DNA of 64,000 nucleotides from Cupriavidus taiwanensis LMG 19424. Lineage in GTDB: Bacteria; Pseudomonadota; Gammaproteobacteria; Burkholderiales; Burkholderiaceae. Within the stretch, counting starts at the first letter, position 1. Each line of letters starts with the position of its first letter. The position numbers and the translations under genes were made by a program. Below, in pieces: positions 1-64,000 of the stretch. The DNA is taken from contig NC_010529.1 in NCBI RefSeq assembly GCF_000069785.1, positions 493,201 through 557,200 on the forward strand, written 5' to 3'. Below the pieces are notes generated by a model. That model made no database searches, was not told the DNA's origin, and was given only the letters and a program-made list of their open reading frames with translations.

Positions 1-1
1 A

Positions 2-420
2 CAACTTCGCTTCCCAGACGCCGTCCCCGAGGACATCAACTACCGCGCTGCCCGCCGCCTGGACCGGGCCCTGCTGGCCCGCCTGTTGACCGGGGAATGT
101 ACTGGGGACACCTGAACGTGATCCTCATCCGCAAGACAAGCCTCGGCAAGAGCTGGCTGGCGTACGCCTTGGCGAACCAGGCTTGCCGACATGGCTACTC
201 CGTCGGCTACCTGCGCATGCCGAAGTTCAGGGAGGAGATGGCTATGGTCGATGGCAGCGGGCGCTTCGGGACGTTGCTGGCCCAATGGGCCAAACCCGAC
301 ATTCTAGTGGTGGACGACTTTGCGACGACGCCCCTTGCCGACTAGGCGCGCCGTGATCTGCTTGGCCTGCTGGATGTTCAGCACGGCTCGCGCTCAACCG
401 TCGTCACCAGTCAAATCCCC
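2..420 (+). pseudogene. IstB-like ATPase fragment (IS21 family)
   Basis: This is a broken remnant of the IS21-family helper ATPase IstB, which loads the IstA transposase on DNA. The first ~115 bases translate in frame 2 to an IstB-type stretch containing INYRAARRLDR and then stop. The reading continues from about 97 in another frame with a degenerate P-loop region (TSLGKSWLAYALANQACR) and the Walker B segment ILVVDDFATTPL. A stop at 343-345 is followed in frame by RRDLLGLLDVQHGSRSTVVT, again IstB-like. At least one frameshift and one stop are visible and the 5' end is cut by the window edge. It is not functional. Confidence 0.75.
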
Positions 421-508
421 GCTCCGGGCTGATAGGTTGGAGTCGTGGCGCATTCAGCTCCCTGTTAAACGGCCAAGCACACTCGATTTGCGTTTGTGCA
501 GAGTATCC

Positions 509-856
509 TTAACCATTCTTCTCAAGAGTGATTTGAAGCCTTTCTTTAGGTGTCACGGTTGCTTCGTAGATTGCGATGTGATCGTTCGACGCGAAAGTAA
601 CGTGCGGCGTTCCTTGAACATGACCCAACTGTGGGTTCACCGTATGCCCGTAGGGCGTCACTGCGACCGCATCGCCCGGCACGCCTATCTCGTCGAGCGT
701 GAGGGTTCTAGACTGCATCGCGGGATAATCGCCGCTCGATATCGTCGTGGCATGCCACGTGCCGTCGCTACTCTGCCACTGGACTGAGAAGCAGAACACA
801 TAGCCGGTTTTGTTTTTTACTGTGATCTTTTGAGCCTGGATCATGATTTTTCCCAT
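509..856 (-). CDS. Hypothetical 115-residue protein
   Basis: I do not recognise this ORF. The product is 115 residues, hydrophilic, without a signal peptide or membrane segment, and rich in alternating polar and hydrophobic residues that suggest an all-beta fold (for example TPHVTFASNDHIAIYEATV near the C-terminus). A second in-frame ATG at 844 is preceded by GGGAAAA at a ribosome-binding-site distance and may be the real start, giving 111 residues. It stands alone between IS debris on both sides. Reality is supported by an uninterrupted frame and a plausible binding site only. Confidence 0.4.
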   Translation of the reverse strand: MGKIMIQAQKITVKNKTGYVFCFSVQWQSSDGTWHATTISSGDYPAMQSRTLTLDEIGVPGDAVAVTPYGHTVNPQLGHVQGTPHVTFASNDHIAIYEATVTPKERLQITLEKNG

Positions 857-1155
857 GCGAAGAAATTATAGGAATGACGTAAAGGGACTCTCTGCTTAGC
901 GATGCTCGGTCTTCTCCTTGGTCAGTCGAGATAAGTCGCGCCAAAAGCACTTCTGCGGCTATAGGAAGAGAAGGTCGCGGGATATCAATAATGAAGTAAA
1001 TGCAATCTATGTTCCTGGCGCCCAGGAAAACTGATAACCATCCGAAAAGTGAATAAATCAATACTTATTCTTGGGTGATTTGTTATAATTGTTATATCAT
1101 TGAACATCATGTTGTCTTAAACTGTACACCGCTGCCCCCGGTTCCCGCCACTGAC
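857..1155. other. AT-richer stretch with no gene seen
   Basis: About 300 bases, more AT-rich than their surroundings (a run near 1050-1100 is mostly A/T). I see no convincing ORF, RNA or repeat. It may hold the promoter of the leftward 115-residue ORF. Confidence 0.3.
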
Positions 1156-1183
1156 CTAGCAGGCCGCTGAAATACCTCCAGCG
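1156..1183. repeat. Solo terminal repeat of an IS5-family element
   Basis: These 28 bases (beginning CTAGCAGGCCGCTGAAATAC) match the reverse complement of the right end of the IS5-family element at 4629-5963. No transposase lies next to it, so it is a remnant end left by deletion or by recombination between copies. Confidence 0.6.
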
Positions 1184-1561
1184 AACGTTGTGAAAAACCG
1201 CTAACCCACCGGCCCTATCGGGGAAGTCGCACCTCTTCCGCAGCCTCACCGAGGAGCCCCTCAATCTCGATTTATGCAACAACGCCGCTTCAAGCAATGA
1301 CGTAGCAAAACTTGATTTTGATCAACAACAGGGAAGTTGGCCATTCTTTCTGCCTTGCCTCGCACATACCATATTGCCTAGACTTCTCTAGCCATTCCTC
1401 GTGCTGTTTCAGGAATGACGAACATAGCGAGTTCGTGCCATTTTGGCATCCAGCAGGAAATATTGGAATGGAATGGGCCCAGTGTTTTGCCTCGACGGCA
1501 TTTCTCAAATCTTTGTAATTGTGGCTCGACATTTAAACTTCAAACTTTCAAGGATCCAATC
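1184..1561. other. No gene seen
   Basis: About 380 bases between the solo IS end and the small secreted protein. Only overlapping short ORFs without family resemblance are present. It probably contains the promoter for the gene starting at 1562. Confidence 0.3.
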
Positions 1562-1717
1562 ATGTCTAACATCAAGAAGGCAGTGTTCGGCGCGCTAATG
1601 ACCATCACTTTGCTCGGGGGCGCGGTGTCTGCATCAGCTCAGCCAGTATGCCAACCCCAGCATCCAGGGCAGACATGCGAGTATGATGCGGTGCTGAAGA
1701 CCTGCATTTGTAACTAA
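1562..1717 (+). CDS. Small secreted Cys-containing peptide
   Basis: A 51-residue ORF starts at an ATG preceded by AAGGA. The N-terminus has the features of a Sec signal peptide: basic residues (NIKK), a hydrophobic core (VFGALMTITLLGGAV) and a cleavage motif ASA before Q. The predicted mature peptide is about 24 residues with four cysteines (VCQPQ..., TCEYD..., TCICN), so two disulfides or metal binding are possible in the periplasm. I do not recognise the family. It is flanked by IS remnants. Confidence 0.5.
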   Translation: MSNIKKAVFGALMTITLLGGAVSASAQPVCQPQHPGQTCEYDAVLKTCICN

Positions 1718-2029
1718 GAATTGAAAGGCCTGGATAGTACGCTCCATGCCCGTCAATATGGACACCTTCTTTAATCCGCTCCCTCAAAGTTTGACGCCCG
1801 TCTAACTTTGAGGGGTGTATTACCAATGCGAGGATATTCCGTTCAACAACGATACGACCATCCTTAATGACCATGGATGCGTAACCAGAAACAGACGGCA
1901 ATGGGTTCGCCGGGGCTCACAGAATGCACAGTGATAACAGTAAGCTGGGTTGCTTCGCGGCCGCGCCGCCTCTGTTCCATCTTCCTACCAACACCCCGAT
2001 GGCGTCTAGTCATTGTTGGCATCGAGCGT
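1718..2029. other. No gene seen
   Basis: About 310 bases downstream of the secreted peptide. No ORF resembles a known family and no repeat was recognised. Confidence 0.3.
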
Positions 2030-2306
2030 GCACATCTGGCGGAGGGGCCGGAAGGCTCCACGTGATCCGTCGATCTCATGCGGCAGCCGGATCTGCTCCC
2101 ACGGCACGACCGGATCGGGCAGTGCCGCCGTGACCAGGGCGCGCGCCCGCTGAATCGCTGATCTGCGGCTCGGGGAGGGGCAGCGACCGCAACGTTTCGG
2201 GCGCGCGGGCGACCGCCTGGCGCGACGACGCGCCCGCGTACCAGGCGCGCAGGGCCGCCAAGGCGGCGGCGTCGGGGAAATCGGGCGAGATCATCGTGTC
2301 TTGCAT
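2030..2306 (-). pseudogene. N-terminal remnant of a large integrase (DUF3701-like)
   Basis: On the minus strand from an ATG at 2306 the translation reads MQDTMISPDFPDAAALAAL followed by RAWYAGASSRQAVAR, which resembles the N-terminal helical domain of large plasmid-type tyrosine integrases. A frameshift follows, and another frame continues with PWEQIRLPHEIDGSRGAFRP, also integrase-like. No catalytic domain follows. I judge it a broken gene; the family assignment rests on remembered similarity. Confidence 0.4.
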
Positions 2307-2360
2307 CGAAAATCGTTCGCGGGGTGCGTAAGCTTTGGTATGGAGATGGCCAGGCCGGCA

Positions 2361-3789
2361 CCAATCCACCCAAGTTACTGTAAGCATCAACAAGCCTTAT
2401 AGGCAGCATGATGAGGCTTCTGGCGAGGCGGACGGGGCTTGGCGCGATCCGGTCGCACGCGATGGATACGTGTTGCGATCAAGGCCAAGGTCTCATTCAG
2501 AGCAGCCCTGGCCCAGCGCAGGCCGAGCAGAACCGCAGGCAGGACAGGTTTGAGCGCGGTAATGGCGTAGGTACGGTTGATCCGATGGTCCGAGTCAATG
2601 TCATGTTCCTGCGCGGCGGTGAGGCAGCATAGGGCGTGCAGGTTGTCACATAGGATTTTGGCGCCGAAGTCCTGCCTGGCGGCCAACTGCGAGAGGCCGG
2701 ACAGATGTTCGAGTGCCATGCGGTGTTTGAGGCGTTTGAACGCCTCCTCGAGGCGCCAGCGCTGGTGATAGAGATCGCGGAAGGTGGCAGCCGGATAGTG
2801 GTGCATGTCGAGCAGATTGGTGATGAGCACGCGCACCTTGCCGGCTGGCGAGATCTGCCGGATCAGCCGGACGGTCTGCGGAGTAGCCGCACACTCATAG
2901 TCGCGCGCGTCATTTCGGGCTGGAGCCGGGAGCGTGACGATGGCCTCGTCGCGACCGGAGCGGACGAAGTGCCGCACGGCAGCAAAGCCGCTACCGTCGG
3001 CGCGCATGCAGAAAGGGATTTTTCGTTGGTTGAGCACGGCCACCAGCCAGCGGGCGGGGTAGCCGCGATCGAGCAAGAGCAAGTCGTCGGATTGCAGGCG
3101 GTCCAGATGCTCGAACAGGATCTGGCGTTCGTTCTCGTGCACGCTGTGCAGTGAGGCGGCGAGCATGATCTCGGCCCCGGGCAGGTATAGGCCGAAGGCG
3201 AGTTGATCGCGAGTGGCGGCTCGAGGCAGATGGCTGTGGCGGATGGCGAAACGCAGGTGTGAGGCGTCCGCGGCGACTAGCCGAAAGCCATGCCAGCGCG
3301 GCAAATGGTCTGACACCTGCCGAAGCAGCCAGTCATTGAGGTGAGCAAAGACATCGCCGCTGAGTTTGCTGCGAGCCTGGGCGAAGGCTTGTTCACTGAC
3401 GCAACGGCGCAAGATGTTCTGGCGCGCGAGCGCGGCGAAGAATTGATCGAGTTCGGCTTGTACGCCCATGCGCAAGTTGCCAAGCATGAAGGCGATCAGT
3501 GTCGGCAGAGTGAGCTTGCGCTGACGGGTGAATGCGGAGGGTCGTTCGGGATGGCGAGCAAGATCGTGAAAGACCTTGGTGTGCAGATATTCGGTAAGCG
3601 AAGCGAACAAATCGGTCAGGGGCATGAGAGCCAAGCGAAGATCGAGAAGCGATCCTCTATTGGCCGCCGCCCTGCTTGCGCTAAACAGCCAGCGCAAGCA
3701 GGGCGGCGGCCGCTCGAACCTCGTCACATGTCAAGCGTTCGCGGGGGCAAATCGCGATTCTATTGACGGCTAAACTTGGGTGGATTGGC
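2361..3789. mobile_element. IS4-family insertion sequence
   Basis: The element is bounded by inverted repeats: CCAATCCACCCAAGTT at 2361-2376 and its complement within 3772-3789. It contains one transposase gene on the minus strand. The sequence right of 3789 is a decayed IS5-family transposase that lacks its first codons, so this IS probably inserted near the start of that gene. No clear target duplication was seen. Confidence 0.7.
2387..3625 (-). CDS. IS4-family transposase
   Basis: A DDE transposase that cuts and joins the ends of the surrounding element. The frame is open to 3727, but the ATG at 3625 (MPLTDLFASL) is the likelier start, giving about 412 residues. Visible catalytic blocks are AADAS (first D), LLLLDRGYPARW (second D) and the IS4 signature YHQRWRLEEAFKRLKH, with Y, R, E and K in the usual spacing. 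The C-terminus is basic and proline-rich. The ORF is intact and inside matched inverted repeats, so the element may still be active. Confidence 0.85.
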   Translation of the reverse strand: MPLTDLFASLTEYLHTKVFHDLARHPERPSAFTRQRKLTLPTLIAFMLGNLRMGVQAELDQFFAALARQNILRRCVSEQAFAQARSKLSGDVFAHLNDWLLRQVSDHLPRWHGFRLVAADASHLRFAIRHSHLPRAATRDQLAFGLYLPGAEIMLAASLHSVHENERQILFEHLDRLQSDDLLLLDRGYPARWLVAVLNQRKIPFCMRADGSGFAAVRHFVRSGRDEAIVTLPAPARNDARDYECAATPQTVRLIRQISPAGKVRVLITNLLDMHHYPAATFRDLYHQRWRLEEAFKRLKHRMALEHLSGLSQLAARQDFGAKILCDNLHALCCLTAAQEHDIDSDHRINRTYAITALKPVLPAVLLGLRWARAALNETLALIATRIHRVRPDRAKPRPPRQKPHHAAYKAC

Positions 3790-4440
3790 TCCAGGGGGGG
3801 CTACCGTGTCAAGAACTGGGCGCAGTTCGACAAGGGATTGATACCCCGAGGAGATATCCCGAGGTGGGTGAGGAACTTGCTCGGGCCGCCGGCTAAAGCC
3901 CTGTCGCCCTATCGTGGCCACCCGCTCGCCTATACGGATGCGCTGATCCAGGAGCTGATCGCTCTCAAGCAGGGGTTCCCGCTGCCGCTGCGCGTGCTGC
4001 AAGGCTTCGAGTAGAGCTTGCGTAGCCTGGCCTTCCCAACGTTGCCAGCGCCGAACTACACGACAATGAGCCGCGCGCAGAATCTGAACGTCGTGCTGCC
4101 CGTCTCGCGTACTGGCGAGCCGCCGCATCTGGTGATCGATAGCGCGGGGCTGAAACTTTACGGCGAAGACGAGTGGAAGGTTCGCAAGCACAGTTGCTTC
4201 AAGCGACGGACCTGGCGCACGGTCCATCTTGCTATGGACGCCAACACCAGATACGCCGATTGATACCATCGGAGGTGACGGCGCTTACGACAATAAGGCA
4301 AGCCACGCCGAAATTGCCGCGCGAGTTGCACAGCCCGCTATTCCACCACGCGATGGAGCGAAGCCTTGGTCTGAAAGTACGTCGGGCGCCGTCTCGCGTT
4401 CCGGCGCGGAGGCGTGCGCCGGTAGCTTGTCAGGATGACG
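3790..4440 (+). pseudogene. IS5-family (IS903-like) transposase remnant
   Basis: The frame beginning at 3796 reads GYRVKNWAQFDKGLIPRGD, followed by a block with YTDALIQELIALK and LPLRVLQGFE, typical of IS903-group transposases. A stop interrupts at 4012-4014; the same frame resumes with YTTMSRAQNLN, HLVIDSAGLKLYGEDEWKVR and KRRTWRTVHLAMDA. A further frameshift leads to TIGGDGAYDNKASHAEIAAR (second catalytic D). The 5' end is cut by the IS4 element. Stops, shifts and a missing end show it is dead. Confidence 0.75.
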
Positions 4441-4628
4441 GGCCGAACTGTTATGCTTTCACAGTGAGTTGCTGTTTTAGACCGGGAGCAAAATCTGCGG
4501 CATTCAAGTAGTGGTTCTCGATGGGACCCGTACGATGTCGTGTGAACAATAGCTTATCGAAGCTTCTCACCCTATTCTCTGCCGAGTTAAACGCTCTGCC
4601 GGTCTGATGTGGCGCTTCACCAATTGAT

Positions 4629-5963
4629 CTAGCAGGCTGCTGAAGTACTCATCGCGCTAGCGATGAGTTTTTCCCCGCAAGGCGGGGAGCGCTGTTTTTC
4701 ACAATCCGGAAGCCGGACGTCACTGCCTCGGCTTTTTCCGCATTTTGGCGCCCATTCCGGCCTCATTAGCGCGATTACTGCAACTGCGAACGGATTTGTC
4801 CCAGCGAGCGCATGCGCACGAGGTGGTAGGCGGCCATGCTCAGCACAAACATCTGATCGACTTTCTTCAGACCGCGCACCATCACCTGACGCATGCGCCC
4901 CACGGTCTTGACCCACCCGAAGCCCTGTTCGATCAGCTTGCGCTTCTGTTGCGAGACGGCATAACCGGCGCTGGAAGCAATGGCATCAGGAACGGCCGAG
5001 CGACGACCCGATGTGTTCTGCGCCACGTGGGGCGTCACCTTCATTTCCAGGCAGGCCTCAATGAACTCGTGCGCGTCATAGCCCTTGTCCGCGCCCACGG
5101 TGACTTCCACATTCAGGTCTTCAATCACCTGCCTGGCATCGTTAAGCATGACCTTTGCGGCCTCCCGCTCGGCGTGTCCGTCCGCCTTGGTCACCATGGC
5201 GCTAACCACCAGGCCATGGCGGTTGTCGCTCAGGGTATGACCCATGTAGCGCAGCTCACTGGATGTCTTGCCCTTGCGGTAGAGCTTGGCATCGGGATCG
5301 GTCTTGGATTCGTGTGTCTCGTTGCTGCGCTTGCGACCTTTGAAGCTGCCGCCGGCGTCATCGTCTTGGTCGTCGCCATCCTTGCGCACGAAGCTCTTGT
5401 GGCCTGCCCACGCCTGTATCAGCGTGCCGTCCACGCTGAAGTGCTCACCCGACAGCCAGTTCTTCTTCTGCGCGATGGCCAGCACCTCGTTGAAAAACTG
5501 GATCACCGCATCATGCTTGATCAGTCGCTCGCGGTTCTTGGTGAAGACCGTGGGCACCCAAACTGAGTCGTCCATCGACAGCCCGATGAACCAGCGAAAC
5601 AGCAGGTTGTATTGCGTCTGCTCCATGAGCTGGCGCTCAGAGCGAATGCTGTAGAGCACCTGCAGCAGCATGGCCCGCAGCAACTTCTCCGGCGCGATAC
5701 TGGGGCGGCCACCCTTGATATCGGCCTCGTACATCTGCGCGAACAGCCGGTCCATCTTCACCAGCGCCTGGTTGGCCATAGTCCGGATCGAGCGCAGCGG
5801 ATGGGACTGCGGCACGAAATCCTCCAGCCTCCGCATAGTGAACAAGCTTTCCGTGAAGGTATCTGCGCCGCGCATGAATGTGGGATTGGATGGGATCCTC
5901 AAAGCAACGCTTCAGCCAGTCGTCGCGCTGACGTCCGCTGGAGGTATTTCAGCGGCCTGCTAG
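4629..5963. mobile_element. IS5-family insertion sequence
   Basis: Imperfect terminal inverted repeats are visible: CTAGCAGGCTGCTGAAGTAC from 4629 and the complement of CTAGCAGGCCGCTGAAATAC ending at 5963. The element is about 1.33 kb with one transposase gene on the minus strand. A solo copy of the right end lies at 1156-1183, so two copies may once have flanked 1.2-4.6 kb. Confidence 0.75.
4775..5902 (-). CDS. IS5-family transposase
   Basis: A 375-residue DDE transposase. The N-terminal part (about residues 60-130) carries the DUF772-type block with GGRPSIAPEKLLRAMLLQ. The catalytic acidic residues are seen in FSVDGTLIQAW (D), GADKGYDAHEF (D) and KLIEQGFGWVKTVGRMR (E). The gene is uninterrupted and fits inside the inverted repeats. 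The central DDQDDDAGG-rich insertion is typical of this IS5 branch. Confidence 0.85.
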   Translation of the reverse strand: MRIPSNPTFMRGADTFTESLFTMRRLEDFVPQSHPLRSIRTMANQALVKMDRLFAQMYEADIKGGRPSIAPEKLLRAMLLQVLYSIRSERQLMEQTQYNLLFRWFIGLSMDDSVWVPTVFTKNRERLIKHDAVIQFFNEVLAIAQKKNWLSGEHFSVDGTLIQAWAGHKSFVRKDGDDQDDDAGGSFKGRKRSNETHESKTDPDAKLYRKGKTSSELRYMGHTLSDNRHGLVVSAMVTKADGHAEREAAKVMLNDARQVIEDLNVEVTVGADKGYDAHEFIEACLEMKVTPHVAQNTSGRRSAVPDAIASSAGYAVSQQKRKLIEQGFGWVKTVGRMRQVMVRGLKKVDQMFVLSMAAYHLVRMRSLGQIRSQLQ

Positions 5964-6284
5964 GGCGCCAGCGCCGAGGCAAGCCAGTCTTCTTTCCAAC
6001 TCCCCGCCAAGCATCAATATGTGAAGGTTGTGGAACACGAACCGGCGCCAGCATCAGTCGGCGAAACCGCCATTACAAGATCCACATTGCCAGCCATGGT
6101 CGGCATTTTGCTAGGCTGGAAACTCGTTGTACCCCGAGCGTGCCTGGTAGTTCAACGCGTTGAGTCTGTCCAAGCGAATCGATGTTGGCATCGTCGCAAT
6201 TGTCGGCGTCTGATATCAGCTTACGCCGGCGTGGAGATTGACTGGGACTGGACAATGCGGGGCGAAAATATTGTGTAGGCATCA
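5964..6284. other. No gene seen; likely promoter of the lrp remnant
   Basis: About 320 bases between the IS5-family element and the Lrp-like fragment. Short ORFs here have no family resemblance. Confidence 0.3.
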
Positions 6285-6461
6285 ATGAATCTCGACACAA
6301 CAGATCTGCGAATTCTCGATGAACTCCAGCAGAACAGCGCTCTAACGAACGTTGAACTAGCGCGCCGCGTTCATCTTTCTCCGTCGCCGTGTCTCGCTCG
6401 GGTCAGAGCCCTCGCGAGTGCCGGCGTAATACGGCGCTATGTCGCACTTGTTAGTTGTTAG
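6285..6461 (+). pseudogene. Lrp/AsnC-family regulator, N-terminal fragment
   Basis: From an ATG at 6285 the translation is MNLDTTDLRILDELQQN, then ALTNVELARRVHLSPSPCLA and RVRALASAGVIRRYVALV, after which it stops. This is the winged helix-turn-helix of Lrp/AsnC regulators (58 of about 155 residues). The ligand-binding domain is absent because the IS21-family left end begins at the break. Disrupted by insertion, so non-functional. Confidence 0.75.
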
Positions 6462-6468
6462 CGCCGAT

Positions 6469-6508
6469 GTAAAATTGACCCACCCCGCCGAAGTAAAACT
6501 GACCCACC
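6469..6508. repeat. IS21-family left-end repeats
   Basis: Two direct copies of a GTAAAAYTGACCCACC motif (6469-6484 and 6493-6508) lie just before the istA fragment. Multiple terminal repeats of this form are typical transposase-binding sites at IS21-family ends. Confidence 0.65.
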
Positions 6509-6517
6509 TGGTGGAGG

Positions 6518-7072
6518 ATGGCGGATTTGCCGCCGATGCTGACACAGGAGCAAGCAGTGGAAATCAGGGTATTGGCGAAACGAGGTGCGGGGGTGAGGGA
6601 GATAGCACGGCAGACGGGTCTGTCGCGCAACACGGTGCGGCGCTATTTGGGCGACGAACACGCGGGTCGGTACAGGCCGCGTGAGCTCAGGGCAACGAAG
6701 CTTGCGCCGCACCACGGCTATTTGCTGGAGCGCATCGAAGCGGCACGCCCGCGCTGGATTCCGGCGACCGTGCTGCTACGCGAGTTGCGCGAACGCGGCT
6801 ACGACGGTGGCGTCAGCCAGCTCGAGGTGTTTCTGGCGCCGCATAAGCGCGCCGAGCCCGAGCCGCTGGTGCGCTTCGAGACGGCCCCTGGCAAGCAAAT
6901 GCAGGCCGACTTCACAGTCATTCGGCGCGGGCGCGAGCCACTGCTGGCACTGGTGGCGACGCTGGGCTACAGCCGCGCGAGCTTCGTGCGTTTCACGGCC
7001 GGCGAGGACACCGCCACGCTATGCGCCTGTCTGGAAGAGGCGCTGGCTTTCTTCGGCGGCGTGCCTGAATAA
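6518..7072 (+). pseudogene. IstA transposase, N-terminal fragment (IS21 family)
   Basis: The first 184 residues of an IS21-family IstA transposase. The N-terminal HTH is clear (VREIARQTGLSRNTVRRYL), followed by RYRPRELRATKLAPH and the start of the integrase core (GKQMQADFTVIRRG, containing the first catalytic D). The frame ends abruptly at FFGGVPE, where the RIT element begins. The second D and the E of the catalytic triad and the whole C-terminal half are missing, as is its istB on this strand. Split by insertion; inactive. Confidence 0.8.
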
Positions 7073-7088
7073 TCGGCAGCTGCCGATT
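7071..7088. repeat. Palindrome at the RIT element end
   Basis: AATCGGCAGCTGCCGATT is a perfect 18-bp palindrome at the point where istA breaks off and the recombinase-in-trio DNA begins. It is a candidate terminal site of the RIT element. Confidence 0.4.
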
Positions 7089-7189
7089 ACTCAGGTAATC
7101 AGCAGCAGCGAGAAATCCGAAGGAACTCGCCCCGTCCTTTGCTCCTCCATACCCAACAGCGACAGTTCCTTCAGATTTGGTAGGCCAGC

Positions 7190-8198
7190 TCAAAGCGATT
7201 CCAGCCAAGTGAGCAAGTCCTCGTTGCGGCGCCATGGTGGTGGCTTGTCGATCTTCGAATGCGGCTGCAGCCGCTGCAGGGCTTCGCGTTTGGTGTCCAA
7301 ATTTGCTTGGGCGTAGTGATTGGTGGTGTCGAGGCTCGCGTGCCCCAACCAACTCCGGATCACGGTGACATCGACGCCAGCGGCGACCAGGTGGACCGCA
7401 GCCGCGTGCCGAAAAGTGTGCGGCGAGATCTTATTCGATGCCAACGTCGGCACAACCGCAGCGGCGCTACGCACGTACTGCGTGAGCTTGAAGCGGACTC
7501 CCGAGGGTCCCAGAGGCATGCCATATCGATTGACAAACAACCTTTCGTTGCTAGCGCACGGTTGCCGCTGCAGCAATGCCTTTAGCAACTCGACGATCTC
7601 TGGCCACAGCGGGCAGATGCGTTCCCTGCGGCCCTTCCCGAGCAGTCGCACGCAGTTCGGTGGGTCGAATCGGATGTCGGCAGGACAAAGATTGAGCACC
7701 TCTTGTATCCGCGCACCCGTGTTATAAAGGAGCCATAGCAGCACGTGATCACGTTGTCCTTCCAGCTGGGTGCGATCCGGCTGCGCCCGGATTGCCTCGA
7801 TCTTGTGCATGTGGAGCTCCTGGCGCACCGGCATCGGCGCCTTCTTAGTCGGAATTCGCAGCACCTCGGAACACTGCTCGATGGCTGTGGGGTCACGCTC
7901 GGCGACGAAACTGAAGAAGCTGCGCAACGCAGCGAGACGACAGTTTGCGCGTGCCGATAGAGACCTTGCGCTCGCGCTCGCTGTGCTGCAAGAACGCAGC
8001 GACCTCGGTTGCGTTTAGCGCTTGCAGCGTGAGATCGGCGACACGACAACGTCGGCGCTCAGCGACAAAACGCAGGAACAGTCGCCAGGCGTCTCGGTAG
8101 GAACGTATCGTGTGGGCGGAGACGTTGCGCTGTTCTGCCAGCCGCTCATAGAAGAAGGTCCGCAGCAGTCGCGGGAAAGGATCGGTCGGCTTCATCAT
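7190..8198 (-). pseudogene. Third recombinase of a RIT trio, frameshifted
   Basis: A tyrosine recombinase split into two frames that meet at about 7893-7927. The N-terminal part (8198 downward) has the SAM-like core-binding domain (RNVSAHTIRSYRDAWRLFL). The C-terminal part has the catalytic R (TGARIQEVLNL), HTFRHAAAVHL with H and R, WLGHASLDTT and the nucleophile Y in NHYAQANL. The frame change occurs between the two domains, so a single indel has broken an otherwise complete protein of about 335 residues. It overlaps the next recombinase by 4 nt, as is usual in recombinase-in-trio elements. Confidence 0.7.
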
Positions 8199-9544
8199 GA
8201 TGCTCTCCCGGGGATGTGCACCTGATGCAGCACCAGATGTCGAAACCGCTCGCTGGCGAGCTGCAGCAGTTCCTGCGTCACGGTCAAGTAGACGAGCGTG
8301 GAGTTGATGTCCTTGTGGCCTAGGTAGGTTGCCAGGTACGGCAGCCGCGCCTGAGGATTGATTCCTTGGCGATACCAGGAAAGCATCCGATAGACGACGA
8401 AAACGTGCCGAAGATCATGGATTCGAGGCCCGCAGCGTCCCTGTTCGGGCTTGAGCCCGGCGCGTCTCAACACGGCCACCAGCAACTTCTCGATCATCAC
8501 CCGCGAGTAGCGACCGGCAGCCTGCTGATGCCAGAACAAGCCGCTGTCGCCGTCCTGCGGTGCTCCGGCGCGTCGTCTCGCGTCGAGATACTCGCGCAGC
8601 GCTGCCACCACACTGTCAGACAGGGGCAGGCTTCTGGATTTGAAGAGCTTCGTCTCGCGAACTTCCAGCATGCCCGTGCTGAGGTCGAAGTTCCCAAGAT
8701 CCAGCCGCGCGAGTTCACCAAGACGCAGTCCGGCGCAGCAGGCGAGTACGAGCATTGTGTACAGCGCAAGTGGCCGGAGCGGAGCGCGAGGAGATGGGAA
8801 GGCGCGCGCGGTGTCGAACAACAACTGCAGCTCTTGCGGGGTATAGATGTACGGACGCCGACGTTCCCATTCGATGCGGTGCTTCAGTCGACGATCCGGC
8901 GGCGGCAGTGCGACGCTCGGATCGACACGTCGCCATGCGCGCAACAGGGCGCGTCCCGCCTGTTGGCACTCCCAGGCGTGATTCAGCGTCCGGCCCTGTG
9001 CGGCCCACTGCTGCAACAGTACCGCCGGCGGTCGCCCGGGGAGTTCCGGGCGACCTTGCAGGAACCGGTCGAAACGCAGGAGCCAGCCCGACTGTGTCTC
9101 ATAACGGTAGCCTACCGCGCGCATGAGCTCCACATGCTCGCGCAGCATCTCGCCGAGAAAGCTGGCGAACCGAGCCGGCGGGCGCAGAGACTCGAGCGCC
9201 TGCAGAGGTTCGGCTGCGAGCAGCGCACGCGCGATTGGCGTGCCGTATCGTTGACCATAGCAGGAGCGCAGCTCCGCCAGTGGGTTGTGCGAAATCATGC
9301 CCTCCGAGTGGAGATAATCTAGGAAGCGATCAACGATGCACGCCCGGTGCAGCACCATGTGGACAGGCGAGTGCCGCGCGCGCTCCAGCAGCCATCCCTG
9401 CATCGTAGAGGTGCTGACTGCGGCATCGCCACGTTGCCGCACGAAACGCTGGAACCCGCGCAAAACACAACGGTAGACCTTGGCCGTATCGCGACTGCGC
9501 AGCCCCAGGTGATGTACGTGACGCTCGATCGCGTCGCACTTCAT
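8195..9544 (-). CDS. Second recombinase of a RIT trio
   Basis: An intact 449-residue tyrosine recombinase. An N-terminal core-binding domain (RDTAKVYRCVLRGFQRFV) is followed by the catalytic domain with R in CAGLRLGELARLDL, H and R in IHDLRHVFVVYRM, H in TYLGHKDINSTL and nucleophile Y in LVYLTVTQE. It lies between two other recombinases in the same direction with a 4-nt overlap downstream, the arrangement that defines RIT elements. Its partners are broken here, so the element is probably immobile. Confidence 0.75.
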   Translation of the reverse strand: MKCDAIERHVHHLGLRSRDTAKVYRCVLRGFQRFVRQRGDAAVSTSTMQGWLLERARHSPVHMVLHRACIVDRFLDYLHSEGMISHNPLAELRSCYGQRYGTPIARALLAAEPLQALESLRPPARFASFLGEMLREHVELMRAVGYRYETQSGWLLRFDRFLQGRPELPGRPPAVLLQQWAAQGRTLNHAWECQQAGRALLRAWRRVDPSVALPPPDRRLKHRIEWERRRPYIYTPQELQLLFDTARAFPSPRAPLRPLALYTMLVLACCAGLRLGELARLDLGNFDLSTGMLEVRETKLFKSRSLPLSDSVVAALREYLDARRRAGAPQDGDSGLFWHQQAAGRYSRVMIEKLLVAVLRRAGLKPEQGRCGPRIHDLRHVFVVYRMLSWYRQGINPQARLPYLATYLGHKDINSTLVYLTVTQELLQLASERFRHLVLHQVHIPGRAS

Positions 9545-9559
9545 CTTCGAGCCACGTAT

Positions 9560-9838
9560 TCATTGCGCCCCGTCGGTCAGGAGTTCGCTGATCTCCAGGG
9601 AGACGTCGCGCAGTTCATCGACAGCGAGCTTCAGGTACGGCAACACGGAACTTGATGAGCGGTGCCCCAGCACGTCCTCAATCAGCTTGGGCGGCACCCC
9701 GCCGCGCAATAGGCTGATGGCACGCGCGTGCCGGAAGGCATGCGGTCCGCGCTTGCCATTGGTTTGCACGCCTGCAGCATCGAGCCGCCTGCGCAGTGAG
9801 GTGTACAGGCTTGAGCCGTTGGTGCGTATTCCGGTGAA
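9560..9838 (-). pseudogene. First recombinase of a RIT trio, C-terminal fragment
   Basis: Only the last ~90 residues of a tyrosine recombinase remain: GPHAFRHARAISLLRGGVPP (H and R), IEDVLGHRSSSSVLPYLKL (H and nucleophile Y). Upstream of about 9838 the sequence becomes IS21-type terminal repeats, so an IS21-family insertion or deletion removed the N-terminal two thirds. It ends 16 bp before the next recombinase. Confidence 0.65.
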
Positions 9839-9985
9839 TGTGACCGACGATTCCGGCATCGTGACCACTGATTCCGTTTTATCGTGACCGCTGTGGCCCC
9901 GCAGTTTCCGGCTGATTGTGACCGGCAATTCCGGCGTCGTGACCGGTGATGGGTTGAGGGTGTTGCGCGGGGACGGATTCTACTC
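9838..9985. repeat. IS21-family terminal repeats
   Basis: Five spaced copies of a GTGACCG(G/A)-type motif, several followed by a TTCCGGC-like tail (for example GTGACCGACGATTCCGGC and GTGACCGGCAATTCCGGC), occupy about 9838-9960. This is the multiple-repeat end structure of IS21-family elements and belongs with the istB gene on its right. Confidence 0.6.
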
Positions 9986-9992
9986 TGCCAAG

Positions 9993-10760
9993 CTAAGCAG
10001 TGTGGCTGCCGCTGGATGTCGTGCTCGTTTTTTGAGCAGACTTTCTGAGCGAATCGCCCGCCAGCGTGATGCGGTGAATACGGTGCATCAGACGATCGAG
10101 GATCGCATCGGCGATGGTGGAATCGCCGATCCAGCCATGCCAGTGCTCGACGGGTAGTTGGCTGGTAATGAGTAGCCCACGGCTGCTGCCGCGATCGTCA
10201 ATGAGTTCAAGCAGGTCATTGCGCGTGACCGCGTCCAGCGGCGCCACCGCCCAGTCGTCCAGTACGATCAGGTCGGTTTTGGCCATCTGCAGCAGCCATT
10301 TGCCGAAGCCACCGCTGCCATGCAGAATACGTAACTCTTCTGCCAGCCTGGGCACGCGCAGATAAGCGACGGAATGCCCGCGGCGGCAGGCGTACTGCGC
10401 CAGCGCGCAGGCCAGCCAGGTCTTGCCGACGCCGGTCGGGCCACCGATCAGGACAGTATGTCCGGTTGTGATCCAGTCGGACAGCGCGAGACTGGTGACC
10501 TGTTTCCGATCAATGCCGCGGCCTGGACGGGCGTCAAGATCCTCGATGGTGGCGTGGGGGTACTTGAGGCGGGCACGCTGCAAGAGACGGGCAAGCTTGC
10601 GGTCATTGCGCCAGAGCAGTTCGCGGTCGATCAGCAGCGCCAGGCGTTCCTCGAAGGCGAGCGCGCTGGCGCCGGGCTGGGCAAGCTGTTCTTCCAGGGC
10701 GGCGGCAAAGCCGTCGAGCTTGAGTGAGCGCAGTTGCGCGAGCGTGGTGTGGGTCATCAT
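9993..10760 (-). CDS. istB: IstB helper ATPase (IS21 family)
   Basis: An apparently complete IstB of about 255 residues; the AAA+ ATPase assembles on DNA and directs IstA. The N-terminal helical domain (TTLAQLRSLKLDGFAAAL) precedes Walker A GGPTGVGKT, Walker B DLIVLDDWAVAPL, sensor residues in LLITSQLPVEHWH and the C-terminal HRIHRITLAGDSLRK. The start is taken at MMTHTTLAQLR because upstream codons are unlike the family. The istA that should precede it survives only as a C-terminal stub, so the element cannot transpose by itself. Confidence 0.85.
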   Translation of the reverse strand: MMTHTTLAQLRSLKLDGFAAALEEQLAQPGASALAFEERLALLIDRELLWRNDRKLARLLQRARLKYPHATIEDLDARPGRGIDRKQVTSLALSDWITTGHTVLIGGPTGVGKTWLACALAQYACRRGHSVAYLRVPRLAEELRILHGSGGFGKWLLQMAKTDLIVLDDWAVAPLDAVTRNDLLELIDDRGSSRGLLITSQLPVEHWHGWIGDSTIADAILDRLMHRIHRITLAGDSLRKSAQKTSTTSSGSHTA

Positions 10761-10877
10761 GAGATTGGGTTCCGGTTGTGAGCGCCAGGCAAGCAAGATC
10801 GACTGTGGCGGCTGCCCAGCGGTGTGCGAGGGCCATTGAGGTGAATCGCGGGAGTTAGTGCTGCCTGGCAGACAGCG

Positions 10878-10985
10878 TTACTGGTAGTAGCTGGGGCCGC
10901 GCAGGTGTGCGTGGTCGGGACTGACCCACTCGGCAGGAGGGGCCGTGGTCAGCCTATCGCGACCGGTTTCGAGCACGTTCTTGTC
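10878..10985 (-). pseudogene. IstA C-terminal stub
   Basis: The minus strand here translates to a tail containing PDHAHLRGPSYYQ and a stop, matching the usual C-terminus of IS21-family IstA just upstream of istB. The rest of istA is missing beyond about 10985. Confidence 0.5.
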
Positions 10986-11116
10986 ATGACCCCAGGAAGC
11001 CGCGAAAAATCAAAAATGCAATTAACTACCAGACAGCTACCCACAACAGCATTGTCAGCTTCCAAGGCGAAGGCAACACCGAAGCGGTGCTCCTATTGCG
11101 CGTGGACGGCGATGGT

Positions 11117-11140
11117 AAAATTTCATTTTCGTGAAATTTT
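11117..11140. promoter_or_regulatory. Palindromic operator candidate
   Basis: A perfect inverted repeat, AAAATTTCA / TGAAATTTT with a 6-bp spacer, lies about 115 bp upstream of the HipB-like reading frame. The position and symmetry suit the operator of an autoregulated HTH repressor; the link is inferred. Confidence 0.4.
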
Positions 11141-11252
11141 ATTTCGCCCTATGCCGAGGCCTCTTCCTGATCCAACGCCACCATCACGCGCGACCATCCG
11201 CAGCATTGACTAACTTGGTGACCGGATACGGGCAACGCGGGCAGGGGAAGGT

Positions 11253-11486
11253 ATGCCCATTGACCAGGCCGCCACTCATTGTGGCGTTTCCGTTGGCATG
11301 CTGTCCAAGCTGGAGAACGGCAAGGGCGTCAATCTGGCGCACGCGCTGCGCGTGATGGACGGACTGGGTTTGACGATGCTCGTCGTGCCGAGGGCGCATG
11401 CGGCGTTGCTCGAACAGGCAGCGGCTCATGCGGCCAAGATGGACAAAAATGCAGCCAGGGAGCGGAAAGCCGGGGTTGAAGAGTAG
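11253..11486 (+). CDS. HipB-like XRE-family HTH protein, possibly truncated
   Basis: A 77-residue Cro/C1-type helix-turn-helix protein: the segment containing CGVSVGMLSKLENG and VNLAHALRVMDGLGLTMLV is the recognition and dimer region of HipB-like antitoxins. The frame is open upstream to 11214 and codes LGDRIRATRAGEG, which continues the HTH fold, but an in-frame stop at 11211 and no obvious start suggest the N-terminus was lost by a frameshift. No hipA kinase follows; only a nucleotidyltransferase-like fragment on the other strand is near. It may be an orphan antitoxin. Confidence 0.5.
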   Translation: MPIDQAATHCGVSVGMLSKLENGKGVNLAHALRVMDGLGLTMLVVPRAHAALLEQAAAHAAKMDKNAARERKAGVEE

Positions 11487-11518
11487 ACAACAGCATGTGG
11501 CAGGCAACGCGCGGCTTG

Positions 11519-11824
11519 CTAAACACCCAGCCGGCGGTGGGCGAGCTCTTCCACGATCGATGCCTGGAGCCTGTCGCGAGATACCTTGAGCGGATCGCGC
11601 TCTGGGGTGGATGCCATCCAGCGCTCGAAGTCGACGAATGCGGCTGGACTGATCGTCGTCATCCGCGCCATTCTTCCGGTCACGGAAACGATGGGCGCAG
11701 AGAATGGAGGCGACCCCAACAGGACATTTGGGCGTCGCACCTGGATTGCCCAGAGGTCATCTTCATAATCTCGCAGAGCATGCCGCCGCGAACTTCTGTG
11801 GCCTTGCGGCGCGCGGATTACCAC
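11519..11824 (-). pseudogene. C-terminal fragment of a nucleotidyltransferase-fold protein
   Basis: The minus-strand frame contains ISPAAFVDFERWMASTPERD and PLKVSRDRLQASIVEEL, which resembles the C-terminus of GSU2403-type nucleotidyltransferase-fold proteins. No upstream catalytic part is visible. The family assignment is from remembered similarity and is weak; the frame may be a remnant of a gene paired with the nearby HTH. Confidence 0.3.
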
Positions 11825-11896
11825 GCTTCGAACATCGTCTTCGCGTCAAGTTACTGGCGCAGCGCATTTTTATCCAACTCGATCCGACGATCCAAG

Positions 11897-11942
11897 GGGT
11901 TTCAGTATAAAAGTGCAATATGCAAATTTCATACTGAAACCC
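11897..11942. repeat. 12-bp inverted repeat with 22-bp centre
   Basis: GGGTTTCAGTAT at 11897-11908 is perfectly repeated in inverse as ATACTGAAACCC at 11931-11942. The centre is AT-rich. It could be an operator, a recombination site or a hairpin. It lies about 140 bp from a recombinase 3' fragment. Confidence 0.5.
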
Positions 11943-12078
11943 ATGCATCATGCAGGCCTTGAGCATCCACCGCAGGGGGCAACTGAGTCGCGCGATGGTG
12001 TCATTGCGGATGAGACATTGCAGCCACGCTGCAGGCAGGTTCCTGCTGCAACCTTCATTGAACCCGCGTGGCGGTGCA

Positions 12079-12181
12079 CGCCTTCGGGCTGGTTGATATC
12101 CCGGCGCATCCTCTTCGCTGTGCAGGGAGCCGTTCGTCGTGGAGATCGACGAATGCCCAAAGTTATCCCGCACGTAACGCA
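12079..12181 (-). pseudogene. Tyrosine recombinase C-terminal fragment
   Basis: The minus strand codes MRDNFGHSSISTTNGSLHSE, nearly the same as the C-terminus of the recombinase at 14010-15281 (VRDNFGHASISTTSGYLHSE). DNA similarity ends abruptly at CGTAACGCAG (12181), directly next to the fic stop codon. The nucleophile Y is replaced (GSLHS for GYLHS), so even the fragment is decayed. Confidence 0.65.
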
Positions 12182-12182
12182 G

Positions 12183-13745
12183 TCATCTTGAGGATCCGCT
12201 ATCGAAAGTCTTGAAAGCAGTCTTCAGACTATCAACCAGATCTGCCACGATCTGGTCATTCTCGAGAATGGGGAACTCCTTTCGGAGCTTGTTGGAGACT
12301 GCACCCTGATTGTCCCTGATCGAGCGGATGATCCGATCGATATCGGCATCAGGACCGTCGATGATGTCCTTCACCATCCGCCGAGCGGTTGTCCACTCCT
12401 GCAGAATCCCCGCCTCTGTCCTCATCTCCTGCCGGATGGTTTTGTCGATGATGTCGGCCATATATTCGACCTGCACAGTTAGGTCGGGGTAACGCCATGC
12501 CGGTAGTGCAGCGTCATATCCGGCAAACTCAAAGTTCGATTGAATGCCATCCGGATACAACGTGCGGGAGGGCGCAAATTCGCAAAGGTTGCCGTACCTG
12601 CGCATTAATGGTTTCGAGAAGCATTCAAGGATATGGTCGTAGCGTGCGATGTTCTGCGGTTTCTCCGTGATGACAGCCGAGATCGGCAGGATGAAGGGTC
12701 GCGGCACGGCACCATCTCGTCGCAGGACGTCGTTAATGATGAACCGGTGGATACGGCCATTTCCGTCGGCCAGCGGGTGGATGAAAACGAATGCGAACGC
12801 GGCCGCGCCGGCCCGAATTACCGAGGATTGCCCGGCGGTGCGCTCCAGAAAGACCTCAAGTCCGTGCAGCAGGTCCCGCAGCCTATCCCAATGCGGAGCG
12901 ACATAGTGGACGATCTGTTCAAACCGATGCGTTTCGCCAACGAACACCGGCGAGGCCCGCAGCCCGAAACGGGAAATAGTGCTGCGCTCGCTAACGATTT
13001 CTCGCTGCAGCTCGGCTAGCGTATCCGGGGACAGTAGCGCGGGGTATTCACCGATCCGCCGTTCCATGACTGCCGCAAATCGGCGAATTCGGTCCAGTTG
13101 GTCCTGCTCGTGCTCGATCGCAAACGACGACTTGGATTCCTTGATCGTCAGCCAGACGGCGCTGCGCATCAGGACATTGTCCCCGAACTCGGCATTCAGC
13201 TCGTCGAGCCGGGCGGCGCAGTCGTAGTCCTGTGCCGCCTTGACTTCGGGTGTCCGTCGAATCAGGGGGCAGAAATCTCGATTGCCGGGAAGGTTGTCGC
13301 GCACGCGCCAACGTTGATTTCGAGTGGGTATCGTCGCGGCAAAGTAAGCCTCAGAGTCAATCGCGTCGACGTAGTTGCCCCCGGTCACGGCCCCGACGCC
13401 GGCGATCTGGCGGCCGGTTAGCCATTCATACAGAAATCCAACTCGTCTGGCATACTGGCCGGTGCGCTCGCTGTTCAGCCAGGCAGCCAACTCTCCCTGG
13501 GGAAGTACATCAAAGAGCCGTGCCAGGAACTCGAGATGGACTCCTTCCTGTCGGATCGCATAAGTCAGGTGGGCCTGCAGCGTTGGCTCCTGGCGAGAAC
13601 CGGCGGGATAGATCTCCAGCGTCTTACCCTCGGTGACCACGGAACGCCGAGCGGCGCCAATCTCGCTGGTAATCTGAAATTCCTGTACCGGGGTTATCTG
13701 ATAGTGCTCTGCGAGCCACTTGTACCCTATCCATTCCGTGCTCAA
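12183..13745 (-). CDS. Fic-family protein (class II-like)
   Basis: A 520-residue Fic protein, expected to transfer AMP or another phosphate-containing group to a target protein. The core motif is HPLADGNGRIHR (about residues 330-341), matching HxFx(D/E)GNGR except for L in the F position. An upstream helix with SSFAIEHE (about residues 200-210) corresponds to the inhibitory (S/T)xxxE(G/N) motif, though with H after E. The N-terminal third has the extra domain seen in long Fic proteins. It is flanked by the 3' ends of two related recombinase copies, so it is probably cargo. It could act as a toxin or in phage defence; this is inference. Confidence 0.85.
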   Translation of the reverse strand: MSTEWIGYKWLAEHYQITPVQEFQITSEIGAARRSVVTEGKTLEIYPAGSRQEPTLQAHLTYAIRQEGVHLEFLARLFDVLPQGELAAWLNSERTGQYARRVGFLYEWLTGRQIAGVGAVTGGNYVDAIDSEAYFAATIPTRNQRWRVRDNLPGNRDFCPLIRRTPEVKAAQDYDCAARLDELNAEFGDNVLMRSAVWLTIKESKSSFAIEHEQDQLDRIRRFAAVMERRIGEYPALLSPDTLAELQREIVSERSTISRFGLRASPVFVGETHRFEQIVHYVAPHWDRLRDLLHGLEVFLERTAGQSSVIRAGAAAFAFVFIHPLADGNGRIHRFIINDVLRRDGAVPRPFILPISAVITEKPQNIARYDHILECFSKPLMRRYGNLCEFAPSRTLYPDGIQSNFEFAGYDAALPAWRYPDLTVQVEYMADIIDKTIRQEMRTEAGILQEWTTARRMVKDIIDGPDADIDRIIRSIRDNQGAVSNKLRKEFPILENDQIVADLVDSLKTAFKTFDSGSSR

Positions 13746-14009
13746 CGTGAACTCCGTCGTTTAATTTGGCCTGCGGATGTTTAAAAATTCCGCTATTTCT
13801 TGATTATCGTTTAAACGACACTTCGTTGTTGACGTCGAACGCTTTTGGAAACGCATGCTTGGCGGAAGCAAGCGCTTTCGCTTGAGCAAGCGGCGGCGCA
13901 TGCGGTCAAGATTCTGGTGTGAAAAGGGCAGGCCGCGATCGGGTCGGGTGTCAATCTCAGTTGCCCGCACGATCGACGCAAAGAGCCATTCGCCGGGCGG
14001 GGGGGCGCC

Positions 14010-15281
14010 TTAGGTCTTGCTGGTCCAGCCGATGCGATGCCGCACTTGCGTGGCCTCGTGCCGCGCATCGTCCTCGCTGTGCAGGTAGCCGCTGGTCGTC
14101 GAGATCGACGCATGCCCGAAGTTGTCCCGCACGTAACGCAGATCCACCTGCCGGTCGGTCATGTGGGAGCCGGCGGTGTGGCGCAGCCAGTGCGCCGAGG
14201 CGCTGGCCAGGACATCGGCCTGCGCCGCCCATTCGGGTCCGCGCGCGCGCAGGCTCGCTGCCGCCAGGCCGAACACTTCCTTCAGGATCAGGTGCAGCGC
14301 GCTGCGTGACAGGCCTCGTTCACGGTTCTCCTGACCGATGACCGGCAGCAGCAAGGGGCGGGTCTCCCCAGGCTGCGGCGTCGGCGCCAGTCCGTGGGCG
14401 CGGCGGTAGCGCGCCAGTTCAGCAATCAGCTCGTCGGTGGCCGGCACCAGCCGGGTCTTGTTGCCCTTGCCGGTCACTTCCAGCCACCAGCGCTCGATGC
14501 CCTGGGTGTCGCGCCGGCAGAAGAACGCCCCCATTGTCGTGCCGGTGACCTCCGCCGCGCGCAAACCCCCCAGGTAGAGCACGGTCAGCAGCCAGCGACA
14601 GCGCGCCGCATGCAGGCGTTCGCGCTCGGTGGCGGTGTCGGCGGTCCCCGGCATCGCCTCGATGGTGGCCTTGACCACGTCCCACAGTTCGTGACTGAGG
14701 TAGCGCTTGATGCGCGGGCGGGTCGGCGCGCGCCGCCGGCGCGCGAGCGCCAGCGGATTGCCGGCGAGGTAGCTGGCCTCGGTCAGCCAGGCGAACAGCG
14801 CGTTCAGGATCACCAGTGCCTGACGAATGCTGCGGGGCGCCAGCGGTCCGGCAAACGGCCGCCAGTCCGGATGACTGCGCGCGAGTTTTTTGCTGCCGGC
14901 CAGCACCCAGCGCGCGGCCGGTTGCGGGTCGGCGAGGAAGCGCTCATACGCGAGCAGGTCCTCGTGCGTCAGCGACGACAGTGGCTTGCCCAATTGCAGT
15001 ACCGACCACAGGATCAAGCGCTCGACCTCGCGCCGGTAGGCGGTCAGCGTCGCCGCGCTGTCGGCATAGCGCGCGAGCCAGGCGGTGACGGCGGCGAGAT
15101 CGTCGCCCGCGGCAATGCCGGTGGCGCGGTCCGGGGCGCGGTTGCTGCCGGCAGCGCCAGACAGTGCCGGAGGCAGGCGCAGGCGTTCCAGCGGGATGGG
15201 AAGCGCGGTGGGGAGCGGGGCGGCCGGGCCGTCCGAAGGTGGGAGCGGAAGCAATTCCATGAGTAGGCGCCGAATTTTCAA
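14010..15281 (-). CDS. Tyrosine recombinase (TnpS-like, module A)
   Basis: A 423-residue site-specific recombinase; a start at 15260 (MELLPLPPSDG) is also possible. The core-binding domain lies at about residues 55-170 (DSAATLTAYRREVERLILW). Catalytic residues: R in GLRAAEVTGTTMG, H and R in HWLRHTAGSHM, H in NFGHASISTT and Y in SGYLHSEDD. It is transcribed away from a Phd/VapC pair and a KfrA-like gene. The same divergent recombinase/KfrA-like layout occurs in both Tn3-family transposons of this window, where it matches the TnpS/TnpT cointegrate resolution system of Tn4651-type elements. Here no TnpA is attached. Confidence 0.8.
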   Translation of the reverse strand: MKIRRLLMELLPLPPSDGPAAPLPTALPIPLERLRLPPALSGAAGSNRAPDRATGIAAGDDLAAVTAWLARYADSAATLTAYRREVERLILWSVLQLGKPLSSLTHEDLLAYERFLADPQPAARWVLAGSKKLARSHPDWRPFAGPLAPRSIRQALVILNALFAWLTEASYLAGNPLALARRRRAPTRPRIKRYLSHELWDVVKATIEAMPGTADTATERERLHAARCRWLLTVLYLGGLRAAEVTGTTMGAFFCRRDTQGIERWWLEVTGKGNKTRLVPATDELIAELARYRRAHGLAPTPQPGETRPLLLPVIGQENRERGLSRSALHLILKEVFGLAAASLRARGPEWAAQADVLASASAHWLRHTAGSHMTDRQVDLRYVRDNFGHASISTTSGYLHSEDDARHEATQVRHRIGWTSKT

Positions 15282-15360
15282 GAATCGGCGGAGCTGGGGG
15301 AGCGGTCAAATCGGGCCGCCCTCGGCTGCTATGCTGCCACTGCCGAAGTTTCTGTGGACC

Positions 15361-15738
15361 CTAAACCCGGATGACGAGGTCGGAATACTTCCAGACGTGT
15401 TCGTCTGCCGAGAGCAGTCGCAATGGTTCGGTGATCGCCTGAGCGACCAGCAGCCGATCAAACGGATCGCGATGGTGGTTTGGCAGATGACGCACTGCGG
15501 CTGCATGCGTGTTCGTCACCGGAAGTTCGCGAAAGCCTGCGGCGGGTATTTCAGCGATGAGTTCGTCGACATCGACTTCGATCTTGTCGAGGCCCGCCTT
15601 GATGGAGATTTCCCAGAGGCTGGCCGCACTGATGAAGACCTCCTCGGCCTCCAGGATCATTCGCTGCGCGCTCTGGCTCAACTTCGGGTCATTCGTCACC
15701 GCCCAGAGGAACACATGGGTATCGAGCAGGATGCGCAT
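15361..15738 (-). CDS. VapC-type PIN-domain toxin
   Basis: A 125-residue PIN ribonuclease, the toxin of a type II toxin-antitoxin pair. The expected acidic residues are visible: D6 in MRILLDTHVFLW, E in SAASLWEISIK (about 42), D in HRDPFDRLLVAQA (about 95) and D in LLSADEHVWKY. It starts within the last codon of the antitoxin gene, so the two are translationally coupled. The pair lies between a recombinase and a KfrA-like gene, a location in which Tn3-family elements often carry toxin-antitoxin genes. Confidence 0.85.
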   Translation of the reverse strand: MRILLDTHVFLWAVTNDPKLSQSAQRMILEAEEVFISAASLWEISIKAGLDKIEVDVDELIAEIPAAGFRELPVTNTHAAAVRHLPNHHRDPFDRLLVAQAITEPLRLLSADEHVWKYSDLVIRV

Positions 15739-15974
15739 TACCGTCCTTCGAAGGCGGCCAGCAAGTCATCGGGGAGCGGCGCGTCGAAGTCATCCGCCGT
15801 GCGGATCTTGCCCAGCAGCCCGCCGAGGCGCCGTGGGGGCTTTGGCTTGGCGAACGGCACGATCCGGACCACCGGCTTGCCCGCCTTCGCAATCACGACC
15901 TCGTCGCCTGCCGCCACCTCTTCGATGAGCCGCGAAAGGTGGGTTTTGGCCTCATGAATGTTCACGGTCTGCAT
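15738..15974 (-). CDS. Phd/YefM-type antitoxin
   Basis: A 78-residue antitoxin from the ATG at 15974 (MQTVNIHEAKTHLSRLI). The N-terminal Phd/YefM DNA-binding fold continues with GDEVVIAKAGKPVVRIVPF, and the C-terminal tail (DDFDAPLPDDLLAAFEG) should bind the PIN toxin. It precedes the toxin gene and overlaps it by one base. It probably represses the operon; the palindrome at 16062-16085 upstream is one candidate operator. An ATG five codons further upstream is less well placed. Confidence 0.85.
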   Translation of the reverse strand: MQTVNIHEAKTHLSRLIEEVAAGDEVVIAKAGKPVVRIVPFAKPKPPRRLGGLLGKIRTADDFDAPLPDDLLAAFEGR

Positions 15975-16061
15975 AGTGTTCTCCTGCAAGAGAAACTTAG
16001 TCTAGCTTAGTCTGTTCAGATCCGCAAGGTTACGTAGATGCCAGATCCTCCGCGCATTCGC

Positions 16062-16124
16062 TAGACATAAGCGGATTTATGTCTAAACTTTGTCGATTGA
16101 AATTACATCTATAACGTATTACGT
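16062..16124. promoter_or_regulatory. Recombination/operator region of module A
   Basis: TAGACATAA (16062-16070) and TTATGTCTA (16077-16085) form a perfect inverted repeat with a 6-bp spacer, the geometry of a tyrosine-recombinase core site. CGTATTACGT at 16115-16124 is the complement of ACGTAATACG, which is also present upstream of the TnpT-like genes at 24832 and 49504. This suggests a resolution site (core plus KfrA/TnpT-binding site); an antitoxin operator is the alternative for the first repeat. Confidence 0.5.
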
Positions 16125-16159
16125 AGTAATATATATAAATTCAACGACGCTTTTTGCCG

Positions 16160-17227
16160 ATGGCCGCCGCCGACCTCGATCTGACCGACACCGCCTTGCA
16201 GGCTGACCTGACCGAACTACGCAGCCGTTTTCCCGAAACCCGCGCGCTGTACCGCGAGGTCTGCGGCCTGCTGTTCTTCCGTTACGGTGTCACGCCCACC
16301 GCCAACAAGCTCTACAGCTTGGTCCGCAAGGGCAGCATGGGCACGCCCGCCGAGGTGCTGCAGGCGTTCTGGCAGGAACTGCGCGGGCGCACGCGCGTGA
16401 CCATCGACCATCCGGACCTGCCGGACCCCCTCAAGCAGATCGCCGCCGAGGCGGTGCAGACCATCTGGCAGTCGGCCAACGAGGCCGCCACGGCGGAACT
16501 CGCCACGCTGCGTGCCGAAGCGCGTGACGCAGCGAATGCCGCGGAATCGGAACGCGATGCCGCGCGCGCCGAGACCGCGGTCGCGCGCGAAGACGCGCTG
16601 GCGCTCTCGGCGCAGCTGGGCGAGGCGCGCCAGGCGCACGACGCCGTGCAGGCCGAACTGGCGGCCGAGCGCCAGGCGCACGCCGCGACGCGGGCGCGTT
16701 GGGAAGCGGGGCGGGGGGAACTGGAGGCGGCGGGGCGCCAGCTGGCGGAACTGCGCACCCAATTCTCGACGGAGCTGGAGCGGGCGCGCGAGGCGGTGAC
16801 GCTCGCGCAGGAACGCGCCGAAGCCAGCGAGCGGCGCAGCTTGCGCGAACTGGACCAGGAGCGCACCGCGCGCCAGAAGAGCGAGCGCACGGCCGAAGAC
16901 CTGCGCGGCGAACTGGCGGTGGCACGCAGCGAGGCGCGCGATGCGGCGGTGGCGCAGGCGGAGGGCCGCACGAAGCTGGAAGCACAGGCCGCGGCGCTGG
17001 CCGAGCGGCTCGCGGCCACCGAGCAGGCGCAGCGCCGGGCGGAGCGGGCCGAAGCGGAAGCCGCGCTCGCGCGCCAGTTGCTGGCCACCTTGCGCGTCGC
17101 GCCGCGCGAACGCGAAGGGGGCCGGCGGCGCAAGGCAGCCAGTTCGGCGGCGACCGTGCCGGAAGAACAAGGCGACGGTCAGGAGGGTCGGCCGGAATTC
17201 GCGAAATTTTCGCCAAATATGGCTTAA
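16160..17227 (+). pseudogene. KfrA-like coiled-coil DNA-binding protein, copy A, 3' end cut by Tn
   Basis: From the ATG at 16160 the N-terminal ~100 residues form a KfrA_N-type DNA-binding domain (FPETRALYREVCGLLFFRYG, SLVRKGSMGTPAEVLQAFW). A long Ala/Glu/Arg-rich coiled coil follows (about residues 110-320). At 17185 the sequence passes into the left inverted repeat of the 12.8-kb transposon, so the last residues (FAKFSPNMA) are encoded by the transposon end and the native C-terminus and the overlapping H-NS-like gene are missing. Most of the protein is intact, so it may still work. It is one of several copies; see 50649, 57049 and 59370. Confidence 0.75.
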
Positions 17228-17228
17228 C
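17185..17228. repeat. Left inverted repeat of Tn-1
   Basis: Starts GGGTCGGCCGGAATTCGCGA and matches the complement of 29983-30026 at 40 of 44 positions. The outer end faces left. Confidence 0.85.
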
Positions 17229-17283
17229 ACATTGATCTAAAAGAGGAATTCGGTTCCATGCGCGCTCCTCGAACGCTGCATCG

Positions 17284-17511
17284 CTAAATCAAGCGCCACG
17301 GGAACCGCATGCTGATCGTCTCAAATCGGTCCGTCTCGACCGATATAGGGATGTCGCCAACCGTGGCTTGAATGACCGCTGGTCGCTCATCGCCGGACAC
17401 CCAGCGAACTGAGGCCGATGCCCGTAAATCGGAGGCCATTGCGGACATGACTGATCCAGTCGACCGCTCTAACTTCAGAAAAAAGGACTCTGTGATGGCT
17501 TTCGCCGACAC
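17284..17511 (-). CDS. Possible small protein after mgtC
   Basis: A 75-residue frame opening with GTG 18 bp after the mgtC stop codon, in the same direction. No family is recognised, and no clear ribosome-binding site is seen. It could be the last gene of the porin/ABC/mgtC operon or a chance frame. Confidence 0.25.
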   Translation of the reverse strand: MSAKAITESFFLKLERSTGSVMSAMASDLRASASVRWVSGDERPAVIQATVGDIPISVETDRFETISMRFPWRLI

Positions 17512-17529
17512 AGGGCTTACCGCAGCAAA

Positions 17530-18252
17530 TCACTCAGTGGTGCTGGGGCTCCAGAAAGCCTGGCTGACAGCACTGGACGCTGCCAGTCTCGCAACAACGT
17601 GATCGAGCTTCTCCCCGTCGACTGAGGTCGCCATCAGCACGGCTTCGATCTCCACGTCGTCGGTACCAAAGGCGTGAACCACCAAGTCGCGGGTGGGATG
17701 ATTGCTGTCCTCCAGGGCCTCATCCAACAAGCGCATTGCCTCTTTCTGGCGCTCCCGCGGAGCGATGACATAGACGGTATTAGTGACCTCCACGGCGGGC
17801 GTATCGATGGGCTGACGGTTGATACGGTCGACCACGGGGCGCAGCAGCGTATTTGCAGCCAGCACGAATAGACACCCGACTGTAGCCTCCGGAAGCAGGT
17901 CCGCGCCGGCACACGCACCTATGGCTGCCGAGCCCCACAAGGTGGCAGCGGTATTGAGGCCGCGCACATTCCCTTCTTCTCGCATGATCACGCCCGCGCC
18001 AAGGAAGCCGATTCCCGAGACCACGTAGGCGACGACACGCACGGCACCATCGTGCCCGGCCAGCCGGTTGGCCATATCTACAAAAATGGCAGCGCCGACA
18101 GCCACCAGCACATTGGTGCGTAGGCCGGCGGTACGTTGGCGGTACTGTCGTTCGTAACCGATTATCGCACCCAGCACGAATGCCGCGGCCACGCTGATAC
18201 TGGTATCGAGCAGGGAATCCAGATTGATGTTTTGGATGGCTTCAATGGTCAT
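17530..18252 (-). CDS. MgtC/SapB-family membrane protein
   Basis: A 240-residue inner-membrane protein. The N-terminal MgtC domain has four hydrophobic segments, with the family block LGAIIGYERQYRQRTAGLRT and GIGFLGAGVIMREEG (about residues 27-110). A soluble C-terminal domain of about 100 residues follows (VYVIAPRERQKEAMRLL). MgtC proteins inhibit the F1Fo ATP synthase or modulate Mg/phosphate physiology in other bacteria; the role here is unknown. It lies 64 bp downstream of the ABC ATPase gene and is the last clear gene of a transposon-borne operon. Confidence 0.85.
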   Translation of the reverse strand: MTIEAIQNINLDSLLDTSISVAAAFVLGAIIGYERQYRQRTAGLRTNVLVAVGAAIFVDMANRLAGHDGAVRVVAYVVSGIGFLGAGVIMREEGNVRGLNTAATLWGSAAIGACAGADLLPEATVGCLFVLAANTLLRPVVDRINRQPIDTPAVEVTNTVYVIAPRERQKEAMRLLDEALEDSNHPTRDLVVHAFGTDDVEIEAVLMATSVDGEKLDHVVARLAASSAVSQAFWSPSTTE

Positions 18253-18316
18253 GTTTCGAACTGGTCAGAGTCGGGCTCAGAGTGGGCAGCCTCAGCTTGA
18301 GGACAGCCAAATTGCA

Positions 18317-19615
18317 TTAGCTTTCAAGCGAAAACCGCTCCGTATGGTCATCGCACGAGAAGATCTCAGCATAACGTCCCCATTCAATGATCGCCTCCAG
18401 CGTCTGCTTAGCCAGCTCATCGCTCAGAAAATCCTCTAACTTTTGCTCGAACCGGACGCGCGGGGCTTGCTGATCCTTTCGCTCAGCCAACACAGTTCGG
18501 ATATAGCCGGCCATTGGTACGCGCCGCACCAGGTGTTCGGCGAACAGGGCTTTACGCTCCTGTGTACCATGCTCATTGAAGAGCAAGCCCGCTACGGTCA
18601 GGACAATATCGCCCTCGCGCAGCTCGGCGAAGCCGAGGTGCCCGAGGATCTCGGCGACGGGGAAGAGATCGTCCACTTCCAGGTGCATCGTGGCTGCGAT
18701 TTCTGGCAGGTCAGCTTGGCCCCGATAGGGCTCAGCGGCTACCGTCTCGATCAGGCCCGCCATCAGATTGGTTGAAACCGGCTGCAAAGGGCTGCCGATG
18801 TCCAGGCCGTTTCTTGGCGCGGCACCCTTTGTCGGGCGGGCCGTCATCTTGGCGTAGATCTCGTCGACCAGTTCGCGGAATGCCGGCTCGAGGCGGTCAC
18901 GCCGATGCTTGAAGGGTACTTGAAACTCAGCAACGACAGATCCCGGGTTGGACGAAAGCAGCAGAATGCGGTCGCACATGAACACCGCCTCCTCGATGTT
19001 GTGGGTCACGATCAGCATCGACTTGATCGGCAACATGCGCTCGGTCCACAGATCGAGCAGATCGGTACGCAAGGTCTCTGCTGTCAGCACGTCGAGCGCC
19101 GAGAATGGCTCATCCATCAGCAACAAGGTCGGATTGACAACGAGGGCCCGGGCAAAGCCGACACGCTGGCGCATACCGCCCGATAATTCGCGGGGGAACG
19201 CGTTCTCGAAGCCATCCAGGCCAATCAGGTCGATGGCTGCAAGCGCGCGCTCACGCCGCTCCGCCGGCGGCACGCCAAGCGCTTCCAGGCCGGCTTCAAC
19301 ATTGTCGAGGACGGTGAGCCACGGAAATAGCGCAAAGGTCTGGAAGACCATAGCGACACCTTCTGCTGGGCCTTTGATCGGTGAGCCGCAGTAGTCAAGC
19401 TGGCCGGACGTGGGCGAAATCAGGCCGGCAATCATGCGCAGCAATGTGGACTTGCCCGAGCCGGACCGACCAAGCAGGCCGACGATTTCGCCTTCGCGCA
19501 GTTTTAGGTTCACGCCGTCCAGCACCAGTCGCTTGCCCTGATCGCGGCCGTAGCCGTGGCTCAGGTCGCGAACGGTCAGGATGTTCTGGGTAGGGGTCAG
19601 GATTTCGTTTTGCAT
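18317..19615 (-). CDS. NitT/TauT-type ABC transporter ATPase with AAA-associated domain
   Basis: A 432-residue ATPase. Residues about 1-250 form the nucleotide-binding domain: Walker A GLLGRSGSGKST, Q-loop VFQTFALFPW, signature LSGGMRQRVGFARAL, Walker B LLLMDEPFSALD and the switch H in IVTHNIEEAVF. Residues about 285-430 form an additional AAA-associated C-terminal domain found in a subset of nitrate/sulfonate/bicarbonate-type ATPases. It partners the permease encoded 13 bp upstream. No periplasmic binding protein is encoded in the transposon, so the substrate cannot be read from the sequence. Confidence 0.85.
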   Translation of the reverse strand: MQNEILTPTQNILTVRDLSHGYGRDQGKRLVLDGVNLKLREGEIVGLLGRSGSGKSTLLRMIAGLISPTSGQLDYCGSPIKGPAEGVAMVFQTFALFPWLTVLDNVEAGLEALGVPPAERRERALAAIDLIGLDGFENAFPRELSGGMRQRVGFARALVVNPTLLLMDEPFSALDVLTAETLRTDLLDLWTERMLPIKSMLIVTHNIEEAVFMCDRILLLSSNPGSVVAEFQVPFKHRRDRLEPAFRELVDEIYAKMTARPTKGAAPRNGLDIGSPLQPVSTNLMAGLIETVAAEPYRGQADLPEIAATMHLEVDDLFPVAEILGHLGFAELREGDIVLTVAGLLFNEHGTQERKALFAEHLVRRVPMAGYIRTVLAERKDQQAPRVRFEQKLEDFLSDELAKQTLEAIIEWGRYAEIFSCDDHTERFSLES

Positions 19616-19628
19616 TATGTTTGCCCTC

Positions 19629-21365
19629 TCAGTTCATGCGCAGCTTGCTTTCGGCGATGGCGTACAGCGGACGCCACAGAAAACGGTTGAAACAGACCAC
19701 CATGATCGACATGACAGCGATACCAAGGACGATTTTGGGATAGTCTCCAGCGGCGGTGGACTGGGCGATATAGGCGCCAAGGCCATGCGCCGACAGGCTG
19801 GTTGAGCCCCATGACACGGCCTCGGACACAATGCTCGCGTTCCACGCGCCGCCCGACGCGGTGATGGCGCCAGTCACGTAGTAGGGAAAAATCCCGGGCA
19901 GCATGATCTGCCTCCACCACTGCCAGCCACGAATGCGGAAGTTCGTGGCCGCTTCGCGGAAGTCGTTCGGAAATGCGGTGGCCCCGGCGATGACATTGAA
20001 GAGGATGTACCACTGCACTCCCAAAACGATCAGCGGACTCAGCCAGATGTCTGGGTTTAGATGGAAATGGACAATGCCGAACACAAATACCGGGAACAGC
20101 AGGTTGGCCGGGAAGGCGGCCAGGAACTGCGCCAGTGGCTGGATTTTTTCGGCAAGCCGGGGCCGCAGCCCAATCATGACCCCAACCGGCACCCAGATCA
20201 GGGAGGTGAGGACGATCAACACCAGCACGCGCAACAGTGTCAGCAGCCCCAGCCCAATGACTTTCACAACTTCGTCCAATCCGGCTTCAGTGTGCACATA
20301 GCTGACCGTCCGCCACAGCAGATAACCGGCAAGCACTGCCACAAGAAGGCTCCAGACCACGTCAACGACGCGGGCCAGGCCAGCCCGCTGGGGGCCTGAG
20401 GCCGCGGGCAGTTGCACCGCGAAGCGGGCCCGCGCCAGCTTGCGCAGCAGGCGGCCGAAGGTACGCAGCAAACTCTGGATCAAGTGGGTACGATGCACCA
20501 GGTTCAACACCCAGGACTGCGGCGCGGTTTGCGCGCTCGTGCTTTCCAGTCGGAAGCGATCTGCCCAGGCCACCATCGGACGAAACAGAAACTGGTCGTA
20601 CAGGACGATCACTGCGATCATGGCCAGGATGACCCAACCCACCGCTGCCATATTGCTGTCGGCAATGGCCGTGGCCAGGAAGGCGCCGACCCCAGGCAGG
20701 GTGATTGACTTGTCGCCGACCGTAATGGCTTCCGAGGCGACAACAAAGAACCAGCCGCCCGACATGCTCATCATCATGTTCCAGATCAGCCCCGGCATGG
20801 CAAACGGCACCTCCAGCTTCCAGAATTTCTGCCAGGGCGTTAGGCGCATGCTGTTCGACACTTCGATCAAGTCAGGCGGTAGCGTGCGCAATGACTGGTA
20901 GAAGCTGAATGTCATGTTCCAAGCCTGGCTGGTGAAAATCGCAAAGATGGCCGCCAACTCGGCGCCAAGCATGCGGCCCGGAAAGAGCGCAAGGAAAAAG
21001 ACCACGGTGAAGGAGATATAGCCTAGCACCGGCACCGACTGCAGGATGTCGAGCATGGGGACCAGTACCTTCTCCGCCCGGCGGCTCTTGGCTGCCAGCG
21101 TGCCATACGTGAAGGTGAACAGCAGCGACGCCGCCAGCGCGGCCAGCATACGCAGCGTGGTCCGCAGGGCGTACTCGGGCAGCATGGCAGGATCTAGCGA
21201 AATTGCCTCGGCGCTGGGTCCGGCAAGCGGTGCCAGTGTTTCACGGATGCCTGACGCGGCCACTACCAGCAGGCCGATAATCAGTGGTAGGGCAATGAAA
21301 TCCCAGCGGTTCGGCAGCAGACGCCGAGCCGTACCTGGGAGTTGCGGCATGAATTCGTTTGCCAT
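19629..21365 (-). CDS. Duplicated-domain ABC transporter permease
   Basis: A 578-residue inner-membrane protein made of two binding-protein-dependent permease domains in one chain. Each half has several hydrophobic helices and an EAA-type loop: EVSNSMRLTPWQKFWKLEVP in the first half and EAATNFRIRGWQWWRQIMLP in the second. One polypeptide can therefore supply both membrane halves of the transporter. The neighbouring ATPase belongs to the NitT/TauT type. It is encoded between the porin and the ATPase, all in one direction, with no solute-binding protein gene. Confidence 0.85.
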   Translation of the reverse strand: MANEFMPQLPGTARRLLPNRWDFIALPLIIGLLVVAASGIRETLAPLAGPSAEAISLDPAMLPEYALRTTLRMLAALAASLLFTFTYGTLAAKSRRAEKVLVPMLDILQSVPVLGYISFTVVFFLALFPGRMLGAELAAIFAIFTSQAWNMTFSFYQSLRTLPPDLIEVSNSMRLTPWQKFWKLEVPFAMPGLIWNMMMSMSGGWFFVVASEAITVGDKSITLPGVGAFLATAIADSNMAAVGWVILAMIAVIVLYDQFLFRPMVAWADRFRLESTSAQTAPQSWVLNLVHRTHLIQSLLRTFGRLLRKLARARFAVQLPAASGPQRAGLARVVDVVWSLLVAVLAGYLLWRTVSYVHTEAGLDEVVKVIGLGLLTLLRVLVLIVLTSLIWVPVGVMIGLRPRLAEKIQPLAQFLAAFPANLLFPVFVFGIVHFHLNPDIWLSPLIVLGVQWYILFNVIAGATAFPNDFREAATNFRIRGWQWWRQIMLPGIFPYYVTGAITASGGAWNASIVSEAVSWGSTSLSAHGLGAYIAQSTAAGDYPKIVLGIAVMSIMVVCFNRFLWRPLYAIAESKLRMN

Positions 21366-21571
21366 GGGGCTTCCTTGGCCGACAGCATGGTTAAACGGAA
21401 GCCCACGAAGCGTGTGCTGGCAGCTTGGTCAGAACAGGTTCGCGAGCCATTGGATTCACTACCCTGGCCGGGTCGCCAGCGGCTACGGGTAGTTGGCAGG
21501 CGCAGCACAGCGACTAGAGGCGTCATCCATAATGGCTCCTCCTGTTCACTGGGATACTATCGCTCTGCGCC

Positions 21572-23008
21572 TCAGAACTCGGCGTGGAACCGGACGCCAT
21601 AGAATGTTGCCGGCCCCCGGTCCCGGTTGTAGCCCGGGTTGCGGATGTATTGAAAATTCGGACTGACGCTGAAGTACTTCAACAACGCCAGGCTGTAATA
21701 GATCTCGAGCACTTGTTCCGGTCCATAGCGCAATGCGCCATCGCCGAGGAACGCTCCCAGACCGCCGGCGGCCAGGTAGTCCCGGTGCGGTGATCGCAGC
21801 ATGTTGACGGCCATCGCCACCCCGAGTTCGTCATTGGGCCGTCCCCAGGACGTGCCTTTGAGCGTGCCGCCGCCGGCAATTTGCTTGCCGATCTCGGTAA
21901 AGGCGTAGGTTTCCGTCTTGTCGTCCGACATATTGGCGCGGAAGAACACGCCCAGCGAATCATTGACCTCCTGCAGCAACGTAATGCCCACGCCCACCTT
22001 GGCATGTTCCGCGCGCACGTCGGCAACATCGGGCGTCACGTTGTTGGCCTGCCCGAATGCGATGGCATCGCTGAACTTGCCCATCTTCGCTTTATTGCGC
22101 CAGAGCAGCAGGCGCGCCGCTCCGGGACGGCCAGCGAGGGTATAGCGCTTTTCAAGCTCCAGGATGTCGCCGTAGTGCTCAAACATCCGTGTGTCGAGCT
22201 TCAGTCCGTTGGATTCGAGCGGTTGCAGGAAATGACCAAAGCGCGCCGACCAGCCATCGCCCACGTACTCTAGCGACACGCCCCAGTTGTAGCCGCGCGC
22301 ATCGGCGGGATAGTCGAACGAGCCATGTGTCAGCGATGACCAGTTCATGAACTGGGTGCGCGGGTCGGAGCCGTAGGGGTTCAGGTCGAAGACGTCGAGC
22401 ACGCCGAAGTTGCCAGCGGTCAGCACGACGCGCTGTTTGTCGACGGTTCGCGCAAACTGGTTGAAGTCGGCATCAAGCTTCTCCTCGCCACCACCCAGGC
22501 CCCAGGTCTGGCGCACGAAGGCGCGGGCCCGGTAGAACGTAGGATTGGTGCCCGACGATTTGGCCAGTTCCCCGTTGGTCAGGCCTCCGAGACCATGCAG
22601 GCCAGAGAAGGGCACACCCTGCGAGACTTCAGGATTGAAGTGAAACTCTGCCCCTTGCCATAGGCGCAGGCCCAGGTCGAGCGTGCTGGTGAACGAATAA
22701 CTCTTGGCCCGTTCCGTGCCGAGGCTGTGCTCGCCGGAATAGGCCGCGCCAAACGAAGGCTTGCGCTGCCAGATGTAGGTGGCTTGCCCGTGGAAGGCAA
22801 AACGGTCCTCCATCGGATCTGCCGTCGCATTGCCGGGGGCAGCGCCGGAAGCCGGCTGGCTTTCACCGGCGTTCTGGGCATGCGCCGGTGCGAGACCAAT
22901 GGCTAGGAGCACCACGGTCAGCGCCGCGAGCGTGCGGGCCGACCAACGAGTGCCCTTCAAAAGGGTGAGGGCGGAGAAGGCAAACTGAAAACAGGTAATG
23001 AACGACAT
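21572..23008 (-). CDS. OprB-like outer-membrane porin
   Basis: A beta-barrel outer-membrane protein of about 478 residues from the ATG at 23008, which has GGGAGG just upstream; an ORF start 21 codons earlier has no such site. A signal peptide ends near APAHAQN. The mature part has many alternating strands with aromatic girdles (GQATYIWQRKPSF near the start) and ends in F (GVRFHAEF), the usual C-terminal signature for barrel assembly. It most resembles carbohydrate-selective porins of the OprB family. As the first gene of the porin-permease-ATPase-mgtC operon it probably admits the transported solute. Confidence 0.75.
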   Translation of the reverse strand: MSFITCFQFAFSALTLLKGTRWSARTLAALTVVLLAIGLAPAHAQNAGESQPASGAAPGNATADPMEDRFAFHGQATYIWQRKPSFGAAYSGEHSLGTERAKSYSFTSTLDLGLRLWQGAEFHFNPEVSQGVPFSGLHGLGGLTNGELAKSSGTNPTFYRARAFVRQTWGLGGGEEKLDADFNQFARTVDKQRVVLTAGNFGVLDVFDLNPYGSDPRTQFMNWSSLTHGSFDYPADARGYNWGVSLEYVGDGWSARFGHFLQPLESNGLKLDTRMFEHYGDILELEKRYTLAGRPGAARLLLWRNKAKMGKFSDAIAFGQANNVTPDVADVRAEHAKVGVGITLLQEVNDSLGVFFRANMSDDKTETYAFTEIGKQIAGGGTLKGTSWGRPNDELGVAMAVNMLRSPHRDYLAAGGLGAFLGDGALRYGPEQVLEIYYSLALLKYFSVSPNFQYIRNPGYNRDRGPATFYGVRFHAEF

Positions 23009-23039
23009 GAGACCTCCCTCACGCGCTTCTATGGCGCGT

Positions 23040-23105
23040 GTAGGCTCGGGGCGACTACCCGAGAGGGCCAAAGAGTGAGCGCAAACGTCACCCGCATCTG
23101 CCTAC
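23040..23105 (-). ncRNA. Candidate structured leader RNA of the porin operon
   Basis: In the 5' leader of the porin gene the transcript can form a three-way junction. The closing stem is GUAGGC/GCCUAC (complements of 23100-23105 and 23040-23045); one arm is GGGUGA/UCACUC and the other CUCGGG/CCCGAG. A further 7-bp hairpin (CACGCGC/GCGCGTG) lies between it and the ribosome-binding site. I cannot assign it to a known riboswitch class. It may control the operon in response to the transported solute. Confidence 0.35.
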
Positions 23106-23557
23106 TCGGTAGATCGCTAACAAGAAAAATCGGGAGGTGGCCACACAGGAGAATCTGCATGGTTGCCACTACCCGCCGGTAACGGCTAGGCAGTGGCGAG
23201 ATGTCGCCTTGACTGACTAGCCGTTCAGTGATCGGCGTGGCGCCGACTAGAACAACAGTCCATGGGGAGAACCCTTAGTGATGACCGGGCGCAGCATACC
23301 AAAATGTTTCATGGGACCGCAATGGATTTTCGGAGGCCCATAGAGGCGACTGCGGTGTTTCTGCGACACGTGGTTTTCGTCGGCGGAACCGTCAAAATGC
23401 GCCTCACCCGGCGGCGGACCAAATCAGTCACTGACTCTCTCGATGCCGGCGCCTACGCGACGCCAGCGGAAACCCCGGCTAGGCCTTGGCTAGGCCGATC
23501 CATTCGAGGCCGATGGAAAGGGCCGAGCGCCTCACAAATGACAGGGGCGATCAGCGC
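23106..23557. other. Upstream region of the porin operon, no gene seen
   Basis: About 450 bases between the porin leader and the TnpS-like gene. They presumably include the porin promoter. I see no convincing ORF. Confidence 0.35.
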
Positions 23558-24730
23558 CTACTGTGGCAAAGCGGGCGTGGTGGATGGTTGACACTGTTGC
23601 TCGCCCACGGTGTGCGCATGCCGCCGATCGTCCTCGGCGTGCAGGTAGATGCCAGTCGTCTCAATCGAGGCATGCCGCAGGTTCTTCTGGATAAAACGGA
23701 TATCGGTGCCGGCGTCGGCCTGGTGCGAAGCCGCAGAATGGCGCAGCCAGTGCGTCGAGGCACGCGTCAGCGTCACCGCGCCGGCCGGATCGCTCGCCTC
23801 CAACACGGCGGCCGCCCGCCGGAACACCTCCTTCGCGATCAGATAGACCGCCGTCGGCGTGAGGTGCCGCTGCGCGTCGCCGGCGACGCTCAGAATGGCC
23901 GGGCTCAGCTCACCGGGCGCGGGCATCGGCGGCAGGCCGTGGAACGCGCGATAGCGAGCAAACTCGGCCATCAACGCGTCGCTCACTGGTACCTCGCCCT
24001 CGGCGCCACCCTTGCCGACAACGTACAGCCACCAGCGCCCCCGCCGCTGGACGAAGTCGGCTGCCCTCGCGCGGGCGGCTTCGCTCGCGCGCAGCGCTGT
24101 ATGGTAGAGAAAGCGCATCACCCAGCGGCTGCGCTCGTAATGCTGGCACTCGCGCGGCGTGCCCTGCGGCCAGCCCTCCATCGACGCGAGCACCACCTGC
24201 CACAGCGCATGATCGAGATAACGCTCGACGCGTCGAGCGCGCGAGCCACGCGTTGAGCGGCTGCGGCGCAGGGCAAGCGGATTGCCCGCGAGGTAGCCGG
24301 CCGCGACAAGGTAGTCGAGCAGTCCGGAAAGGATGCCGAGCGCCTGACGGCGGCTGCGCTCGGACAGCGGCCCATCGAAAAGCCGCCGCGCGCCGCCGCG
24401 GCGCGGCAGGGCCGGGTCGGTCCAGTCGGCCGTCGGCGCGGCCAGAAACTGCTCATAAAGCAGGAAATCCTCGCGCGTGAGGCTCGACATCGGCTTGCCC
24501 AGCGTGCGTGTTGCCCAGACGAGCAGCCGCACCACTTCCTTTCGGTAGCTGCGCAGGGTGTGCGGCGAACTGGCGTACTCGGCAAGCCACAAGCGTACGG
24601 CCTCAAGGTCGGTATCGGCCGTGACCTGCCGGTTGGCGGCGCGCGCCCGGTTAGTGCCGTCACGGCCGTCCAGTGCAGAGGGCAATACGATCGGCAGGAC
24701 TGATTCGTGTGCTGGAGCGGGCAAGTTCAT
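23558..24730 (-). CDS. TnpS-like tyrosine recombinase of Tn-1
   Basis: A recombinase of about 390 residues (ATG at 24730; the frame is open to 24763). The core-binding domain (SSPHTLRSYRKEVVRLLVWA) is followed by R in ALRASEAARARAADF, H and R in HWLRHSAASHQAD, H in NLRHASIETT and Y in GIYLHAEDD. It is divergent from the TnpT-like gene 117 bp away. In Tn4651-type Tn3-family transposons such a pair (TnpS recombinase, TnpT coiled-coil helper) resolves cointegrates at a site between the two genes. It is similar in layout and C-terminus to the recombinase at 14010. Confidence 0.8.
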   Translation of the reverse strand: MNLPAPAHESVLPIVLPSALDGRDGTNRARAANRQVTADTDLEAVRLWLAEYASSPHTLRSYRKEVVRLLVWATRTLGKPMSSLTREDFLLYEQFLAAPTADWTDPALPRRGGARRLFDGPLSERSRRQALGILSGLLDYLVAAGYLAGNPLALRRSRSTRGSRARRVERYLDHALWQVVLASMEGWPQGTPRECQHYERSRWVMRFLYHTALRASEAARARAADFVQRRGRWWLYVVGKGGAEGEVPVSDALMAEFARYRAFHGLPPMPAPGELSPAILSVAGDAQRHLTPTAVYLIAKEVFRRAAAVLEASDPAGAVTLTRASTHWLRHSAASHQADAGTDIRFIQKNLRHASIETTGIYLHAEDDRRHAHTVGEQQCQPSTTPALPQ

Positions 24731-24779
24731 GGACTGACACGATTTTGCGGCGGGGTTCCGCATCGTACACCTACGAAGC

Positions 24780-24841
24780 TTACGATTATGCGCGTTATCG
24801 TAAATTTCTGGCGCTTGTGATTACGTATATAACGTAATACG
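24780..24841. promoter_or_regulatory. Candidate resolution site of Tn-1
   Basis: Between tnpS and tnpT lie TTACGAT (24780-24786) and its inverse ATCGTAA (24797-24803), then ATTACGT-ATATA-ACGTAAT around 24820-24838, and the decamer ACGTAATACG at 24832-24841. The decamer recurs upstream of the other two KfrA/TnpT-like genes. I infer a recombinase core followed by TnpT-binding sites overlapping the promoters. Confidence 0.5.
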
Positions 24842-24846
24842 ATCAT

Positions 24847-25842
24847 ATGCATTATTCAGAATCCAGAAATTCCACCTCTCAGCCGCTTCCGCCCATGAGC
24901 CGTATCAGCGATACCCGTCTACGCACCCGTGAAGCAGCCGCGCGCCTGGTTGCCGCGGGCCGACACCCGCATGAGCTCACCGTCGACCTGATCTACGCCG
25001 AGATTCGCCAGGGCAGCCGCACCACCATCAATGACGAGCTGAAGCTGTGGAAGGACGAGCAGGCGCGCAACGACGCGCTCTCTGCCGCATTGCCGCCAGC
25101 CGTCGCCAACGCCATGCTGTCTGTCTGGGCGTTGGCCGTCGCGCAGGGAGAACAGGTCTTTGCGCAGCGCAGCGGGGAGTTTGAGGCCGAAGCGGCCGCC
25201 GCAACCACGCGCGCCGAATCGCTGCAGGTCGCCAATGCGGGATTGCAGGCGGAAGTACAAACGCTTCGCACTCAGGTTGACGACCTGCAGGCGCGGCTCG
25301 CCACCGCGCTTGCCGATCACGCCAGGGGCCAGACCCAGCTGGACGCAGCCATCCGCCAGGCCGAAGCAGCCGTGGCTGAGCGCGATGCCGTGCGCGCGCA
25401 ATCGGACCAGGCCCTGCACGAAGCGCAGTCCACCCATGCCCGCGAACTGGAAGCTGTGCGGGCTGCCCGCGCCGAACACGAGGCCGCCCTGCGGGCGGAG
25501 GTCGACCAGGCCACCGCCCGGCTCGAAGGCGTGCAGAAGCTCGTCATGCTGCAGACCGACGAAGCGCGCGAAGCCCAGCGTCGCGCGGAAGCGGCCGTTT
25601 CGAAGACCCGGCAACGAAACGAGCAACTTGTGGCCGACGGGCAGCGTCTCTCCGCCGACGCTGCTGAACAGCGGCGGCTGGCCGAACGGCATGAAAAACA
25701 GCTCGCCGGTGTCATGGAAGAAACGCGCGAACTGCGGCGCGAGCGCGATTCCCTGACCCAGCAGGTAGCCCTGTTGCAGGGCCAGCTCAAGGGCCGCGAC
25801 GAATCCGCGCCAGCGCGTACAGCCAGACGTCGCGCCAGTTGA
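24847..25842 (+). CDS. TnpT-like KfrA-family coiled-coil DNA-binding protein of Tn-1
   Basis: A 331-residue protein, possibly starting at the internal ATG at 24895 (MSRISDTRLRTREAAARLV). The N-terminal KfrA_N domain (about residues 20-85) contains TVDLIYAEIRQGSRTTINDE, which aligns with the helix-turn-helix of plasmid KfrA proteins. The remainder, about residues 110-320, is an almost continuous Ala/Glu/Gln/Arg coiled coil, with a basic tail (ARTARRRAS). By position, divergent from a tyrosine recombinase and beside TnpA, it fits TnpT, the accessory factor in cointegrate resolution. Confidence 0.7.
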   Translation: MHYSESRNSTSQPLPPMSRISDTRLRTREAAARLVAAGRHPHELTVDLIYAEIRQGSRTTINDELKLWKDEQARNDALSAALPPAVANAMLSVWALAVAQGEQVFAQRSGEFEAEAAAATTRAESLQVANAGLQAEVQTLRTQVDDLQARLATALADHARGQTQLDAAIRQAEAAVAERDAVRAQSDQALHEAQSTHARELEAVRAARAEHEAALRAEVDQATARLEGVQKLVMLQTDEAREAQRRAEAAVSKTRQRNEQLVADGQRLSADAAEQRRLAERHEKQLAGVMEETRELRRERDSLTQQVALLQGQLKGRDESAPARTARRRAS

Positions 25843-25980
25843 GCCAAACAGCGAACAACGGCTTTCGGAGTACCGCGGAGTGCCTCAGCGCCCGCGCTAC
25901 AATCGGGCCTTCGGTCCTCGCCTGGCGGCGCTGGACCGATGCAGTGCCATGAGCAACCGCCCGACAGGAAACCGAGCCTC

Positions 25981-26415
25981 ATGAACACGAACGAACCGCA
26001 AACACCGGCCTGGCAGCCGATCGCTGCGCTGCCGGTCATTCTTGATCTCGCCGGCGCGCAGATTGAAGAGGTACAGGCTACCTTCGACGCTCTGACCCGG
26101 TGCCGGTCGCGACCCCATGTGCTTGACGACGCCACCCTGGCCCGGACGCGCCAGGTCTACGGCGAGCAACGGGATTTTCTGCCGATCCAGCGCGAGCAGG
26201 TTACACGGTGGCGATCCGGGCCGCTCACACCGCAGGAGCGCGAAGAACTTGCTCATCTGAGCGCGCGGATCGAGCGGCTGGCGGCGCTGCTCGACGATAT
26301 TCTCGCGCTGACAGACGAGCTGTCGCACGGCACGATCGACCGGATCCTGGGCATGAGCGATGCGGACCTTGCCGCTGCGGTGTTATCGGGCTCGCTCAGA
26401 TTGCCGCAACGCTGA
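25981..26415 (+). CDS. Small conserved-looking protein upstream of tnpA
   Basis: A 144-residue protein with a helical, acidic profile (for example GPLTPQEREELAHLSARIER) and no membrane segment or signal. Family not recognised. It lies 51 bp before tnpA and in the same direction, so it is probably cotranscribed. Tn4651/Tn4652-type elements encode a small protein, TnpC, that limits transposase expression; a similar role is possible but unproven. Confidence 0.45.
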   Translation: MNTNEPQTPAWQPIAALPVILDLAGAQIEEVQATFDALTRCRSRPHVLDDATLARTRQVYGEQRDFLPIQREQVTRWRSGPLTPQEREELAHLSARIERLAALLDDILALTDELSHGTIDRILGMSDADLAAAVLSGSLRLPQR

Positions 26416-26466
26416 CACGCGGAAAATGCTGCAACGGTACCGGCTGGCTCGATTCGCGCGGCACCT

Positions 26467-29448
26467 ATGAACCAGATTTCCGAAACCGCGTACCCGTTAC
26501 TGCCAGCGGAGATTGCGGCAGACGAGTTGCGGGCAGTCTTCACGCCCAGCGCCGCCGAAATCCGCTTCGTGTACGGCCAGTTCCGGCAGGCGCCAACACG
26601 CGTGCTGATTCTGACGCAGCTCAAACTGCTCCAGCGTCTGGGATACATGCCGCCAATGTCAGACGTGCCGCCCGAAATCGTCGACCATATTTGCTCGGTG
26701 CTCAAGGTCCGATCGCCGCCCCGCGCAACGATCAAGCGCTATGACAGGTCGGGCAGCAAGTCTCGGCACCAGAAGGTACTGCGCGAATTTGTCGGCATCC
26801 GCGTTGTTGACGCGCTGACCCATGAATGGCTTGCTGTCGTGGCGGACATCGCCGCGCGCACGAAGGCAGAGTTGCCGGACATCGTCAACGTGCTGCTTGA
26901 GGAACTCATCAGGCAGCGCTACGAACTGCCGCCGCTGGCCACACTCTCGCGCATTGCTGCTTCCGCCCGCAGCCGGCTTCACGAGGCCATCTACCAGGCC
27001 TACTCGGAGGCGCTGGACGAGCCGCTCAGAGCCCGCCTCGACGCTCTCTTCATCAACCGGGCGGGACGCACGCCCTGGGACGAACTGAAGCGGGAACCAA
27101 AACGGCCAAGGCCGCGCGAGGTGGCAAGCTTCCTCAAGCACATCCAGGCCATAACCGAGTTGGCCGACGGCTTGCCGCCCCCGCCGGACATTCTTTCAGT
27201 CCCCAAGCGCATGCAGCTCGTCCTGGAAGCACGAGCCCTCGACATCCATGAGATGCGCGTGCTCAAGCCGGCGAAGCGCTACACGCTTGCCGTGCTGTTC
27301 ATCCTCGCGCAGCTGCAGAAGGCACTTGATGACGTCGCGGAAATCTTCATCAAGACGGTCCGCAACCTGGAAGGCACGGCGGATCTGCGCATGAAACAGT
27401 ATCGGCTCGCACACGCTGACGAACTCGAATCGCTTGTCAGTCAGTTTCGCGATGTGCTCCACATCCTGCAAGACGATGAGGCTCCAGCCGCCGAGCGCAT
27501 CGCGCGCATGAGGGCATCCCTCAATGACGATCCCAGCAGTGCCCTGAACCGATGCAACGAGCACATCGCATATACCGGCAATCACGCCATCCCGTTTTTG
27601 CTGGCCCCATACAGGAATCTGCGGTCGCTGCTGTTCCAATTCCTCGACATCCTGTCGCTGCGCTCTAGCTCGCAGGACGATACCCTGCTCGACGCGCTCG
27701 CTTGGATCCAGCCATACCGGGCGTCACGTCGCGAATACCTGCTGCTGGGCGACGCGGACCTCGCCGAGCTGCCGCTCGACTGGATCCCGGAAAAGTGGGA
27801 GAAATTTGTCTTCCCGGACGGGCGGTCCGCTCGACTGCTGCACCGGAAATATTTCGAGTTGTGCGTGTTCAGCCAGCTCAGACGTGAACTGAACTCCGGC
27901 GACGTTTATGTCGAGCACAGCGACCAGTATGACGATCCCCGTGAACACCAGATATCGTGGGAGGAGTTCCGCGAGGAACTGCCGCGCTATGCCGAATTCG
28001 TCGACTTCCCGGTCGATGGCCGGGCCTTCGTCCAGCAACTGAAGGACAAACTCAGCGCATTGGCAGACGAGGTCGACGCTACCTTTCCGGAGAACGACTA
28101 CGTCGAGATTGGCGACCAGGGTCTGATTCTCCACAAGCTCGAGAAGAAGCCCGACCCGCCAAACAAGATGTTGATCGACCAGGCCATCACGGCGTCGATG
28201 CGGCCGGTGAGCATCCTTGACATCCTGACCGAAACCGAACAGTGGCTCGATTTACACCGACTGTTTGGCCCATTATCCGGCTTCGAGGCAAAGATCGACG
28301 AGCCGCGCAAACGCTTCATCACAACGCTGTTCTGCTATGGGTGTAACCTCGGACCGGCACAGACCGCGCGCTCGGTAAAGAACCTCAGCCGCAAGCAGCT
28401 TGCCTGGCTGAATCTGCGCCACGTGACCGAGGAGCGCCTGGACAAGGCCATCGTCAGGGTCATCAACGCATACAACCAGTTTGCGCTGCCGAAGTTCTGG
28501 GGCTCCGGCAGCCGGGTTTCGGCCGACGGCACGAAATGGAATCTCTATGAGCAGAATCTGCTATCCGAATATCACATCCGGTACGGCGGCTATGGCGGTA
28601 TCGGCTACTACCACGTGTCGGACAAGTACATCGCGCTGTTCAGCCACTTCATCCCGTGCGGCGTGCATGAAGCCGTCTACATCCTCGACGGGCTGATCAA
28701 GAATACCTCCGATGTGCAGCCGGACACGGTTCACGGCGATACGCAGGCGCAGAGCGCGCCGGTCTTCGCACTCGCACACCTGCTCGGCATCAAGCTGATG
28801 CCCCGCATTCGCGACATCAAGGAGCTGCGCTTCTACAAGGCGGACCGGCGCCGTCGCTACAGGAACATCGAGCCACTGTTCCGCGGCAACGTCGACTGGG
28901 CCCTGATCGAAAGGCATTTTCCGGACATGCTGCGCGTTGCCATCTCGATCAAGGCCGGCCGTATGACGCCATCGACGATCCTGCGCCGCCTCGGCTCCGA
29001 GAGTGTCAAGAACAAGCTGTATTTCGCGTTCCGCGAGCTCGGCCGGGTGATCCGCACCCTGTTCCTGCTGCGCTATATCAACGACCCGGAAATGCGCCGG
29101 ACGATCCATGCCGCGACGAACAAGAGCGAGCAGTTCAACGATTTCGCGAAATGGCTGATGTCCGGCGGCGACGTCATCGCGGAAAACGTCCGGCACGAGC
29201 AGCGCAAAGTCATCAAGTACAACCAACTCGTCGCGAACATGGTCATCCTCTACAACGTGCAGTGGATGTCGCGCAAACTGAAGGAGCTGCAAGTGAAGGG
29301 CCATCCCGTCGACGCCGAGGTGCTCCAGGCGCTGTCGCCTTACCGGAAGGACCACATCAACCGGCTCGGGTCCTATTTGGTGGATCTCCAGCGGAAGGTG
29401 CCGCCGCTCGATACGTCGATCGATTTCGTTTTCGGATCGGCGGCGTAG
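26467..29448 (+). CDS. tnpA: Tn3-family transposase of Tn-1
   Basis: A 993-residue replicative transposase acting on the 44-bp inverted repeats. The N-terminal DNA-binding half is followed by the DDE-type core: D in RVSADGTKWNLYEQ, D in VHGDTQAQSAPVFALAHLLG and E in NKSEQFNDFAKWL. Conserved neighbours such as RIRDIKELRFYKADRRRRYR and FRELGRVIRTLFLLRYIND support the family. Length matches full Tn3-family transposases (about 960-1010), so the gene is probably functional. It reads towards the right end, leaving about 530 bp before the inverted repeat. Confidence 0.9.
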   Translation: MNQISETAYPLLPAEIAADELRAVFTPSAAEIRFVYGQFRQAPTRVLILTQLKLLQRLGYMPPMSDVPPEIVDHICSVLKVRSPPRATIKRYDRSGSKSRHQKVLREFVGIRVVDALTHEWLAVVADIAARTKAELPDIVNVLLEELIRQRYELPPLATLSRIAASARSRLHEAIYQAYSEALDEPLRARLDALFINRAGRTPWDELKREPKRPRPREVASFLKHIQAITELADGLPPPPDILSVPKRMQLVLEARALDIHEMRVLKPAKRYTLAVLFILAQLQKALDDVAEIFIKTVRNLEGTADLRMKQYRLAHADELESLVSQFRDVLHILQDDEAPAAERIARMRASLNDDPSSALNRCNEHIAYTGNHAIPFLLAPYRNLRSLLFQFLDILSLRSSSQDDTLLDALAWIQPYRASRREYLLLGDADLAELPLDWIPEKWEKFVFPDGRSARLLHRKYFELCVFSQLRRELNSGDVYVEHSDQYDDPREHQISWEEFREELPRYAEFVDFPVDGRAFVQQLKDKLSALADEVDATFPENDYVEIGDQGLILHKLEKKPDPPNKMLIDQAITASMRPVSILDILTETEQWLDLHRLFGPLSGFEAKIDEPRKRFITTLFCYGCNLGPAQTARSVKNLSRKQLAWLNLRHVTEERLDKAIVRVINAYNQFALPKFWGSGSRVSADGTKWNLYEQNLLSEYHIRYGGYGGIGYYHVSDKYIALFSHFIPCGVHEAVYILDGLIKNTSDVQPDTVHGDTQAQSAPVFALAHLLGIKLMPRIRDIKELRFYKADRRRRYRNIEPLFRGNVDWALIERHFPDMLRVAISIKAGRMTPSTILRRLGSESVKNKLYFAFRELGRVIRTLFLLRYINDPEMRRTIHAATNKSEQFNDFAKWLMSGGDVIAENVRHEQRKVIKYNQLVANMVILYNVQWMSRKLKELQVKGHPVDAEVLQALSPYRKDHINRLGSYLVDLQRKVPPLDTSIDFVFGSAA

Positions 29449-29598
29449 TGGGAGGTTGGCAAGAATGCCCGCGACTTCCGCGAGCGCGGCGCGCCATCGT
29501 CGTGCGAGACAGCGCCATCGACGCATGTCGAAGGCTTACCCGTCGTGACCCGCTCCTGCAAGCGGGCAACTGACGCAGACTCTTGGAAAACCACCGAC

Positions 29599-29905
29599 CT
29601 GAACACCGTGACGAATCGGCTCGACCTCTTCGAACACAGCCGCGACGTCATGCTACGCAATGACGTGCTGGCGGCGCTTGAGCAACGCGACCACCGGCGG
29701 ACGTGAGGCGCCGCTTCGGCTGACCTCGGAATATCCGATCGACGCGCTCGCGCCGACCATCGAGATACTGGTCGACATGCCCTCGCTCATGCTCGACATG
29801 CTGAGCCTGGAACGCGAAGGCCGGCAGCATGAACTCCTCGAACGACGAAAGACCTTCCGCGACCTGCACCCGGGGCTCTTCAGTGCCTACATCCGTATGC
29901 GATAG
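29599..29905 (+). pseudogene. Remnant of an unrecognised gene
   Basis: Two frames with coding character adjoin: RLDLFEHSRDVMLRNDVLAA (to a stop near 29705) and, in another frame, EYPIDALAPTIEILVDMPSL continuing to a stop at 29905. They look like one protein broken by an indel. I cannot name the family. It lies between tnpA and the right inverted repeat of Tn-1. Confidence 0.3.
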
Positions 29906-29982
29906 CGGCAGTCACGCCAAGTGTTGCCCACACAACCGTGGCTGGCTCGACGCAGAGACATTTTTTCTTTACGGATCAGATA

Positions 29983-30026
29983 GTTAAGCCAACTTTGGCG
30001 AAAATTTCACGAATCCCGGCCGACCC
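29983..30026. repeat. Right inverted repeat of Tn-1
   Basis: Complement begins GGGTCGGCCGGGATTCGTGA. The outer end faces right; the next bases are TCGTA, unlike the CAGGA that precedes the left end. Confidence 0.85.
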
Positions 30027-30177
30027 TCGTATACCATCACCATCCTCGTGGTCACTGAACCCCCACGGTCGTTCATTGCTGCCCGTCGGACCAAATCAAA
30101 CCACGTTTAGCCGTGTGGCATCCCCAGTCGGAAGCGGTCCCGGGCACCGACTTCCGGTCAATGCATGTGTGTCTGCG

Positions 30178-30360
30178 TCAACCACGACGCCTTGGACCGC
30201 TCTGACCTTTGGGCCGTGCTTTTGACTTTTTCTTTGACTTTGTCATCGGCCCATGACGCCAACGAAGAAAGGCGGCAAAGGCGCCGAATAGCAATAGCAG
30301 CCCGACCGTCAAGACACCGATGGTGACCGCTACCTCATTGGAAACGTGATTGTGGTTCAT
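30178..30360 (-). CDS. Small single-span membrane protein
   Basis: A 60-residue ORF with one strong hydrophobic segment (VAVTIGVLTVGLLLLFGAFA, about residues 10-32) and a very basic tail (KSKKKSKARPKG). GGGGAA lies a few bases upstream of the ATG. It is downstream of czcA on the same strand, beyond a hairpin. Function unknown; small membrane proteins of this kind occur beside metal efflux operons, but the link is inference. Confidence 0.4.
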   Translation of the reverse strand: MNHNHVSNEVAVTIGVLTVGLLLLFGAFAAFLRWRHGPMTKSKKKSKARPKGQSGPRRRG

Positions 30361-30563
30361 GGGACGCTATTCCCCTTGCGAAGCGGCAAAACGCACAGGT
30401 CGACCCTCAATCCAAGACGCTTCCGAGGGCCATTTCGCGAAGCAACTCGCCTTTTGATCCGTATAACGCTTTAAATCAAAAGGCGATCGGCGTCACCATT
30501 GCTCCGTGCCCGCCTCAGCGCACCCCGGTGAACCCGTGGTGGTGGAAGGTTGGGCGCGCGTGA

Positions 30564-30605
30564 CAGAATATTCTGAAGCCGGGCCCGGATGCCGGAACCC
30601 GGCTT
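30564..30605 (-). terminator. Hairpin downstream of czcA
   Basis: Just after the czcA stop codon, AAGCCGGG and CCCGGCTT (30576-30605) form an 8-bp stem, followed on the minus strand by the palindrome CAGAATATTCTG (30564-30575). No U-run follows, so terminator activity is uncertain. Confidence 0.4.
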
Positions 30606-30618
30606 AGTCACGGCCAGA

Positions 30619-35381
<4,763 letters not shown>

Positions 35382-35396
35382 GCTGCGGTAGTCCCT

Positions 35397-36653
35397 TTAG
35401 CGACCGAGGATGCGGTCAATGTTCGTGGCGGCCTCGTAGGTGCGGGCCAGTACGCCGAGATAACGGATGCGGGCCTGGAACAGGGTGCGTTGGGCGTCCA
35501 GTACGTCCAGGAAGTTGAACTTGCCGGCTTCGAATCCCTTGGTGGCCGCGTCGTACGCCTGCTGGGCCCCGGGCAACACGGTCGTCTTCAGCGCCTGGGC
35601 GGAAGCCCGTGACACCGACAGCTGGTTTGAAGCCTGTTGCAGGGCGTTGTTCAGGCGGATCTGGCTGGCAAGGTACTCGTCCTGCGCCTTGTCGGCGCGG
35701 CGGATGGCCTCGTAGAGATTGCCCTGGTTCCGGTCAAACAGCGGCAACGGGATGGCGACGCCAAGTACGGCCATGTTCCGGTTGGCTTCGTTGTCACGCT
35801 TGGCGCCGACACTGAGCGTCAGGTCCGGGTATTGGCGGCTGCGCTCGACCCCGACCAGTGCCTGTCGTCGGTCCAGTTCCAGCCGGTTTGCCAGCAGGGC
35901 CGGCGACCTTTCGAGTTCCGCGCGCAGCAAGTCCGGCGCCGGTCGCGTCGGCAGGGCATCGAGGTCACCGACCGCCTCCGTGAATTGCGGGCTGGCGTTC
36001 CCCCACAAGGTGGCAAGCGCCTGCCGTGCCGTCTGCAGTTCCGCGGTGGCCTCGGCGACTTCCAGTTCGGCGTTGGCCTGTTCGACACGCGCCTTGGTCT
36101 CATCGACTGGCGAGATCTTGCCCGCGGCCACACGCCGGGCAGCGGCCTGGGCACCCTTGGCGGCGATGTCCGCCGAGCCGGTCGCGAGCTTGACCCGCTC
36201 CTGCGCAATCAGGACACCGAAGAAGGCCGCGATGACCGATGCGCGCAGGTCGGCGCGGAGACTGCTCAACTGCGCCTGGGCGACGTCCCGCCCGCGTTCG
36301 GCGGCCGCAATTCGGGCCGAGCGCTTGCCGCCGAGTTCTAGCGGAATGTTGACCTGTCCGGTCGTGGTGCGCGTCGCCTTGCGCGTGTCTTCCATGACCG
36401 CGGCGATTTCCGGGTTGGGAATCACCCGCGACTGCATGATCGCGCCTTCGTTTGCGTCGACCTCCTTGGCCGCCGCGGACAGTGAGAAGTTGCCAGCTGC
36501 CGCCAGGGCGAGGGCGGTCTCGAGCGTCAGCGGCCCAGCGTCATCGCGCTGCGCTGCAACGGCACCGGTGGTGGCAGGCAGGGCCTGGCCGAGGGTAAGA
36601 GTAGGGCTGAGCGCGCATGCCGCCAGCCCGAGCTGCAGGAAAAGTCTTCGCAT
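35397..36653 (-). CDS. czcC: CzcC-type outer-membrane efflux channel
   Basis: A 418-residue TolC-like outer-membrane factor with a signal peptide (MRRLFLQLGLAACALSPTLT). Two OEP domains are visible as long helices (PNPEIAAVMEDTRKATRTTT in the first; RSRQYPDLTLSVGAKRDNEA in the second). It is the first gene of the czcCBA operon. Together the three proteins span both membranes and export divalent cations from the periplasm or cytoplasm. Confidence 0.88.
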   Translation of the reverse strand: MRRLFLQLGLAACALSPTLTLGQALPATTGAVAAQRDDAGPLTLETALALAAAGNFSLSAAAKEVDANEGAIMQSRVIPNPEIAAVMEDTRKATRTTTGQVNIPLELGGKRSARIAAAERGRDVAQAQLSSLRADLRASVIAAFFGVLIAQERVKLATGSADIAAKGAQAAARRVAAGKISPVDETKARVEQANAELEVAEATAELQTARQALATLWGNASPQFTEAVGDLDALPTRPAPDLLRAELERSPALLANRLELDRRQALVGVERSRQYPDLTLSVGAKRDNEANRNMAVLGVAIPLPLFDRNQGNLYEAIRRADKAQDEYLASQIRLNNALQQASNQLSVSRASAQALKTTVLPGAQQAYDAATKGFEAGKFNFLDVLDAQRTLFQARIRYLGVLARTYEAATNIDRILGR

Positions 36654-36725
36654 CGAATTGCACCACGGAAAGTACCAGGGGAATTCGGCGAGACGAGGAT
36701 CGTCAGGAAGAGATCGTCTCGCCGG

Positions 36726-37082
36726 TCAGGCGAGACGGGGCCATTGGGGGCGGTCCGGCGCCCTGGCGTTGTGCGAGGTGAAATGCGCCTGCACGACGAC
36801 TGGCGCCATTTCGACACGCTGCAGGGATTCCAGGCCAGGATTGGCGGCCCAGGCGAACGGCACGGATGCCATGTGGCAGACGCCACAGTCACTATGTATA
36901 CCCGTTTTGTTCTGCTTTTCGACCTGTTCAAGGTCCGACTGGCCCTGGTGCTGATGCTCGTGGTGCCCGAAGTGCCAGATGCCCGGCACCGTTGCCTCAT
37001 GCTGGCAATACGCTGCCGCACCGGCCCAGGCAAACTGGAACGGCAAGACAAGCATGAGGAAGATCAGGAACAACCGGCGCAT
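36726..37082 (-). CDS. czcI: CzcI-like periplasmic protein
   Basis: A 118-residue protein with a signal peptide (MRRLFLIFLMLVLPFQFAWA) and a metal-binding-like central region: CQHEATVPGIWHFGHHEHQH and HSDCGVCHMASVPFAW. It is located 72 bp upstream of czcC in the same direction, the place of CzcI in Cupriavidus czc clusters, where it is thought to influence czc expression. The His/Cys content and synteny support the call. Confidence 0.8.
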   Translation of the reverse strand: MRRLFLIFLMLVLPFQFAWAGAAAYCQHEATVPGIWHFGHHEHQHQGQSDLEQVEKQNKTGIHSDCGVCHMASVPFAWAANPGLESLQRVEMAPVVVQAHFTSHNARAPDRPQWPRLA

Positions 37083-37520
37083 CGGGGGAGCGGGCTTGGA
37101 GACGACGCAAGTTTACCCGAAAACCGCCCCGTCGCTTGTGACGACTTCATTACGTGTGTGTCAGAAAATGACGGCGCACGCCGCTCTGCAGGAGGCAGCC
37201 TGCCCTGCGCTCCGCCCCTTGGCAACTGGATCGCCCGTAAGCAAGAATGGGAAAACTTACCGGTGCTGGTCTAGTCGGGGCCGCCGATTCTGTCCACGAA
37301 TGGCCTACCGCAGCGCCCACAAGGTAGGTGCGGTTCTTGCGTCCTGTTGAAAGGGAATCTGCTTTTCGATGGATCATTATCGCTAGTGGCAACCCGGCCA
37401 AGATCCGACCTCGGAATACCCTCGCCCTGCGAGTGGCTCGCGCAAAGACGGCAGGTGATTATGCAGTATGCCGGGTCCGTGATTTTGAAAACAACCGGTG
37501 AACGCGCAGAGGAGTGCAGG

Positions 37521-38513
37521 ATGGGCACGGGGCACAATCATAGTCACGCGACGCGCAACGAGCGCGCCTTAAAGGTGGCGCTCGGTCTGACGTCGGCGTT
37601 TCTATTGACGGAACTCATCGGGGGCGTACTGACCCAGAGCCTGGCACTCATTTCAGACGCTGCCCACATGTTCACTGATGCAGCGGCGCTCGCAATCGGG
37701 CTGGCTGCGATTCAGATCGCCAAGCGTCCGGCGGATGCGCGAAGGACCTTTGGATACTATCGCTTCGAAATTCTGGCTGCAGCATTTAACGCCGTCATGC
37801 TGCTTGGCGTAGCACTGTACATTTTGTATGAAGCGTATCGCCGCCTGAGCGATCCTCCGGAAGTGCAATCTTTGGGGATGCTTGCGATTGCCACGGTAGG
37901 TCTCGTGATCAATCTAATCAGTATGCGCATGCTTTCTGCCGGAAAGGAGCAGAGTCTGAATATCAAGGGCGCCTACCTTGAGGTTTGGAGCGACTTGCTT
38001 GGTTCCCTCGGCGTCATTGCCGGCGCTCTGATTATTTGGCTGACCGGATGGGGATGGGTCGATTCGGCGGTCGCAGTGCTCATCGGACTCTGGGTGCTGC
38101 CAAGGACCTGGGTGCTCTTGAAATCGAGTCTCAACATTCTATTGGAAGGGGTTCCGGAAGATATCGAACTCGATGAAGTAAAACAAGTGCTGCTTTCAGT
38201 TCAAGGGGTGCACAGCCTTCACGATCTGCATATCTGGGCGCTATCGAGCGGGAAAATCAGTCTAACCGTCCACCTGGTGATTCCACCCGAAACTGATGTG
38301 GAACGCAAGATTCTACCTACCGTACGCGAGCTCCTTGCCGAGCGATTCGACATCACCCATATCGCGATCCAATGCGAGCCGACACCCTGTCCTCAGGCGG
38401 AAGCCTCGTTCCATTTGGTGGCCGCATCGGACGAGCACGCTGATGCCTCAATCAACAGTAATCACAGTGACCTTGGGCGCCCGCGGGCGGGACAAGCGCA
38501 TCGAGAACTTTAG
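37521..38513 (+). CDS. czcD: CzcD-type cation diffusion facilitator
   Basis: A 330-residue Zn/Co/Cd-proton antiporter of the inner membrane. The ATG at 37521 follows AGGAG; the frame is open further upstream but the sequence there is unlike the family. The N-terminus is His-containing (GHNHSHATRN). Six transmembrane helices follow with the metal-site residues in ALISDAAHMFTDAAALA (helix 2) and YLEVWSDLLGSLGV (helix 5). The cytoplasmic C-terminal domain includes SLHDLHIWALSSGKISLTVH. It is divergent from the czcICBA genes; in Cupriavidus CzcD also moderates czc induction. Confidence 0.9.
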   Translation: MGTGHNHSHATRNERALKVALGLTSAFLLTELIGGVLTQSLALISDAAHMFTDAAALAIGLAAIQIAKRPADARRTFGYYRFEILAAAFNAVMLLGVALYILYEAYRRLSDPPEVQSLGMLAIATVGLVINLISMRMLSAGKEQSLNIKGAYLEVWSDLLGSLGVIAGALIIWLTGWGWVDSAVAVLIGLWVLPRTWVLLKSSLNILLEGVPEDIELDEVKQVLLSVQGVHSLHDLHIWALSSGKISLTVHLVIPPETDVERKILPTVRELLAERFDITHIAIQCEPTPCPQAEASFHLVAASDEHADASINSNHSDLGRPRAGQAHREL

Positions 38514-38736
38514 CGCCATGGCGGATGCCGTGATCGCGACTTGCGTCCTATGCGACACTCGGTGCTTATTTGGTTTTTGCAAATCTTCAGTAATCGCTTC
38601 CATCACCCGCGCAGGCTCGCCCGCCGACGCAAACAGCGGCGCGCTTGCATTTGGGAGAGTGGGCGTCCGCTCTGGCCGGTGCGAAGCCCTGCGAGGCTTT
38701 CCCGTTCAGTCGTCGCGCCGAGCAGTCCTGCCAAGT

Positions 38737-39936
38737 TCAAACCACTTTGGCGACGGACTGCTCCACTTGCTGAATTGCCATGAGAACGACGATGGCTCCT
38801 ACACCGAGTGCCGACGACAGCCAAAGTGCCTTGGCGTCGAACGCATCAAGGCAAATGCCGAACAGCCATGGCGCCAATGCCTGGGCGACGCGCGCGGGGA
38901 CCATCAATACACCTTGGCGGTGCCCGTAGCCGCTGGGTCCGAAGATGACCAAAGGCAGTGTTCCTTTAGCGATGGTCAGGATACCGTTGCCAGCGCCATG
39001 CAATACGCCGAACAATGCGGCCGCGGGTGCGCCTACGAGTCCAAAGGCCAACGCACCGATAGGGTGTAATGCTGCCGCTATGCGCGCGGAGAGCAAGGGA
39101 TGGATCTTTCTCAGAAGCCCGAACTCAAGGATTCTTGCCCCGACCTGCGCAGGACCGATCAAGGCACCGACCATCACGGCCGTTGCCACAGTCGCGCCCC
39201 CGGCCTGCAGGAGGCGTGGCAAGTGTGCAGCCATCGCGGTGCTGATGAACCAGGTCGCCGCGAACACGAAAGCCAACGCATACGAAGCGAACCGCTGCTT
39301 GTCGCGCTCTGCCACGCTTGAAGGATCGCGCTTCGCCGGCACAACCTTATCTTGCTTCGCATCTTCGGAGACAAGTCTCTGCGGCGTGCTGGCATTCAGC
39401 AACAAGCCGAGTGTCAGGTGTAATCCCGCCCACGCAAGACATGCCCCGCGCCATCCGATGTGGGCTTCCATGAAGGTCGACAAGGGCCAACCGACCGTAC
39501 TGGCAAGGCCTGCAATCAGCGTAATACCGGTGATGGCGCCCCGAGAGCGGTTGCCGTATAGGACCACAAGCGTGGCGAATGCGGCTTCATATAGCCCTGC
39601 GCCCATCCCCACACCCAGGACCAGCCAGGCAACAAAAAGGCCCATTGCGCCCTGTGCGAAGCCGAGCCCAGTCAGGCCGAGCGCAAACACAATGCTGGTG
39701 GCAACCAGCACAGAGCGGCCGCCCGACCGATCGATCATTCTGCCTGCATACGATCCAATTACTGCCGACACGATAAGCGCGGCGCCAAATGCTGCAAACA
39801 CCGTCGAGGTGGAGACGCCGAGATCCGTCGCCATTGGCGTCGCCAGCATGGCCGGCAGGTAGTAGGTGGATCCCCACGCGAGTGTCTGGGCGATTCCCAG
39901 CCTCGCAATCACGCCGGTGCTCGGCTCCATAGCCAT
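38737..39936 (-). CDS. arsP: MFS transporter at the end of the ars operon
   Basis: A 399-residue major facilitator with about 12 hydrophobic helices and the motif-A-like loop GRMIDRSGGRSVL between helices 2 and 3. It starts 12 bp after arsH in the same direction, matching the last gene (arsP, MFS permease) of the arsMRIC2BC1HP operon known from Cupriavidus metallidurans. The name arsP is also used for an unrelated organoarsenical permease, so the symbol refers only to the Cupriavidus usage. An arsenic-species exporter is likely by context. Confidence 0.75.
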   Translation of the reverse strand: MAMEPSTGVIARLGIAQTLAWGSTYYLPAMLATPMATDLGVSTSTVFAAFGAALIVSAVIGSYAGRMIDRSGGRSVLVATSIVFALGLTGLGFAQGAMGLFVAWLVLGVGMGAGLYEAAFATLVVLYGNRSRGAITGITLIAGLASTVGWPLSTFMEAHIGWRGACLAWAGLHLTLGLLLNASTPQRLVSEDAKQDKVVPAKRDPSSVAERDKQRFASYALAFVFAATWFISTAMAAHLPRLLQAGGATVATAVMVGALIGPAQVGARILEFGLLRKIHPLLSARIAAALHPIGALAFGLVGAPAAALFGVLHGAGNGILTIAKGTLPLVIFGPSGYGHRQGVLMVPARVAQALAPWLFGICLDAFDAKALWLSSALGVGAIVVLMAIQQVEQSVAKVV

Positions 39937-39947
39937 TCCTTGGCTTG

Positions 39948-40712
39948 TTACTCGACTTCGCCGCTGTCGGTATCGCTGACCTGAGCCTCCTGCTCCTGAC
40001 TCATCGCGGCCGCAACGAGCGTCGTGGCAGTCGCCGGCGCCGCCTCCTTGCGCTCGCTGTAGCGGTCTGTCAGGTAGTCGCTGCGATCGCGCACGAGCAG
40101 CGTGAACTTGTATAGCTCCTCCATGACGTCGACCACGCGGTCATAGTAGGAGGATGACCTCATGCGGCCGTTCGCGTCGAACTCCTGGTACGCCTTGGCG
40201 ACCGACGACTGGTTGGGGATCGTCACCATGCGCATCCAGCGCCCCAGCACGCGCAGAGCATTGACGGCATTGAAAGATTGCGAGCCACCGCAAACCTGCA
40301 TCACAGCAAGCGTGCGTCCCTGGGTCGGGCGAATCCCGCCCATCTCCAGTGGCAGCCAGTCGATCTGGTTCTTGAAGATCGCGGTCAGCGTGCCATGCCG
40401 CTCGGGACTGCACCACACCTGGCCTTCGGACCACTCCGAGAGCTTGCGCAGTTCGGCCACCTTGGGATGGTCGGCAGGGACGCTGTCGCAGATCGGCAGG
40501 CCATGCGGGTCAAACACGCGAGTCTGCGCACCGAAGTGCTGCAGGATCCGTTCGGCTTCCTTAACGAGCAGGCGACTGTACGAGGTCTCGCGCAGTGAGC
40601 CGTAGAGCAACAGGATGCGCGGTGGGTGGGCATTGACGTGTGCCGGCTCCAGTTTGTGCAGGTCCGGGGTGTCGAGCACAGCCGGGAGGATGTTGGGCAG
40701 ATCACTTGTCAT
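39948..40712 (-). CDS. arsH: ArsH flavoprotein
   Basis: A 254-residue NADPH-dependent FMN reductase. The start at 40712 overlaps the arsC1 stop (ATGA). The flavodoxin-like fold has the FMN phosphate loop [13 protein letters not shown] near residue 35, and a family block [17 protein letters not shown] follows. ArsH oxidises trivalent organoarsenicals to the pentavalent form, which suits the presence of arsI in this operon. Length and motifs match the family. Confidence 0.9.
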
Positions 40713-41131
40713 GGCACCCTCCGTCCTTGCTCGTCGATCACGACCTCGCCATCTTCCTTGGTGAATGCGGCTTGTTGTGGCGAGGGCAGGATGTCGAGTA
40801 CGACTTCCGAGGGCCGGCACAGCCGCACGCCCAGCTCGGTGATAACAAAGGGCCGGTTGATCAGGATCGGCTGGGCAAGCATCGCATCGAGCAACTGGTC
40901 ATCCGTCAGCGCCGGATCGGACAGGCCCAGTTCGGCGTAGGGCGTGCCTTTCTCGCGGATGGCCTGGCGCACCGTGAGGCCGGCAAGCCGGATCATCTGC
41001 TGCAGCGTCTGCCGGTCCGGCGGCGTATTCAGATATTCGATGACATTCGGCTCGACGCCCGCATTGCGAATCATGGCCAGCGCATTGCGTGACGTACCGC
41101 ACGCAGGGTTGTGATAGATCGTTACCGACAT
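40709..41131 (-). CDS. arsC: Arsenate reductase, glutaredoxin-dependent type
   Basis: A 140-residue ArsC of the E. coli plasmid R773 type. The catalytic cysteine is in [13 protein letters not shown], with the supporting arginines in [15 protein letters not shown] (Arg before the ELG block region in related proteins) and NRPF. It reduces arsenate to arsenite with glutathione and glutaredoxin. It lies 9 bp after the Acr3 gene and overlaps arsH. In the Cupriavidus nomenclature it is arsC1. Confidence 0.9.
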
Positions 41132-41140
41132 GCCAACTCC

Positions 41141-42217
41141 TTAATGTGCCTTCGCCTCATACCAGTGCTGGGACCGGTTGACGATGCTGACGACCAGCAG
41201 CATGACCGGCACCTCGATGAGCACCCCTACGACCGTGGCCAGCGCCGCTCCCGACTGGAAGCCAAAGAGGCTGATCGCGGTGGCGACCGCGAGTTCGAAG
41301 AAATTGCTGGCGCCGATCAGGCTGGACGGACCCGCCACGCAATGGGCCACGCCAAACTTGCGGTTCAGCAGGTAGGCCAGCCCCGAGTTGAAGAAGACCT
41401 GGATCAGGATCGGCACCGCGAGCAGCGCGATCACCAGCGGCTGGTCGATAATGGCCTTGTCCTGGAATGCAAACAAGAGAATCAGCGTAAGAAGCAGCGC
41501 GGTGATGGAGTAGGGCCCCAGTCGCTGCACGACACGCTGGAAGTAGGCAACGCCGTGGCCCAGCAACATCTTGCGCAGCAGTTGCGAGATGATGACCGGC
41601 ACGACGATGTACAGGGCCACCGACGTGAGCAGGGTGTGCCAAGGGACAGTGATCGACGACAGGCCCAGCAGCAGCGCCACCACCGGCGCGAAGGCAACGA
41701 CCATGATGGCGTCGTTCAGGGCGACCTGGGACAGCGTGAAGTACGGATCGCCCTTGCAAAGCTGGCTCCAGACAAAGACCATGGCCGTGCATGGCGCGGC
41801 GGCCAGAAGTATGAGGCCGGCCACATAGCTGTCCAGCTGGTCGGCAGGCAACAGCGGCGCGAAAAGGTGGCGCACAAAGATCCAACCGAGCAGCGCCATG
41901 GAGAACGGCTTGACCGCCCAGTTGATGAACAGCGTCACGCCGATGCCTCGCCAGTGCGATTTCACCTGGCCCAGTGCGCCAAAGTCAATCTTGATCAGCA
42001 TGGGGATGATCATCACCCAGATCAGGATGCCCACTGGCAGATTGACCTGTGCGTATTCCATCCGTCCGATCGCCTGGAAGACATCCGGCAGCATTTGCCC
42101 CAGTGCGATACCAGCGACAATGCACAGCGCGACCCAGACGGTCAGATAGCGCTCGAAAAAGCTGATGGCAGGTTTGGCAGCGGGCTGGCTGGTGGCTGCT
42201 ACGTTTTGGCTACTCAT
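41141..42217 (-). CDS. acr3: Acr3-type arsenite efflux permease
   Basis: A 358-residue inner-membrane protein with about ten hydrophobic helices. The catalytic cysteine lies in AAPCTAMVFVWSQLCKGDPY, followed by the conserved LNDAIMVVAFAPVVALLLG. This is the BART/Acr3 family rather than classical ArsB. It exports arsenite produced by the three arsenate reductases encoded around it. It is called arsB in Cupriavidus operon naming. Start 2 bp from the upstream arsC2 stop. Confidence 0.92.
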   Translation of the reverse strand: MSSQNVAATSQPAAKPAISFFERYLTVWVALCIVAGIALGQMLPDVFQAIGRMEYAQVNLPVGILIWVMIIPMLIKIDFGALGQVKSHWRGIGVTLFINWAVKPFSMALLGWIFVRHLFAPLLPADQLDSYVAGLILLAAAPCTAMVFVWSQLCKGDPYFTLSQVALNDAIMVVAFAPVVALLLGLSSITVPWHTLLTSVALYIVVPVIISQLLRKMLLGHGVAYFQRVVQRLGPYSITALLLTLILLFAFQDKAIIDQPLVIALLAVPILIQVFFNSGLAYLLNRKFGVAHCVAGPSSLIGASNFFELAVATAISLFGFQSGAALATVVGVLIEVPVMLLVVSIVNRSQHWYEAKAH

Positions 42218-42219
42218 GT

Positions 42220-42714
42220 TCAGTTCCCCGCCAGACGCTGCAGCGTCCCCTGCAACTCGGCGTTGCTCATGTCCTCGATCGGGAGCAGCAGCAGTTGCAG
42301 CATCCGGTAGGCGATCGCCTGCCGGGTCAGCTCGAATGCCTGGCGCTTCTTCTCATCGCCGCCTTCCGCATTGGACGGGTCAGGGTAGCCCCAGTGCACC
42401 TTCACCGGGCTACCCGGCCAGTACGGACATTCTTCCTCGGCCGCGCTGTCGCACACCGTGATGACAACGCGCATCTGCGGCGCATCGGGGTTGACGAATT
42501 CATCCCAGCTCTTGCTGCGGAAATCGCCGACCTCGACGCCGGCGTTTGCCAGCACCTCGATCGCGAACGGGTTGATACGTCCGCTCGGGGAGCTTCCGGC
42601 GCTGTAGGCACGCACATCCCGACCGAACTGCCTGGCCAGGTGATTGAGCATGCCTTCGCTCAGAACGCTACGGGCGGAGTTGTGGGTACAGAGGATCAGT
42701 ACGTTGGTCGTCAT
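42220..42714 (-). CDS. arsC2: Arsenate reductase, LMW-phosphatase type (second copy)
   Basis: A 164-residue ArsC of the low-molecular-weight tyrosine phosphatase fold: P-loop CTHNSARS at the N-terminus and TVCDSAAEEECPYWPG with the resolving cysteines. The start at 42714 is chosen because the family begins just before the P-loop (MTTNVLILCTHN). It is a diverged paralogue of the upstream gene at 42746-43240, about half identical by eye. Two such reductases in tandem suggest gene duplication with divergence. Confidence 0.9.
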   Translation of the reverse strand: MTTNVLILCTHNSARSVLSEGMLNHLARQFGRDVRAYSAGSSPSGRINPFAIEVLANAGVEVGDFRSKSWDEFVNPDAPQMRVVITVCDSAAEEECPYWPGSPVKVHWGYPDPSNAEGGDEKKRQAFELTRQAIAYRMLQLLLLPIEDMSNAELQGTLQRLAGN

Positions 42715-42745
42715 GGGGGCAAAAACTAGTTCTATTGGGAGCGCT

Positions 42746-43240
42746 TCAGCGCGTGCCGATGTCCCGGATGGCCTTCTGAAGCGCGATGGCGTCAAGCTTC
42801 GGCAGGGGCAGGGACAGGAACAGTTCAATACGACGCTTGAGCGAAATGACTGCGTCGTTGATGGCCTGCTGCTTCTGGGCGTCGGTGCCCTCGCAGGCGG
42901 CCGGGTCGGGGACGCCCCAATGTGCTGTCATGGGCTGGCCAGGCCAGATCGGGCAGACTTCTCCCGCGGCCTTGTCGCAGACCGTGAAGACGAAATCGAG
43001 TGTTGGTGCGCCGTCTCGGGAGAACTCATCCCAGCTCTTGCTGCGAAACCCGTTGGTCTCCATGCCGTGGCGCGCCAGCGCTGCCAGTGCGAGGGGATTG
43101 ACGACACCCGTGGGGTGACTACCAGCCGAGTAGGCGCAAAAGCGCCCCTGGCCCAAATGATTCATCAGACCTTCTGACAGAATCGAGCGGGCCGAATTGC
43201 CAGTGCAGATGAAGAGGACGTGGTAGGTTTTTTCGCTCAT
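42746..43240 (-). CDS. arsC2: Arsenate reductase, LMW-phosphatase type (first copy)
   Basis: A 164-residue LMW-phosphatase-type arsenate reductase: P-loop CTGNSARS and TVCDKAAGEVCPIWPG. It is of the thioredoxin- or mycothiol/glutathione-linked type; the partner cannot be read from the sequence. It lies 9 bp downstream of arsI and 31 bp upstream of its paralogue in the same operon. Confidence 0.9.
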   Translation of the reverse strand: MSEKTYHVLFICTGNSARSILSEGLMNHLGQGRFCAYSAGSHPTGVVNPLALAALARHGMETNGFRSKSWDEFSRDGAPTLDFVFTVCDKAAGEVCPIWPGQPMTAHWGVPDPAACEGTDAQKQQAINDAVISLKRRIELFLSLPLPKLDAIALQKAIRDIGTR

Positions 43241-43249
43241 GACGCGCCC

Positions 43250-43732
43250 TCAGCAGCAAGACGGCGTGGCATTGACGGCGATGCCGATCGGCTTCCCCTT
43301 CGGAGCACGCGGCGCGCAACAGGCCGATTCCTGACCGTCCGCATCGGGCTTTCGGGATTCTGCGTACACGGGCACATCGCCGAGGGTGTGGAAGTGCTCC
43401 CACGCGATGCCCTGCGGGTCCGTCAGCCAGTACTTGTCGCTACGCGCATAGCAGCACGTGGTTTCGCCTTCGTCTTGCATCGCCATGTCCGCGGCTTGGG
43501 CCCGCTGCTTCAGCTCCGCGAGTTCTGCGGCGTCGTCAGTCTGGAAGCCCAGGTGGTCAACCCCGGTTTCTGCGCCGCGCGCCGAGATGGCAAAATTCAC
43601 ACGGGGGTCTTCAAGCATCCATTTCGCGTAGTCGTCCTTCACCACCGACGGTTCGGCCGCGAAGAGCGCTGAATAGTAGCGAATGCTCGCAGACAGGTCT
43701 GCGACGCTGACATGTACGTGGAAGCGTTTCAT
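43250..43732 (-). CDS. arsI: ArsI C-As lyase
   Basis: A 160-residue dioxygenase of the vicinal-oxygen-chelate fold that cleaves the C-As bond of trivalent organoarsenicals. Fe ligands are probably H5 of MKRFHVHVSVADL, H in GVDHLGFQ and E in GIAWEHFHT. The paired cysteines of ETTCCYARSDKYWLTDP are the organoarsenical-binding site that distinguishes ArsI from other glyoxalase-fold proteins. The C-terminus is Cys-rich (SACCAPRAP, PSCC). The start at 43732 overlaps the arsR stop by 4 nt. Confidence 0.88.
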   Translation of the reverse strand: MKRFHVHVSVADLSASIRYYSALFAAEPSVVKDDYAKWMLEDPRVNFAISARGAETGVDHLGFQTDDAAELAELKQRAQAADMAMQDEGETTCCYARSDKYWLTDPQGIAWEHFHTLGDVPVYAESRKPDADGQESACCAPRAPKGKPIGIAVNATPSCC

Positions 43733-44061
43733 GATCGGGACTCGACGGAACAGGTGGACACAGGGGAGCACGGATTGCCGCTGCAGCAGTTCTCCGTGAG
43801 GTAACCCAGCAAGGCGTTCATGGTTTCGAAATGAGCCATGTAGATGATCGAGCGGCCGGCCTGCTGGCTGGACAGCAAGCCAGCGCGGTGCAGTTCCTTC
43901 AGGTGGAACGACAACGATGACGCCGGCATTTCCATCAGTTCGGCAATCCGGCCAGCCGGCAGCCCGGCGGGCCCGGCTTGCACGAGCATCCGGAAGACAG
44001 ACAGGCGTATCGGATGCGCGAGCGCGGCAAGCGATTCAAGGGCGTGATTGGTTTCCATCAT
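43729..44061 (-). CDS. arsR: ArsR-family arsenic-responsive repressor
   Basis: A 110-residue winged-helix repressor opening the ars operon. The HTH is seen in GRIAELMEMPASSLSFHLKE. The usual helix-3 ELCVCDL cysteine pair is missing; instead a C-terminal cluster ENCCSGNPCSPVSTC supplies thiols, as in ArsR variants whose As(III) site lies at the C-terminus. Translation is coupled to arsI by a 4-nt overlap. Its start codons lie inside a perfect 20-bp inverted repeat (44046-44091) that probably contains the operator. Confidence 0.9.
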   Translation of the reverse strand: MMETNHALESLAALAHPIRLSVFRMLVQAGPAGLPAGRIAELMEMPASSLSFHLKELHRAGLLSSQQAGRSIIYMAHFETMNALLGYLTENCCSGNPCSPVSTCSVESRS

Positions 44062-44091
44062 TCGAATATAGTCGAATGATGGAAACCAATC
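44046..44091. promoter_or_regulatory. 20-bp perfect inverted repeat over the arsR start
   Basis: Arms 44046-44065 and 44072-44091 are perfectly complementary around ATATAG. The left arm contains the arsR start codons on the minus strand (ATGATGGAAACCAATC); the right arm repeats them on the plus strand. The inner part TCATTCGA-ATATAG-TCGAATGA suits an ArsR operator, but the arms extend well into the coding sequence. Confidence 0.6.
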
Positions 44092-44343
44092 AAGTGAAGT
44101 TTATGTGATGCGTTGCCTCGAATCTATGTGTCCATTAGGCAGTATGCGACCGAGGACACGTCCCGCCAGATCGGTCTCCGCCATGGCGCTGGGTGTATGA
44201 ATCCACAATCACTCATGCGCGCGCGCTGTCCGAACTCAGGAGCCTATTCCTATGTGCGGATGCACTCATTGTTAGTCGCCGCAGCACAGGCACTGTTCGT
44301 CCATCGGTCTACAACTGAAGAAAAAGCGCAGGAGGGCGAGATC

Positions 44344-44565
44344 ATGTCCACACGTGATATTCACGTATTCCACGAAATTGCCGGCTGGGCGCTATACGTT
44401 GAAGGCCAACGCGACGCGATTAGCCACTATACAACCCAGCAGAAGGCCGTTGCCGCCGGGACGGCCAAAGCGCAACGTGAACACGTTGATATTTTCGTCC
44501 ACCCATGCCATGAGAGAAGAGGCACGTGGATTCGCCACATCCACGATTTGCGCGATACCGATTAG
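44344..44565 (+). CDS. DUF2188-like small protein
   Basis: A 73-residue protein from an ATG preceded by AGGAGGGCGAG. The pattern GWALYVEGQRDAISHYTTQQ, then AVAAGTAKAQREHVDIFVH resembles DUF2188 proteins (short beta-strands, then a helix with a repeated Ala). Function unknown. It stands alone between arsR and the second transposon, in the opposite direction to the ars operon. Confidence 0.6.
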   Translation: MSTRDIHVFHEIAGWALYVEGQRDAISHYTTQQKAVAAGTAKAQREHVDIFVHPCHERRGTWIRHIHDLRDTD

Positions 44566-44638
44566 TGATCCGGCGGGTGGGGCCGACCACCGGAAGGCTG
44601 ACGTGCTTCCTCGGTGGGAATTTCCGATCCCGCAGTTC

Positions 44639-44677
44639 GGGGTAGTCGTCCTTTTTGTGCAAAATCTTACGGTTTCC
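44639..44677. repeat. Left inverted repeat of Tn-2
   Basis: Starts GGGGTAGTCGTCCTTTTTGT; matches the complement of 50610-50648 at 38 of 39 positions. Confidence 0.88.
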
Positions 44678-44802
44678 CCGCAAAGCCTTTCTTTATAAGG
44701 CGCTCCGGGCAAAGCAGACAGCTGCCTGCTGCCCTCAAGTGACTTCGGGAGTACCATGTCCGCCCGCGATTTCGGATCGTGTCACCTGGATGGGGGCGGA
44801 AG

Positions 44803-47727
44803 ATGCCGGGCTTGGAATTTCGCTATGTGGGAAAAGACAGTTTGCCTTCTCGATTGTCGGAATTCGATGTCGAGTACTATTTCGCGCTGACCGACAGCGA
44901 CGTTGCCGCAATCAACCAGAAATTTCGGCGTGCCGGCCGTGCCGGAGCCGCCATCCAGCTGGCATTTCTGCGGGCAAGTGGCCGTACCCTTGACCAACTG
45001 AACACACTCCCCCGTCAGCTCTTGCGCTACGTGGGCGAAAAGCTGGGGTTACCAACTCCGACGATCGCCTCGCTGCGCACCATCTATCAGCGATATCCGA
45101 CGCTGTATGAACACCAGGTCTGGGCCTGCCAATACCTCGGCTTGACACGAATCGATGACGATCACTGGAGAGGCCTCGGAGCTTGGATGCGGCAAGATGC
45201 CGCCGAATCGCTTTCCCTTGAGGAGTTGATCCAGCACGCCCACTACTGGCTGTATGAGCGACGGATTCTGATTCCTTCGACACGAGCGCTGCTGAGCCTG
45301 GCTCGCTCAATTTGGGCGGGCATCGAGCGAGATTTGCTGCTGTCGATTGAGGCGGTCGTCCCCCTGGCGCAGATAGCAGGAGCCGAAGCTGCCGTGTTCG
45401 CCCAACATGCAACAGCGGGAACGACCGTGCTGGAATGGCTCAAGACCCCGCCAGCACGGCACAGCCCCTCAACCATGAATGAGACGCTGGCCAAGATCCG
45501 CTTCCTGAAGAGCCTCGGCGCGCATACTTGGGCGTTTGATGCCATTCCGATCGAGAAGCAGCGCGCCTGTGGCCAGCGTATCCAGGCTCGCCGTCCCGCC
45601 AAAGTCCGCGAACTGAAGACCTCCACGCGTACGATTGAGCTGGTGTTTTTCCTGCGTGTGACCTTGCTGGAGCTGACGGACGCGATGCTCTACCAAACCG
45701 GACGGCGCGTCTCCGACCTAGTTCGGCAGGCCTACAACAAGACCACGACGAAGCAAGCGCGCTCGGCGAGCGAATACCGGCAGCAAATGGTCGAGATCAA
45801 GGCCCTGGTTGACGATACCCGCCGCTCGGCCGAAGAACGGCTGGCCGACATCGGCAAGCTGCTTGAAGGCCTATCGGCCAAACCGCCGGCAAGCCACGCC
45901 GCCAGCGTGCGCGAAACGCTCACGGAAGACCACCACCGTATCCGCAACCTCGTGACTTCCTTGCGGGAGTTGGAATTTGCCAGCAACAGCACCGATCCGG
46001 CCCTGCGGCAGCTTGAGTTCATCGGTAGTCTGCACGACCAAGGCGCGACGGAATTGCCGCCCGATTGCAATGTGTCGGTGGGCGCGAGCTGGCGTGACCT
46101 GGTCGACGGCGAAGACCGTAAGCGCGCGTTGCGCGCGATGGAAGCCTGCGCGATCACGGGCCTGCGTAAGGGGCTGCGCCGCGGCACCGTGTGGATCAGC
46201 CATAGCCTGTCGTTTCGGGAACGCGATCAACTGCTGATCCCGCCCGCTCAGTGGGATTCTGAGCGCGACCGGTATCTGTCCACGCTTGACTTGCCGAACC
46301 AGGCGGACACCTACCTCAATCCCCTCATGGATCACCTGAAGGCAGGCCTCGCGGCACTGGACGAGGCCCGTGCGGCAGGCCACGTCACGATCGACACGAA
46401 CGGCGTGCTGCATCTGTCGCCGCTCGAAGCGGCGGAAAGCGATGGCATCCCCACGCGCACCCGTGATCTGCTCTTCAAGGACATCGGCAGCGCGCAGTTT
46501 GCCGACATGATCCTCGAGATGGATGCCCGTACCAATTTCAGCGAAGTGCTGCTGGCACGCAACGGGGACGCGCACGAACTGATCACGCTCTACGCCGCGC
46601 TGCTCGCCCATGGCACCGAGCTCGACGCCAAGGGTGTCGCCGCCATGATTCCGAAGCTCGATCCGGCGCACGTCTCCACCGCGATGCGCGCGCTTGAGAT
46701 GCCCGGGCGGCTGCGCCGAGCGAACGAACGGGTAGTGGAATTCCAGCGCACGCACCCGATCACCGAGTTATGGGGGACCGGTCAACAGGCGTCCAGCGAT
46801 TCGATGAGCCTGGACACCTCGCGACACTTGTTCTATGCCCGCGCCGATCCTCGACGTCGCACTCATGCCGTCGGGATCTATACGCACGTGCTGGACCAGC
46901 ACGGAATCGTCTATAACCAGCCCATGGTGCTCAACGAACGCCAGGCCGGCGTGGCCATTGAAGGGGTCATGCGCCACAATGAGACCCGCAGCGACGGCGG
47001 GCTGCTCCGGCTCGCGGTCGATACCCATGGATACACGAGCGTTGGGATGGCGGTGTCCAAATTGCTCGGCTTTGATCTATGCCCATGGCTGCGCAATCTG
47101 TCGGAGCGCAAGCTGTATTTGCCGCGCGGTCTGCAGGTAACGGATGGACTGTCGGCCGCCGTCTCGCCCGAGATCTCGCTCAAGGCAATCCGCGACGGCT
47201 GGGATGGCTTGCTGCGCCTAATCGCCTCCATCCACTCGGGCCGGGTGAGTGCAATCGTCGCGCTGCAGCGGTTCGGCAGCGCCGCCCAAGGCGACCCTAT
47301 TCATCGGGCAGCTGATCATCTGGGCAAGATGCTGCGCACACTCTTCTTGTGCGATTTTTTCAGCAACATCGAGTTTCGTCGGGAGCTGCGCACGCTGCTC
47401 AACCGGGGGGAGTCGGTGCACCAGCTCCAGCGTGCCATTTACTCGAGCAAGGTACACCATGATCGCGGGCGCCGTCAGGACGAAATGATCGCGATTTCCG
47501 GATCGCTGACGCTGCTGACGAATCTGGTGATTGCCTGGAACACCCAGCGCATGCAAACGACGGCCGATGCTTGGCGCCGCAAGGGGCAACGGATTGAAGA
47601 TGACTGGCTGCGCCGCATGGGGCCCGCACATTTCGCGCATGTGAATTTCCGGGGCATCATGAGCTTTCCGATCCACCTGTATCAAGACAGCCTGCTTGAG
47701 GTGGCACCGCAGCGGCGTGCGGTGTAG
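44803..47727 (+). CDS. tnpA: Tn3-family transposase of Tn-2
   Basis: A 974-residue replicative transposase from the ATG at 44803, which has GGGGGCGG upstream (the frame opens 8 codons earlier). The N-terminal DUF4158-type domain (LPSRLSEFDVEYYFALTDSD) is complete. The core has D in QQASSDSMSLDTSRH, D in LRLAVDTHGYTSVGMAVSKL and E in LLNRGESVHQLQRAIYS. It is only distantly like the Tn-1 transposase (different N-terminus and spacing), so the two transposons belong to separate branches. Apparently intact. Confidence 0.9.
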   Translation: MPGLEFRYVGKDSLPSRLSEFDVEYYFALTDSDVAAINQKFRRAGRAGAAIQLAFLRASGRTLDQLNTLPRQLLRYVGEKLGLPTPTIASLRTIYQRYPTLYEHQVWACQYLGLTRIDDDHWRGLGAWMRQDAAESLSLEELIQHAHYWLYERRILIPSTRALLSLARSIWAGIERDLLLSIEAVVPLAQIAGAEAAVFAQHATAGTTVLEWLKTPPARHSPSTMNETLAKIRFLKSLGAHTWAFDAIPIEKQRACGQRIQARRPAKVRELKTSTRTIELVFFLRVTLLELTDAMLYQTGRRVSDLVRQAYNKTTTKQARSASEYRQQMVEIKALVDDTRRSAEERLADIGKLLEGLSAKPPASHAASVRETLTEDHHRIRNLVTSLRELEFASNSTDPALRQLEFIGSLHDQGATELPPDCNVSVGASWRDLVDGEDRKRALRAMEACAITGLRKGLRRGTVWISHSLSFRERDQLLIPPAQWDSERDRYLSTLDLPNQADTYLNPLMDHLKAGLAALDEARAAGHVTIDTNGVLHLSPLEAAESDGIPTRTRDLLFKDIGSAQFADMILEMDARTNFSEVLLARNGDAHELITLYAALLAHGTELDAKGVAAMIPKLDPAHVSTAMRALEMPGRLRRANERVVEFQRTHPITELWGTGQQASSDSMSLDTSRHLFYARADPRRRTHAVGIYTHVLDQHGIVYNQPMVLNERQAGVAIEGVMRHNETRSDGGLLRLAVDTHGYTSVGMAVSKLLGFDLCPWLRNLSERKLYLPRGLQVTDGLSAAVSPEISLKAIRDGWDGLLRLIASIHSGRVSAIVALQRFGSAAQGDPIHRAADHLGKMLRTLFLCDFFSNIEFRRELRTLLNRGESVHQLQRAIYSSKVHHDRGRRQDEMIAISGSLTLLTNLVIAWNTQRMQTTADAWRRKGQRIEDDWLRRMGPAHFAHVNFRGIMSFPIHLYQDSLLEVAPQRRAV

Positions 47728-47759
47728 CAAGAAGAACGGACCCTCCGGAGCCAGACTGA

Positions 47760-49051
47760 TCAGCTCCAGTGAGTATCGGTCAGCGGATCGTGCAACGTCA
47801 CCTCAATGAAGCAATTGCAGAGGTCCGCGTTTTCGTGCATGTCCGCGAGCAGCACCTCGATGGCTTTCTCCAGCTCCGGCCCTGCGGTGAACGGCATGAC
47901 GATTTCATAGCGGGGGCGGCGCTGCTCGAAGACGCGCATCTGGTACTGGGACAGGCAGAACTGCTCGATCCAGCGGCGCGCCTTCGACTTGCCGCGCACG
48001 AATTTGCTGTTGCGCTCGATGTATAGGTCAACCGTCAACCGCGTTTCAGGCACGGGCTTGGGCGGAACCGTGGGACGTCGCTCGGGCGGCGGCGCCGACG
48101 GTAGGGTGGCTGGTGGCGGTGCCAGCGCTGCTTCGATACGGTGCTGCGCGAATGGGTCTGCCGCGTCGATGTAGCGCATGGCCGAGCGGACATCCTTCCA
48201 GCCGACGTATTCCATCAGCATCTTGAGGTCCCACTGGTTCGCGTTTGCCCAGGTGGCAAAGCCGCGCCGCAGCGAGTGGCTGCTGTAGCGGTCCGCCTGC
48301 AGCAGCCCCGCATCCTGGAACAGCTTGCGCAGCAAGGGCACGACGCTGCTGGCTTGCAGCCCCGCTTCGGCGATCCGTCCCCAGCGATCGATCCGCCGAA
48401 ACACAGGGCCCGCTGCCAAGCCTGACGCGGCCAACCAAGCCACATAGGCAGCCACCGGGCAGAGGCGCGACAAGGCAGGCGCCTTGTGCGTCGTGCCGGC
48501 GTGGTTGCGGTCCGTCTTGGTGTGCGGCAGGAAGATCGTCATGCCCCGGCCGGGCTCGACGGTGATGTGCTCGATCTGCAGCCGGCTCAATTCGTCCGAC
48601 CGGAAGCCCCGCCAGAAGCCAATCAGCACCAGGGCCTTGTTGCGCGCCAGGACCTGGAGGTGGTGGTCATTGCCTGTCATCGAGGCCGCAGCAATTTGGG
48701 CGTCGAGCCACACCACCAGTTGCTCGAACTGAGCGAGCTGCAGCGGCTTGGCGCGCCGCTCTTGTGCGGGGTGCAATGCCTGGATGCCCTTGAGCACCTT
48801 CCGCACGTGTGGCGCCCGGTTCGGATCTGGGAAGCCTTGCGAGACGTGCCATTGTGCGATTGCAGCCAGGCGCTGACGCAGGGTGTTGATAGATAGCGTC
48901 TGCGCGTGCTCGGCCAGGTAACGCGCGATGCTGTCGGCGCTAGCCGCAGAAAACCACCCCATTCGACCTCGAAATGACGAATGGCTGCCTGGTAGCTTCG
49001 CCGCGTGTTGTCGCGGGTGGCGGCTTCCAGGTATCGGTCGACGTCGTGCAT
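47760..49051 (-). pseudogene. TnpS-like tyrosine recombinase of Tn-2, frameshifted
   Basis: The catalytic domain is intact: R in WRGFRSDELSRLQ, H and R in SHSLRRGFATWANAN, W for the second H in YVGWKDVRSAM and Y in RYIDAADPF. The N-terminal part that belongs to it (MHDVDRYLEAATRDNTRRSY, starting at 49051) is in another frame. The frames would join smoothly as EWGGFL-PASADSIARYL if one C were added near 48952, so a single-base deletion (or sequencing error) is likely. The frame also runs open to 49118 with an unrelated N-terminus, which could give a truncated product. Confidence 0.7.
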
Positions 49052-49419
49052 GGCCAAGGGGAGCAAATAGCGATGGTGCGGATGCGTATTGTCGCGCTTG
49101 TCTGGCCTCCATGACCATTTCGGAATCCTCTTGTGCGTTTCGCCACCTCGAATCGCTCCACGTCCGGGGCTATTCGTGAGGAGCTGCAGGGCGCTCTGCG
49201 CCGCCCAGCTGCCTGAACTTCTCCGTGATCGGGTCCGTATGGCGCCGTAGATCGCGAGCAGGTGTGCGGGCGCACGATCTTGCCGGTAAGGGGCATTCGT
49301 CAAGAGTTGCCCAGGTGCAACAACGCCCGGGCCGGTCGAGACCGCGGAAGGTTGCCCAGAGGCTGTGAGCCATTTCGTACTAGCGGGCCGGTTGGAGAGC
49401 CTCTCGCCAGGGCCTCACA

Positions 49420-49513
49420 CGTGATAATCTGCCATTATCACCTGTCAAAAATCGACGAGAATCCGCTTGCTTGACGGCTCCATTTGGTATGTATATACAT
49501 AGTACGTAATACG
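49420..49513. promoter_or_regulatory. Candidate resolution site of Tn-2
   Basis: GTGATAAT (49420-49427) and ATTATCAC (49433-49440) form a perfect inverted repeat with a 5-bp spacer, a typical tyrosine-recombinase core. Downstream lie the palindrome TATGTATATACATA (49488-49501) and the decamer ACGTAATACG (49504-49513), shared with the other two recombinase/KfrA intergenic regions. The decamer ends 21 bp before the TnpT-like start codon. Confidence 0.55.
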
Positions 49514-49534
49514 GTATCAAATTATAGGAGCACC

Positions 49535-50527
49535 ATGGCCCGTGCCGGTCTAAGCCGTCTGGATGTCAAACGCGCCCGCGATTCGTTGATGGCCCAGGGG
49601 CAGCATCCGTCGATCGATGCAATACGTATCGCGCTGGGCAATACCGGCTCGAAAACGACGATTCACCGCTATCTCAAGGAACTGGAAGAAGAGGAAGGCG
49701 GGGCGCTCCAGCGGGCCGGCTCGACCTCCGATGCCATCCTGGATCTGGTAGGCAGGCTGGCGGCACGGCTGCACGAAGAAGCGCAGGCAGTGGTCGACCA
49801 GCAGGTCGCGGCCGCCACCGCACAGCGGCAGCAGGTCCGAGCGGAAGCCGACAAGCTGTCCGCTGATCTCGTCGCACTTCGCGCCGAACTGGCGCAGGCG
49901 CATGCCACCGTTGCCGAAGTGCGGGCCGCGCACAGCGACACGCAGACGGCGCTGCAGCAGCGGGCCCTGGAGGCCGAACGGCTGGCGCAGCAGGTCCAGG
50001 ATCTCACCGAACGGCTGGCCGAACACGAAGGCTTCCGGCGCTCGCTGGAGGAGAAGCTGCAGCACGCACACCAAGCACTGGAACACTTCCGCAACGCCAG
50101 CAAAGAGCAGCGCGATCAGGAGGCACGCCGGCACGAGCAGCAGGTCCAACAACTGCAGGCAGAAACCCGGCAAGCCAATCAGGCGCTGATCGTCAAGCAG
50201 GGGGAGATCACGCAACTGAACAAGGACGGCGCACGGCTGGTCGCGGAGATTGCCGCCTCGGCCAAACGCAGCCGCGGCCTGGAGACGCAGGCGGAACAGG
50301 CACATGCCGGGCTGAACCAAGCTCGCGTCGATCAAGCCCGTGCGGAAGCCGAACGCGATGCCCTGCGCTCCGCGGTCCAGCAGCAAGCGGACGAGCTAAC
50401 CGCCGAGCGTGCCGCGCGCGAGCGCCTGGCCGGCGAGTTGGCCAAGGTCACCGGACGGCTCGACGCCCAGCAGCAGTTGCTGGCCGACTATCGGACACAG
50501 CTCGGCGTGGCTGGTCCGGCAGCTTGA
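49535..50527 (+). CDS. TnpT-like KfrA-family coiled-coil protein of Tn-2
   Basis: A 330-residue protein from the ATG at 49535, preceded by TAGGAG. The N-terminal KfrA_N domain is clear: GLSRLDVKRARDSLMAQGQH followed by AIRIALGNTGSKTTIHRYL (about residues 3-50). The rest is a long coiled coil rich in Gln, Ala, Glu and Arg. It is divergent from the recombinase across the candidate resolution site, the TnpS/TnpT layout of Tn4651-like transposons. It differs from the island KfrA-like copies, which lack this exact HTH. Confidence 0.75.
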   Translation: MARAGLSRLDVKRARDSLMAQGQHPSIDAIRIALGNTGSKTTIHRYLKELEEEEGGALQRAGSTSDAILDLVGRLAARLHEEAQAVVDQQVAAATAQRQQVRAEADKLSADLVALRAELAQAHATVAEVRAAHSDTQTALQQRALEAERLAQQVQDLTERLAEHEGFRRSLEEKLQHAHQALEHFRNASKEQRDQEARRHEQQVQQLQAETRQANQALIVKQGEITQLNKDGARLVAEIAASAKRSRGLETQAEQAHAGLNQARVDQARAEAERDALRSAVQQQADELTAERAARERLAGELAKVTGRLDAQQQLLADYRTQLGVAGPAA

Positions 50528-50530
50528 ATG

Positions 50531-50554
50531 CGTAAGGTTTTGCACAAAAAGGAT
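50531..50554. repeat. Subterminal copy of the Tn-2 inner repeat
   Basis: CGTAAGGTTTTGCACAAAAA and its next four bases match 50616-50639 of the right inverted repeat at about 21 of 24 positions, as a direct repeat 85 bp inward. It may be a relic end or a second TnpA-binding site. Confidence 0.5.
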
Positions 50555-50609
50555 GGCTCTTGCGAAATCGGCGGATTTTCAACCCATTGATTCACAAGGA
50601 AAATCTGGA

Positions 50610-50648
50610 GGAAACCGTAAGATTTTGCACGAAAAGGACGACTACCCC
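50610..50648. repeat. Right inverted repeat of Tn-2
   Basis: Complement starts GGGGTAGTCGTCCTTTTCGT. The sequence after it is the interior of a KfrA-like coiled-coil gene. Confidence 0.88.
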
Positions 50649-51383
50649 GTGCAGGCGGAGCTGGCGGCCGAACGCCAGGCGCACGCTGCCACGCAGGCCC
50701 GGCTCGAGGCGGGGCGAACGGAACTGGAGGCGGGCCGACGCCAGCTGGACGCCTTGCGCACCCAATTCTCGACGGAGCTGGAGCGCGCCCGCGAGGCGGT
50801 GACGCTCGCGCAGGAACGCGCCGAGGCCAGCGAGCGGCGCAGCTTGCGCGAACTGGACCAGGAGCGCACCGCGCGCCAGAAGAGCGAGCGCACGGCCGAA
50901 GACCTGCGCGCGGAACTGGCGGCGGCGCGCAGCGAGGCCCGTGATGTGGCCGTGGCGCAGGCGGAGAGCCGCGCCAAGCTGGAAGCGCAGGCCGCGGCGC
51001 TGGCCGACCGACTCGCAGAGGCCGAGCAGGCGCAGCGCCAGGCGGCGGGCGATCTTGATGCCATGCAGGCGGAGCTCGCCGCAGCGCAGCGCCGGGCCGA
51101 GCGGGCCGAAGCGGAAGCCGCGCTCGCGCGTCAGTTGCTGGCCACCCTGCGCGTCGCGCCGCGCGAACGCGACGGCGGTGGCGGTGGTGGAAGGCGGCGC
51201 AAGGGCGGCCGTTCGGCGGCGACCGCGCCGGAAGCGCAGGGCGACGGTCAGGGGGACGCTCAGCAGGATGAACTGGGCGAAGCGCAGGGTGAAGAGCGGG
51301 GCGACGCGCCGGGGGCGGCGCCCCCCAACCATCAGGACGAAGGCAACGACAGCAGTGACGGCAGCGATGACAGCAAAGACTGA
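50649..51383 (+). pseudogene. KfrA-like coiled-coil protein, copy B, 3' half
   Basis: From the end of Tn-2 the frame reads VQAELAAERQAHAATQARLE and continues as coiled coil for about 245 residues, closely matching copies A and F. The C-terminus has a low-complexity tail (GDGQGDAQQDELGEAQGEER) ending SDDSKD. The N-terminal DNA-binding domain is absent, and no matching 5' half is found left of Tn-2. The last 17 nt overlap an H-NS-like start codon, as in copies E and F. Confidence 0.75.
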
Positions 51384-51416
51384 GCGGGCGGACGCGAATC
51401 CGCTGGATCCAGGCGC
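51367..51416 (+). pseudogene. H-NS-like gene remnant after copy B
   Basis: The ATG at 51367 begins MTAKTERADA as in the intact H-NS-like gene at 52930, but one extra A in GCGAATCC shifts the frame and similarity stops at about 51416. It is a short remnant of the partner gene. Confidence 0.7.
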
Positions 51417-51507
51417 AGAGGGGCGTAGGCGAGAAGCGAATGACACGCAAGAGACAAGGTCTCACCGTCCATGGGATTAGGAAGCGTCTGCACGGGCAGT
51501 GGCTTCA

Positions 51508-52755
51508 ATGAAGGAGAACAAATTGGCCCCAGAGCAAGAAGTTGAACCCCGTGTCGCGAGCAATGCGACGGACGGACTCGGTCAGATGGAGCTTCCCATC
51601 GCTGAGGCGATGCGCGACGCGGATCCCGCCATGGGTGAAGCCAGTGGTGCAGGCGTCGGTCGTGGCAGCGTTGACACGCAGGCCCAACGCTTGGACTTCT
51701 GGTCGACAAGCCGGGATAGCGGCCCGACGGCGACCGTGTCCTATCGGCGCCGGCGGTCTTACGCCCCCCCGGACGCTTCAACGGAAGACGTGGCACCGGA
51801 AGCATCGAGGGAAGCTGCCGCCTCGGCAGCGTTGACGGAATCCGACGCGCCGGAAGCGCCCATGGAAGCCATGTCCTCGGCAGCGACCACGGAAGCCGTG
51901 GCCGAAGCTCCGGTTGAAGTCCTGGCCACGGACGAACCGATGGAAGCTGCCGCCCAGGACGAACTGACCGAAACGGCCGCCCCGGTAGCACCGCTTGACG
52001 CCCCAGCTCCGGAAGCTGCGCCGGAAGAGACGCGGGCCCCTAAGCGCGGTCAGAAGCCGAAAGCGCTCACCGAAACTGCCGCTCCGGAAGCTGCGCCGGA
52101 AGAGACGCGGGCCCCGAAGCGCGCTCGGAAGCCGAAAGCGCTCACCGAAACTGCCGCTCCGGCAGCTGCGCCGGAAGAGACACGGGCCCCGCAGCGCGCT
52201 CGGAAGCCGAAAGCGCTCGCCGAAACTGCCGCTCCGGAAGCAGCGCCGGCAGAGAGGCGGGCCCCGAAGCGCGCTCGGAAGCCGAAAACCCTAGCCGAAG
52301 TTGCCGGTCCGGAAGTCACGACTCAAGAGACCCCATCCCGGAAGCGCGGGCCGAAGCAGATAACTCTGCCTGGAGCGCCGACTCAGAAGCCGCAAACCCG
52401 GAAGTCGCGACAGGAGCAAAAAACGCCTACCGCAACCCAAAGCCCGTCCCAATCCTCACTGCTCGCTCAACTGGCATCTGTCAATGCGCAACTTGAGCAG
52501 TTGCGAGCCACGGAAGTGCCAAAGGTCGTAGAGGAGATTCGGCAGTGGATGCAGGAGTACGACCTCAGCATTGAGGACATTGCGGGCAAGCCCAGTGTTG
52601 CGCCCGCTGCCCGCGCTGCTCCGACCAAGACGAAGGCCGCGCCGCCTCCGAGGTACCGCAACCCGAAGACGGGCCAGACCTGGTCGGGGCGCGGTCGGGC
52701 TCCCGCGTGGATTGGCAAGAAGCGCGAGCGTTTCCTAATCGATCTCTTGTCCTGA
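51508..52755 (+). CDS. Long H-NS-family protein with 25-residue repeats
   Basis: A 415-residue protein from the ATG at 51508. Residues about 1-165 are Ala/Glu/Pro-rich and low in complexity. Four 25-residue repeats follow (about residues 167-266), each with the pattern TRAPKRxxKPKALTETA: basic, proline-rich and like histone H1 tails. A coiled segment (SSLLAQLASVNAQLEQLRAT) precedes the C-terminal H-NS DNA-binding motif: YRNPKTGQTWSGRGRAPAWI. The order of dimer helix and then H-NS motif at the C-terminus is normal, but the long basic repeat region is unusual. Likely a nucleoid-associated or xenogeneic-silencing protein. Confidence 0.75.
   Translation: MKENKLAPEQEVEPRVASNATDGLGQMELPIAEAMRDADPAMGEASGAGVGRGSVDTQAQRLDFWSTSRDSGPTATVSYRRRRSYAPPDASTEDVAPEASREAAASAALTESDAPEAPMEAMSSAATTEAVAEAPVEVLATDEPMEAAAQDELTETAAPVAPLDAPAPEAAPEETRAPKRGQKPKALTETAAPEAAPEETRAPKRARKPKALTETAAPAAAPEETRAPQRARKPKALAETAAPEAAPAERRAPKRARKPKTLAEVAGPEVTTQETPSRKRGPKQITLPGAPTQKPQTRKSRQEQKTPTATQSPSQSSLLAQLASVNAQLEQLRATEVPKVVEEIRQWMQEYDLSIEDIAGKPSVAPAARAAPTKTKAAPPPRYRNPKTGQTWSGRGRAPAWIGKKRERFLIDLLS
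52006..52305 (+). repeat. Four tandem 75-bp repeats within the long H-NS-like gene
   Basis: Units start at 52006, 52081, 52156 and 52231, each beginning GCTCCGG(A/C)AGC. The first two differ at a few positions only; the fourth has diverged most at its end. Repeat number is likely to vary between strains. Confidence 0.85.
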
Positions 52756-52946
52756 ACGACAGGTTGGCGGGCGCGGCCGGTCCGCCCATTCCGACTCGCA
52801 AACTCGGCAGGCCGGAAGTTCGGCGGCCACTGTGCAGGAAGCCCAAGGGGAAGAGCCGGGCAACGAGCCAGGGCCGGCGGCGCTGGCCTAACAACCAGGA
52901 CGATGGCAACGACAGCAGTGACGGCAGCGATGACAGCAAAAACTGA
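52756..52946 (+). pseudogene. KfrA-like 3' tail remnant, copy D
   Basis: After the long H-NS-like gene the last ~60 bases (to 52946) encode GNDSSDGSDDSKN, the terminal tail of the KfrA-like family, overlapping the H-NS-like start at 52930 by 17 nt. The preceding bases are a degraded, proline- and arginine-coding stretch. Only the 3' end of this copy survives. Confidence 0.55.
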
Positions 52947-53193
52947 GCGGGCGGACGCGATCCGCTGGATCCAGGCGCAGATGGACGACTACGGGCTCAC
53001 CCTCGAAGAGCTCGACGCGGCGGGGTGCTTCGCGCCACCGCCCCCGCCACCGGCCGCACCGCCGCCGCCGGTGGTCTGCTACCGCAACGCGGAAGGGCTG
53101 ACCTGGGATGGGCAGGGCGAGATGCCGTCGTGGCTCAAGCGCGCGGTCAATGCGGGGCAATCGGTGGAGTTTTACCGGGTCGGGTCCTTGTAG
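52930..53193 (+). CDS. Short H-NS-like protein (copy D)
   Basis: An 87-residue protein: an N-terminal helix (TERADAIRWIQAQMDDYGLT), a Pro/Ala linker (about residues 39-52) and a C-terminal H-NS DNA-binding motif (CYRNAEGLTWDGQGEMPSWL, then KRAVNAGQSVEFYRVG). The family motif is (Y)RN..G.TW.G.G..P.W(L/I). The start at 52930 is chosen by comparison with copies E and F. The normal H-NS N-terminal oligomerisation domain is replaced by a short helix, so it may act through the coiled-coil partner. It lies just upstream of the tmRNA promoter. Confidence 0.8.
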   Translation: MTAKTERADAIRWIQAQMDDYGLTLEELDAAGCFAPPPPPPAAPPPPVVCYRNAEGLTWDGQGEMPSWLKRAVNAGQSVEFYRVGSL

Positions 53194-53211
53194 CGCCCCA
53201 TGCAATCGGCC

Positions 53212-53239
53212 TTGACGCTGCCGGCAGGACGCGTAGAAT
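53212..53239 (+). promoter_or_regulatory. Sigma-70-type promoter of the permuted tmRNA
   Basis: TTGACG (53212-53217), a 16-bp spacer and TAGAAT (53234-53239) lie just upstream of the tmRNA acceptor piece; transcription would start near 53246. Confidence 0.6.
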
Positions 53240-53246
53240 CTGGACC

Positions 53247-53560
53247 GTTGGGTGCTGCAAGGTTCCCGATAATGGTTGTGAACCTTCTTCTTGAAGGCCT
53301 TCTGGACGGCGGTTCGATTCCGCCCAGGTCCACCAGAAGCGCATTGCACGGATAGTGCGCTTCTGATGGGCCTGACCTGGTTTCGACAGGGGGAGATAGG
53401 GTCGTGAGGCAACTCGTCAGAGAAGACGTTAAAACTAAATCGAAGTAAATGCTAACGACGAAAAGTTCGCATTGGCCGCCTAATAGCCGCCTTGGGTTGT
53501 AACTGACCTCGAAACAGAAAAGTTACTGACAAGGGCTCCTTCGGGGGCCGTTGTTCATTT
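53247..53560 (+). ncRNA. ssrA: Circularly permuted (two-piece) tmRNA gene
   Basis: The 3' acceptor piece comes first: T-stem GGCGG/CCGCC around TTCGATT, then CAGGTCC-A-CCA ending at 53335. A 32-nt spacer follows with a perfect 10-bp stem (CAGAAGCGCA/TGCGCTTCTG). The coding piece starts at 53368 with GGGCCTG, which pairs with CAGGTCC of the acceptor piece, including the G3-U wobble that marks alanine tRNAs and tmRNA. The tag frame at 53451-53483 reads GCT-AAC-GAC-GAA and on to ANDEKFALAA, then TAA-TAG. A UUCG-capped hairpin (GGCTCC/GGGGCC) lies near 53532-53550. Processing would yield two RNAs joined by base-pairing. The 5' and 3' outer ends are approximate. Confidence 0.88.
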
Positions 53561-53585
53561 GAGGGCTTGGCATCGATGGCAGCAT

Positions 53586-53756
53586 GGGGTCATCGTACTT
53601 TCCATGCAAAAAGTGGCGGTAGCAGACAGCAGAGCCGCCCGCAGCAAGGTTTCTCGGCGCAATCAATCACACACCGACCGAGCATTGTAAGTTCTTGATA
53701 AGAAAGGGCTTTCTGGAGCATACCGCCAGAAAATGCACGGAAAGTACAACTACCCC
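53586..53756. mobile_element. 171-bp Tn3-like miniature inverted-repeat element
   Basis: Near-perfect terminal repeats of about 35 bp: GGGGTCATCGTACTTTCCAT from 53586 and, on the complement from 53756, GGGGTAGTTGTACTTTCCGT; both continue to a TGGCGGTA. The sequence resembles the Tn-2 inverted repeat (GGGGTAGTCGTCCTTTTTGT). No ORF fits inside. This is the structure of a TIME (Tn3-derived inverted-repeat miniature element). Flanks AGCAT and ATAAG show no duplication. It lies between the tmRNA and the DUF262 operon. Confidence 0.65.
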
Positions 53757-53803
53757 ATAAGTGGCGATAGACTATCTCGTTGAACGTGCCACATGGGGTG
53801 AGG

Positions 53804-54928
53804 ATGAACCAAGGCGAAAACGCGAGCGAACGAGACGTTGAGGGATTGGACGAGGGCTCCGGCGATGGATGGGGCGAATACCCTTTAGATGCGGTATTCG
53901 TTCGGACGGAGACTCGCTCCGTTTCCGAGGTCGTCAAGCGCATACAAAATCAACGCTACGTTCTTGATCCGGACTTTCAGCGAGATTTCGTGTGGCCAAA
54001 TCCGAAGCAGTCCAAGCTAATCGAGAGTTGCGTGATGCGCATCCCTCTCCCCGTTTTCTATGTTGCGGAAGCTCTGGACGGTCGGATAATCGTTGTCGAT
54101 GGCCTGCAACGTCTGACCACCTTCGCTCGTTTTCTAGGTGACGAGTTGAAGTTGACTGGTTTAGCGAGCGACAACGTAGGACTAGGTGCTCACGTGCTCG
54201 AGGGAAAGTACTTCAAAGACTTGCCTCTCAACTTGCAGGAACGTGTTCAGGATACGCAGCTCACTATGTATATCTTGGATGCAAAAGCCCCCGAGCGAGC
54301 GCGACTCGACATCTTCGAACGGGTGAACAGTGGTGAACCGCTTACGCGTCAGCAGATGCGAAATGCGCTTTATAACGGACCGGCGACCCAATGGCTTAAG
54401 CAAGCGGCCGAAAGCGACGCGTTTCGCTCCGCGACGGGCCAGTCTCTCAATGCGAAAACCATGCGCGATCGGGAGGCTATCAATCGGTTCTGTGCCTTCA
54501 AACTTCTTGGCCGGAAACAATACACTGCTGGAGACATGGATCGGTTTCTTGCCGAAGGGCTAAGAGCACTTACACGTCTTAGTCAAGCAGAGAGGGAAGA
54601 ACTTTTATTCTCCTTCGAGAGAGTCATGGCCTTGAACCGAGCCTTATTCAGCGACCATGCGTTTCGTAAATCCCTCGCGTCGCAAAACCCAGGCGCCGGG
54701 CGCAGTGTCATTAATATCTCCCTGTTCGAAGTATGCTCCGTCACGATGTCTGATGATGGCTTTTCGAATCTCGAATCGCGGCACGACGCCCTACGTGAAG
54801 CCATCGTTGACCTTGTCCGAGACGAAGAATTTGCACGCGCAATTACCTATTCGACCAACAGCACTGCAGCTGTTCAAAAGCGTTTCGAGGCAATGGAATC
54901 CACTCTCTCGAAGGTGGCGCAAAAATGA
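53804..54928 (+). CDS. DUF262-domain protein
   Basis: A 374-residue protein from the ATG at 53804 (GGGGTGAGG upstream). The DUF262 (GmrS/ParB-like nucleotidase fold) hallmarks are present: FQRDFVWPNPKQSKLIES (about residue 55), ALDGRIIVVDGLQRLTTF with the DGxQR motif (about 95), and ERVNSGEPLTRQQMRNALY (about 175). The C-terminal DUF1524 HNH nuclease found in GmrSD-type enzymes is absent. It overlaps the ATPase gene by ATGA, so the two are coupled. DUF262 proteins act in modification-dependent restriction and other defence systems; this context suggests a three-gene defence operon. Confidence 0.85.
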   Translation: MNQGENASERDVEGLDEGSGDGWGEYPLDAVFVRTETRSVSEVVKRIQNQRYVLDPDFQRDFVWPNPKQSKLIESCVMRIPLPVFYVAEALDGRIIVVDGLQRLTTFARFLGDELKLTGLASDNVGLGAHVLEGKYFKDLPLNLQERVQDTQLTMYILDAKAPERARLDIFERVNSGEPLTRQQMRNALYNGPATQWLKQAAESDAFRSATGQSLNAKTMRDREAINRFCAFKLLGRKQYTAGDMDRFLAEGLRALTRLSQAEREELLFSFERVMALNRALFSDHAFRKSLASQNPGAGRSVINISLFEVCSVTMSDDGFSNLESRHDALREAIVDLVRDEEFARAITYSTNSTAAVQKRFEAMESTLSKVAQK

Positions 54929-56055
54929 TTAAGACGCTCGATATCGAGAATTTCAAGTGCTTCTCAAGTCTGCGCTTGCGTTTCGGCGCTTTAACTCTGC
55001 TGACTGGCTTCAATGCTGGCGGAAAATCAAGTGCCGTCCAGCCGCTGCTCCTCTTGGCGCAAGCTTTGCGGACATCGGCATCAGCACAAAAGTTACCTTT
55101 GAATGGTCCAATTGTGCATTTAGGCACCGTTGGTGATGTACTGCCGGCGAATGCTTCTGGATCAAGTTTGGCTTTCAAGGTTGCAGGCGTGGAACACGAG
55201 GTCACGTGGACGACCTCGGCTCGCGCGAGTGAAAGACATCTCGAGGTGACTGAATCACGCATTTGCGATGTTGCCGGTTCAACGAATACGCCGCCTACCG
55301 AAGCCATTAAGGAGCCCTCGACTGAGGTTTGCCGTTCGATTACAGGGCTTTCCTACCTGAGCGCCGTGCGCGATGGCCTTACCGACGCTTACCCCATGCC
55401 CGAATCTGATGAGGAAGTGACAGATGTGGGCGCTGACGGTAGGTTTGCTCCGTACTGGTACGATCGGTATGTTGACGATGAAGTGCAAGTTGCGCGTCGA
55501 CATCCTGGCGAGCCTGCGAGTTCCCTTCGCAAACAGGTTGACGCTTGGTTAGCTACGCTCTTTCCTCACGCACAAGCTAATGTCCATCACGTCCCCCAGG
55601 TATCACTGGAAAGCCTGCAGTTTCGCATTTCCGATTTTGGAGCCTGGCGGAGACCCGCCAACGTCGGCTACGGATTTACCTACGCTTTCCCTATTCTCAT
55701 TGCTCTGCTAGCAGCTAACGATGGGCAAATGATAGTGATTGACAGTCCGGAGGCTCACCTGCATCCATTTGCCCAGTCGCAAATGGGCCGACTGCTCGCC
55801 CACTTCGCAGCTGCCGGCTTACAAGTTGTAGTAGAGACCCACAGCGACCACCTGCTGAACGGTGTGCGCCTCGCCGTGAAAGAAGGCCTGCTTCCACCGG
55901 ATGAATTATGCGTCCACTTTTTTAGTGGAACGACAGAGACCGGACACGGGGTACTAACGCTAGCTGTCGATAATGAAGGTCGCATCGCCAGTTGGCCAGA
56001 AGGATTTTTTGACCAGTCTGAAAAAGACTTGGCTCGGCTCTCAGGTTGGGAGTGA
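54925..56055 (+). CDS. AAA ATPase of the OLD/RecF-like DUF3696 type
   Basis: A 376-residue ABC-type ATPase. The P-loop GFNAGGKSSAVQPL (about residue 30) follows the typical start IKTLDIENFKCFSSLRLRFG. Late motifs are QMIVIDSPEAHLHPFAQSQM (Walker B with SPEAHLHP) and VVVETHSDHLLNGVRLAVK (switch H). The C-terminal VDNEGRIASWPEGFFDQ is the DUF3696 signature. No TOPRIM nuclease domain is present. It is translationally coupled to the DUF262 gene and followed within 2 bp by the third gene. Likely the sensor or energy module of a defence complex. Confidence 0.88.
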   Translation: MIKTLDIENFKCFSSLRLRFGALTLLTGFNAGGKSSAVQPLLLLAQALRTSASAQKLPLNGPIVHLGTVGDVLPANASGSSLAFKVAGVEHEVTWTTSARASERHLEVTESRICDVAGSTNTPPTEAIKEPSTEVCRSITGLSYLSAVRDGLTDAYPMPESDEEVTDVGADGRFAPYWYDRYVDDEVQVARRHPGEPASSLRKQVDAWLATLFPHAQANVHHVPQVSLESLQFRISDFGAWRRPANVGYGFTYAFPILIALLAANDGQMIVIDSPEAHLHPFAQSQMGRLLAHFAAAGLQVVVETHSDHLLNGVRLAVKEGLLPPDELCVHFFSGTTETGHGVLTLAVDNEGRIASWPEGFFDQSEKDLARLSGWE

Positions 56056-56057
56056 GG

Positions 56058-57029
56058 ATGCGCTGGTATATCAATGATGCTTCTTTGCAAGGCCAATACA
56101 ATGACGTACCTGAATTCCTCGCACTGCTACAGGGTCTCTTATCCTCAAGAAGCAGATTCGCTGTACTGAAGTCCGCCCTACACACTACACGAGCTCTCCC
56201 CCATCGAAATGTGACGGTCAGCCAGACACTTCGTGAAGTCTTGGCGGCGACAAACCTAGCCGATCTGCGCAGGGCCGTGTTGATATGGCTTGATCGGACA
56301 GGGCCGTTCTTGGATGACGATCGCCAGCCTGAACCGGAAGATTATTTTGAGTGTCTGGGTGTCGACGTTACTAACACCGGCTTGGGGGAAGCGACGAGGC
56401 GCATCAAAGCAGGTAATGAAGCTACTGCGTTTAGTTTTCCGGGTGGTGTGATCGAGTTTGGGAGATCACCGCTTCCAGTGGATCATGGCATTGCGGAAGA
56501 CCGTCGAGGGACTTACGAAGTCGAAAACCTCTGGGCGCTTGATAGCCTCGCGACTTCCGCCATGAACGCTGGAGTGGAGCCGACCAACTGGCAACAGCTT
56601 GTAGTGGCTGCGCGCGAGAGATTTCCCAGACTGCACATTCCCAATAGTCTCTATGAGAATAGTGTACTTGCCAAGGAACCCTTTGAGGCACCGATACGGG
56701 ACCGAGCAATGGCACTCTTCAAACACCTTGATGACTATATGGCCGGGCGTATGCCTGATGGCTCAGAAGGCCCCAACGCTCGCGCTATTGTCGATCAGTT
56801 CTTCACTGGGGATAGAGCTCTATTCTCGGGGGAATCACCTACAAATAAACGCACATTCAAGCAAGAGATGACCTTTCCCGATCCGGACGATGCAAGCAAG
56901 GAGATATTTGCACACTGGCATGGGAAAATCAGCCACCGCTATTTCCGATTGCATTTCGAATGGCCGGTTGCAGTCGATGCAACGAGGCTGAAAATCCTCT
57001 ATCTGGGGCCCAAGATCACGAAGGACTGA
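56058..57029 (+). CDS. Unknown third component of the DUF262/ATPase operon
   Basis: A 323-residue soluble protein of unrecognised family. The N-terminus (MRWYINDASLQGQYNDVPEF) and a block GPFLDDDRQPEPEDYFECLG look globular and acidic; the C-terminal half has EEC-free but conserved-looking WHGKISHRYFRLHFEWPVAV ending in LKILYLGPKITKD. It starts 2 bp after the ATPase stop with GAGG upstream, so it belongs to the operon. Just after its stop the DNA becomes a KfrA-like fragment. By position it is probably the effector; no nuclease motif is evident. Confidence 0.75.
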   Translation: MRWYINDASLQGQYNDVPEFLALLQGLLSSRSRFAVLKSALHTTRALPHRNVTVSQTLREVLAATNLADLRRAVLIWLDRTGPFLDDDRQPEPEDYFECLGVDVTNTGLGEATRRIKAGNEATAFSFPGGVIEFGRSPLPVDHGIAEDRRGTYEVENLWALDSLATSAMNAGVEPTNWQQLVVAARERFPRLHIPNSLYENSVLAKEPFEAPIRDRAMALFKHLDDYMAGRMPDGSEGPNARAIVDQFFTGDRALFSGESPTNKRTFKQEMTFPDPDDASKEIFAHWHGKISHRYFRLHFEWPVAVDATRLKILYLGPKITKD

Positions 57030-57048
57030 CCCCCTTACAGCCATTTCG

Positions 57049-57718
57049 ATCTGGCAGGCCGCGAACGAGGCCGCCACCGGGGAGCTCGCCACGCTGCGCG
57101 CCGAGGCGCGGCAATCCATCGAGGTAACCCAGGCGGCGCTGGCGGCGGAGCGGCAGGCGCACGCCGCGACCCAGGCCTGGCTCGAGGCCGGCCGCACGGA
57201 ACTGGAGGCGGGCCGGCGGCAGCTGGAGGCATTGCGCACCCAATTCTCGACGGTGCTGGAGCGGGCGCGCGAGCAGGTGACCATTGCCCAGGAACGCGCG
57301 GCAGAAGAGCGAGCGCGCGACGGAGGAGTTGCGCACAGAACTGGCGGCGGCGCGCCACGAGGCGCGCGACGCCGCGGTGGCGCAGGCCGCGGCGCTGGCC
57401 GACCGGCTCGCGGCCACCGAGCAGGCGCAGCGCCAGTCAGCCGGCGACCTGGACACCGGTGCAGGCGGCGCTGGCCGCAGCACGGGGCCGGGCCGAGCGC
57501 GCCGAAGCCGACGCGGCGCTCGCGCGCCAGCTGCTGGCAGAATTGCGCCTGGCGCCGCGCGAGCGCGACTGCGGGGTTGGACGGCGGCGCAAGACCGGCG
57601 GCGCGCGGCGCCGACCACGACGGAAGCACAGGGCGAAGAGCAGGGGGCGCCGGCGCGGCCCGGCCACCCGGATGACGGCAGCGACAGTACCGATAGCAGC
57701 GATGACCACGAAAACTGA
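57049..57718 (+). pseudogene. KfrA-like coiled-coil protein, copy E, frameshifted fragment
   Basis: The sequence joins the end of the defence operon abruptly at IWQAANEAATGELATLRAEA, which lies about 85 residues into copies A and F; the DNA-binding domain is missing. The coiled coil then continues across at least two frameshifts (near 57295 and 57455) and ends with the family tail SDSTDSSDDHEN at 57718, overlapping the next gene by 17 nt. Internal deletions relative to copy F are also seen. Non-functional. Confidence 0.75.
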
Positions 57719-57956
57719 GCGGGCGGAGGCGATCTGCTGGATCCAGGCGCAGATGGCCGACTACGGCTTGACCATGGAGGAACTGGGGGCGGCGGGGTGC
57801 TTTGATCCGCCGCCGCCCCCTCCGTCCCCTGCGGCGGCGCCGGTCTGCTACCGCAACGCGGAAGGGCTGACCTGGGACGGGCAGGGCGAGATGCCGTCGT
57901 GGCTAAAGCGGGCGGTCAATGCCGGGCAGAGCGTGGAGTTTTTCCGGGTAGGATAA
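57702..57956 (+). CDS. Short H-NS-like protein (copy E)
   Basis: An 84-residue protein, very close to copies D and F: helix TERAEAICWIQAQMADYGLT, Pro-rich linker, and CYRNAEGLTWDGQGEMPSWL with KRAVNAGQSVEFFRVG. It overlaps the KfrA-like tail by 17 nt. Although the KfrA-like partner is broken, this gene is intact and may be kept for its own activity. Confidence 0.8.
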   Translation: MTTKTERAEAICWIQAQMADYGLTMEELGAAGCFDPPPPPPSPAAAPVCYRNAEGLTWDGQGEMPSWLKRAVNAGQSVEFFRVG

Positions 57957-57972
57957 GGCGCGCCTCTTGTTG

Positions 57973-59133
57973 ATGCGGTTAGACAGCACGAAGCTCAACG
58001 CCATGATCGAGGAGGGGGAGCGCTTGATCAACCCAGACGAAATACACGCGCCCGGGTCGGGCGACGAGCTTGTTTATCCGCCCGCATTGACGTTGCATGG
58101 CGGTACCGAAGCGATGCTGACTTTCGCCCTGGACGGCATGGGCGTCCTGCGCCACGTCGATGCGGTACCAAACGGCAAGCAATGTGGTTGCGTCTGCCCC
58201 GCCTGCAACGAGCCACTGATCGCCCGCCATGGGGCCGTGCGGGCTCACTCGTTCGCGCACGACTCCGGTGCGGAATGTCGGTGGGCACACGAGACTGTGC
58301 TTCATCACCTGGCCAAGGTACTGATTGCACAACGAGGGGAGTTTGCGGTACCGGGCGTTGACGTGGTGGTTGAGCGCCAGGGCCCGGTGATTCCGATTCG
58401 GGCCAGGGGATCACTGCCGGGACGGACTATCTATCCGCAATCGGTCGCCTTGGAGCACTTGCTCTTTGACGTGCGGCCCGACGTGGTGATCACCTATGGT
58501 GACCGGCTGCTGCTCGTCGAGATTGCCGTGACCCATAAGGTTGGGCAGTCGAAGCTCGCCCGCCTGCAAGAACTCGGTCATGCCGCGGTCGAGATCGATC
58601 TGAGTCGCCAGCGACCGTCGACGGTTGGCGAACTGGCGGCGGTGCTATTCCGGAATGATCCTCGCAAGAAGTGGCTGGTGAATCGAAAGCAGGACGAGCT
58701 CCGCGCACGTCTGGAAGCCCAATGCGAAGCAGATTATCAGAAGCACCTCGAGGAGACGCGGGCTTTCGAGGCAAGAGTCGCAGCGTGGCGGTCCAAAGAA
58801 GACTGTGTTGCCAATAGCTTCAAGGAGCAGACTGCCGAGCCGCTGCGCGTAGCAGAACCATCATTGGCAGCGCGTACCTCTTTGCCGGGCGTGCGGTACG
58901 CGGTTAGCGGAGGCGCGCTCGTCTTGTACAACGGGGCTGACAATTGTCTCCGGATCGCTATCGAGGGACAGCCGGAGGCGTTACGCGATGCCGTTGAACA
59001 GTTGAGCTTTGGTTCCGACGCAGTCGGCTATGCCATGACGAAATCGGCATGGGCTCGCCTGATGAGCGAGCAAGGTCATCGGTTTGGCACCATTACCAAC
59101 GACTATGAACCACCCAGTGAGGGGACGGCGTGA
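57973..59133 (+). CDS. CoiA-like protein
   Basis: A 386-residue protein. The region about residues 75-110 has a CoiA-type zinc-binding and strand-rich segment: GCVCPACNEPLIARHG, then RAHSFAHDSGAECRWAHE with conserved Cys and His. A restriction-endonuclease-like core follows: RPDVVITYGDRLLLVEIAVTH gives the D...ExA pattern. The C-terminal third is helical and then globular. CoiA is a competence protein in Gram-positives, but stand-alone proteobacterial relatives occur in mobile and defence islands. It is bracketed by KfrA/H-NS copies E and F. The start could also lie further inside. Confidence 0.7.
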   Translation: MRLDSTKLNAMIEEGERLINPDEIHAPGSGDELVYPPALTLHGGTEAMLTFALDGMGVLRHVDAVPNGKQCGCVCPACNEPLIARHGAVRAHSFAHDSGAECRWAHETVLHHLAKVLIAQRGEFAVPGVDVVVERQGPVIPIRARGSLPGRTIYPQSVALEHLLFDVRPDVVITYGDRLLLVEIAVTHKVGQSKLARLQELGHAAVEIDLSRQRPSTVGELAAVLFRNDPRKKWLVNRKQDELRARLEAQCEADYQKHLEETRAFEARVAAWRSKEDCVANSFKEQTAEPLRVAEPSLAARTSLPGVRYAVSGGALVLYNGADNCLRIAIEGQPEALRDAVEQLSFGSDAVGYAMTKSAWARLMSEQGHRFGTITNDYEPPSEGTA

Positions 59134-59369
59134 ATGAGATGCCAGTGGCATAGGGCTTCGTCGGCGAGGTTAAGGTCATAATCCTTGGTCTGGCCCGCCA
59201 AGGGCCCAACGTGCATGCGGTGGGCCTTGTGGCCTGTTCGGGCACGCCGCAGTCCTAGTCATTCACCAACAGCTCCGGGGAGTGTTCCGCGGGTGGGGGC
59301 CCGGCGTGATGAAGTCATAGACCAACGCCTGACCACGACGCCGCGCTGCAGGCTGACCTGGCCGCTGAT

Positions 59370-60416
59370 GTGGCGGAACTGCGCAGCCGCTTTCCCGAGA
59401 CCCGCGCGCTGTACCGCGAGGTCTGCGGGCTGCTGTTCTTCCGTTATGGCGTCACGCCCACCGCCAACAAGCCCTACAGCCTGGTACGCAAGGGCAGCAT
59501 GGGCACGCCGGCCGAGGTGCTGCAGGCGTTCTGGCAGGAGCTGCGCGGGCGCACGCGCGTGACCATCGACCACCCCGACCTGCCGGATGCATTGAAGGAC
59601 ATCGCGGCCGGGGCGGTCCGGACCATCTGGCAGGCGGCCAACGAGGCCGCCACCGGGGAGCTCGCCACGCTGCGCGCCGAGGCGCGCGCGGCCGCCAGCG
59701 CCGCCGAGGCCGAGCGCGCCGCGGCGCGGCAATCCATCGAGGAAACCCAGGCGGCACTGGCCGCCGAGCGGCAGGCGCACGCCGCGACGCAGGCCCGGCT
59801 CGACGCGGGCCGCGCCGAACTGGAGGTTGGCCGGCGTCAGCTGGAGGCATTGCGCACCCAATTCTCGACCGAGCTCGAGCGCGCCCGCGAACAGGTGGCC
59901 ATCGCGCAGGAACGGGCCGAGGCCAGCGAGCGGCGCGCGTTGCGCGCGAACTGGACCAGGAGCGCCGCACGGCAGAAGAGCGAGCGCGCGGCCGAAGACC
60001 TGCGTACGGAACTGGCAGCGGCGCGCCACGAGGCGCGCGACGCCGCGGTGGCGCAGGCCGAGGCCCGCGCCCGGCTCGAGGCCCAGGCCGCGGCGCTCAC
60101 CGACCGGCTCGCGGCCGCCGAGCAGGCGCAGCGCCAGTCAGCCGGCGAGCGGGACACCGTGCAGGCGAAACTGGCCGCGGTGCAGCGCCGGGCCGAGCGC
60201 GCCGAAGCCGAAGCGGCGCTCGCGCGCCAGCTGCTGGCAGAATTGCGCCCGGCGCCGCGCGAGCGCGACGGCGGTGGGGGACGGCGGCGCAAGACCGGCG
60301 GCCCGGCGCCGACCGCGCCGGAAGCCCAGAACGAAGAGCAGGGGGCGCCGGCGCGGCCCGGCCACCCGGATGACGGTAACGACAGCAGCGACGGCAACGA
60401 TGGCAACGAACACTGA
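59370..60416 (+). CDS. KfrA-like coiled-coil DNA-binding protein (copy F)
   Basis: A 348-residue protein with the KfrA_N-type domain (ELRSRFPETRALYREVCGLL, SLVRKGSMGTPAEVLQAFW), then an Ala/Glu/Arg coiled coil (about residues 85-300) and a tail ending DDGNDSSDGNDGNEH. Similarity to copy A extends upstream of the GTG to about 59337 (DAALQADLAADV), but a stop at 59310 blocks the frame and no ATG is present, so the native start and promoter seem lost. It overlaps the H-NS-like gene by 17 nt. It is the most complete island copy. Binding DNA and bridging it through the coil is likely; the target is unknown. Confidence 0.7.
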   Translation: MAELRSRFPETRALYREVCGLLFFRYGVTPTANKPYSLVRKGSMGTPAEVLQAFWQELRGRTRVTIDHPDLPDALKDIAAGAVRTIWQAANEAATGELATLRAEARAAASAAEAERAAARQSIEETQAALAAERQAHAATQARLDAGRAELEVGRRQLEALRTQFSTELERAREQVAIAQERAEASERRALRANWTRSAARQKSERAAEDLRTELAAARHEARDAAVAQAEARARLEAQAAALTDRLAAAEQAQRQSAGERDTVQAKLAAVQRRAERAEAEAALARQLLAELRPAPRERDGGGGRRRKTGGPAPTAPEAQNEEQGAPARPGHPDDGNDSSDGNDGNEH

Positions 60417-60654
60417 GCGGGCGGCCGCGATCCGCTGGATCCAGGCGCAGATGGCCGACTATGGGCTGACCCTGGAGGCACTGCAGGCGGCGGGGTGCTT
60501 TGAACCGCCGCCGCCCCCTCCGCCACCTGCGGCGCCGCCGGTCTGCTACCGCAATGCCGAAGGGCTGACCTGGGACGGGCAGGGCGAGATGCCGTCGTGG
60601 CTCAAGCGGGCGGTCAATGCCGGGCAGAGCGTGGAGTTTTTCAGGGTCGGATAA
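60400..60654 (+). CDS. Short H-NS-like protein (copy F)
   Basis: An 84-residue protein: MATNTERAAAIRWIQAQMAD, Pro-rich linker (eight or more prolines), CYRNAEGLTWDGQGEMPSWL and KRAVNAGQSVEFFRVG. It starts inside the 3' end of the KfrA-like gene (17-nt overlap), so translation is probably coupled and the two proteins may interact. Confidence 0.8.
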   Translation: MATNTERAAAIRWIQAQMADYGLTLEALQAAGCFEPPPPPPPPAAPPVCYRNAEGLTWDGQGEMPSWLKRAVNAGQSVEFFRVG

Positions 60655-60739
60655 GAGCCATCAAGGACAAAGCTGGGTACCGGAGTGCTGAAATATTTCA
60701 GCAAAATCAGAGGCTTGCCCAGGATGTGGCGGCTTTTTA

Positions 60740-60758
60740 CGAATCCCGGGCGACCCTC
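60740..60758. repeat. Degenerate Tn-1-like end
   Basis: CGAATCCCGGGCGACCCTC matches the outer part of the Tn-1 right inverted repeat (30010-30028) with one mismatch; the inner part is only partly alike. It may be a decayed end of a related transposon facing the same way. Confidence 0.35.
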
Positions 60759-60927
60759 AAGTACGCAACCGGTCGTTTTCGGACAGTCGTTCCCCCGTCA
60801 CGTCAGGATCGTTGGGACAAGCATAAGCAGGCGGTATGGGCTCGATACCGCAGAAGGCAATGCTTAGGGCAATGGCGTGTCGTGATGTATCCTCTTGAAC
60901 TTTATCGACATTCTTAGGGTACCGGCG

Positions 60928-61128
60928 ATGGGGGGGAGTCTTTCTACGGATGACGTACTGACAGTTTCGGAAGTGGCTGAGTACCTCAAAGTCAACGAAC
61001 GCACCGTCTATCGCCTCGCTGCGGCAAAGAAGATCCCGGCATTCAAGGTCGGGACCGCCTGGCGATTTAAGCGCGCGGAGCTGGATGCCTGGATTACGGC
61101 TCAGAGCCAGCCCCCAACAAAAGAGTAA
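60928..61128 (+). CDS. Excisionase-like helix-turn-helix protein
   Basis: A 66-residue MerR/excisionase-type DNA-binding protein: VLTVSEVAEYLKVNERTVYR is the HTH and KIPAFKVGTAWRFKRAELDA is the wing with the conserved W-R. The ATG at 60928 is preferred; the frame is open to 60895. It lies 5 bp upstream of the SNF2 helicase gene and probably regulates that operon rather than acting in excision. Confidence 0.8.
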   Translation: MGGSLSTDDVLTVSEVAEYLKVNERTVYRLAAAKKIPAFKVGTAWRFKRAELDAWITAQSQPPTKE

Positions 61129-61133
61129 CGCCC

Positions 61134-63980
61134 GTGATTACTGCCTATCACGCCAAGTACTTCGCCAGCGAGCTGAGCCGCCGCTACTCCGCGGCGGACT
61201 CTGAGAAGCTCGCCGGAACGCTTCTTGACGCCCAGGTCGACCTTAACCCGCACCAGCTCGAGGCGGCGCTTTTCGCGTTCAGGTCCCCCCTCTCGAAGGG
61301 CGCGATTCTTGCGGACGAAGTCGGCCTTGGAAAAACAATAGAAGCGGGGCTCGTGCTTGCCCAGAAATGGGCAGAAGGCAAGCGACGGATCTTAATCGTA
61401 ACGCCCGCGAATCTTCGCAAGCAGTGGACGCAGGAGATGGCGGAAAAGTTCTTCCTGCCTACAGTGATCCTCGAGGCAAAGAACTACCTTCAGCTCCAAA
61501 AGTCCGGGGTACGACGCCCGTTCGAGCAGCCTTCGATGGTGGTCTGTTCATACCAGTTCGCAGCGAAGCACGCCGAGGAACTAATGACGACCCGGTGGGA
61601 CTTGGTGATCATGGACGAGGCCCACCGACTTCGGAATGTCTACCGACCCGACAACAAGATCGGCAATACCCTGAAGCGGGCATTGGCTAACGCACCGAAG
61701 CTCCTGCTCACCGCGACTCCGCTCCAGAACTCTCTCCTCGAGCTTTATGGACTTGTGAGCATCATTGACGACTACGCCTTCGGCGACGCAAGGAGCTTCA
61801 GGACTCAGTTTGCCCGGCTTAACGGCGACGGGAATTTCAACGAGCTGAAGGCGAGGCTTAAGCCCGTCTGCCACCGTACTCTCCGCCGGCAGGTACTCGA
61901 GTACATCCGGTACACGAACCGGATTCCGATCACAGAGGAGTTCGTCCCGTCCGACGTCGAACACACCCTCTACGAGATGGTTTCAGACTACCTACGGCGC
62001 CCCTCCCTATACGCTCTTCCGAGTTCGCAGCGACAACTGATGACGCTGATCCTCCGCAAGCTGCTCGCGTCGTCGACCTTCGCCATTGCTGGCGCCTTGG
62101 AGTCCCTCGCCAACAAACTCCGCAAACAGCTCCCTGGCAACGCGTCCGCCGCCCGGTCCGGCGACGGCATTGAGGACGACTTCGAGGAGTTCGAGGAATA
62201 TGCCGACGAATGGGGTGCGGACGCCCAGCCAGAACCGCTTACCGCGGAAGACGTGGCATCAATTGACGAGGAGATAGCGTCGCTCGAGGAGTTTCGGGCC
62301 CTCGCGGTCTCAATCTCGGAGAATGCGAAGGGCATGGCGCTTCTGAAAGCGCTCCGCGCAGGCTTCGAGAAAGCTAGAGAGCTCGGGGCGGCCGAGAAGA
62401 CCATCGTTTTCACGGAGTCGCGGCGAACGCAGGACTACCTGGTGTGCCTGCTTACGGAGAATGGGTACGCCGGTAAGCTGGTGCTGTTCAACGGGTCGAA
62501 CTCCGACAAGAAGTCGAAAGCCATCTATGCCGAATGGGTGGAGGCGAATAAAGGGACTGACAAGGTCACCGGCTCCCGCACCGCTGACATTCGTGCAGCG
62601 CTTGTGGACTATTTCCGCGATCACGCGACAGTCATGATCGCGACGGAGGCAGCGGCCGAAGGCATCAACCTACAGTTCTGCTCGATGGTGGTGAACTACG
62701 ACCTCCCTTGGAACCCTCAGCGGATTGAGCAGCGAATCGGCCGATGTCACCGGTACGGGCAGCGTTACGACGTCGTAGTGGTCAATTTTCTGAACAGGAA
62801 GAACGAAGCCGACCGGCGGGTCTTTGAGCTCCTCTCTGAGAAGTTTCGGCTGTTCTCCGGCGTCTTCGGTGCAAGCGACGAGGTTCTCGGCGCAATTGAA
62901 TCGGGAGTCGAATTCGAGAAGCGCATCGTCGCTATCTACCAGAACTGCCGTACCCCCGCGGAGATCGAAGGCAATTTCCGACAGCTCCAGGAAGAAATGG
63001 ATGCGCACATCATCTCGACGATGGAGGACACACGGCAGAAGCTCCTCGAGAACTTCGACGCGGAGGTCCATGACCGCCTGAGGGTCAACTTGGACGAAAG
63101 CCGGTCTTACATCAATAGGCATGAATCGATGCTCTGGGCGCTAACGCGCCGCGAGCTCGAGGACAAGGCTGACTTCGACGCGGAAGAGCTCCGTTTCCGG
63201 CTTCTGGCCAACCCATTTCCAGAGCAAGCGATCCCCGTCGGCGCATATGCACTCGCAAAGGACCCGGGGAAAGCACACCGGTACCGGATCGGGCATCCGT
63301 TGGCCCAGGCGGTGATTGCCTCCGCGGCCGGGCGCCCCCTTCCTGAGGCCACGATCGAGTTCGTCTATTCGGACCAAGCGAGGAAAGCGGCCAGCATCGA
63401 GCCTTTTGTCGGGATGTCCGGCTACCTCCTCGCGACGAAGCTATCAATCTATGGGGCGGACGCCCAAGACCATATCATCTTGACGGCCATGACTGACGGC
63501 GGATTGGCTGTCCCGGAAGACACAGTCCGAAGGTTTCTTGAAATCCCCGCGGAGATCGTCCGAACCGTAGAGATCGACGGCGACGCAACGGTTCGCGACG
63601 CTGCCAATCGCCGGAAGAATGAGATCCTCGAAGGGCTCGCGGCCCAGCAGGCGGTCTGGTTCGATGAGGAAATGGAGAAGCTCAACGGCTGGGCAGAGGA
63701 CAAGCGCCGAGGGCTCAAGGCGGAGCTCAAGGACTATGACGACCGGATCAACGAGCTCAAGAAGCAGGCGCGCTGTGCCCCGACGCTTCCTGAGAAGCTC
63801 GAGGTCCAGAAGAAACTGCGAGACCTCGACAAGAAGCGCGACGAAGCCTGGCGCGAATATGACGGTGCTGCCAAAGACGTCGAGTGGCACAAGGACGAAC
63901 TTCTCGACCAAATCGAGGATCAGCTCCGGCAGACGGCGGCGGAAGAGGTCCTTTTCTGCGTGCGTTGGACGGTCAGGTGA
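61134..63980 (+). CDS. SNF2-family helicase (DISARM/RM-like)
   Basis: A complete 948-residue SNF2-type DNA translocase. Motif I: ILADEVGLGKTIEAGLVL (about residue 60); motif II: LVIMDEAHRLRNVY (about 160); motif III: LLLTATPLQNSL; motifs V-VI: IATEAAAEGINLQFCSMVVN and QRIEQRIGRCHRYGQ (about 510-545). The C-terminal ~170 residues are charged coiled coil. Such helicases occur with methyltransferases in defence operons, for example DrmD of class 1 DISARM and SNF2-linked type III-like restriction systems. The following genes are outside the window, so the system cannot be named. Confidence 0.85.
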   Translation: MITAYHAKYFASELSRRYSAADSEKLAGTLLDAQVDLNPHQLEAALFAFRSPLSKGAILADEVGLGKTIEAGLVLAQKWAEGKRRILIVTPANLRKQWTQEMAEKFFLPTVILEAKNYLQLQKSGVRRPFEQPSMVVCSYQFAAKHAEELMTTRWDLVIMDEAHRLRNVYRPDNKIGNTLKRALANAPKLLLTATPLQNSLLELYGLVSIIDDYAFGDARSFRTQFARLNGDGNFNELKARLKPVCHRTLRRQVLEYIRYTNRIPITEEFVPSDVEHTLYEMVSDYLRRPSLYALPSSQRQLMTLILRKLLASSTFAIAGALESLANKLRKQLPGNASAARSGDGIEDDFEEFEEYADEWGADAQPEPLTAEDVASIDEEIASLEEFRALAVSISENAKGMALLKALRAGFEKARELGAAEKTIVFTESRRTQDYLVCLLTENGYAGKLVLFNGSNSDKKSKAIYAEWVEANKGTDKVTGSRTADIRAALVDYFRDHATVMIATEAAAEGINLQFCSMVVNYDLPWNPQRIEQRIGRCHRYGQRYDVVVVNFLNRKNEADRRVFELLSEKFRLFSGVFGASDEVLGAIESGVEFEKRIVAIYQNCRTPAEIEGNFRQLQEEMDAHIISTMEDTRQKLLENFDAEVHDRLRVNLDESRSYINRHESMLWALTRRELEDKADFDAEELRFRLLANPFPEQAIPVGAYALAKDPGKAHRYRIGHPLAQAVIASAAGRPLPEATIEFVYSDQARKAASIEPFVGMSGYLLATKLSIYGADAQDHIILTAMTDGGLAVPEDTVRRFLEIPAEIVRTVEIDGDATVRDAANRRKNEILEGLAAQQAVWFDEEMEKLNGWAEDKRRGLKAELKDYDDRINELKKQARCAPTLPEKLEVQKKLRDLDKKRDEAWREYDGAAKDVEWHKDELLDQIEDQLRQTAAEEVLFCVRWTVR

Positions 63981-64000
63981 TCCGCCCTCCGAATTGAAGA

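Follow-up and report, generated by a model that had tools for sequence, protein, structure and literature searches.

The kfrA/hns gene pair repeated among cargo genes of Cupriavidus as the apparent right half of a tyrosine recombinase module

In integrons, a divergent tyrosine recombinase heads a mostly co-oriented array, and the Cupriavidus arrays that we describe here are likewise headed by a divergent tyrosine recombinase and mostly co-oriented. TnpS/TnpT-rst, the resolution module of Tn3 transposons of the Tn4651 subgroup, is described as a tyrosine recombinase, a divergent helper gene and an intervening site of two inverted-repeat pairs (PMC7157771), an arrangement that the Cupriavidus locus resembles. 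In the single-recombinase Xer systems XerS/difSL and XerH/difH, according to PMC5357621, one enzyme serves about one site per replicon, the chromosomal site is terminus-near and xerS adjoins its own site; the locus shares the single recombinase, the site number and the chromosomal position. The same source describes IMEX, elements integrated at dif such as vibriophages and a gonococcal island, with which the locus would share the gain of DNA at a resolution site. KfrA of broad-host-range plasmids, as described in PMC7783346, resembles its Cupriavidus counterpart in having a KfrA_N domain and a long tail predicted to be helical.

We analysed a 64-kb stretch of Cupriavidus taiwanensis LMG 19424 (the window; Table 1) in which a kfrA-like and an overlapping hns-like gene recur between cargo genes. 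It seems that this pair makes up the right half of a larger DNA-recombination module. The demonstrated module consists, in order, of a divergent tyrosine recombinase gene (intA), a core site (TAGACATAA-N6-TTATGTCTA, about 100 bp ahead of kfrA), a second palindrome, kfrA and the overlapping hns. IntA has the catalytic residues R241, K275, H364, R367, H390 and Y399, and catalytic residues are retained in 28 or 29 of the 32 recombinases examined. The core site had no matches in 100 shuffles of the window at up to three mismatches, and it is unique in the whole C. taiwanensis LMG 19424 genome at up to two. TTACG..GTAA is present in the second palindrome of 49 of 52 heads, and mean AT content at the site is 66%, compared with 28% for a 500-base stretch that begins 110 nt past the start of the site. 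A full-length divergent intA accompanies 28 of 48 heads, the other 20 having none within 4.5 kb, and some sites lack an intact kfrA-hns (L196, L198 and L199). Coordinates of the vapC- and phd-like genes derive from the matching plasmid of C. taiwanensis SWF66294 (L096), whose annotation was transferred to the window by offset from the core site. The first-pass annotation had drawn no connection from the pair to the recombinase and site beside copy A.

Table 1. Features of the window, in window coordinates.
Feature	Coordinates	Strand	Evidence and remarks
Tyrosine recombinase gene intA, divergent from copy A	14010..15281	-	Phage_integrase E 3e-14; aligns with XerD
VapC-like toxin and Phd/YefM-like antitoxin genes, between intA and site	15361..15974	-	Annotation of matching plasmid (L096)
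Core site TAGACATAA-GCGGAT-TTATGTCTA	16062..16085	+	Precedes copy A; sole match in window at up to three mismatches
Second palindrome ATTACGTAGTAAT, possible helper-protein site	16118..16130	+	Conserved in alignment
Copy A: kfrA	16160..17186	+	3' end and hns lost at Tn3-family transposon inverted repeat; KfrA_N
Tn3-family transposon cutting copy A, with own recombinase and KfrA-like gene	17183..30028	.	46-nt inverted repeat (17183-17228 / 29983-30028); Pfam
Tn3-family transposon cutting copy B, with own recombinase and KfrA-like gene	44638..50649	.	40-nt inverted repeat; Pfam
Copy B: 5'-truncated kfrA (stop 51383) and hns start (ATG 51367)	50650..51480	+	ORFs, self-BLASTN
Copy C: long H-NS-like gene with 75-nt repeat	51499..52755	+	Histone_HNS 3e-12
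Copy D: kfrA tail (stop 52946) and whole hns (52930-53193)	52838..53193	+	Pfam, self-BLASTN
Cargo: permuted beta-type tmRNA	53198..53557	+	RF01850, 287 bits
Cargo operon: GmrSD_N (DUF262), AAA/DUF3696, unknown protein	53780..57029	+	Pfam
Copy E: 5'-truncated, frameshifted kfrA and whole hns (57702-57956)	57047..57956	+	Self-BLASTN
Cargo: CoiA_N-domain protein	57967..59133	+	Pfam 6e-7
Copy F: kfrA minus first codons (stop 60416) and whole hns (60400-60654)	59329..60654	+	Pfam, self-BLASTN
Cargo: HTH_17 protein and SNF2-type helicase	60895..63980	+	Pfam

A BLASTN search of the window against itself recovered five units, all homologous and on the plus strand; the first-pass annotation had reported at least five copies or fragments. 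Copy A is 79% identical in nucleotides to B, 67% to E and 73% to F; B-E, B-F and E-F share 71%, 76% and 79%; and copy D matches B at 85% (151 nt), E at 81% (335 nt) and F at 82% (319 nt). Identities of 67-85% over long stretches show that these five copies are homologous DNA rather than low-identity convergent coiled coils. In Pfam searches, copies A and F matched KfrA_N; the long gene C, hns-D and hns-F each scored above cut-off for Histone_HNS, the DNA-binding domain at the C-terminus of H-NS proteins. The sequence bears out the 17-nt overlap of hns start and kfrA stop noted earlier in B (51367-51383), D (52930-52946), E (57702-57718) and F (60400-60416). Among 39 intact hns ORFs outside the window, the overlap is exactly 17 nt in 25 and 20 nt in one, while 13 have no such stop. 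As to the view that one and the same pair is repeated, the units are indeed homologous, but none of the five holds the whole pair (the short hns is intact in D, E and F), and B-C-D, which encloses the long H-NS gene, represents a single recurrent arrangement and not two independent copies. The long gene sits at the same place after kfrA in nine loci (L098, L100, L102, L103, L105, L106, L108, L114 and L126). Copy B lost the 5' part of kfrA at a transposon inverted repeat (44638-44677 / 50610-50649) and has a frameshift about a dozen codons into hns; kfrA of copy F has a possible GTG start at 59370. Copies A and B overlap each other by about 550 nt at 79% identity and are therefore not transposon-split halves of one gene. 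The pair was also rejected as a transposon itself, given its variable 5' ends (terminal repeats were not searched systematically).

Truncation at the 5' end is common among inner copies, and the junction at 57030-57050, read earlier as dropping into the middle of a kfrA-like gene, is a real break near 57049. The core site is missing from 75 of 77 distinct 5'-truncated copies and present in 34 of 43 5'-complete ones. Variable 5' parts were lost: 44 of the 77 truncated copies still reach the hns end, 26 are also cut at the 3' side, and another five end early, where the long H-NS gene usually follows. All copies have one orientation in three long stretches; inverted fragments were found twice in L107 and once each in L114 and G008. 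Inner and head hns genes have similar pairwise dN/dS (medians 0.176 and 0.182, respectively), which gives no evidence of selection on the inner copies.

All the cargo listed earlier is present: the long H-NS-like gene, tmRNA, DUF262 operon and CoiA-like gene between the copies, and the SNF2 helicase after copy F. In other genomes the pair is again a conserved unit and also separates variable cargo in other Cupriavidus replicons; with the copies homologous and variable cargo bracketed elsewhere, neither objection that the first-pass annotation had anticipated holds. Of 209 distinct cargo genes called, we sampled 138, mapped 135 to loci and scanned 130, excluding two transposon cargo genes, the long H-NS gene and two very long proteins; the scanned set still includes six genes with an H-NS domain and three with a Tn3 transposase. 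Defence-model matches (PADLOC) were more frequent in cargo near the units than in control stretches of the same plasmids (129 genes, one long gene excluded), at 243 against 23 families, a count of families rather than proteins with many overlapping models. Cargo genes are mainly co-oriented with the pair (the count, 219, includes genes present in more than one record), and metabolic or metal-efflux genes come after some heads.

The kfrA start was detected in 37 of 60 Cupriavidus genomes and the exact core site in 35, every one among those 37, demonstrating the spread of the module across the genus; none of 136 other Burkholderiaceae genomes has the exact site. The 66 exact sites lie on 65 contigs, about one per replicon. 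Ten near-complete genomes have at least two exact sites, each on a separate contig, and the probability of every site falling on a different replicon is a product of about 4e-8, a rough figure with several replicon lengths estimated from genome totals. Contig G035:C3 has two adjoining sites, the second inexact, and G024:C1 two sites far apart, with differing spacers in both cases. Replicons of the same genome have a common spacer in 26 of 51 pairs, against 4.0 expected. On chromosome-size contigs the site lies 16-239 kb from dif in 16 of 16 tested (G042:C1, with two dif, excluded), plus 325 kb in G024:C9, added by hand. Site-to-dif distance looks random on 13 plasmids, a set without G029:C9 (two dif), G038:C3 and replicons with no dif match.

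Several features set the module apart from the systems described above. The single-recombinase Xer/dif systems differ in that Cupriavidus genomes additionally have an XerCD-type dif, that kfrA and hns are attached to the module, and that plasmid sites are not dif-near. Unlike TnpS/TnpT-rst, the module is not bounded as a Tn3 transposon, occurs about once per replicon, including chromosomes near dif, and has an overlapping H-NS gene and arrays of scars and cargo. No tnpA was found in a fixed place: of 40 stretches, 15 have a match, the position differs among them, and several of the matches are partial. IntA shares 47% identity with the recombinase encoded by the window transposon at 17183-30028, and both helpers have KfrA_N, as do all three KfrA-like proteins of the window; the BLAST match between kfrA-A and that transposon's helper is non-significant (E 0.2). 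In contrast to IMEX, the module uses a different site and its own recombinase, and the site stays single, the inner copies having lost it. Broad-host-range plasmid kfrA differs from that of Cupriavidus, which overlaps an H-NS gene and faces a recombinase. An integron-like array was rejected, as the cargo blocks do not each have a recombination site: at up to three mismatches, no core site lies between cargo blocks except in pBB1 (two mismatches) and the window's own plasmid (three). Against the integron-integrase model TIGR02249, IntA scored 31 bits (cut-off 265).

Two left and two right arms occur in all four possible pairings among four replicons of genome G029, and the switch point is the core site. 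This pattern shows that the arms flanking the site have switched there in nature and is strong evidence for natural recombination at that point. On their far side, the right arms that are shared do not end in a site. The pair had been proposed as a homology block for swapping cargo, which does not stand as worded: the only precise exchange point found is the tyrosine recombinase core site upstream of kfrA, not the pair. Our reading of arm exchange rests on near-identical head pairs. In moderately alike heads similarity begins at the site, yet some pairs start or end elsewhere, and because spacer DNA diverges fast this pattern is weak evidence alone. The G029 case comes from one genome and one assembly.

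The long stretches of 67-85% identity, the abundance of copies (a single genome has up to 34 matches for H-NS and 17 for the kfrA start) and the site-less inner copies are also consistent with the earlier homology-block idea, in which homologous recombination between dispersed kfrA-hns copies, not involving the recombinase, imports and shuffles cargo. We consider this unlikely, since it predicts neither a conserved recombinase and site, at about one site per replicon, nor breakpoints at the site in the four G029 replicons. It is more doubtful still that the module is a plasmid-maintenance backbone only, its arrays arising passively by plasmid fusion and decay with incidental cargo: chromosomes also carry it, near dif, and unit-adjacent cargo is more defence-like than the same-plasmid controls and mostly co-oriented, even though one site per replicon, the metabolic and metal-efflux genes behind some heads and the maintenance role described for KfrA of plasmid RA3 (PMC7783346) fit such a role. 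The recombinase sits at one end of a region of variable cargo, as would suit an integrative element moving cargo in and out as a unit, a reading that we regard as very improbable given that the loci scanned have no second site at the far end and that chromosomal sites lie near dif with differing neighbours.

On balance, we lean towards the pair being the right arm of a site-specific recombination module that acts like TnpS/TnpT-rst or a single-recombinase Xer/dif system, with the inner copies as capture scars. We infer resolution, silencing and the capture route as follows. IntA would recombine sites with a common spacer, helped by KfrA on the palindrome and H-NS on AT-rich DNA, and its housekeeping job would be to resolve replicon dimers and fusions. 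A replicon or circle with a matching site would fuse at the core site, so that its own kfrA-hns-cargo lands beside the site and the older kfrA-hns copy is pushed downstream. Because two matching sites on one replicon are probably unstable, gains would persist only where a deletion has removed the inner site together with a varying length of the older kfrA. The outcome would be site-less, 5'-truncated kfrA-hns scars, mostly in the same orientation, between cargo blocks; in the window, A would be the head and B, D, E and F scars.

More tentatively, Cupriavidus may possess a second resolution system, dif-like and served by a dedicated recombinase with KfrA and H-NS as helpers, present about once per carrying chromosome, chromid or megaplasmid. 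Its site might double as a capture hub where replicons with matching spacers swap arms and head-to-tail defence arrays grow, to be locked upon loss of the inner site, the kfrA-hns scars being their fossil record. If so, a resolution module has been recruited as a gene-capture point, which would account for the accumulation of defence genes on soil and symbiosis megaplasmids in the absence of integrons. It would also offer a testable explanation of why an H-NS gene is translationally coupled to the gene of a KfrA-type helper, and the 6-bp spacer may decide which replicons exchange DNA.

A BLAST search of the window against itself bore out the five related kfrA-hns units (A, B, D, E and F) of the first-pass annotation, all on one strand, and the 17-nt overlap by which the hns ATG precedes the kfrA stop is exact in all four copies for which it was claimed (B, D, E and F). 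None of the five is a whole pair. Copies A and B are each interrupted by the inverted repeat of a Tn3-family transposon that brings its own recombinase and KfrA-like gene. Copy D consists of hns plus a kfrA tail, while kfrA is broken in E and lacks its first codons in F; the short hns is intact in D, E and F. From B to D, an hns stub is followed by the long H-NS-like gene (C) and then by a second kfrA tail plus hns. This arrangement is recurrent: the long gene likewise follows kfrA in nine loci among 40 stretches around kfrA heads (5'-complete kfrA starts), and among 43 distinct units with a complete 5' part, 10 stop 140-230 nt before the hns end. With its 64 kb the window forms the end of a 557-kb contig, one of three in a genome of 6.48 Mb. 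A plasmid of C. taiwanensis SWF66294 carries the same genes and has further same-strand genes after SNF2, so the cargo block after copy F probably extends beyond the window end.

The same 40 stretches defined a module. Directly upstream of the kfrA heads there is often a tyrosine recombinase gene, intA, in the opposite direction. An alignment of 20 intergenic regions and that of copy A revealed a nearly invariant core site, TAGACA[T/G]AA-N6-TTATGTCTA, and a second palindrome, ATTACGTAGTAAT. A crude start finder places the kfrA ATG 97-109 nt beyond the first base of the site at 47 of 49 heads. At the 48 distinct heads for which 2 kb or more of upstream sequence was available, the recombinase was full-length in 28, a piece in 10 and absent from 10. 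IntA can be aligned with XerD, and each of its residues R241, K275, H364, R367, H390 and Y399 is retained by 28 or 29 of the 32 recombinases in an alignment. Three chromosomal loci that we examined closely (L196, L198 and L199) have the site with no intact kfrA-hns behind it. In the window the site occurs once, before copy A (0 in 100 shuffles), and the rest of the LMG 19424 genome contains no second one with up to two mismatches.

The module occurs nearly once per replicon, close to dif on chromosomes. Of 60 Cupriavidus genomes, 37 have a match to the kfrA N-terminus, weak in two of them, and 35, all among these 37, contain the exact site. No site was found in 136 Burkholderiaceae genomes outside Cupriavidus in a search allowing no mismatch; more distant kfrA relatives are present on plasmids of Paraburkholderia, Caballeronia and others. 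The exact site occurs 66 times, on 65 contigs. One contig (G024:C1) has two with unlike spacers, and another (G035:C3) has a second, inexact site adjoining, with a different spacer. Because draft contigs are not equivalent to replicons, the one-site-per-replicon case leans on ten near-complete genomes with at least two sites (G007, G023, G025, G029, G030, G035, G039, G042, G044 and G057), where each site is on a different contig. Of 51 pairs of replicons from the same genome, 26 have a common spacer, where 4.0 would be expected (p <= 5e-5). On sixteen chromosome-size contigs that have a site and one dif-like sequence, the two are 16-239 kb apart (mean 4.4% of half-length, Fisher p 2e-10); on a seventeenth (G024:C9) the distance is 325 kb. 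On plasmids (n = 13) it looks random (mean 45%, p 0.67). As related genomes are not independent, these p values are a rough guide. Dif-like sequences occur on many Cupriavidus replicons, their 6-bp centre mostly unlike between replicons of one genome.

The strongest case for recombination at the site is genome G029, which gives strong evidence of natural exchange there. Its replicons C3, C7, C8 and C9 display all four combinations of two left arms, one with and one without intA, and two right arms. Measured in steps of 100 nt, the shared arms are 99-100% identical, and identity on the opposite side of the site is 32-42% for left arms and 71-94% for right arms. The change falls at the core site, and the spacer is TCAAAC in all four replicons. 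Where the shared right arms stop there is no core site; one of these ends coincides with a repeated segment of ~1.3 kb. Similarity between other head pairs often starts at site base 0, which taken alone is weak evidence of recombination.

The inner copies are site-less and 5'-truncated. Reducing 141 kfrA-hns matches to 120 distinct ones, we found a site at most 260 bp away in 34 of the 43 5'-complete units, 13 of which are cut at the 3' end, and none within 260 bp in 75 of the 77 5'-truncated units. Among the latter, 44 extend to the end of hns (at most a dozen or so of them possibly being the hns after the long H-NS gene), five end at the usual position of the long gene and 28 are truncated at the 3' end too. 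All copies share one orientation in stretches of pBB1 (150 kb), pMTS1 (100 kb) and the C39 plasmid (100 kb); inverted copies outside these three are a few short fragments.

Genes up to 6 kb downstream of a unit tend to be co-oriented with it (159 of 219, p 1.6e-11; 223 of 357 for heads only). PADLOC families matched numbered 243 for 130 cargo proteins versus 23 for 128 control proteins, the latter taken from a single 50-kb stretch per megaplasmid (pBB1, pMTS1 and the C39 plasmid). The cargo families, among 25 listed of the 243, include Pycsar, DRT5, DrmD, CBASS-type cyclase, ThsA and TIR models. Annotated loci agree, with TIR, CBASS phospholipase, SIR2, NACHT and restriction-like genes; others carry metabolic or metal genes.

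Two further kinds of gene were observed after hns. Beta-type tmRNA scored above the cut-off in 21 places in 13 of 60 Cupriavidus genomes, starting 14-18 nt past the hns match end in at least eight (G000, G038, G047, G054, G019 and three in G044); the chromosome of LMG 19424 has a one-piece tmRNA (RF00023, 215 bits). A CpoB/YbgF-like gene occurs at heads and inner copies (protein identity 90-100%), 74-81 nt from hns in 13 of 14 places and 117 nt in the remaining one.

Coordinates of features in the window and in two related loci
Location	Feature	Remark
window 17183-30028	Tn3-family transposon	within a kfrA copy
window 44638-50649	Tn3-family transposon	within a kfrA copy
window 53198-53557	permuted beta-type tmRNA	starts 5 nt past the hns stop of copy D
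L110:6486-7241	CpoB/YbgF-like gene	TolA-binding trimerisation and TPR domains; after hns; has relatives
L087:20720-32645 (C. taiwanensis SWF66294)	DNA methyltransferase, DEAD/DEAH helicase, N-6 DNA methylase	after the copy-F SNF2 gene, same strand

KfrA and H-NS have served as markers of mobile elements in a study whose consulted passages do not describe a pairing of the two (PMC10561277). Among the matches listed from titles and abstract openings of the open-access literature, which takes in only a minority of subscription papers, we found no account of a KfrA/H-NS pair accompanied by a recombinase and a site, or of such arrays in Cupriavidus. We suggest that IntA would catalyse exchange at the site, with KfrA and H-NS as putative helpers, and that resolution would be the housekeeping role of the module. 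The arrays would then grow as DNA is captured and the inner site is subsequently lost, a process to which homologous recombination between kfrA-hns copies may add a contribution.
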